A stretch of DNA of 32,545 nt from Oscillospiraceae bacterium (GTDB taxonomy: Bacteria; Bacillota; Clostridia; Oscillospirales; Oscillospiraceae): contig WQUY01000024.1 in assembly GCA_009781855.1 (NCBI GenBank), forward strand, positions 1-32,545, read 5' to 3'. The stretch's first letter is position 1, and each line of letters opens with the position of its first letter. Below, one piece after another: positions 1-32,545 of the stretch. A model generated the notes under the pieces. That model was not told where the DNA came from and searched no databases. It saw nothing but the letters and a program-made list of their open reading frames with translations. The position numbers and the translations under genes are program-made.

Positions 1-1098
1 GTTTTCAAAAGTTGTAAAGGGCATCAGCAAAATAAATTGGGACACGCTGTATTGCGCAAAGATATCGGATGATCGCAACGTCTTGCTGATGCAATCGCGC
101 AGCTTATCCATATAGCTGTTCATTATTTTGACGGAAGAGTCATCCTCGTTTTGCGGTGTAAGTGTAAACAGGCCTAAGCAAACACTGTCTCCTGTCCTTG
201 CGGCCACTCTGACTTTCGCCCTGTAAATATCCTTAAACATTTCGTATTCGCTGAAAAAAGGGCCGGTGTCATGAAATTCTTCGATTAAATCTCCCTTGAT
301 GATGCTTATGTCCGTTTCTACATCTTTGCTGGTTTTGATGGTTTGTCGATAGAGTTGCAACAACTCTTTTGAGGGCGAGATTCCGAACTCTCGATAAAAC
401 AGCGTGACCATTCTTCTGTATTCCGCCAGCGCGCCCTTTTGGTCGTCTATGTTGATTAAGCCAAGGATCAAATGATAATACAGCGTTTCATCATAAGCGT
501 CTATCTTCAACGCTTTCTTGCAAAGATCAATGATTTTCTGATGCTCATTTTTTTGCTTTAAAAGATCGATGGTTTGATGGACGGTATCGCTGTATAATGC
601 GCGGTAATATGTATTCAATTGCGCTGCCCAAGGCTCAAAAGCCCATTTGTGCAAAAAATCGCCTTTGTAAAGCTCGATGGCCTGCAGATAACAGTCCAGC
701 TTCTCATCGTCTGCGGCGACTTTGCCCTTGTCGCAGAGCTGTTCAAACTCTTCGACGTCGATCACGCAGTCCATTTTTGCATTCCACGCATACGACGCGC
801 CGCGCGTCTGTATGATCATCTCACTGCTGTCCATATAGTCAAGATCGTCCAGGCCGCCACGAATCCTGTGCATCAACGTTTTCAATGCGTTTGACGGGTT
901 GCTGCTTTTGCCCTCAGGATAGATCAGAGCGACAAGCTCTGCCTGTGAAATGTTCTTGTTGCGAAAAGCGATGAGGTATTCAAGAACCGTCCAGAATTTT
1001 TTCGAGCGGATGCTTTGATCATCGACGGTATTTTCTTGATATGTTAAAGATACTTTTCCAAGCAAATTAATTTGTAATATTGATTTTTTTTCAGCCAT
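1..1098 (-). CDS. BTAD/SARP-type transcriptional regulator with degenerate GGDEF-like C-terminus (partial)
   Basis: The minus strand stays open from an ATG at 1098-1096 to the left edge (366 codons, no stop), so the C-terminus is missing. GAAAGG lies at 1106-1111, seven bases before the ATG. Residues about 8-105 look like an OmpR/PhoB-type winged helix (FWTVLEYLI, then NALKTLMHRIRGGL). Residues about 112-260 look like a bacterial transcriptional activator domain of helical TPR-like hairpins (IDVEEFEQLC, YLQAIELYKGDFL, CKKALKIDAYDETLYYHLI, EYRRMVTLFYREFGISPS), as in SARP/AfsR-type regulators. From about 280 the pattern resembles a GGDEF fold (LRSSDIFAQYSVSQFILLMP), with SVSQF where an active cyclase has GGDEF, so cyclase activity is unlikely. 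It lies 23 bp after the transaldolase gene and is probably cotranscribed with it. Domain naming is from pattern recognition; the target genes are unknown. Confidence 0.82.
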   Translation of the reverse strand, partial: MAEKKSILQINLLGKVSLTYQENTVDDQSIRSKKFWTVLEYLIAFRNKNISQAELVALIYPEGKSSNPSNALKTLMHRIRGGLDDLDYMDSSEMIIQTRGASYAWNAKMDCVIDVEEFEQLCDKGKVAADDEKLDCYLQAIELYKGDFLHKWAFEPWAAQLNTYYRALYSDTVHQTIDLLKQKNEHQKIIDLCKKALKIDAYDETLYYHLILGLINIDDQKGALAEYRRMVTLFYREFGISPSKELLQLYRQTIKTSKDVETDISIIKGDLIEEFHDTGPFFSEYEMFKDIYRAKVRVAARTGDSVCLGLFTLTPQNEDDSSVKIMNSYMDKLRDCISKTLRSSDIFAQYSVSQFILLMPFTTFEN

Positions 1099-1121
1099 AG
1101 CAATGCCTTTCAACAAATCCA

Positions 1122-2165
1122 CTATACCATAAATTTTCTTATAATTCTAACCAAATCGTCGTAACCCTCCAGGAACTGAATCAGGGTTCTGTTGACCGGC
1201 GTGAAAGCGTCAAACTCATCAATGCTCATTTCATCATACGCTTTGATAAAATCAGGTATTTTGCGCAATTCTTTGATGTAGTGCGCATCCACATCGTTGT
1301 CCATACGAGCGACAAGTTCAAAGTTTGATGTGTTGAACATCTTTTGATATTTATACGGAATCGTCAGGATCATGTCTCCGCCGAGGAACTCAAGCCAGTG
1401 CAGCGGTGTTCTGTACGCAGCAGAAAGCATTTTGGTGCGAAAGCCTTTTTCTTGATAGGCTTTGTATGCTTTCTTGACGCAAGCAATGCCACTATAGAGT
1501 AGGGCATGAGGGTCAACACTGATTCCCTGCTTTTCTGCGGATTCTTTCAGCCAGTCGTCCAACCTGCCCACCAGAATGGTGCAAACCGGATTGATTTCTG
1601 AAATGTCAAGGCCTTCCGCCTCTCGTCTTTTCAAACCTCTTTCGATCGCTTCTCCTGCGGCCATGGCTTGCGTAGCGGTAAAAGAAACGGTAGCGTTTAC
1701 GCTTACACCTCGGTACGTCGCTTCTTCAAAAGCCTTGATCCCCGCTGCAGTCGCCGGCATTTTCACCTGCATGTTCGGGGCAAGCTTCGAAAAGTGTACC
1801 GCTTGGTCAACCAGTTTTTCCGTGTTGTTAAAATATTTTGTGCTGGTTTGGATTGAAATTCGTCCCGTGCCTTTTTTCGCATCGAAGAGCGGTGCAAGCA
1901 ACTTTGCTCCGTCTACCGCCATTTTTTCAACGACGATCCAAGCAAGTTCATCTTCCGTGAAGGTGGGATTGGCCGAGACCAGACCTGAAATATATTCTCT
2001 GTAACGGTCAAGCTCGCTGTCAAGTACGCCTTTGACGATGACCGGGTTTGTTGTTGCGCCGACAGCACCGCGCTCAATTGCATAAGTTAATTCATTTATG
2101 GAGCAAGAATCGTTCCAATACTGTGTCATTGGAAACTTCTGCGTCATTTCTAAAAGTTTGTCCAT
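1122..2165 (-). CDS. Transaldolase family protein
   Basis: A 347-residue protein of transaldolase type, a Schiff-base (beta/alpha)8 barrel that moves a dihydroxyacetone unit between sugar phosphates in the pentose phosphate pathway. Visible motifs are GATTNPVIV (about residues 37-44), GRISIQT (101-107) and QVKMPATAAGI (about 133-143), whose Lys135 is in the place of the Schiff-base lysine, then GVSVNATVSFT and a late SAAYRTPLHWLEFLGGD. The length is in the usual range for the longer transaldolases. GGAGGT at 2171-2176 lies five bases before the ATG. The gene has its own sigma-70 promoter and is followed 23 bp later by the BTAD regulator. Exact substrate preference (true transaldolase or a fructose-6-phosphate aldolase-like relative) cannot be decided from sequence alone. 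It is cytoplasmic and metabolically unrelated to the surface-protein genes that follow. Confidence 0.9.
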   Translation of the reverse strand: MDKLLEMTQKFPMTQYWNDSCSINELTYAIERGAVGATTNPVIVKGVLDSELDRYREYISGLVSANPTFTEDELAWIVVEKMAVDGAKLLAPLFDAKKGTGRISIQTSTKYFNNTEKLVDQAVHFSKLAPNMQVKMPATAAGIKAFEEATYRGVSVNATVSFTATQAMAAGEAIERGLKRREAEGLDISEINPVCTILVGRLDDWLKESAEKQGISVDPHALLYSGIACVKKAYKAYQEKGFRTKMLSAAYRTPLHWLEFLGGDMILTIPYKYQKMFNTSNFELVARMDNDVDAHYIKELRKIPDFIKAYDEMSIDEFDAFTPVNRTLIQFLEGYDDLVRIIRKFMV

Positions 2166-2194
2166 TTTTTACCTCCGTACATTTCTGTCCATAT

Positions 2195-2223
2195 AGTATA
2201 GCATTAGTCCGCACATGGTGCAA
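2195..2223 (-). promoter_or_regulatory. Sigma-70 promoter for the transaldolase-regulator operon
   Basis: Read on the minus strand, TTGCAC (2223-2218) is followed by a 17-base spacer and TATACT (2200-2195). This is a near-consensus housekeeping promoter ending about 30 bases before the ATG at 2165. It drives leftward transcription, divergent from the surface gene at 2515. Confidence 0.7.
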
Positions 2224-2398
2224 TCCTGATGGCGTAAAAGTCTTAAATATGTCCTAAACATTACTCCAAAACCGATGTTTGTCCCCTCGTATTCATGTAA
2301 AGAATAATGCAAATGAAGAGATGAAGGAGAAAATAGGATAAAAAGCAATCTAACAATCATTCGTTGTTACATTTTATTACAAACCACGCATTTTTTTG

Positions 2399-2427
2399 TT
2401 GCATCTGTGACAAAAATAAGGTACAAT
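2399..2427 (+). promoter_or_regulatory. Sigma-70-type promoter of the giant surface gene
   Basis: TTGCAT (2399-2404), a 17-base spacer and TACAAT (2422-2427) lie 88 bases before the ATG at 2515. The spacer (CTGTGACAAAAATAAGG) and about 30 bases upstream (including TACATTTTATTACAAA) recur almost unchanged in front of the second regulator pair at 31830-31858, so this is a shared promoter module. The stretch 2224-2398 holds no gene I can support. Confidence 0.6.
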
Positions 2428-2514
2428 AGAAAAAGCAATATAAATAAGGAAAGAAAAAAACACATTTTTAGTCGTTGACACAAAGAAAAGAAAATTAATT
2501 GGAGAGAAAAAATC

Positions 2515-5500
2515 ATGAAAAACAAACAACAAAAAGGCAAGCGGGGCATAAAACGCTTGGCTATTTCTATGCTCGTTTGCGTTGCGATGTTGACATCGCT
2601 GATCACTCCGATCGACGCATTGTCGGATACGTCCGGCGTGAGCATTGACAATGTGGTGCAGCTTTGCGACCACATCCATGGTCCGGAATGCTATGCAGTG
2701 CCGGAAGGGCATACATGCTCGGAGGCGACCGGATGCCTGCCGGTGTTTCCAACCAAAACAATAACGGTACCACATGTACACGACGAAGACTGCTTTGAGC
2801 AGGTGCTTGTTTCCGGCTATGAGCATGGAGACGAGTGTTGGGAAGAGCAGACGACACAAATTTGTGGCATGGAAGAGGGCGACGGCGAAGTCGTTGAACA
2901 TACATCGGGCTACAACCATAATGAGGGCTGCTTTGATGAAGAAGGCGGGATAATCTGTGACCAAAACGAGATGGTAGGCGAGATGGTCATCGTTACGCCG
3001 GGTCATATACATACAGATGCTTGTTTTGAAACAACGCTTGTGCTGATTTGCGATCAGGACGAGTTACCTGCCGTGTTCGAGCAGGGCGATTTGATCTGCG
3101 GTCTTGAACAAGGCACGGAAGTAGAAGTTGAAGTTACGGATTACGATGCAGAGCCGATCAGTTGGATCTGCGGCGCGCTTGAGCGCGTGTGCGAACATAG
3201 AGATTGCGTATTTGGTGAGCCTTGTTTGGCTGTGACAACGCCGATGATGGCACCGGTGGCGATTGCTCCGCTTGGCGCGGTGCCGACGTGGGCAGACGCA
3301 ACGCATTTTGCGGGCAACGATACGGAATTGAGGAATATTATCAGCGGTGCGGCCTCGGGCGAGACGCGCGTTATTGGAATTACAAATAGCTTTAATGTCG
3401 GCAACAATGCTCAACCCGTCGTGGACAGAAACATTGAAATCCCTGCGGGCATAACCATCATATTGGTGGCAGAGAACGCTGTGGAGCTGCCGGTGGCAAC
3501 ATCGTTGTTGGCCGGCTGGAGACACTTTGTCGTCTACGGCGAGCTTACCCTGACAGACGGCATCACGTTGATCGGTGGCACGGGCAATCAGGCCGGCGGT
3601 GGCGTGCAAGTAAACGGCGGCGGCACACTCAACATGTACGGCGGTACGATTAGTCGTGGTTCGCCGGTAGCGACACCGTCAAATATGCATCCCGGAGGCG
3701 GCGTATATGTGCGTGACAACGGCATGTTCAATATGCATGGCGGTGAAATTAGCGCCGGTTGGGGCTATAGAGGCGGCGGCGTATATGTACAAGGCGGTAC
3801 GTTCACGATGCACGATGGCGAGATCATCGGCAACACGGCGGCGTGGGGTAGTGGCGTGTATGTGAATAATAGCGGCACGTTCACGATGCACGACGGCACG
3901 ATTAGCGACAATACGTTTAGCAGCAATCCGGGCAACCGCGGTGGCGGAGTAGCTGTCCGGGGGGGCAGTGCGTTTACAATGAACGGCGGCGCAATCAGCG
4001 ACAATAATGTCGAAAGCGGCGGTCGCGGAGGCGGCGTGTATGTTAATAACAGCACGTTCACGATGACCGACGGCGAGATTATCGGTCACACGCTCGGTGG
4101 GAGCGGCCGCTCCAGTAGTGGAGGCGGTGTGTCTGTGTGGAACAACGGCGAGTTCACGATGACCGGCGGCACAATCAGCGATAATACGATATTCGGCGGA
4201 TCCAGCATCGGCGGCGTCTCCCTAAGCGGCGGCGGCGTGCAGGTGTGGGATAGCACGTTCACGATGACCGACGGCGAAATCAGCGGCAACACGGTTCGCA
4301 CAAGCGGAAACGGAGGCGGCGTGCAGGTGGTTCGCGGCGAGTTCACGATGAACGCCGGTAGCATAATCAACGATAATACGGCTAATGGTGGCGGCGGCGT
4401 GCATGTTTCAAACGAAAGCACGTTCGCGATGAATGGTGGAGAAATTAATGGCAATACGAATGTAGGTCGTCTCCACCACGGCGGGGGCGTGACCATTGCA
4501 AGCGACAGCACGTTCACGATGCACGACGGCGTAATCAGTGGCAATACAACAGGTAGTCATGGCGGTGGTGTGTATGTAACGGGCGACAGCGCTTTCACGA
4601 TGCACGACGGCGTGATCAGCGGCAATACGGCCGAATCGGACACGATTAATAACGGTGGCGGCGGCGGCGTGAATATTATGAACGGCACGTTCACGATGCA
4701 CGACGGCGTAATCAGCGACAATAGAACCGAGAACAACGGAGACGGCGGCGGCGTGTTTCTGCGGAACGCAAGTGCGTTCACGATGCACGACGGTGTGATC
4801 AGCGGCAATCATGGGCGACATGGCGGCGGCGTACACTTGGAGGCCGGTAGTACGTTAATGATGCATGATGGTGTGATCAGCGGCAATACGACCAGAGGAA
4901 CCGGCGTAGGTGGCGGTGTGAATGTGGTCAGCGGCATGTTTACGATGGAGAACGGCACGATCAGCGGCAATGAAGCTCACAACGGCGGAGGAATCTTCCT
5001 TCCGTTAAGCAGTCGCGCTAATCCGACGCTATTCAGTATCTCCGATACTGTGGTATTCTATGGTAACGTGGCACGTAGCGGCGCGTTTGATCACGGCATT
5101 GCGAACAGAGGCATCGGAACGTATGCCCATGTTCTGTGGGCCGGCGAAAACAGTATTCCCGGAACACACTTGCTTAACAACTTTGATGTGCTTTATAGCC
5201 ATACCCCGATTACTGTGCGCACGGTGACGTTCAACGCACAGGGCGGAACACCCACCCCGCCACCGCAGTCTGGTCTGTCGGGTTTCTTCACAACGGTGCC
5301 GAACCCGGCTCCGGAGCTGACAGATCATACGCTTGTGGGCTGGCGTTTGTCCGGTGCGACAACGAACTTCGACTTTGCAAATACTCCGATAACGAGCAAC
5401 ATAACATTGTATGCAGAGTGGGAGCTAGCCGGCAGCGGTACTGAGCGCGACTGGCTCAGACTTAGCAATGCAATCAACACGACGACGCCATCTCCGGCAA

Positions 5501-8500
5501 ACATCGTCATCCACCCGGCTGGTACAAACGGTGGCGCGGACTGGACAGATGGCAATACATTTAACCTTGTCATACAAGACACGGATAGGCCGGATGACAA
5601 CACGATCGTCACGATGCCGATTACAGGCACCTGGCACAGGATTCCCGTATCTCGCGCAGTCACGGTTGAGGCGGCGGCGGGCGAGGATATTGTACTTCAA
5701 AAGGCAGTTGAATCGAATCTACGTCACTTCAATGTGGGCACAGCAAACGGAAATCTTACAATTGGCCGTGCCGGCAGTACGGGTACACTCATTATTGACG
5801 GTGTGAGCGATGTTGGTGGAATAGGCGGCGGCATAAGTGTGATGCACGACAGCTCGTTAATTTTACAAAATGGTAGTGTGATCCGCAACAATATGGTGGC
5901 TAGCGGTGGCGGCGGCGTGATAGCCGACAATGGCGGTCATGTCACGATGCATAGCGGCAGTGAGATCAGCGGCAATACAGTTGACAGCGGCGGCGGCGGC
6001 GTGCAATTGGATTGGACTTCCACGCTTACGATGCATGGCGGTACAATCAGTGGCAATACGACCAACAGTACCGGTGGCGGCGGTGTGCATCTCATCGGTG
6101 GCTTCAACAGCACGTTCACGATGTACGATGGCTTAATCAGCGATAATTCCGGTGGCGGGGTTAGTGTGGGGATGAGGCGAGCCCAAAGCGTTCCTACATT
6201 TACGATGTATGATGGAACAATTAGCGGCAACACAGCCGTCCACGGTGCCGGTGTGAACTCCAACGGCGTATTCAATATGCGCGGCGGCATAATCAGCGGA
6301 AATATAGCCAGCGGATTTGGAGGCGGTGTGTCTGCTGGAGGCAGTCCCCTTCTTAGCGGAGAGTTCGAGATGACCGGCGGCACGATCAGTGGAAATACGG
6401 CTGCCAATGGCGGCGGCGTGAGTACTGGCAATTTCACGATGACTGGCGGTACAATCAGTAGCAACACGGCGGTCAACGGCGGCGGTATCAGCATTCAGGA
6501 AGCAAGTCGCGGTAATTTGACGATTGCGTCGGCAGCAGTATTTCACAGCAACGTAGCGACTGCGGGGCGTGGTGATTACGGCCTCACAGCCGGCTTAGCG
6601 GCATACCCAAACATCAGATGGCAGGGATACGCAACCGGCGGCAACAGCACGATGCCGATCGTTTCGCATCTGCTTAACAACTTTGATATAAACCACACAC
6701 CATTCCCACATACGGCTGAGCGCGATTGGATCAGGCTTAACAACGCGATCCAGAATCCGGACGTGGCGAGAATAATCATCCATCCGGCCTCAGCATCAGG
6801 TGTGACCGAAGGCCAAGTCGGCGATGTGTTCAACCTTGTCATTCAAGATGCAGGACAGACGGACAACATCGTGACAGTACCAACTCCCGGCACAACGGAG
6901 TGGAGTCCACATGTGATCGCTGTATCTCATGCGGTTACAATCGAGGCGGCAGCCGGCGCGAACATCGGGCTTCTGATGGATGCGACAGGACGTCACTTCC
7001 GCGTACAGGGTGGCGATTTCACAATAGGCAACGCAGGCAGCACCGGCGTACTTACACTCGACGGTCAGGCGGTTGTAAACACCACCCACCGCGGCGGCTT
7101 GGTCGTACTTGATGGTACGCTCAACATGCATGATGGTGCTGTGATCACAAACAGCAATGGTGGCGTGGACGTGAACGTTAACGCAACGTTTACAATGACC
7201 GGCGGCTATATCATCGACAACATAAAAGTGAACGAAGGTGGCGGTGTGGTCGTATATAATGGCGGCATATTTAACATGAGTGGCGGCGTGATTAGCGGCA
7301 ACACATCCGGCAAAGGCGGCGGCGTGGCGGTTTGGACTGACGGCGAGTTCACGATGACCGGCGGCACGATTAGTGACAATGGCGCAGCCAACGGCGGCGG
7401 CGTGACTGTTTGGGAAGGCGGCATATTTACCATGACCGGCGGCGTGATTGCTGACAACACAGCCACCGAGACCGGCGGAGGTGTGTATGTTGGGATAGGC
7501 GGCAGCACATTCAATATCAGCGGCAACGCAGTAATCAGCGGCAATGAGGCGACTTGGGGTGGCGGTGTGACGGTGGATACCGACAGCGAGTTCATCATGA
7601 GCGGTGGCACAATCAGCGGTAACGAGGCTACCCAACGTGGCGGCGGTGTACACATCGTCAGCGCCGAGTTTACCATGACCGGCGGCGAAATCACAGGCAA
7701 CACAGCTGTGTTTTGGGGTGGCGGCGTAGTTGTGGACAGCGCCAGCGAGTTCACGATGAGCGGCGGCACTATCAGCGACAACACGGCGCGGCAAGGCGGC
7801 GGTGTGTGGGTCAACAACAGCGAATTCAATATGAGCGGCACAGCAGAGATTACAGGTAACGAAGCTGTTATTATCGCCTCGTCCGGAGGATCCGGAGGCG
7901 GCGTGTTCATAATCGCGGGTGCCACGTTCGACATGAGCGGCGGTACAATTAGCGGAAACGAAGCCAACGGCGGCGGCGGCGTATTTATGAATTTCGCCGA
8001 TTTCGAGATGACCGGCGGTACAATCAGCGACAACGAGGCCAATCATGGCGGCGGCGTGGCTGTAAGAGGTCCGTTCACGATGAGCGGCGGCACGATCAGC
8101 GGAAACGAAGCCAATTTTCAAGGCGGCGGTGTACTTGTTGACGGTGGCGGCGATTTCGAGATGACCGGCGGTACAATCAGTGGTAACGAGGCTACCCAGC
8201 GCGGCGGCGGCGTTTATGTGAACCTCACCGGAGCGTTCGAGATGAGCGGAGACGCAGTAATCAGCGGCAACACAGCCAACATGAACGGCGGTGGTGTGTT
8301 TACGAGAGATGAATTCACAATGACCGGCGGCGAGATCAGCGGCAACACGGCCAGCAGCAACAGCAGTCGTGGCGGTGGCGTATACGTCAGCAACACAACA
8401 TTCGAAATGACCGGCGGCACGATTAGTGGCAACGAGGTCACTCGCTTCAACGGTGGTTCCGGCGGCTTCGGAGGCGGTGTGAATCTCTCCGGCAGCGAAT

Positions 8501-10347
8501 TCAATATGAGCGGCGACGCAGCGATCAACGGCAACGATGCAAGGTTTGGCGGTGGCGTGAGTATGAGCGGTGCCAGCGAGTTCAACATGAGTGGCAACAC
8601 AACGATCAATGACAACGATGCCAGCAGTGGCGGCGGTGTACATGTGAGCAATCGGAACAGCACGTTCAACATGAGCGGCGGCACAATCAGCGGAAACGAT
8701 GTGAGTTTGTCCGGTGGAGGCGTGGTTACAAGCGGTGAGTTCAACATGAGCGGCACTGCGGTGATCAACGGCAACACGGCGGACAACGGTGCCGGCGTGG
8801 TGATCAGTCACCAAGGCGAGTTCAACATGAGCGGTGGCACGATGAGCGGCAACATAGCCGAGTATTACGGCGGCGGCGTGGATGTGGGCGGAAGCGGCGC
8901 GCATATCGGCGGCGGCACGTTCAACATGACCGGCGGTGTGATCAGCAATAACGATGCGCCCCTCGGCGGCGGCGTGTTTGTATGGCCTTGGGGTGGCGGT
9001 TCGGCTCACATTTCGGACACTGCACAGATCATAAACAATACGGCGCAGCACGGCGGCGGCCTATGGGTTCAAGAAGACCAACGTCAAACCCGTTTGACGA
9101 TTGCCTCCCCTGCGGTATTCAATGGCAACGTAGCGCTTGCCGGAGTATTCAACTATGGATTGGCAGACGGTCTGGCGAATTATACGAACATCAGATGGCA
9201 GGGTTATGCAACCGGCCAAAACAGCATCCTCGGCAGCCATTTGTTGAATAACTATGACATCAATAATGATGTTCATAATCCGGATGACCTTGTCGTGACG
9301 TTCGTAGGCAATGGCGGTACGGTTTACAATGCGCCCCAACATTCGTTCATGGTAGCTGACGGCACAGTCCTCAGCACAGGACAAATCCCTGCGCTACCGA
9401 ATGTAGCCAGAACCGGACACACGTTCTTGGGCTGGTCTGAAACAGCGACGGCCGGGTCTGCACTGGTAACTGACTGGAGTTTCGCGATTACGCAAAACAG
9501 GACATTCTATGCGCAGTGGACACCAACAGGCGGCGGCAACAATAATGGCGGCAATGGATCCAATGGAGGATCCGGCAGCGGCGGTGGTGGCGGCACCACA
9601 GTGATTCAAGACGAAGACGTACCATTGGCAGAAATCCATAGCCACTTTGCGTACCTGATTGGTTACGAAGATGGCACGGTACGTCCAAGAAACAACATCA
9701 CAAGAGCAGAAATCGCAACGATATTCTTCAGACTTATGCCTGATGGCGATAGAGCAAGCCATTGGAGTCAGACGAACCCATACTCGGATGTGGCACTTGC
9801 GCAGTGGTTTAACAATGCGGTGTCCACAACGACAAACGCAGACATGTTCATCGGCTTCCCGGACGGAACATTCCGGCCGAACAGTGCGATCACGAGAGCA
9901 GAGCTTGCTGCCGTTATTGCCCGAATGATGGGCGTTACAAATAGTGGCGACCCAATGTTCAATGACATCGATGGCCATTGGGCGCAAGGGTATATCAATG
10001 CCGCAGCCCAAAATGGATGGGCTGTCGGATACGAGGGACTTGGCGGGCGTTTCCTGCCAAATCAACCGATCACCAGAGCAGAAGCGGCAGCAATGATCAA
10101 CCGTGCGTTTGATCGTTTACCGGAGAGCGCGGAAGATCTGTTGCCCGGCATGCTCACATGGCCTGACAATGCAAACCCGAATGCATGGTACTACCTGTAC
10201 ATTCAGGAAGCAACCAATTCGCATACCTATGTGATGAAAGCAAACGGAGTCAATGAGACTTGGGAAGAGCTAATTCAGACAAGGCCTTGGGCTTTGCTGG
10301 AGAGGCCCGGTTCCAGGCCGGAAGATATTTTCCGAACACAAAATTAA
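2515..10347 (+). CDS. Giant secreted SLH surface protein with Pmp-like beta-helix repeats
   Basis: A 2610-residue exported protein. GGAGAG at 2501-2506 supports the ATG. Residues 1-36 are a signal peptide (basic start, then LAISMLVCVAMLTSLITPIDA). Residues about 50-240 are rich in Cys and His, with repeated HxHxxxC or HxxxC units. Three right-handed beta-helix blocks follow (about 360-839, 1102-1339 and 1524-2182), made of roughly 25-residue units of the type FTMTGGTISGNTA..GGGV; I count about 50 GGG(V/I/L) motifs. Two copies of a separate module (ERDW(L/I)RL.NAI ... VEAAAG or IEAAAG ... LDG) lie between blocks at about 976-1096 and 1401-1519. InlB-type repeats are at about 901-969 and 2259-2337. 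A Gly/Asn/Ser linker leads to three SLH domains (about 2376-2535), each with ITRAE. SLH domains bind secondary wall polymer, so the protein should coat the cell as an adhesin-like fibre. The ligand is unknown. Confidence 0.92.
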   Translation: MKNKQQKGKRGIKRLAISMLVCVAMLTSLITPIDALSDTSGVSIDNVVQLCDHIHGPECYAVPEGHTCSEATGCLPVFPTKTITVPHVHDEDCFEQVLVSGYEHGDECWEEQTTQICGMEEGDGEVVEHTSGYNHNEGCFDEEGGIICDQNEMVGEMVIVTPGHIHTDACFETTLVLICDQDELPAVFEQGDLICGLEQGTEVEVEVTDYDAEPISWICGALERVCEHRDCVFGEPCLAVTTPMMAPVAIAPLGAVPTWADATHFAGNDTELRNIISGAASGETRVIGITNSFNVGNNAQPVVDRNIEIPAGITIILVAENAVELPVATSLLAGWRHFVVYGELTLTDGITLIGGTGNQAGGGVQVNGGGTLNMYGGTISRGSPVATPSNMHPGGGVYVRDNGMFNMHGGEISAGWGYRGGGVYVQGGTFTMHDGEIIGNTAAWGSGVYVNNSGTFTMHDGTISDNTFSSNPGNRGGGVAVRGGSAFTMNGGAISDNNVESGGRGGGVYVNNSTFTMTDGEIIGHTLGGSGRSSSGGGVSVWNNGEFTMTGGTISDNTIFGGSSIGGVSLSGGGVQVWDSTFTMTDGEISGNTVRTSGNGGGVQVVRGEFTMNAGSIINDNTANGGGGVHVSNESTFAMNGGEINGNTNVGRLHHGGGVTIASDSTFTMHDGVISGNTTGSHGGGVYVTGDSAFTMHDGVISGNTAESDTINNGGGGGVNIMNGTFTMHDGVISDNRTENNGDGGGVFLRNASAFTMHDGVISGNHGRHGGGVHLEAGSTLMMHDGVISGNTTRGTGVGGGVNVVSGMFTMENGTISGNEAHNGGGIFLPLSSRANPTLFSISDTVVFYGNVARSGAFDHGIANRGIGTYAHVLWAGENSIPGTHLLNNFDVLYSHTPITVRTVTFNAQGGTPTPPPQSGLSGFFTTVPNPAPELTDHTLVGWRLSGATTNFDFANTPITSNITLYAEWELAGSGTERDWLRLSNAINTTTPSPANIVIHPAGTNGGADWTDGNTFNLVIQDTDRPDDNTIVTMPITGTWHRIPVSRAVTVEAAAGEDIVLQKAVESNLRHFNVGTANGNLTIGRAGSTGTLIIDGVSDVGGIGGGISVMHDSSLILQNGSVIRNNMVASGGGGVIADNGGHVTMHSGSEISGNTVDSGGGGVQLDWTSTLTMHGGTISGNTTNSTGGGGVHLIGGFNSTFTMYDGLISDNSGGGVSVGMRRAQSVPTFTMYDGTISGNTAVHGAGVNSNGVFNMRGGIISGNIASGFGGGVSAGGSPLLSGEFEMTGGTISGNTAANGGGVSTGNFTMTGGTISSNTAVNGGGISIQEASRGNLTIASAAVFHSNVATAGRGDYGLTAGLAAYPNIRWQGYATGGNSTMPIVSHLLNNFDINHTPFPHTAERDWIRLNNAIQNPDVARIIIHPASASGVTEGQVGDVFNLVIQDAGQTDNIVTVPTPGTTEWSPHVIAVSHAVTIEAAAGANIGLLMDATGRHFRVQGGDFTIGNAGSTGVLTLDGQAVVNTTHRGGLVVLDGTLNMHDGAVITNSNGGVDVNVNATFTMTGGYIIDNIKVNEGGGVVVYNGGIFNMSGGVISGNTSGKGGGVAVWTDGEFTMTGGTISDNGAANGGGVTVWEGGIFTMTGGVIADNTATETGGGVYVGIGGSTFNISGNAVISGNEATWGGGVTVDTDSEFIMSGGTISGNEATQRGGGVHIVSAEFTMTGGEITGNTAVFWGGGVVVDSASEFTMSGGTISDNTARQGGGVWVNNSEFNMSGTAEITGNEAVIIASSGGSGGGVFIIAGATFDMSGGTISGNEANGGGGVFMNFADFEMTGGTISDNEANHGGGVAVRGPFTMSGGTISGNEANFQGGGVLVDGGGDFEMTGGTISGNEATQRGGGVYVNLTGAFEMSGDAVISGNTANMNGGGVFTRDEFTMTGGEISGNTASSNSSRGGGVYVSNTTFEMTGGTISGNEVTRFNGGSGGFGGGVNLSGSEFNMSGDAAINGNDARFGGGVSMSGASEFNMSGNTTINDNDASSGGGVHVSNRNSTFNMSGGTISGNDVSLSGGGVVTSGEFNMSGTAVINGNTADNGAGVVISHQGEFNMSGGTMSGNIAEYYGGGVDVGGSGAHIGGGTFNMTGGVISNNDAPLGGGVFVWPWGGGSAHISDTAQIINNTAQHGGGLWVQEDQRQTRLTIASPAVFNGNVALAGVFNYGLADGLANYTNIRWQGYATGQNSILGSHLLNNYDINNDVHNPDDLVVTFVGNGGTVYNAPQHSFMVADGTVLSTGQIPALPNVARTGHTFLGWSETATAGSALVTDWSFAITQNRTFYAQWTPTGGGNNNGGNGSNGGSGSGGGGGTTVIQDEDVPLAEIHSHFAYLIGYEDGTVRPRNNITRAEIATIFFRLMPDGDRASHWSQTNPYSDVALAQWFNNAVSTTTNADMFIGFPDGTFRPNSAITRAELAAVIARMMGVTNSGDPMFNDIDGHWAQGYINAAAQNGWAVGYEGLGGRFLPNQPITRAEAAAMINRAFDRLPESAEDLLPGMLTWPDNANPNAWYYLYIQEATNSHTYVMKANGVNETWEELIQTRPWALLERPGSRPEDIFRTQN
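3595..5010 (+). repeat. Beta-helix repeat block 1 (Pmp-like)
   Basis: About 17 in-frame units of roughly 75-90 bases, each coding for F(T/N)M.(G/D)G.I(S/I).N then GGGV.V. The DNA is diverged enough that the units are not exact tandem copies. The spacing of GGG(V) and ISGN resembles the GGA(I/V/L) and FxxN motifs of chlamydial polymorphic membrane proteins, suggesting a stacked right-handed beta-helix. Confidence 0.75.
5824..6500 (+). repeat. Beta-helix repeat block 2
   Basis: About nine further units of the same GGGV/ISGN type, bounded on both sides by the ERDW...AAAG...LDG module. It is the shortest of the three blocks. Confidence 0.7.
7090..9065 (+). repeat. Beta-helix repeat block 3
   Basis: About 24 units, the most regular block, dominated by EFTMSGGTISGN and EFNMSG variants with GGGV turns. 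It ends with a capping segment (LTIASPAVFNGNVA...NIRWQGYATG) that also closes block 2 in similar form. Confidence 0.72.
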
Positions 10348-10453
10348 ACAAGGATAATGGTATATCATTTAAACGAAAATCAATACTTTCGATGTAAAAT
10401 GAAAAATAATTGCCCCAATTTTTAAAAAAAATTAAAAATCCAATAGAGGTTCT

Positions 10454-10484
10454 CCGAACACCAGCCCTATAAGTAAGTATAGGG
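10454..10484 (+). promoter_or_regulatory. Conserved CCGAACA plus palindrome leader of regulator pair 1
   Basis: CCGAACA (10454-10460) is followed by the perfect inverted repeat CCCTATA (10465-10471), loop AGTAAG, TATAGGG (10478-10484). The same arrangement with the same spacing precedes the second regulator pair at 31979-32011. GAAC is a common core of ECF sigma -35 elements, and TATA lies 17 bases after CGAACA, so this may be an autoregulated ECF promoter; alternatively the palindrome may be an operator or an RNA hairpin. The rest of 10348-10518 is AT-rich and holds no gene or convincing terminator. Confidence 0.5.
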
Positions 10485-10518
10485 GAAAAATATCAACTGG
10501 TGAAAGGAGGACTTTCTA

Positions 10519-10890
10519 TTGAATGGGGCAAACAGCGGAAGGCAACCGCTTCAATTACCGATGCGGATCGAGATGCCCGAAGTACCAAGGGTCTTTATAG
10601 ATCGGGGAAAAGTGAAGCTCGCATTATGCCATATCGCAAAAGATTTTAGACACGAAGAACAACAGGCGCTATACTTTTACTGTTTTTTGAACAAACCGAT
10701 CAGTGAAATTGCAGAAAAAGTTGGGTTATCTCAAGCCCATGTTGTAAGCGTGCTAATGCTTTATTCGGAAAGGCTGACAGACAAGCTCGACCTTTTCAAA
10801 AAAGCTTTGCCCTACGATGCCAACGACGTATTACCGGTCAGCGAAATACTGTTGCAATGCCAAAACGGAAATCTGACCTGCGTCAAGTGA
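10519..10890 (+). CDS. Small sigma-70 region 4-like HTH protein (copy 1)
   Basis: A 123-residue cytoplasmic protein. The start is a TTG, chosen because AAAGGAGG at 10503-10510 sits eight bases upstream and because the homologous gene at 32040 has the same TTG context. Residues about 46-90 form a sigma region 4-like helix-turn-helix (EEQQALYFYCFLNKPISEIA, then KVGLSQAHVVSVLMLYSERL); no region 2 is visible, so alone it should not act as a full sigma factor. It lies 32 bases before a membrane-tethered ECF sigma factor and is almost certainly cotranscribed with it. It may be a DNA-binding co-regulator, an anti-sigma-like partner, or a split sigma subunit. A close paralogue at 32040-32411 has identical length. 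I do not know a named family. Confidence 0.8.
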   Translation: MNGANSGRQPLQLPMRIEMPEVPRVFIDRGKVKLALCHIAKDFRHEEQQALYFYCFLNKPISEIAEKVGLSQAHVVSVLMLYSERLTDKLDLFKKALPYDANDVLPVSEILLQCQNGNLTCVK

Positions 10891-10922
10891 GCAATCATGA
10901 AAAAATTGGAGAGAGAATAAAC

Positions 10923-12233
10923 ATGTCTACAGTGAACGGCGATTACAAAGATTTTGACAACTTAATCGAACAGTTAAACAATGGTGACCCCGGCGCTTTT
11001 GAAGAAATCTACAAAAGATGCAGCAGCTCCATTGCTTTCCTATGTCAAAAATTCTGCGACACCAAAGAAGACGCGGAAGAGGTTGTGCAAGACACGTTTG
11101 TCATTGCTTACAAAAAAGCAGCTGAGCTGAGGGGCGATACACTCTTGGCATACTTGCGAAAAATCGCGGTTCGCGAATGTTTCCGCAAGCGCGATAAGAA
11201 CACTTATCGCTATGAGTACCTTGTGTATTCGGATAAGCCGACTGAAGATCATCCCGAGCTTGATGAAAGCTTGTTGCCCGAGGAGGCGCTGCAAAACAAA
11301 GAGCGCCAAGATGAGCTTTTTCGGATCATCAATGAGCTTCCCAAAAATCGGCGGGAAATGATTTATCTGTACTACTATGCAGACATCAACACAGAAGAAA
11401 TTGCTCGTTTATACGACTGTACGAATTCCACGGTGTACAATACATTGTCTGCGGCCAGAAGCACGATCAAAAGCAAACTGGACGGTGAGGACAGGAAGGC
11501 CACGAAAGTCACGGCATTTGCACCGCTTGGCGCATTGTTCTTGGTGGAAGAGCAAGTCTTTGCCGCAAGCTATGTAAGCGCGGCAGCCCCAAGTATTGTG
11601 GGTGCGGTCGTTGCAGGAGCAGCAAAATCAACAACAGGTTATATCATTGCGACATGTGTAGCAGTTTGTGTCGCATCTGTAGCGGCATTCGTTGCGTTAC
11701 AGCCGGCCGAACCGGATTATGTTTACGAGCCGACTTATGAAATATATGCTCCTGTTACAGAAGAGGTTGCAGAAGAAGACATCATAGAAGAAATACAGCG
11801 ACCTGAACCCGGAGAAGAACGACCCGCACAAGCCGAAAGACCGGAAGAAATGCCCGAACCGGCAGATGAGCCGGAGCAGGCAGAAGTGCCGGAGCCACCG
11901 GTAGACGCTGAGCCTGACGAGCCGGAGACGGAGCCGATTCCGGAACCGATTGACAGAACACCGGAAATCTTAGCGGCGCTTGCAGGTGCAACGACATACG
12001 GGGACATCAATAACATCATTGCCCGTTATGGATTTGTGCGTGTGACGCAAGTAAGAAGTACCACAGAACAAGAGCTGTACAACTTTTATGCACTCAACGA
12101 AGGCAGTGGAGAAATTCTGGTGGGCGTAGGGATCTATGAAGACAGCAGGCCGACACACATTCGGTTTGAACATTTTTACAACAGACAAAGACCTACACTT
12201 GTCATCGGCCTGATGGATTGGATGTATAGATGA
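10923..12233 (+). CDS. ECF sigma factor with C-terminal membrane anchor and outer domain
   Basis: A 436-residue protein. The ATG at 10923 is chosen over an upstream in-frame ATG at 10857 because GGAGAG (10908-10913) fits and because the second copy starts at the equivalent ATG. Residues about 10-92 are sigma region 2 (AFEEIYKRCSSSIAFLCQKF, AEEVVQDTFVIAYKK), and 125-187 region 4 (LPKNRREMIYLYYYADINTE, then EEIARLYDCTNSTVYNTLSA). Residues about 240-260 are a transmembrane helix (YIIATCVAVCVASVAAFVAL). A Pro/Glu-rich stretch (about 278-345) and a short C-terminal domain of about 90 residues follow, probably outside the membrane. Ordinary ECF factors end after region 4 at about 160-200 residues, so this one is tethered and might need proteolysis or a ligand to act. 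The stop overlaps an ATG (ATGA at 12230-12233), and the InlB/SLH gene follows. Confidence 0.87.
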   Translation: MSTVNGDYKDFDNLIEQLNNGDPGAFEEIYKRCSSSIAFLCQKFCDTKEDAEEVVQDTFVIAYKKAAELRGDTLLAYLRKIAVRECFRKRDKNTYRYEYLVYSDKPTEDHPELDESLLPEEALQNKERQDELFRIINELPKNRREMIYLYYYADINTEEIARLYDCTNSTVYNTLSAARSTIKSKLDGEDRKATKVTAFAPLGALFLVEEQVFAASYVSAAAPSIVGAVVAGAAKSTTGYIIATCVAVCVASVAAFVALQPAEPDYVYEPTYEIYAPVTEEVAEEDIIEEIQRPEPGEERPAQAERPEEMPEPADEPEQAEVPEPPVDAEPDEPETEPIPEPIDRTPEILAALAGATTYGDINNIIARYGFVRVTQVRSTTEQELYNFYALNEGSGEILVGVGIYEDSRPTHIRFEHFYNRQRPTLVIGLMDWMYR

Positions 12234-12313
12234 CACAACGAAAAGAACCCCTTAATCGGGTTGATATAGATAACAAAATTTTAACAAAAGCATTTAACAA
12301 AGGAGAGGCTGAT

Positions 12314-15300
12314 ATGAATCAGAACAAACGAGACAAAAGACCAAAAGCGAAGAAAATGATAAGCATGCTAGTGGTATTCTTGATGCTCTTTGGTATATTT
12401 GCTCCGGCTGCGGCTTTGACAAATGACGTGGACGCAGAAGGATCACTTTATGAAAACCAAGATGTTTTTGTGACAGGGGAGTATTCATACGAGTACGCAT
12501 ATGAGTATGGAAATAGTGAGTATGAGGGCTATGGATATACATACGAGCCGAAACAAGAGGAAGAAGCCCCGGTACCGACAGGCGATGTGTCACAGGGATA
12601 CATCACACCGATGCCGGCGGGGATTGTAAGAGTAGACTTCGACCTTGCCGGCGGTTCTTGGGAGGCCAGTGTTGGCTTTCCGGGGCATGCGTATATAGGG
12701 ATAGACACCCCGATCGCAGACATCACCAGCGCGATGCTTGGCTCTGCATGGGAAGCCCCTGCCGGGTCAGGTGCATCATTTGGCGGCTGGAGCGCCCCCG
12801 GTGGAGCAACCGCGATAACAGAAGCGACGACCCTTACTGCGACATGGAATGTACAAGTCGTATTTTCACCAAGTATCTATCTGCCGGGCAGTCCCGTTAA
12901 CTTAATGATTCCGCTGAACAGCAGTCTTGAAGACAATGGAATAACCCTACCCGGCGCACCTGCAGACAGGCCGGGACATACTTTCCTGGGCTGGTTTGAC
13001 CAAGCGTACTCGGGTGAAATTGTAGTCACACCACCGGGACCGGGGCAACGGTTTACCGCGGACACAACAGCAACAGCGGTAACAGTTCTTTTCCCAAGAT
13101 GGACAGAAGCAGCGCCGATTGAATTTTCAACGATGTTGGTCAGACTCAATATTACGGATGGCATACAGGCCGGCGGTGTCAGCGCACCGGAAAGGCGTGC
13201 CCATTACTATTTTGCCATTGCAGAAGATGGTACGATCAGGTCTCTTGCTGCGTCTGCCGGTTCACCATATTATTTGAATCGCGTAGACAATGGCAATCCT
13301 GCATCACCTCAACTGAGAGCACACAACCTAATGGAAGGGCCCCAAGCTCGCCATCAAGGCCTTGATCCAAACAGTTTGGCGACCAGTGCCCAGCCAAACA
13401 ACATCGCTTGGGAAGAGTGGTTTACACTACCGAACGGACAGGGGTGGGCACCATTTAGAGTGCCTACTGCACCGAACAATGCGACGCTCAACACGTTGTT
13501 TGACGATTGGGCTGTATATGACCCTGTTTCGGGTATGTACATCGTAGAACTTTACGCAAACTGGATGCATCGTGTACATTTTCATGAAAATCCACGTCCT
13601 ACGCAACCGGGATCAGGCGCTTTTTACAGCTACGATCAGGTCAGCATTCGAGTGGCAGATGCCGGGGGCAACATTGCAAATAACGCGATGATGCCAATCA
13701 GCCCGAGTGTCCACAATGGCATAGACCTCCTCACATTGCCACCGGATCCGGTTGTAGAGGGCAGAACATTTTTAGGCTGGTACACAGTTCCGGTTTTAAG
13801 AGTGGATGGCGTAGACTGGATCAATGAGCAACCACAAATCCCTAACCCCAATGGTCCGGGGACGATCGATCATCCTTTCATACTCAACACAGTCGCGCCG
13901 AATGCGATCCTGATTGCCAACGGAGCAGATCCGGCAAACCCTGTACCGGTCGCATTTAACGAAAATTCTCCGATCAACAACAGTATGATTGTGTTCGCCG
14001 CATGGGAAGTGCATTCGGTTATCGAAATAACATTTGAGGCAAATGGCGGAACATTCCAGAATGGCGATACAAGCATGGTCAGGGTACCAAATCCGATCTC
14101 TGCACGTCTTTCTTGGAGCGAGCCGGAATACCGTACGATTCATCGTACGCCGCCAATCCCGAGCAAGCCGGGGCATGTCTTTATGGGCTGGTTTCCCACA
14201 CCAAATGTGACAGGCCATACGATCAACGATGGCTTATTAGCCGACATGTGGCTTTGGCACACGCAATATACGGCCAGTGCAACGTACTACGCAAGATGGG
14301 TACCGGCTGTGCGTGTGAATCTATGGCATGACGCGCCGGCAGGCGTAAATGACGTAGATGCCGGTGGTCCACCGGGAGCCTTTCGATACATTGCAGCAGG
14401 ATATACATTCAGACAACAGACACAAATCATGAGCAGATCAACCGGTGTGAACGGCACTGCGAACGTTTTTCGTGATAGTAACCATATAATGACCAACATG
14501 ACACCAACCGTCTCCGGTGGTACTCGTGCCGGTTTTCACAGAATTACGGACTTCGATCGCCACCGCGGAAGCAACATCGCCGGTATATCTGCGGGCACAG
14601 CCACGACATCTGCCAGTACAGGCATATTTACGACAGAACGAGGCTCACATGGCGACCTGTTCCATCTCGATACCATCGTATCCGGTCCGGGGCCGGTCGA
14701 CCTGTATAGTGCTTGGGCGAGCCAAATCACATTTAACAACAACCAAATGTCTTTCGGTGGTTCTGTCAATACAATGTCAGGCAACCGTTGGGTTACGGCC
14801 AACGCGTCTTTTGCAGACAATCGGATGCAGCCTTTTAGTGTCATGCGGCCAAATCCAAATGGTGCGGCACTTGTCAGTGTGAGCGGAAGCTATGTCTTCC
14901 TTTCAAGTGCAAATTTTAATTTTGTACAGTCACCAAATATTAACCCTGTGGGTCAAGTATTTGTCGGCTGGAACTTTGCAGCAGACGGCTCCGGAGAGTG
15001 GTTTACCGAAAATACAAATACCTCCGGCAATCAAACGGTCTTTGCGATCTGGTCAGACGGCCTTGTATTTGATGTCGGCCTTGCAGGAGACGACGTCGTT
15101 TGGGCTGAAGACAGAGTAAGAGAAAATCTTGACGTGGGACAACCCGTACCAAACTTCCCTGCTTTGGGCAGTTCCCTTGCGCCGACATGGCCGGGCAACG
15201 GTTTCCGCGGCTGGAACACGCAAGCGGACGGACAAGGAGACTGGGTAAACAGCAGCCATACATTTATAGAGCCATTAACGCTTTATGCAATGTGGAGCGG

Positions 15301-17791
15301 TAACCTTGCATTCAACCCCAAGGGCGGTGTACTAAACAACCCGGCAGCGGATGCGAACCGCGTCGTTCCATATTTGGAGTTGCCGTTACTCAACTTCCCG
15401 GGCGACCCAAGCCGTACAAACTGGCATTTCGTAGAATGGAACAGAAATGAAAACGGCGCAGGCGCGACATTTGGATCAACCATTCCGGTTGGTGCATCCG
15501 GCACAGTATGGGCCCAGTGGGAAGGCGAAGTAAGCTTTAACACAAATGGCGGCAGCACACATGGCGCAATATTTGTACCTGAAGATGCCAACTTTGGCAC
15601 TTTGCCGACAGCGACACGCGATGGATATGAGTTCCTGCATTGGGAACTGCCAAATGGCGATGAAGCCACGGCGGCAACACTGATGACAATGGGTGATGTC
15701 GAATTGACAGCCATATTCAGGGGACTCGTAACCGTAACGTACGTTCACGCGGCGGCAGGAGCCGGTCCGACAGACCCACCGGCATTGCCAAACCCTGCAA
15801 CCAGCAACCACTCGACAGGAACCAACGTAACCGTGGCGGCAAACTTAGGAAATGTAGCGATCACAACCGGAACGAACCAAGGCATATGGACATTTACAGG
15901 TTGGACAGCATCTGGCGGCATCACAGGCCTGCAGGCGGGCGGCAGTAACTTTGCAATGCCGACAAGCAGTGTAACCTTGACAGCCACATGGCGTTTCGAC
16001 CCTGCAGTGACGTATGTTCACGCAGCAGCAGGAGCAGGTCCGGACAATCCTCCGGCATTGCCAAACCCTGCAACCAGTAACCATCAGGCAGGAGCGACAG
16101 TCAATGTAGCGGCAAATCTTGCAAATGTAAACGTCACAGATGCAAACAATGTTGTTACCGGCATATGGACATTTACAGGCTGGACAGCATCCGGTGGCAT
16201 CACAGGCCTGCAGGCGGGCGGCAGCACTTTTGGAATGCCGACAAGCAGCGTGACCTTGACAGCCACATGGACATTTGAAGAACCGGAGCATACCGTAACA
16301 TTCTTGTACGGCGCGACAACAGCAACAGTAACCAATATGCCGTTAAACAGAGATGTACCGGCCGGAAATACGATCGTATCAGAAGGCCCCGTTACAAATC
16401 CTGTCGCGACAGGCTATACATTCTTGGGCTGGGAGCAAACGATCCCGGATCCGGCGACAGCAGGTGTAATCGCATCTGTAGATGTGAAAGAGATCACCGT
16501 AACCGAAGATAAGAAATTTACCGCACAGTGGAATTTGAATCAAGGCGGCAACGGCGGTAATGGTGGAAACGGCGGCAATGGAAACAGCGGCGGCAACGGT
16601 GGAAACGGCGGAAGTGGTGGAACTCCGGGAATAACCAAAATTCCGGACAGAGTATCCGTGAACGTTGGCGAAACGATGAACTGGACATTAAGGAATTTCC
16701 ACAATCCAACAGGCAATGCCGTTACAAACTTTACGATCATCGATATGCCAAGCGTAGGCTTGAACTTCCTATCGGGAACGATTCCTGCTTTCCGTAATGG
16801 TGCAGGCGTTACCTACGAAATCAGATACAGAGTGGCAGGCAGCGATGTGTTGCATACACACGCATCCAATGTAGATGCAAGCAGACCGTTCAACTTTACT
16901 TTATCAGAGACAGGTGATGTGCATTTTACAGCAATCGAACTTTTCTTTGGAAATGTTCCTGCGAACTTTGGACTTGGTAATGAAATCGTATTTACTTTCA
17001 GAGTGACAAACGAAGCAAACGGAAACACGTTGGTCAACAGATTGCTTGTCGGGTATGACAATATTCAACGAGAGGGCTATGGCTCTGTAAGTCTCGGAAT
17101 TTTCAGCCCGGATCATGAAGCATACCTGATCGGTTATGAAGATGGAACGATTAGACCAAACAGCGCGATCACCAGAGCAGAAGTAGCAACAATCATCTTT
17201 AGACTGCTGGATGACAACTACCGTGCACAAATCTGGAGCCAAAACAATCCGTTTAGTGATGTAGTAGCAACCAATTGGTTCAACAATGCAGTATCAACGT
17301 TGACCAATGGAGGCATCCTGAAAGGGTTCCCGGATGGAGCATTTAGAGGAAACCAAGCGATTACCAGAGCAGAATTTGTAGCAATGATGGCACGTTTCTT
17401 GGATGATACAAGTTACACAGGGCCGGATCGCTTCAATGACATAGAAGGACATTGGGCAAACGAATACATCAATGTAGTCGGGCAGCATGACTGGATCAGA
17501 GGCTTTGAGGGGGGCGGTTTCAGACCGAACCAGAACATCACCAGAGCAGAATCGGCAGCAATCATTAACCGTATGCTTGGCAGACGTCCGGAAGCGTTAT
17601 CAGACTTATTGCCGGGAATGGTGATTTGGCCTGATAACATGGACACAAATGCATGGTTCTATCTATACATCCAAGAAGCAACCAACTCGCATGACTATGA
17701 GATGAAAGCAGATGGAATCCATGAGAGCTGGACAGTGTTAAGAGATCCAAGAGATTGGACAGCATTAGAGAGGCCTGATTCCAGACCATAG
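12314..17791 (+). CDS. Large secreted InlB-repeat and SLH surface protein
   Basis: An 1825-residue exported protein. The ATG at 12314 is preferred because AGGAGAGG (12301-12308) precedes it and a signal peptide follows directly (MISMLVVFLMLFGIFAPAAA); an in-frame ATG at 12230 overlapping the sigma stop would add 28 residues. A Tyr/Glu-rich segment (about 50-85) is followed by many InlB-type (Listeria-Bacteroides) repeats, recognisable by G(H/Y).F.GW and the closing (L/F)YA.W. Two near-identical SHIRT-like units lie at about 1141-1226 and 1232-1319. After a Gly/Asn linker (about 1410-1436) comes a beta-sandwich-like domain (about 1437-1594), three SLH domains (about 1600-1763) and a 60-residue tail also found in the 2515-10347 protein (WPDN...AW(F/Y)YLYIQEATNSH). 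It is probably a wall-attached stalk or adhesin, cotranscribed with the tethered sigma factor. Its ligand is unknown. Confidence 0.92.
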   Translation: MNQNKRDKRPKAKKMISMLVVFLMLFGIFAPAAALTNDVDAEGSLYENQDVFVTGEYSYEYAYEYGNSEYEGYGYTYEPKQEEEAPVPTGDVSQGYITPMPAGIVRVDFDLAGGSWEASVGFPGHAYIGIDTPIADITSAMLGSAWEAPAGSGASFGGWSAPGGATAITEATTLTATWNVQVVFSPSIYLPGSPVNLMIPLNSSLEDNGITLPGAPADRPGHTFLGWFDQAYSGEIVVTPPGPGQRFTADTTATAVTVLFPRWTEAAPIEFSTMLVRLNITDGIQAGGVSAPERRAHYYFAIAEDGTIRSLAASAGSPYYLNRVDNGNPASPQLRAHNLMEGPQARHQGLDPNSLATSAQPNNIAWEEWFTLPNGQGWAPFRVPTAPNNATLNTLFDDWAVYDPVSGMYIVELYANWMHRVHFHENPRPTQPGSGAFYSYDQVSIRVADAGGNIANNAMMPISPSVHNGIDLLTLPPDPVVEGRTFLGWYTVPVLRVDGVDWINEQPQIPNPNGPGTIDHPFILNTVAPNAILIANGADPANPVPVAFNENSPINNSMIVFAAWEVHSVIEITFEANGGTFQNGDTSMVRVPNPISARLSWSEPEYRTIHRTPPIPSKPGHVFMGWFPTPNVTGHTINDGLLADMWLWHTQYTASATYYARWVPAVRVNLWHDAPAGVNDVDAGGPPGAFRYIAAGYTFRQQTQIMSRSTGVNGTANVFRDSNHIMTNMTPTVSGGTRAGFHRITDFDRHRGSNIAGISAGTATTSASTGIFTTERGSHGDLFHLDTIVSGPGPVDLYSAWASQITFNNNQMSFGGSVNTMSGNRWVTANASFADNRMQPFSVMRPNPNGAALVSVSGSYVFLSSANFNFVQSPNINPVGQVFVGWNFAADGSGEWFTENTNTSGNQTVFAIWSDGLVFDVGLAGDDVVWAEDRVRENLDVGQPVPNFPALGSSLAPTWPGNGFRGWNTQADGQGDWVNSSHTFIEPLTLYAMWSGNLAFNPKGGVLNNPAADANRVVPYLELPLLNFPGDPSRTNWHFVEWNRNENGAGATFGSTIPVGASGTVWAQWEGEVSFNTNGGSTHGAIFVPEDANFGTLPTATRDGYEFLHWELPNGDEATAATLMTMGDVELTAIFRGLVTVTYVHAAAGAGPTDPPALPNPATSNHSTGTNVTVAANLGNVAITTGTNQGIWTFTGWTASGGITGLQAGGSNFAMPTSSVTLTATWRFDPAVTYVHAAAGAGPDNPPALPNPATSNHQAGATVNVAANLANVNVTDANNVVTGIWTFTGWTASGGITGLQAGGSTFGMPTSSVTLTATWTFEEPEHTVTFLYGATTATVTNMPLNRDVPAGNTIVSEGPVTNPVATGYTFLGWEQTIPDPATAGVIASVDVKEITVTEDKKFTAQWNLNQGGNGGNGGNGGNGNSGGNGGNGGSGGTPGITKIPDRVSVNVGETMNWTLRNFHNPTGNAVTNFTIIDMPSVGLNFLSGTIPAFRNGAGVTYEIRYRVAGSDVLHTHASNVDASRPFNFTLSETGDVHFTAIELFFGNVPANFGLGNEIVFTFRVTNEANGNTLVNRLLVGYDNIQREGYGSVSLGIFSPDHEAYLIGYEDGTIRPNSAITRAEVATIIFRLLDDNYRAQIWSQNNPFSDVVATNWFNNAVSTLTNGGILKGFPDGAFRGNQAITRAEFVAMMARFLDDTSYTGPDRFNDIEGHWANEYINVVGQHDWIRGFEGGGFRPNQNITRAESAAIINRMLGRRPEALSDLLPGMVIWPDNMDTNAWFYLYIQEATNSHDYEMKADGIHESWTVLRDPRDWTALERPDSRP
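15734..16270 (+). repeat. Tandem duplication of a SHIRT-like domain
   Basis: Two copies, 15734-15991 and 16007-16270, lie 273 bases apart and are very similar at the DNA level. Both encode VTYVHAAAGAGP, PPALPNPATSNH, IWTFTGWTASGGITGLQAGG and MPTSSVTLTATW. The similarity is much higher than between the other repeats of this protein, so the duplication is recent or kept uniform by gene conversion. Confidence 0.8.
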
Positions 17792-17811
17792 GATTATTGA
17801 ATAATATTATG

Positions 17812-17971
17812 ATATCATATACGGCGTAAACGCCGGTTGATGATATATAAAGCACTTTCCGCAACAGGCATAGCGGAAACGGACGCATCTTTGGGTACGC
17901 TCTCCAAACCCACTGATGCGCCCCAACGATGGAGACGAGGCGGGAGCTACCACTCCCGCTGACCTCGCTCC
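17812..17971. other. Four consecutive hairpins; candidate structured RNA or palindromic element
   Basis: Four palindromes follow each other. H1, 17812-17846: ATATCAT/ATGATAT with an inner GGCG-taaa-CGCC. H2, 17856-17879: TTTCCGC/GCGGAAA with a ten-base loop. H3, 17884-17920: CGCATC/GATGCG and TGGGT/ACCCA separated by a symmetric two-base internal loop. H4, 17931-17971: GGAG, CGAGG, CGGGAG paired with CTCCCG, CCTCG, CTCC around a CTACCA loop, about 15 pairs. The block is more GC-rich than the AT-rich DNA after it. No T-run follows H4, so it is not a standard terminator. I matched it to no RNA family I know. The remaining intergenic DNA to 18195 is AT-rich with a possible promoter. Confidence 0.6.
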
Positions 17972-18040
17972 AAATGAAACATAAAAAAATCAAAAATCAT
18001 AACACTTTCGCCAAAAAACGCTACACTTTTGCATAAGCTA

Positions 18041-18068
18041 TTGCATTTTTATCGAAATATGTTATTTT
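18041..18068 (+). promoter_or_regulatory. Possible promoter of the LRR/SLH-RHS operon
   Basis: TTGCAT (18041-18046), a 16-base spacer and TATTTT (18063-18068) lie about 130 bases before the ATG at 18196. The -10 is weak, and in such AT-rich DNA the match could be chance. Confidence 0.35.
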
Positions 18069-18195
18069 ATGAACAAGAGGTGTATTGGAGCAAGAGAATG
18101 ACAACATGAATACAATTTAATCAAACGATACCCATTTCAAGAAGTAATAGAAGATTTAATCACACTAAATTAATTGTAAACTGGAGGAAAAATTG

Positions 18196-19929
18196 ATGAA
18201 AAAAACAAGACCGAATCGAGTGCTGGCATGTCTGTTGGCACTTTTTATGTTCTTAACGCTTGCACCGGCAGCAGCGCATGCAACGGTAGTGGGTCAGACG
18301 GACTTCGCGAGAAGCTTCATTTCGGCAATCGATCCGGGTGGAGAGTGGCTGCTTGTAGAAGTGGAGCGCCTACTGAACGCGAGGCAGAAAACAGTTGCGA
18401 CGATGCGTGAGGGAGACCTTGATTTCATCACGAGCATCGGACTTGCGGGCAGGGGGATTCACGGCCATATACCGCCTGCAATCGGACATCTTCGTAATCT
18501 TGAACATCTTTTTCTTTCAGGTAACAATCTGACAAACGGGCCATCCGGCCTACCGAACCAGCTTTTTTCACTTTCGAATCTTCGTAACATAGATTTATCA
18601 AACAATTTGTATACAGGCCCAATCGACAGCCGCTTTTCGCAGCTGCCGCTTGAAGTACTCAGGCTTTCAGGCAATGACCACACGGGCGGGATCCCTGTAG
18701 CGCTGACTCAAATTCCTACGCTGAGGATGCTTGACTTATCGGACAACCGTTTGACAGGTGGCGTCATTCCTGAGCTTGCAAACCTAAATAATTTAAGGTA
18801 CTTAGAACTTTCAAGAAACCCGCTTGGGGGCAGCATCCCTGCGGAGCTAACAACGATGACAAACCTTGAAGTGCTTGCGATCTGGAGCGCGGAGCTAACG
18901 GGAGAAATTCCTGCCACGATCGGGAACATGACAGCGCTTCAATACATAGATTTAGGCATCAACCGGCTTACAGGAGAGATTCCTGTAAGCATCGGAAACC
19001 TCATAAGACTCAGAGAACTAACGATCAGCTTCAACCGCATCACAGGCACAGTCCCTGACATATTTCAAAACATGAACCGGCTTGAAGAAGTGCATATCGA
19101 TGAAAACTATCTTCGGGGGCATATCCCGCAGAGTCTGTTTGACCGCTTCCTTGGCGGCACAGAAGTAACATTCTCATGGAACTACATGACAGGGCCAAAC
19201 GCCCTTGCAATTGAACAAGAACTTGGAATCCGTGTATCACACGGGAACTTTGTCGATGGCTCATCAGCTCAGCAGTTCAGGCTGACGACAATCAGAGATA
19301 TCCAGTACATCCGTGTAGCGCAAGGCGAGTTTGTTGACCTTTGGCGGTATCTTGAAAACGTCGTGGCAACAGGGTCTACGCTTGACCCAAAGCCGATGCG
19401 TCCATACAATGAATACGTCATTTTCGTCACAAACCCCGCTGATGCAAGCCGGGTAGAAATCCATACAAACGGCGGACTGTTTGTCAGACTTTCAGAAGAA
19501 GTCTTATGGGAGAACGCCATATCCATCACGATCAAAATAAGGAACAACTACGATTCGGAATTTTCAAGGGTGACCTTTGGAATCGGCACGGGACCTGGCC
19601 CTACAGGCCCTCCGGGCGTCGGTGGCGGCGGTGGTATCGTCGAAGTAACTCCACCGGATGTACCGCTTGTCGGTATCATCCACCATATGCCGTATCTTGT
19701 TGGCTACCCTGATGGAGAGATCAAAGGGGACAGAAACATCAGCAGGGAAGAAGCGGCTGTTATCCTGTTCAGAATCAGGGAGGGCATGGTACCTCGTGAA
19801 CCTGCAAGCGAAGCACCTTTCTTTGACGTATCCGCGACAAGGTGGTCATCGGGCTACATCGAGTATGCGAAAGTAAATGGCCTGCTTCAGGTTACCCGGA
19901 CGGAAGCTTCAGGCCGGCGAACCAGATGA
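18196..19929 (+). CDS. Plant-type LRR surface protein with SLH domain, truncated by frameshift
   Basis: The 577-codon frame starts at ATG 18196, just after an in-frame TTG, with GGAGGA at 18183-18188. Residues 1-28 are a signal peptide (VLACLLALFMFLTLAPAAAHA). Residues about 82-322 hold about ten 24-residue leucine-rich repeats of the plant-specific type (LTGEIP.(T/S)IGN...L). An Ig-like or beta-rich region (about 355-475) and a Pro/Gly linker follow. SLH1 (YLVGYPDGEIKGDRNISREE) is intact; SLH2 starts (FFDVSATRWSSGYIEYAKVN) but the frame breaks after GLLQ and ends at TGA 19929. Adding one G next to 19890-19891 restores GYPDGSFRP and joins the frame running to 20378, giving about 727 residues with three SLH domains. 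As read, this product lacks most of its wall anchor. LRRs are protein-binding surfaces; the partner is unknown, perhaps the RHS protein downstream. Confidence 0.82.
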   Translation: MKKTRPNRVLACLLALFMFLTLAPAAAHATVVGQTDFARSFISAIDPGGEWLLVEVERLLNARQKTVATMREGDLDFITSIGLAGRGIHGHIPPAIGHLRNLEHLFLSGNNLTNGPSGLPNQLFSLSNLRNIDLSNNLYTGPIDSRFSQLPLEVLRLSGNDHTGGIPVALTQIPTLRMLDLSDNRLTGGVIPELANLNNLRYLELSRNPLGGSIPAELTTMTNLEVLAIWSAELTGEIPATIGNMTALQYIDLGINRLTGEIPVSIGNLIRLRELTISFNRITGTVPDIFQNMNRLEEVHIDENYLRGHIPQSLFDRFLGGTEVTFSWNYMTGPNALAIEQELGIRVSHGNFVDGSSAQQFRLTTIRDIQYIRVAQGEFVDLWRYLENVVATGSTLDPKPMRPYNEYVIFVTNPADASRVEIHTNGGLFVRLSEEVLWENAISITIKIRNNYDSEFSRVTFGIGTGPGPTGPPGVGGGGGIVEVTPPDVPLVGIIHHMPYLVGYPDGEIKGDRNISREEAAVILFRIREGMVPREPASEAPFFDVSATRWSSGYIEYAKVNGLLQVTRTEASGRRTR

Positions 19930-20378
19930 GCAGAAACGAGTTTGCCGTGCTGCTTGTCAATCTCATGAATATGCAGACAGTAGCGGAAAGGCCATACGGC
20001 TTTCCGCTAACAGACGTACCCGAAAACTGGGCGGCACCGTATGTATACGCCGTGTTTGAAGCAGGATTCATCAGGGGATTCCCTGACGGGACATTCAGAG
20101 GCGAGCGCTTTGTGACAAGGGCGGAGGCTGCAAGCATGCTGAATGCTGCGCTTGACAGAAGCCCCGTAGCTTCAGACTGGGCGGAGATCACAGAGATACC
20201 GTTCACAGACCTGCGTAGAGGTTACTGGGCGTTTTATGAACTTCTTGAAGCGTCGATCGAACACTGGCATATGCCGCAGGGGGGCATTGATGCCCCGGGG
20301 TATACACAGAGTCCGGCGTATGAAGAGGACGAAGAAGACCCGGAAGACGACGAAGCGACAGAAAGTGATGGGAGGTAA
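19926..20378 (+). CDS. C-terminal SLH portion of the frameshifted LRR/SLH protein
   Basis: This frame carries the missing half of SLH2 (GYPDGSFRPANQMSRNEF, coded from about 19890) and all of SLH3 (DVPENWAAPYVYAVFEAGFI, then RGFPDGTFRGERFVTRAEAA). It continues into a diverged version of the post-SLH tail (FTDLRRGYWAFYELLEASIE, HW) and an acidic C-terminus. The ATG at 19926 overlaps the stop of the preceding frame (ATGA), so re-initiation is conceivable, but it lacks a good Shine-Dalgarno site and the homology begins before it; without a signal peptide the separate product could not be exported. It is best read as the 3' part of one gene, 18196-20378, interrupted by a one-base deletion or a sequence error. 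The open reading continues upstream to 19842 without homology. Confidence 0.65.
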   Translation: MSRNEFAVLLVNLMNMQTVAERPYGFPLTDVPENWAAPYVYAVFEAGFIRGFPDGTFRGERFVTRAEAASMLNAALDRSPVASDWAEITEIPFTDLRRGYWAFYELLEASIEHWHMPQGGIDAPGYTQSPAYEEDEEDPEDDEATESDGR

Positions 20379-20384
20379 GGATTG

Positions 20385-23300
20385 ATGAAGAGTAATAGAA
20401 GTAAGATGATGAGAAAACTAATCGCACTGGTTCTGACACTTGGCATGGTGGTGTCCGCGGTTGTTCCGCAGACCTTGACGGCACATGCCGCCAGGATCGA
20501 TCTGTCGATCATGGACGTTAATGTGCATGAAGAGCGGCTTGAGATAAGGTTTTGGCTTGAATACGCGCAGTACATTAACATCGCTGTATTTTACGTAGAC
20601 GGGTTTGACGAGATAGAGAACAGACCCATCAGAGGTGACCGCATCGGGTACATCATAAAAGACTATTTCGCGAACGGCTCAACAACGCTGCAGCCTATGC
20701 CATACAATATATGTCCGGCAGGGGAGCCACTACACCACCTCGCAGGGATGTATATCCCACCGGAACTAAGGGATATGGAGTACAGGAGGTTTACCGGAAC
20801 GCTTCCTGTCCCTTTGATGAATCCGTGGGATCGCCCCGGTGGCCCCATTATGCTTCGTGAGACTCTGCTTCCTGATGAAGAGGAAGAGGAAGCCTTGGAA
20901 GAAGAGCCTTACATCCCTGAAGAACTTGAAGAGCCGGAAGAGCCGGAAAATTACCCGGCTGATGAAGAAAACGGGGAAACAAACGAAACAGGTGAAAACG
21001 GCATAGATAATGGCGAGATAGAAAACGGTAATGGCACGGAAAGCACAGACAATGATGCATCCGGCATATATGAATATGAAGAAGCAGGAGAATACACAGT
21101 TTCCCAAAGCACGACAGGCCTTTTAGGCTTAGGAACAGCAGGAACGAGTCCATTCTTAGCGGATATTTTCGTGAGCGCGGGAGACGAAGATGGCACTGGC
21201 GCGGGAAGCGCGAACGGTTACGGAGATGGCGCGCCTGAAAACGGCACTGACCCCGGAATAGGTTCGGGCAATCCTGAAAACGGCGAGGAGCCGGCAGACG
21301 AGAACGGAAACGAAGAATACGAAAACGGCACAAATGGATACGGCACAGGAAACGAAACAGGTGAGCCGGACAAAGAAGACGAAAACGGACTTGATGAAGT
21401 CAAAGAAGAAGAGGAAGAAGAAGAGCTTCCTGAGCGTTTAGAGCGTCCGGAATATGACTTTTCAAACGTTGTAACAAACCAGGTGAGAGGCTTTAGCGCG
21501 AGAACAGTTGGCAGAGAAGAACTGATGGAGCGTTTTTCTCATAGAGCGTTTGGCATACAGCCTTTTGCTGCGGGCGCATGGGACAGGGACGATATGGGTC
21601 TTCCCATACTTCCCCCTACGCTCATAGAGCCTGACTTTGAGCATGAAGATGAGGGCTGGACGACACTTTTGTGGGACGGAAGCTACGATAGAAACGCGGG
21701 AACAGGGCTTGAGCCTGACTGGTACCCTGTGCTGACACGAATGGATCAAAACTGGAACAACATCCTTATTGTCATCGAGCCGATCGGTTTTCCGTGGAAG
21801 AATGAACGCCCAGAGTGTGTTGTAATAAACAACGTATACCATCGCGATGCCGGTGCAAACTGGGAGTGGACATCCAAGTTCCCATATGAAGCAGGGATAT
21901 TCTTTCTTGACGGCAGCACATGGCTCCTTGCGCCTATGGGCGAGCTTCCGCGCTGCGTGCTTCGGTGGCTGATGCTGTATAGAAACGGGCCTGTGACCCT
22001 TGAAGAGCTGATGCACAGGATCCTTGAAGGAGACCCGATCAACGTTGTAACGGGGTCATTCACGTTCAGCTATACAGACCTGAAGCTTCACGGCGAGTGG
22101 CCGCTTATTTGGGAAAGATTCCATAACTCACTTGACATGACAAATACCGGCCTTGGCCAAGGCTTTTCACATACGTATGACTATAGGCTGCTTGAAGAAC
22201 GCGGCATCGTATACATCAGAACGCCTTACGGTGAGCTTGTAACCTTTTTTAGAGTGTTTGACGAAGCGACGCAAAGGGACATCTACAGGCCGCTTCGGGG
22301 TGGAGATTTCACGCTTCATAGCGATGACAGAAACACCTACGAGATGACGTTTAAGGACGGCTCCGTGTTCACGTTTGTGGGCGGGCTTTTAACAAATGTA
22401 AGGACGCTCGGCGGCGACAGCATCGCGCAGCTGACCTATGAGGGGAACCGGCTAGCTCGTGTCTCAAACAGGACAGGGCATTTTGACATCACATGGACAG
22501 GAGATCATATCACAGCCATCACAGACAGCGCAAACAGAACCATCCGTTACACGTACGCGGGAGATAACCTCGTATCGTTTGAAAACGCGGATGGTGACAT
22601 CCTTTCCTATACGTACGACGGGAATGGCTTCATTGCTACGCTCACGGACTTTGATGGGAACTTGTTCCTTGAAAACACGTTTGACGAGCGCGGTAGGGTA
22701 ACCATGCAGCAGATGCATACACCCGGCGGCATAGCGGTGATGACGATTCATTACGACGACTCAGCGCTTACGGGAGATAACGTCACCCTTGCGTGCAGGG
22801 GTGTGAATACCGTAACGATGTTTACGGGCGAAGTCAGAAGATACTATTACGATCAGGCGCTTCGCATCATCGACATCATTGAGGGCCGCGGCGACCGCAC
22901 GAACACATGGGCGGACAACTACAGGGCAAACTCAAGATATCAGACCGGCGAACATGGCGTGCACTACACGAGCTTCGCGCAGAGCGGCAAGCCGACTGTA
23001 GCCGAGATGCAGGATGGCGCGGTCATCAGGGTCGAGCATACAGACTGCGGAAACAGGATTGCAAGGATTACTTACCACGACAATACATACGAAAGATTCA
23101 CATACGATGGGGCGAACATTGCCTCGTTCAGAGACAGAAACGGACACATCACAAACTTTACATACATCAACGGGCTGATCGCGACGATCACAGACCCGAT
23201 GGGCGGCGTGACAAGCTTTACGCATGATGCTTTAGGGCGGCGCACAAGCGTGACAGACCCGATGGGCGGCATCACGCGCTTTGAGCATAACGCCGCGGGC

Positions 23301-26300
23301 ATGGTAACAAAGGTAACAGGGCCACTTGGCGATGTGACGACATTTGGATACTCGGATGCGGGCAAGCTTCTAACGATCACAAATCATGCCGGCGATACCA
23401 TGGAATTTGAATATACCGGGAACGGATTCATCACAAGCAGCACGGACTTTAGAGGCAACGCCGAGATCACGGAGTATACAGGCCTGAACTTTGTCACGAG
23501 CGTAACGGACAGAGAGGGGAACGTCACGACGTTTACGTATACGGTGGATGGACAGATCGCAACGATCACGGACTTTAGAGGCGGGATTACGCGCTTTGCA
23601 TATAACGACAAAGGGCAGCTCATCTCGATGACGGACGCTGCCGGAAATACAACGAGCTATGCGTATGACCCAATCGGAAGACTCATCTCCATCACCGACC
23701 CCATGGGATATGTGGAAAGTTTCACGTATGACGTCATGGGCAGAAGACAGACCGTAACGGACAGAAACGGCAACACCACAAGATTTTTGTATGACCTTGA
23801 CGGTAGAATGGTCAGGGAGATTCGCGCGGAGGGAACGGACGCTGAAGCCGTGACCATTTTCGGCTATGACCCTGTCGGAAACCTGATCTCTGTCACAGAC
23901 GCGAACGGAAACATCACAACGAACGCGTTTGACAGGGCGAACAGGCTCATATCAACAACAGACGCTGAGGGCAGGGTAACGGCGAATACATATGACCTTG
24001 CGGGACGCCTTGCGACCATCACGGACGGAGAGGGCGGCATCACAACATTTGGGCGTGACCTTGCAGGGAACATCATAAGAGAAATTGACCCGCTTTTGAA
24101 TGTCACACATTTTGAATTTGACATCATGAGCAGGCTTACGGCACACGTGATGCCGGAGGGCGGCAGAACAGCTTTCGCGTATGACCCGAACGGGAATGTG
24201 TTGACAATAACGGATCCTGTGGGCGCAGTGACGGCATTTACATACGACAAGCTGAACCGGGTAGTTTCGGTAACAGATCCGCTCCTAAACGTCACAAGCC
24301 ATACCTACCTTGGAACGTTTGGCATCAGCGAGACGCTTTTCCCTGATGGGTACAGAGAAACATTCGCGTTCAACGCGCTTGGGCTTATGAGCAGCCATAC
24401 TAACCGTGGCGGCGGCGTGACGACATTCACATATGACAGCAGGGGACAGCTTGCACAGACGGTGGACGCGATGGGTTATGTAACGCAGCAGACGTATGAC
24501 CCGGCGAGGAATCTTGCTACTATAACGAGGGATGGCGTTTTAATGCTGACCAACATACGGGATGCGCAAAACAGGGTCGTAGAAACCGTTGACCCGATGG
24601 GAACAGTCCTCCTTGAACTTGACCCTGTCGGAAACCTGCTGTCAAGGACGGACAGAAACGGGAACACCACAAGCTTTGAATATGACAAAACAAACCTGCT
24701 TGTTCGGGCGATCGACCCGCTCGACTATGAGACGGCTTTCGCTTACGACAGGGCATCAAGGCAGGTGCAAATCGTGGACGCGGGAGGCCTCATAACAAAT
24801 ATCGTCCATGACCGTGCAGGAAATGTCGTTGAAGTGAATGAGTACGGAGACGGGATTACGTCAAGGGAAACATTCCAATTCGACAGAGACAGACGGCCTG
24901 TGCTTCACACGGACAGAAATGGGAATCTTCTTGAGTTCACATATGACCTTGCCGGAAGACTGATTGGCACAGAGACGCTTTACGTGGAAGCAAGGCTTGT
25001 TGTAAAGGAAGATTTCATTTATGACCTGAATGGAAACATCATCGAATATGTTGACCCAAGACGGGTATCAAGCTTCTTTACACATAACTTTGCCGGGCAT
25101 GTCCTTTCGCATACAAACCAGATGAGACATACCGAGTACTATACGTACTGCCCGAACTTCAACCTCACAAGCGTGCAGGACAGATCCAGAAACGTCACAA
25201 GCTACCGCTTTGACGCGCTTAACCGCTTGATAGAAGAACTGAAACCGGAGGGCGAACGGATTCGCTTCGCTTACGACGCGTTTCACAATGTCATCCGGGT
25301 TTACCAGAGGCAAGCGGACGGTGAGGGAATCACAAGATTTGAAAGTGGCCCGATGGGTAACCCCATACGTGAGATCGCTCAGCTTGGCGAAATTACAGAA
25401 TTTCAAACAGATGGTGAGGGCAACATCATAGAGGTGCGTGATGCTGACGGCAATGTGAACACGTTCGTCTTTGACGCGAGACACATGCTGACTGAAATCC
25501 GAAATGCCGGCATGGAGCCTGCTTTCCTCGCATATGATGCGATGAGAAACCTCATCCATATCGATGAAGAGATTGGGGAAACCAGCTTCACGTTTGACAT
25601 GCGAAACCGCTTGACGCAGACAACGGATCACAATGGACATACGGTTTTGTATGAATATGACCATAACAACAACAGGACGAGGATGGTTTACCCGAGCGGA
25701 GAAGAAGCGCTCTTTGAGTTTGACCATATGAACAGGCTTACCGCGCTGACATTTGGTGGAGAGACGAAGACGTACCAGTACAGCCCAAAAGGGCAGATCA
25801 TAAAGGAGCTTTTCCCGTCAGGCCTGAGTATTGAATATGGCTACAACAATGCCGGATACCTCACGGACACAATGGAAGTGGCGGGAGGCCTGATCAGAAG
25901 GCAGATGACATTCACATACAGGGAAAACGGGCTACTCTCAAGCAGGACGCAGGAAGGCATTGATGCAGAGCGCAGGGAAGAAGTCGTAATGCACACCTAT
26001 GACCGCTCGGGCAGACTCGTGAGAACGACGGTGTTCATAGAGGCAACGGGAAGCATTGAAACGAGAAACTATGCATATGATATTGCCGGAAACCTGATTA
26101 CAGAAACGAGAAACGGCGAGCAAATCTCCTATGTTTACAATGCCAGAAACCAGATGGTACTGAAAACCGCGGGCAGTGAAGTGACGCGTTTCGAATACGA
26201 CAGAAGAGGCAACCTCGTAAGGCAGACATCAAGCGCCGGAACGAAAACATTTGAATTCGACTCTGCAAACAGGCTTGTCTTTGGTGAAAACGAAACAGGC

Positions 26301-27779
26301 GAAACAAGCACATATGTATACAATGCGATCGGCGCCAGAGTATTTAACGAGCAGGTGAGAGACAACTTCAACGCAGGACATCAGAACGGCCCGCATTTTA
26401 TAGGCAGCTGGGAGACAAGCACCACCCTTGACAGGATACTGAGGGACGAGCGAAACACATGGCAGAGAATCTGGGAGACGAATGTAGCAGGCACTGTCGT
26501 TCAAAACGACAGAGAGACAGTCACAAAACATTACCTGCCTGACTATACAAGCTTCGCGCTGCGTGATATATTTATTTATGAAGATGGCAGCTTCGTGCAG
26601 AGCTTTGTTTACGATGGCATGAGGCTGAGGCCTGTTGCTCTGATTCTTGACTACGCTTACGAAACACAGCGTACAGGAACAAGCCCGGGAGAGAACCCCG
26701 GCTCTGACATCGCAAGAAACGTCACAACGAAGATATGGTACCATGGCGAGCCGCTGATTTTCAGCAACCTCTTTGGTACGGACAGTGATGGCGAGATCAG
26801 ATTCCATATGATCTACGATGACTGGGGGCTTGCGCAGATTGAAACAAGGCTTGACATGAACTTCCATGGGCTTGATAACATCAACAATTTTACAGGATAC
26901 ACGTTCGATCAAGTGCTTGGTATATATTATGCAATCAATAGGTTCTATGATGCAAACCTCAGGAGGTTCATCTCGGAGGATCCGATTCGCGATGGGCAGA
27001 ATTGGATGGTGTATACAGCGAACAATCCGATAACATACATCGACCCACTCGGACTTTCACCATCAGTCGCACAAGCGGCGGCGATGGCAGAGCATGTTTA
27101 TAGAGATATTCCGCTAAGTGATCCGCATGATCCAGACCGCAATCGTGCCCAGCGAACAGTAGAGGGCTGGCGTTTGATTGATATACATTCGGAAAGTGCA
27201 ACGCAGCACATCGGGATATATATCAGAGACGGCGACTATTGGAGAAGACCTGTGGAGTTTGCTGTTGTATTCAGAGGAACTCCTGTATTCGATGGTCCGA
27301 CATGGGTAGAAAATATGAGGGCGTATTTCACAGATACATCTCATGATCTGACCGATGCGATTGAGTTTGCGATATATTTTACGAATAAGGTGTGTGCTAA
27401 AGTAACGTTTGTAGGGCATTCAAAAGGTGGCGGAGAAGCGATTGCCGCAGCTGCTGCAACAAATGGACATGCAATTACATTCAACGCGGCGAATTTCAAT
27501 TTTGAGGGACATGAATTAACAGCAGGAAATAGTATAATACGGAATTATTACGTTGAAGGAGATTTTCTTTATGGGCTAATCCGAGATGCAAGCATTGGCA
27601 CTACGATATGGCTGCCTACGCAGCATTGGATGGTTAATCCAAACTACGTGCTTCCGCCAGCCAATCCGGGACTGCTGATTCCTGGGCTCATAAAGCAACC
27701 TATTCGTGTGCCGGATCCGGTTCGAAATCACCAAATAAGCGCAGTTAGAAGGGCAGTGGAGGCGAAATATGGTAGGTAA
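20385..27779 (+). CDS. Secreted RHS/YD-repeat protein with C-terminal lipase-like toxin domain
   Basis: A 2464-residue WapA-like protein. The ATG at 20385 follows GGAGGT (20371-20376), which overlaps the previous stop; an in-frame TTG lies just before it. Residues 1-35 are a signal peptide. About 160-360 is acidic low-complexity sequence. A DUF6531-type RHS entry domain (GDPINVVTGSFTFSYTDLKL) is at about 548-625, and tens of YD repeats (such as ITDPMGGVTSFTHDALGR) span about 686-1986. The RHS core motif (GYTFDQVLGIYYAINRFYD ... YIDPLGL) ends at about 2224. The last 240 residues resemble class 3 lipases: VVFRGT at 2294-2299, GHSKG with Ser2346, EGDF with Asp2393 and QHW with His2414 as a possible triad. 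In known RHS proteins the shell encloses and releases a toxic C-terminus; a membrane-lipid hydrolase is inferred. No SLH or sorting signal is visible. It overlaps the next gene by 11 bases. Confidence 0.92.
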   Translation: MKSNRSKMMRKLIALVLTLGMVVSAVVPQTLTAHAARIDLSIMDVNVHEERLEIRFWLEYAQYINIAVFYVDGFDEIENRPIRGDRIGYIIKDYFANGSTTLQPMPYNICPAGEPLHHLAGMYIPPELRDMEYRRFTGTLPVPLMNPWDRPGGPIMLRETLLPDEEEEEALEEEPYIPEELEEPEEPENYPADEENGETNETGENGIDNGEIENGNGTESTDNDASGIYEYEEAGEYTVSQSTTGLLGLGTAGTSPFLADIFVSAGDEDGTGAGSANGYGDGAPENGTDPGIGSGNPENGEEPADENGNEEYENGTNGYGTGNETGEPDKEDENGLDEVKEEEEEEELPERLERPEYDFSNVVTNQVRGFSARTVGREELMERFSHRAFGIQPFAAGAWDRDDMGLPILPPTLIEPDFEHEDEGWTTLLWDGSYDRNAGTGLEPDWYPVLTRMDQNWNNILIVIEPIGFPWKNERPECVVINNVYHRDAGANWEWTSKFPYEAGIFFLDGSTWLLAPMGELPRCVLRWLMLYRNGPVTLEELMHRILEGDPINVVTGSFTFSYTDLKLHGEWPLIWERFHNSLDMTNTGLGQGFSHTYDYRLLEERGIVYIRTPYGELVTFFRVFDEATQRDIYRPLRGGDFTLHSDDRNTYEMTFKDGSVFTFVGGLLTNVRTLGGDSIAQLTYEGNRLARVSNRTGHFDITWTGDHITAITDSANRTIRYTYAGDNLVSFENADGDILSYTYDGNGFIATLTDFDGNLFLENTFDERGRVTMQQMHTPGGIAVMTIHYDDSALTGDNVTLACRGVNTVTMFTGEVRRYYYDQALRIIDIIEGRGDRTNTWADNYRANSRYQTGEHGVHYTSFAQSGKPTVAEMQDGAVIRVEHTDCGNRIARITYHDNTYERFTYDGANIASFRDRNGHITNFTYINGLIATITDPMGGVTSFTHDALGRRTSVTDPMGGITRFEHNAAGMVTKVTGPLGDVTTFGYSDAGKLLTITNHAGDTMEFEYTGNGFITSSTDFRGNAEITEYTGLNFVTSVTDREGNVTTFTYTVDGQIATITDFRGGITRFAYNDKGQLISMTDAAGNTTSYAYDPIGRLISITDPMGYVESFTYDVMGRRQTVTDRNGNTTRFLYDLDGRMVREIRAEGTDAEAVTIFGYDPVGNLISVTDANGNITTNAFDRANRLISTTDAEGRVTANTYDLAGRLATITDGEGGITTFGRDLAGNIIREIDPLLNVTHFEFDIMSRLTAHVMPEGGRTAFAYDPNGNVLTITDPVGAVTAFTYDKLNRVVSVTDPLLNVTSHTYLGTFGISETLFPDGYRETFAFNALGLMSSHTNRGGGVTTFTYDSRGQLAQTVDAMGYVTQQTYDPARNLATITRDGVLMLTNIRDAQNRVVETVDPMGTVLLELDPVGNLLSRTDRNGNTTSFEYDKTNLLVRAIDPLDYETAFAYDRASRQVQIVDAGGLITNIVHDRAGNVVEVNEYGDGITSRETFQFDRDRRPVLHTDRNGNLLEFTYDLAGRLIGTETLYVEARLVVKEDFIYDLNGNIIEYVDPRRVSSFFTHNFAGHVLSHTNQMRHTEYYTYCPNFNLTSVQDRSRNVTSYRFDALNRLIEELKPEGERIRFAYDAFHNVIRVYQRQADGEGITRFESGPMGNPIREIAQLGEITEFQTDGEGNIIEVRDADGNVNTFVFDARHMLTEIRNAGMEPAFLAYDAMRNLIHIDEEIGETSFTFDMRNRLTQTTDHNGHTVLYEYDHNNNRTRMVYPSGEEALFEFDHMNRLTALTFGGETKTYQYSPKGQIIKELFPSGLSIEYGYNNAGYLTDTMEVAGGLIRRQMTFTYRENGLLSSRTQEGIDAERREEVVMHTYDRSGRLVRTTVFIEATGSIETRNYAYDIAGNLITETRNGEQISYVYNARNQMVLKTAGSEVTRFEYDRRGNLVRQTSSAGTKTFEFDSANRLVFGENETGETSTYVYNAIGARVFNEQVRDNFNAGHQNGPHFIGSWETSTTLDRILRDERNTWQRIWETNVAGTVVQNDRETVTKHYLPDYTSFALRDIFIYEDGSFVQSFVYDGMRLRPVALILDYAYETQRTGTSPGENPGSDIARNVTTKIWYHGEPLIFSNLFGTDSDGEIRFHMIYDDWGLAQIETRLDMNFHGLDNINNFTGYTFDQVLGIYYAINRFYDANLRRFISEDPIRDGQNWMVYTANNPITYIDPLGLSPSVAQAAAMAEHVYRDIPLSDPHDPDRNRAQRTVEGWRLIDIHSESATQHIGIYIRDGDYWRRPVEFAVVFRGTPVFDGPTWVENMRAYFTDTSHDLTDAIEFAIYFTNKVCAKVTFVGHSKGGGEAIAAAAATNGHAITFNAANFNFEGHELTAGNSIIRNYYVEGDFLYGLIRDASIGTTIWLPTQHWMVNPNYVLPPANPGLLIPGLIKQPIRVPDPVRNHQISAVRRAVEAKYGR

Positions 27780-28383
27780 AACGACGAAGGGCATTTTGCA
27801 AATGGCACTCGCTACTATTGCAGGCGCTTTGGCGTGTACGTTGTTCTTCCTGTTTGTCGTTTCAGGCGCGTTCGCGGTCTTGATGCCTAATCCATCGAGA
27901 CCGCAAATAACGTATGGAGAATTTCCGATTCGAGTGATATTTGAACTTGATGGTGAAATACAAACAATAGAGGATACTGTAATCGCAGAATTCACTGGAT
28001 TTGAAAGTCTTGGCACAGCCGGAAGATATCGTGTGTGGACATCACGCCTTAAAAGTGGAAATGAGCGACTGGTTTTGTTACGGGTTGAAAATGAAGGATT
28101 GGTAACGGAGATTTCTGTATTTAGCGGACTACCGGATTCTTACATGGGAGACTTTACGTGGAGAAGCAGATGGGAACATGAAAGCTCAATAAGAAACGTC
28201 AGGTTTTTTGGATACATACAATGGGAAAATGACGATTTGATATCTGGAATCACTATTTCGCCAGAGGAAGTGTGGGAGAAATATAACTTACGAGTCATTG
28301 AAGTTCAACATAGCCCCTCAATAGAAAATACGTTTGGATGGCGGCGCTTCATACCTCGTTGGTTTCTGTCGTCAGGGTCGTGA
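27769..28383 (+). CDS. Single-pass membrane protein, candidate immunity protein A
   Basis: 204 residues. The ATG at 27769 lies inside the 3' end of the RHS gene, with GGAGG at 27758-27762, which suggests translational coupling. A short basic N-terminus (MVGKTTKG) leads into a transmembrane helix at about 10-37 (ALATIAGALACTLFFLFVVS); the remainder, starting NPSRPQITYGEFP, is predicted to lie outside. I recognise no named family. Its place directly behind the toxin-like C-terminus, its membrane anchor and the paralogue that follows all fit an immunity protein guarding the outer membrane face against the RHS lipase, analogous to the envelope-located immunity proteins of type VI lipase effectors. 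That role is inference from context. The base composition is more AT-rich than the RHS core. Confidence 0.78.
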   Translation: MVGKTTKGILQMALATIAGALACTLFFLFVVSGAFAVLMPNPSRPQITYGEFPIRVIFELDGEIQTIEDTVIAEFTGFESLGTAGRYRVWTSRLKSGNERLVLLRVENEGLVTEISVFSGLPDSYMGDFTWRSRWEHESSIRNVRFFGYIQWENDDLISGITISPEEVWEKYNLRVIEVQHSPSIENTFGWRRFIPRWFLSSGS

Positions 28384-28418
28384 GGATTGGCACGTGAAAA
28401 GCATCGTGGAGGTATACG

Positions 28419-29027
28419 GTGAGTAAAACGACGAAGGGCATTTTGCAAATGGCACTAGCTACTGTTGCAGGCGCTTTGGCGTGTACATTGTTCTTCCTGT
28501 TTATCATTTCGGGTGCGTTCGCTGTTTTGGCCCCTAATCCGTCGAGACCGCAAATAACGTATGGGGAATTTCCTTTCCGTTTGACATTTGAATTAGATGG
28601 TGAACTGCAAGTTATTGAGGACACTATAGTATGTGAATTTGTTGGGTTTGAAAGTCGTGGAACAGCCGGAAGATACCGTGTTTGGGAAGCACACCTTAAA
28701 AGTGGAGCTGAAAGAATTACACTTTTAAATTTGCGTCATTTAGAAGAAACAAACGAACTTGGCCAATTGATGCTGGAATTGTTTTTTGATTGGGGCAATG
28801 CAAACTATTATATGGGCGATACATCTCGCTGGCCAAGAGGAGGGCAGAACTTTTACGAGATAATGTTTTTGTTTCAATCTCCTGATGGTAGAATTGGAGG
28901 TAGTGCTTATGAAGCTGATGTGGCATGGGAAAAGTATGGAATAAGACTTATAGATTGGGAAGTAAGCTCACCCATAGAAAATACGTTCAGACATTGGATT
29001 TTACGGTTTCTACCGGCAAGTCCGTGA
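28419..29027 (+). CDS. Single-pass membrane protein, candidate immunity protein B (paralogue)
   Basis: 202 residues from a GTG start, chosen for GGAGGT at 28408-28413 and alignment with the preceding gene. The first half (KTTKGILQMALAT, the transmembrane helix, NPSRPQITYGEFP, FELDGE, GTAGRYRVW) is about 80 percent identical to the upstream paralogue by eye. The second half is strongly diverged, keeping only YMGD, V.WEKY and IENTF. A conserved anchor with a changed C-terminal half is what one expects if the outer part binds different lipase variants. It lies 35 bases after the first copy in the same orientation, so a tandem duplication is likely. The immunity role is inferred; a general lipase chaperone is an alternative. 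Confidence 0.76.
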   Translation: MSKTTKGILQMALATVAGALACTLFFLFIISGAFAVLAPNPSRPQITYGEFPFRLTFELDGELQVIEDTIVCEFVGFESRGTAGRYRVWEAHLKSGAERITLLNLRHLEETNELGQLMLELFFDWGNANYYMGDTSRWPRGGQNFYEIMFLFQSPDGRIGGSAYEADVAWEKYGIRLIDWEVSSPIENTFRHWILRFLPASP

Positions 29028-29045
29028 TATTGTACCTGATACATT

Positions 29046-29588
29046 ATGAGAGGTAATTATTTGTTAGACAAATTGTTGGATGGCAGATTCATATTTAACT
29101 TTATAATTTCATTTATAATCTATGCGGTAGTTAACGGGATCGGACTTTTTGTAGGTCTTCTATTGGGCATAGATGGAGCGCCAGCTGGTGCAACCAGAAT
29201 ATGGGCTCTTATATGGTTTGTTTGCGTACCGGTAGTTTTATATTTTGCCTTGGGTTCAACATTAAAACTGCTGGATAGTCATCGTTGGAACTATTTATCA
29301 GTCAGCAGCAGCTTTATCTTTTCGATCATTATAATATCAAATGATATTATATCGTATGGCAATGTAATTGAACCATTTGACGAGGACTGGGGATTTTTTG
29401 TAAATACTTCTTTTGGCTTATGGATTGTTCCGATTATTGATATGCTAGGAAGAAGCGGACTTTATATCATAGCGATTTTTCCGTCAGCGATTATGTGGCT
29501 CAGATTGACTGCAAAAGCTACGGGATTTGGCTCAAAAGTGCGTAGGTTGCTTAGGAAAATAAACACATTTTTTCCGGATGACTTATGA
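29046..29588 (+). CDS. Multi-pass integral membrane protein of unknown function
   Basis: 180 residues with about four hydrophobic helices (FIFNFIISFIIYAVVNGIGL; IWALIWFVCVPVVLYFALGS; FIFSIIIISNDIIS; LYIIAIFPSAIMWLRL) and a basic C-terminus (GSKVRRLLRKINTFF). The ATG at 29046 gives the longest frame but has no Shine-Dalgarno site; AGAGG at 29049-29053 points to TTG 29061 as the more likely start, giving MLDKLLDGRF. I do not recognise the family. It is AT-rich and follows the two candidate immunity genes by 18 bases, so it may belong to the same module, as a further immunity protein or an accessory membrane component. No clear terminator separates it from the next gene. Confidence 0.6.
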   Translation: MRGNYLLDKLLDGRFIFNFIISFIIYAVVNGIGLFVGLLLGIDGAPAGATRIWALIWFVCVPVVLYFALGSTLKLLDSHRWNYLSVSSSFIFSIIIISNDIISYGNVIEPFDEDWGFFVNTSFGLWIVPIIDMLGRSGLYIIAIFPSAIMWLRLTAKATGFGSKVRRLLRKINTFFPDDL

Positions 29589-29700
29589 AATCAGTGATTT
29601 TGCACCATATATTATGATAACATACGGAAGAATTTAAACCATATAAGCTTTTCAAAAGTAGTATCTAATGATTACAGAAAGATGTAGAGGGAGTAGAAAA

Positions 29701-31461
29701 ATGTTAAAAACCGTAAAACACGAAATGTCTTTGAATTCTGTAAAGCGCATCATCGCGCTGGTGATGCTGTTCATGCTCGTATTTTCAACAAGCGCAGCTG
29801 GTGTTGTCGCCATTGCCGAAGATGAAAACTATACCGACAACGAGCAGGTAGTAGTGGTGGATGAAGAATTCGGATATGATTATGACGAAGAAATCGGCGA
29901 GGAAGAAGTCAAAGAAGAAGTCCAGTTTGTTCTATCAGAACTTGGCGAGATATCCATTATGCCTTTGAATGCGATAAGAGTTTCCGGGAATGTAGGTATC
30001 GGCGGTGCGCCATGGAGACTGTACGAAAATGGGAGTTTGTATATAGATTCAGGAAGCATAACGTTTGAGAGCCTGAACCCGTTTCGTCCGTGGGATGATT
30101 ACACAACCTATGTAAACAAAATCACAATTACCGGTTCAATCACAGCAAGTTCATCAATAACTGGACTGTTCCGCAATTTAACAAATTTAGAAGCAATAAA
30201 TGGGTTGGATTACTTTGACACATACAATGTGACAAGTATGGGCGGCATGTTTCAAGAGGCATCAGGGCTGACATCTTTGGATTTATCAAGCTGGGATACA
30301 AGCAATGTAACAAGTATGATGTTGATGTTTGGCGGTGCATCGGGGCTGACGTCGTTGGATGTATCGGGTTGGGATACAAGTAGTGTAAGAAATATGGGTA
30401 TGATGTTCCACGGCATATCGCTGACATCGCTGGATTTGTCAAGTTGGGATACAAGCAATGTGGGAGCGATGAACAGTATGTTTACAGCGGCATCGGGGCT
30501 GACGTCGCTAGATTTATCAAGCTGGGATACAAGCAGTGTGACAAATATGAATGCTATGTTTCACCTAGCAACTGGGCTGGAATCGCTGGATTTATCGGGC
30601 TGGGATACAGGTAGTGTTACAAATACGGGCATGATGTTTCGAAGCGCAACTAGGCTGGAATCGCTAGATGTATCACACTTCGATACTCATAGTGTGACAA
30701 ATATGTGGTATATGTTTGAATATGCATCAAGTCTGACATCGCTAGATTTATCAAACTGGGATACAAGCAATGTAACGACTATGCGAGGTATGTTTGCAAA
30801 TGCATCAAGTCTGGAATCGTTGGATTTATCAGGTTGGGATACAAGCAACGTGAATACTATGTGGAATATGTTTTTGGGAACAACTGCCCTAAGAGAACTG
30901 AGTCTTGGTGCAAATTTCACTTTTGTAGAAGGTAACCTCGCACACCTACCCCCTGTTCTGAACAATGCGACTTATACAGGATTTTGGGTTCACACCGTAA
31001 GCGGCGAGACGCGCACATCAGCGCAGATTATGGCAAATAACTTTACGCCGGGTACTTGGATATGGCAACAACGCTCAGGCGCGACTACAACGACCCCGCC
31101 AACACAACAGCCCAATGGCGGCGGTGGTTATTCGAATGGGGATTTCACATGGCAACCACCTTTCAATGTGCCAACCCAAAATGCACCAACCCCAAATATT
31201 CCAAATGAAAATATGCCGAATGAAATGATCATAGACGACATAGAAGTGCCGCTTGCGGAGGAGCCGATTATAGAGGGCGCGATTGCGGAAATAAGCGAAG
31301 CAATCGAAATAGAAGAGACCATTGCGCCACCTTCCAACGTGCCGCAAACAGGAATAACGGACAACAGAGTGATTCTGATTGTCAGCCTTTTGATGTCGCT
31401 CACGATCGCAATTGTAACAGCGTCAACGATGCGCAGGCCTAGAGCAAAGGCGAACCGTTAA
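29701..31461 (+). CDS. BspA-type LRR surface protein with VPQTG sorting signal
   Basis: 586 residues. The ATG at 29701 is chosen because GAGGGAG (29687-29693) precedes it and a signal peptide follows (RIIALVMLFMLVFSTSAAGV); an in-frame ATG at 29668 would place that site inside the gene. An acidic stretch (about 42-75) follows. Nine 25-residue BspA-type (DUF285) repeats span about 169-399, with consensus SLDLS.WDTSNVT.M..MF. A Pro/Asn-rich stalk (about 460-545) leads to VPQTG (547-551), a hydrophobic helix and a basic tail (RRPRAKANR), the layout of a sortase substrate with V in place of L. It is therefore probably attached to peptidoglycan, unlike the SLH proteins here, or stays membrane-anchored. 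DUF285 repeats occur in adhesins of oral and gut bacteria; the ligand is unknown. A rho-independent terminator follows. Confidence 0.9.
   Translation: MLKTVKHEMSLNSVKRIIALVMLFMLVFSTSAAGVVAIAEDENYTDNEQVVVVDEEFGYDYDEEIGEEEVKEEVQFVLSELGEISIMPLNAIRVSGNVGIGGAPWRLYENGSLYIDSGSITFESLNPFRPWDDYTTYVNKITITGSITASSSITGLFRNLTNLEAINGLDYFDTYNVTSMGGMFQEASGLTSLDLSSWDTSNVTSMMLMFGGASGLTSLDVSGWDTSSVRNMGMMFHGISLTSLDLSSWDTSNVGAMNSMFTAASGLTSLDLSSWDTSSVTNMNAMFHLATGLESLDLSGWDTGSVTNTGMMFRSATRLESLDVSHFDTHSVTNMWYMFEYASSLTSLDLSNWDTSNVTTMRGMFANASSLESLDLSGWDTSNVNTMWNMFLGTTALRELSLGANFTFVEGNLAHLPPVLNNATYTGFWVHTVSGETRTSAQIMANNFTPGTWIWQQRSGATTTTPPTQQPNGGGGYSNGDFTWQPPFNVPTQNAPTPNIPNENMPNEMIIDDIEVPLAEEPIIEGAIAEISEAIEIEETIAPPSNVPQTGITDNRVILIVSLLMSLTIAIVTASTMRRPRAKANR
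30205..30897 (+). repeat. Nine BspA/DUF285 repeats
   Basis: Near-regular 72-78 base units coding for SLDLS.WDTSNVT.M..MF.. AS.L. The units are similar at the DNA level (for example GATTTATCAAGCTGGGATAC recurs), so copy-number change by recombination is likely. Confidence 0.8.
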
Positions 31462-31476
31462 CGTACGAATTTTAAC

Positions 31477-31507
31477 AACTCCGTATCTCACCGATGCGGA
31501 GTTTTTT
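31477..31507 (+). terminator. Rho-independent terminator after the BspA-type gene
   Basis: AACTCCGTAT (31477-31486) pairs with ATGCGGAGTT (31494-31503) over ten positions with one G-U pair and a seven-base loop, and a run of T follows to 31507. It lies 16 bases after the stop codon at 31461. Confidence 0.88.
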
Positions 31508-31529
31508 ATATCACCACCATCAAAAATGT

Positions 31530-31620
31530 GAATCCGCGCCAAAAACGTTGAAATTCATTCAATACCTCAGAATGAGGTAATGGGAGCGGCGGCGGATTCA
31601 GATGTCTCATTGTGAGACAT
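31530..31620. other. Nested and adjacent palindromes between cassettes
   Basis: GAATCCGC (31530-31537) followed by GCC pairs with GGC and GCGGATTC (31592-31599), enclosing a second palindrome TACCTCA-gaa-TGAGGTA (31563-31579). Directly after lies ATGTCTCA-ttg-TGAGACAT (31602-31620). The block sits just past the terminator and before the second regulator pair. It may be a regulatory site, an RNA element or a small mobile-type repeat; no coding sequence is seen from 31462 to 32039. Confidence 0.5.
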
Positions 31621-31724
31621 TTGATCGCGAGGTTGATTCCTTTAAAATTTTGTCACCGAACATGGTTCTGCAAGTTTTCCGATACTCACTTTATTTCCCT
31701 CTATAATAAAAACTATAAGAAAAG

Positions 31725-31758
31725 TCAAACTTATTTCTCTGCACAGAAAATAGTTTGA
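31725..31758. promoter_or_regulatory. Imperfect inverted repeat upstream of regulator pair 2
   Basis: TCAAAC (31725-31730) with TATTT and TCT pairs with AGA, AAATA and GTTTGA (31753-31758) around a GCAC loop, with one unpaired base at two places. It lies about 70 bases before the promoter at 31830 and could be an operator. It is AT-rich, so chance is possible. Confidence 0.3.
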
Positions 31759-31829
31759 TTTTCGACATTTATTTTCTCGCTGCGCAAACAAATGCGGATA
31801 CATTTTATTACAAAACATGTATTTTTTGA

Positions 31830-31858
31830 TTGCGCTTGTGACAAAAGTAAGGTATAAT
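31830..31858 (+). promoter_or_regulatory. Sigma-70-type promoter upstream of regulator pair 2
   Basis: TTGCGC (31830-31835), a 17-base spacer and a consensus TATAAT (31853-31858). The spacer (TTGTGACAAAAGTAAGG) and the upstream TACATTTTATTACAAA match the promoter of the giant surface gene at 2399-2427. It is about 180 bases from the TTG start, with the conserved CCGAACA leader in between. Confidence 0.62.
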
Positions 31859-31978
31859 AAAATAAGACAAATGTTAACGGTCATCATTAAAAATAGCAAG
31901 AAATAAAGCCTTCTAAAATGATGTCTTGTTTGCTCTTGAAATTTTTTAAAAAAAATTTTAAAATTTAATTCAGGTTTT

Positions 31979-32011
31979 CCGAACATCTCCCCTATAAGTA
32001 AGTATAAGGGG
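31979..32011 (+). promoter_or_regulatory. Conserved CCGAACA plus palindrome leader of regulator pair 2
   Basis: CCGAACA (31979-31985) then CCCCTATA (31989-31996), loop AGTAAG, TATA and GGGG (32003-32011, one bulged A). Spacing and loop are the same as in copy 1 at 10454-10484, although the surrounding bases have changed, which indicates selection on the element. Confidence 0.5.
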
Positions 32012-32039
32012 AAAATATGAGATGAAAGGAAGATTTCTA

Positions 32040-32411
32040 TTGGATGGGGCAATGCAAATGAACAGCGGAAGACAATCGCCTGAATTTTCGATGCGGATAG
32101 AGATGCCGGAAGTGCCAAAAGCCTTTATAACCCGGGATAAGGTGAAACTCGTATTATGTCATACCGCCGAAGACTTTGGATATGAAGAACAGCAGGCGTT
32201 ATACTTTTACTGTTTCTTGAATAAGCCGATCAGCGAGATTGCAGAAAAAATTGGGTTATCCCAATCACATGTTGTAAGCGTGCTGAGGCTTTATTCGGAA
32301 AGGTTGACAAACAAGCTGAACCTTTTCAAAAAAGCGTTGCCATACGATGCGGATGACGTATTGCCTGTCAGCGAAATACTTTTGCAATATGATAATAGCG
32401 AATTGGCCTGA
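32040..32411 (+). CDS. Small sigma-70 region 4-like HTH protein (copy 2)
   Basis: 123 residues from TTG 32040, chosen to match copy 1 and because AAAGGA (32025-32030) lies nine bases upstream; an in-frame ATG at 32022 would put that site inside the coding region. The protein is close to copy 1 over its whole length (RIEMPEVP, EEQQALYFYCFLNKPISEIA, SERLT.KL.LFKKALPYDA, DVLPVSEILLQ) and diverges mainly at the two ends. Lys/Asp changes such as IDRGKVKLAL to ITRDKVKLVL are scattered, so the copies are paralogues rather than a very recent duplication. It probably works with the sigma factor that starts 40 bases downstream. Confidence 0.8.
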   Translation: MDGAMQMNSGRQSPEFSMRIEMPEVPKAFITRDKVKLVLCHTAEDFGYEEQQALYFYCFLNKPISEIAEKIGLSQSHVVSVLRLYSERLTNKLNLFKKALPYDADDVLPVSEILLQYDNSELA

Positions 32412-32451
32412 ATCAAACCGGCTATGATAAAAAAATTGGAGAGATAAGAAC

Positions 32452-32545
32452 ATGCCTATTGCCTACGGCGACCACAAAAACTTTGACAGTTTGATCGAAC
32501 AGTTAAACAATGGTGACCCTGGTGCCTTTGAAGAAATCTACAAAA
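32452..32545 (+). CDS. Second membrane-type ECF sigma factor, N-terminus only (partial)
   Basis: The ATG at 32452, with GGAGAG upstream at 32438-32443, opens a frame that reaches the right edge after 31 codons. It matches the start of the sigma factor at 10923 (MPIAYGDHKNFDSLIEQLNN against MSTVNGDYKDFDNLIEQLNN, then GDPGAFEEIYK in both). Only the beginning of sigma region 2 is present, so whether it also has the membrane anchor cannot be seen. Confidence 0.75.
   Translation, partial: MPIAYGDHKNFDSLIEQLNNGDPGAFEEIYK

What the first reader, a model, noticed from the sequence alone, without database searches (positions are those of the whole stretch)
26883..29027. RHS protein with lipase-like C-terminus and duplicated membrane immunity candidates
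The RHS core ends at YIDPLGL, after which 240 residues show RGT, GHSKG, EGD and QHW in the order of a class 3 lipase. The next gene overlaps the RHS stop by 11 bases and encodes an N-terminally anchored outer protein, followed by a paralogue with a conserved anchor and diverged C-terminal half. This fits a contact-dependent phospholipase toxin with extracytoplasmic immunity in a Gram-positive, and the immunity family appears undescribed to me.
Basis: partly seen in the sequence, partly recalled or inferred. Interest (0 to 1): 0.75.

Follow-up and report, generated by a model that had tools for sequence, protein, structure and literature searches.

The report
RHS phospholipase toxin with mosaic immunity
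A bacterium carries a large secreted toxin-like protein that ends in a predicted lipid-cutting enzyme, followed by two membrane-anchored proteins of an apparently undescribed family that probably protect the producer and look patched together by recombination.

Summary
An RHS protein (20382-27779) ends in a ~240-residue lipase-like domain; the next gene overlaps its stop by 11 bases and a relative follows. A profile of 11 such domains matches the E. cloacae T6SS phospholipase Tle ('Tle6', 7UBZ) at E=3.2e-11. The small proteins form a family without a convincing Pfam, NCBIfam or PDB match, with a hydrophobic N-terminal segment in 34 of 35 and a confident beta-rich model (pLDDT 92). Of 8 uninterrupted lipase relatives found without using the small proteins, 5 have this family directly downstream, 2 an ankyrin protein, 1 neither. 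Conversely only 14 of 41 non-seed loci of the small family have the lipase nearby; most stand alone. New here: the two genes are mosaics. Their N-halves group together (100/99); their C-halves have different ancestry (p-AU 0.004), and gene 2, not the adjacent gene 1, tracks the lipase. Toxicity, lipid cleavage and protection are inferred; nothing was assayed, and the lipase fold was not modelled.

The parts
20382..27779 (+). RHS/WapA-like protein, 2465 aa, with hydrophobic N-terminal (Sec-like) stretch, DUF6531, RHS repeats and Rhs-associated core
   Evidence: ORF; PF05593, PF20148; TIGR03696 at residues 2145-2225; hydrophobic stretch at residues 9-34 and no LPxTG-like motif
27048..27776 (+). 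lipase-like C-terminal domain (243 residues as cut here)
   Evidence: PF11187 6.1e-5; profile of 11 relatives matches Tle 7UBZ at 3.2e-11
27420..27422 (+). predicted nucleophile Ser2347 (Ser2346 from ATG) in GHSKG
   Evidence: 11 of 11 in A5; aligned with Tle Ser341
27561..27563 (+). predicted catalytic acid Asp2394 in VEGD
   Evidence: D or E in 13 of 13; aligned with Tle Glu393
27729..27731 (+). predicted catalytic His2450 in the NH motif
   Evidence: 11 of 11 in A5, 13 of 13; outside the stretch aligned with Tle
27769..28383 (+). imm1, anchored outer protein; N-half 27769-28086, C-half 28087-28380 of separate ancestry from that of imm2
   Evidence: model of residues 43-204, pLDDT 92.1
28419..29027 (+). 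imm2, anchored outer protein; C-half from about 28734, nearest to the immunity protein of L016

Best explanation
An RHS/WapA-type protein is exported, its C-terminal domain is freed after the RHS core, and it hydrolyses membrane phospholipids of neighbouring cells with a Ser-Asp-His triad. The two downstream genes encode membrane-anchored outer proteins that bind and block incoming lipase at the producer's surface. Their anchor halves were kept alike by recombination between the tandem copies; their C-halves have different ancestry and are the likely specificity part. imm2 is the historical partner of this lipase; imm1, with a C-half like that of stand-alone genes, would guard against other lipase variants. 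Shown by sequence: architecture, relation to Tle, recurrent linkage, hydrophobic anchor, mosaic ancestry, confident beta-rich model of imm1. Inferred: export, cleavage, lipid substrate, binding, protection, and which copy neutralises which lipase.
For: Profile match to the phospholipase Tle at 3.2e-11 with nucleophile and acid aligned. Ser, acid and NH His conserved in 11 of 11. 5 of 8 uninterrupted lipase relatives found by lipase-only searches have the small family directly downstream and 2 of the other 3 an ankyrin-repeat protein, the immunity type of Tle6. Of loci found by the small family, 14 of 41 non-seed ones have the lipase or pieces of it upstream, although the lipase profile rings in only 9 of 398 phylum genomes at 1e-6. 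L022 holds three small genes, each preceded by the lipase or a remnant of its end. Distances of lipase and small protein correlate over 13 pairs, Mantel r 0.75, p 5e-5. Hydrophobic segment in 34 of 35. N-half: imm1+imm2 one clade 100/99; C-half: held together rejected, p-AU 0.004; imm2 in a starred pair 98/81 with L016 as its nearest row. Lipase of L016 is sister to that of the window, 100/100.
Against: 27 of 41 non-seed loci of the small family have no lipase nearby, and 16 genomes with the stand-alone loci plus that of L037 showed none (0 of 17, no positive control in that call). One lipase relative has neither partner (L055). The Mantel correlation is confounded by relatedness of the hosts. 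The His lies outside the stretch aligned with Tle, and the acid-to-His spacing runs from 30 to 56 in relatives. No lipase model, no fold comparison, no complex, no assay. imm1 is not in any starred set in the C-half tree. Synonymous sites do not show a recent conversion of the N-half (9 of 46 vs 12 of 35, p=0.20).
Confidence: 0.7

Rival explanations
1. imm1, next to the toxin, is the cognate inhibitor; its C-half has simply evolved fast together with the lipase, and imm2 is the older or spare copy.
For: imm1 overlaps the toxin stop, the usual place of a cognate gene; its grouping in the C-half tree is not starred.
Against: imm1 C-half is 0.42-0.43 identical to L007/L010, against 0.31 to imm2 and 0.23 to L016; imm1+imm2 rejected in the C-half, p-AU 0.004, and in the soluble part, p-AU 0.017; the lipase of L016, whose small protein pairs with imm2, is the sister of the window lipase.
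Confidence: 0.3
2. The enzyme is a hydrolase with another target (such as an ester in the cell envelope or host material), and the small proteins are partners or activators rather than inhibitors.
For: Only distant relatives are biochemically known; the immunity protein Tli of Tle is needed for its activation as well as its inhibition (abstract). Lipase_3 and Mbeg1-like are broad families.
Against: Tle has phospholipase A1 and A2 activity; swapping of the partner for an ankyrin protein behind two relatives and stand-alone copies fit immunity better than a required partner.
Confidence: 0.15
3. The small proteins are general envelope proteins that sit behind the lipase by chance or hitchhiking.
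For: 27 of 41 non-seed loci lack the lipase; several stand among housekeeping-like genes (read by eye).
Against: 5 of 8 lipase relatives from lipase-only searches carry the family directly downstream, in different genera, against a family found in 1 of 398 phylum genomes, the window itself.
Confidence: 0.08

Closest known systems
Tle6/Tli of Enterobacter cloacae (PDB 7UBZ, 9CYS; PMC11470151, passages read)
   Same: Related lipase domain (3.2e-11); paper's triad Ser341-Glu393-His448; ankyrin-type partner behind two relatives of the window lipase
   Different: T6SS effector of a Gram-negative; partner is an ankyrin protein, here an unrelated-looking anchored family; cross-link activation by Tli not examined here
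TslA/TilA of Staphylococcus aureus (PMC10730906, abstract and sections 6, 9, 12 read)
   Same: Bacillota phospholipase toxin with extracellular anchored immunity; tandem, recombining immunity genes
   Different: T7SS substrate with N-terminal lipase; TilA is a DUF576 lipoprotein, and DUF576 did not appear among the hits of the 35 small proteins at E<=0.1
WapA/RHS toxins of Bacillus subtilis and Streptococcus suis (PMC12704120, passages read)
   Same: Sec-type signal, RHS repeats, variable C-terminus with adjacent immunity gene; two S. suis C-termini were toxic to E. coli only with a PelB signal
   Different: No lipase is mentioned in that paper's text (word search); the S. suis immunity proteins were not compared
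Tox-ABhydrolase-3 (PMC3482391, passages and section 33 read)
   Same: Lipase-like hydrolase proposed as a polymorphic-toxin domain
   Different: Sequences not compared here, so identity with this domain is open

Membership tests
RHS/WapA polymorphic toxin | RHS repeats and Rhs-associated core before a C-terminal toxin region | tested here: met
   PF05593, PF20148, TIGR03696 ending at residue 2225
RHS/WapA polymorphic toxin | C-terminus varies between otherwise like proteins | tested here: met
   Two other RHS loci in the same genome end differently (read by eye)
RHS/WapA polymorphic toxin | Sec signal peptide | tested here: inconclusive
   Hydrophobic stretch after basic residues at the N-terminus; no signal-peptide predictor was run
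RHS/WapA polymorphic toxin | Inhibits neighbouring cells | not testable with these tools
   needs bench work
Tle6 phospholipases | Lipase domain homologous to Tle | tested here: met
   E=3.2e-11, profile positions 55-178; distant
Tle6 phospholipases | Ankyrin-repeat immunity protein encoded beside it ('invariably') | tested here: not met
   imm1 and imm2 hit no ankyrin model; two relatives, L057 and L068, do have one
Tle6 phospholipases | Delivered by T6SS | not tested
   RHS host protein with Sec-like N-terminus; no search for secretion genes was made
Mbeg1-like PF11187 | Score above the curated cutoff | tested here: inconclusive
   23 bits on the isolated domain, 18.7 on the whole protein, cutoff 21.1; 4 of 11 relatives hit at E<=0.01
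TslA/TilA | N-terminal lipase, C-terminal helical T7SS targeting domain | tested here: not met
   Lipase-like domain is C-terminal to an RHS protein
TslA/TilA | DUF576 lipoprotein immunity | tested here: not met
   No DUF576 among hits at E<=0.1 for 35 members; fold comparison not run
Immunity protein of a polymorphic toxin | Gene directly behind the toxin C-terminus, repeatedly | tested here: met
   Window and 5 of 8 lipase relatives
Immunity protein of a polymorphic toxin | Binds and neutralises the toxin | not testable with these tools
   needs bench work

The most novel reading that the evidence does not exclude
One phospholipase toxin clade has recruited at least two unrelated outer-surface immunity proteins, ankyrin solenoids and a new anchored beta-rich family, and in the latter the specificity half is exchanged between tandem and stand-alone copies while the anchor half is homogenised, so that cells assemble protection against lipase variants by swapping half-genes.
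Probability: 0.5. Interest if true: 0.65.

Novelty: new variant of a known kind. Interest (0 to 1): 0.55.

Why it matters
It would add an apparently undescribed immunity family to those known for lipid-attacking toxins, tie RHS lipases of Bacillota to the T6SS Tle6 lipases, and offer a natural mosaic pair in which the specificity-determining half of an immunity protein can be tested directly.

Tried and rejected
QHW as the catalytic histidine was rejected: 5 of 11 relatives keep it, against 11 of 11 for the NH histidine. A plain tandem duplication of the small genes was rejected on C-half ancestry. A recent conversion of the N-half could not be shown from synonymous sites: among codons for identical residues 9 of 46 (residues 3-53) vs 12 of 35 (54-106) differ, p=0.20; the difference is in nonsynonymous codons, 5 of 51 vs 18 of 53, p=0.004. 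A single-protein search for imm1 in 200 genomes of its family found only the window; alignments were used afterwards. The family alignment in 398 phylum genomes again found only the window. Viral scans gave one contig, three times. A genus search around the genome of L019 reached 3 genomes, no match. The BIV_Env hit of the gene at 29046 is below cutoff and taken as chance. The acid-to-His spacing (55 in Tle by the paper's numbers, 56 here) is no argument, since it runs from 30 to 56 in relatives. One search printed a column labelled D171 that was one off; one search gives the right one (172).

Counting notes. Loci found by the small family: 31 (L034 dropped, being the contig of seed L004), 1, 12 places (2 window, 1 seed, 9 counted), 1: 41 counted. 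With lipase: 12 of 30 (L012-L017, L020-L022, L024, L026, L033; 8 with the lipase in one frame, 4 as pieces or cut by a contig end), 1 of 1, 0 of 9, 1 of 1 (L064, lipase in two pieces). L014's pieces lie 1.5 kb upstream. L035 and L036 end within the small gene; upstream sequence of L077, L080 and L082 is short or absent. Lipase relatives by lipase-only searches: counted if E<=1e-20 and in one uninterrupted frame from profile position 26 or before to 196 or beyond: L004, L055, L057, L065, L066, L067, L068, L071. L055 and L071 lack an RHS core in that frame. Left out: broken places L069/L072 and L070, and weaker matches L005, L006, L058-L063. L065, L066 and L071 are the lipases of L021, L015 and L013, which the small-family scan had also found.

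Fold comparison of the imm1 model never ran; the lipase structure job was never accepted.

Full report
Observation. The RHS ORF spans 20382-27779 (2465 aa from TTG), imm1 27769-28383 and imm2 28419-29027; the overlap is exactly 11 bases. The RHS core model ends at residue 2225. The remaining ~240 residues hit Mbeg1-like PF11187 at 6.1e-5 when cut out, and below the cutoff in the whole protein. The small proteins hit no Pfam or NCBIfam model. Among 35 aligned relatives the best Pfam E-value is 0.0091 (FtsH_ext, 4 members) and the best NCBIfam one 0.047, which I take as chance; their profile finds no PDB chain at E<=10.

The lipase. In the window's genome the domain was found once, and two other RHS loci end differently. 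Among 295 genomes of the order the window domain gave one strong relative, L004 in another family, 35% identical in the alignment; the gene behind it proved to be a relative of imm1 and imm2, which the single-protein search for imm1 (other genomes) had not shown. A profile of 11 domains (A5) matches the T6SS lipase Tle at 3.2e-11. Its paper gives the triad Ser341-Glu393-His448 and phospholipase A1 and A2 activity (passages). The alignment puts Ser341 on Ser2347 and Glu393 on Asp2394 (chain positions counted by hand); the His lies outside the aligned stretch. The acid is D or E in 13 of 13; the NH histidine is kept in 11 of 11 and the QHW histidine in 5 of 11. I therefore assign His2450. The fold was not modelled.

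The small family. Seeds were imm1, imm2 and the L004 gene. The genome scan gave 31 loci from Clostridia, Oscillospiraceae, Acetivibrio, Lachnoclostridium, Paenibacillus, Cohnella and MAGs labelled Dehalococcoidia; the viral scan 1; 394 genomes of the order 9 beyond window and seed; plasmids 1. It is rare: 1 of 398 phylum genomes, the window. A simple hydropathy scan shows an N-terminal hydrophobic segment in 34 of 35; 3 of 35 also match a loose lipobox pattern. The outer part of imm1 (residues 43-204) models with mean pLDDT 92.1 and pTM 0.80 as a beta-rich fold, except for a weak tail. What it resembles is unknown.

Linkage both ways. From the small family, 14 of 41 non-seed loci have the lipase or pieces of it upstream on the same strand. 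One more, L037, has an RHS protein with another hydrolase-like end, all hits below cutoff. From the lipase alone, 5 of 8 uninterrupted relatives carry the small gene directly downstream (L004, L065, L066, L067, L071), 2 an ankyrin-repeat protein (L057, L068) and 1 neither within the stored flank (L055). The genomes of the stand-alone loci, plus that of L037, showed no lipase: 0 of 17 (without a positive control in that call, and many are incomplete MAGs). So the lipase usually has this partner or an ankyrin one, but the partner often stands alone. Distances of lipase and partner correlate over 13 pairs (Mantel r 0.75, p 5e-5), which relatedness of the hosts could also give.

Mosaic genes. imm1 and imm2 share 35 of 41 residues in 1-42, 11 of 11 in 43-53, 35 of 53 in 54-106, but 28 of 90 from 107 on. 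In that last part imm1 is nearer to the stand-alone genes L007 (35 of 84) and L010 (34 of 79), and imm2 to L016 (36 of 80); 8 of the 33 other rows were compared in this way. With all 35 rows, residues 1-106 put imm1 and imm2 in one clade (100/99), while in the rest holding them together is rejected (p-AU 0.004), imm2 is in a starred pair (98/81) with L016 as nearest row, and imm1 is nearest L007, L008 and L010 without a starred set. For the soluble part as a whole p-AU is 0.017, and the printed tree has imm2 with L016 (94/74) and imm1 with L007/L008/L010 (97/91). The lipase of L016 is the sister of the window lipase (100/100). Recombination between small genes is the simplest reading, as published for EsaG and TipC (PMC9484751, abstract) and described for TilA-type genes (PMC10730906, discussion). 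That imm2 is the true partner is a prediction.

Known and new. Phospholipase toxins with outer immunity are known from TslA/TilA and Tle/Tli, and exported RHS toxins from WapA. New here are the combination, the apparently undescribed immunity family and its mosaic build. That it is undescribed rests and on word searches of a held library, which cannot find an unnamed sequence; a description elsewhere is possible.

Noticed in passing
18193-20378: A leucine-rich-repeat ORF ends within an SLH repeat while an overlapping ORF in another frame carries two SLH repeats: an interrupted surface protein or an assembly error.
   Followed up: partly
2515-10347 and 12230-17791: Two very large proteins with SLH repeats and Listeria-Bacteroides repeats.
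   Followed up: no
10857-12233: A 458-residue protein with sigma-70 regions 2 and 4 before the surface genes.
   Followed up: no
29046-29588: A small hydrophobic, apparently multi-spanning protein right after imm2 on the same strand, no convincing family; could be a further immunity gene.
   Followed up: no
29668-31461: DUF285/BspA-like repeat protein with a VPQTG-like motif before a C-terminal hydrophobic stretch (by eye).
   Followed up: no
L022 3507-6426: Three small-family genes in a row, each preceded by the lipase or a remnant of its C-terminal end, in a MAG labelled Dehalococcoidia.
   Followed up: partly
L064 3485-7453 (Monoglobus plasmid): After a recombinase gene, an array of toxin-like genes (Bacterial toxin 44, RHS-lipase in two pieces, amidase-like end) with the small family among them.
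   Followed up: partly
L075 (window's genome, contig C53): A recombinase followed by an RHS end with an HEMGH motif and a lipoprotein-like gene (by eye).
   Followed up: no
L019 4059-5033: Upstream of a stand-alone small-family gene lie a colicin-DNase/WHH nuclease and a SUKH immunity gene.
   Followed up: partly
L046 and L047 (wider: L083, L084): Longer members (305 and 311 residues) with extra C-terminal sequence, behind a like membrane protein in two genera.
   Followed up: no
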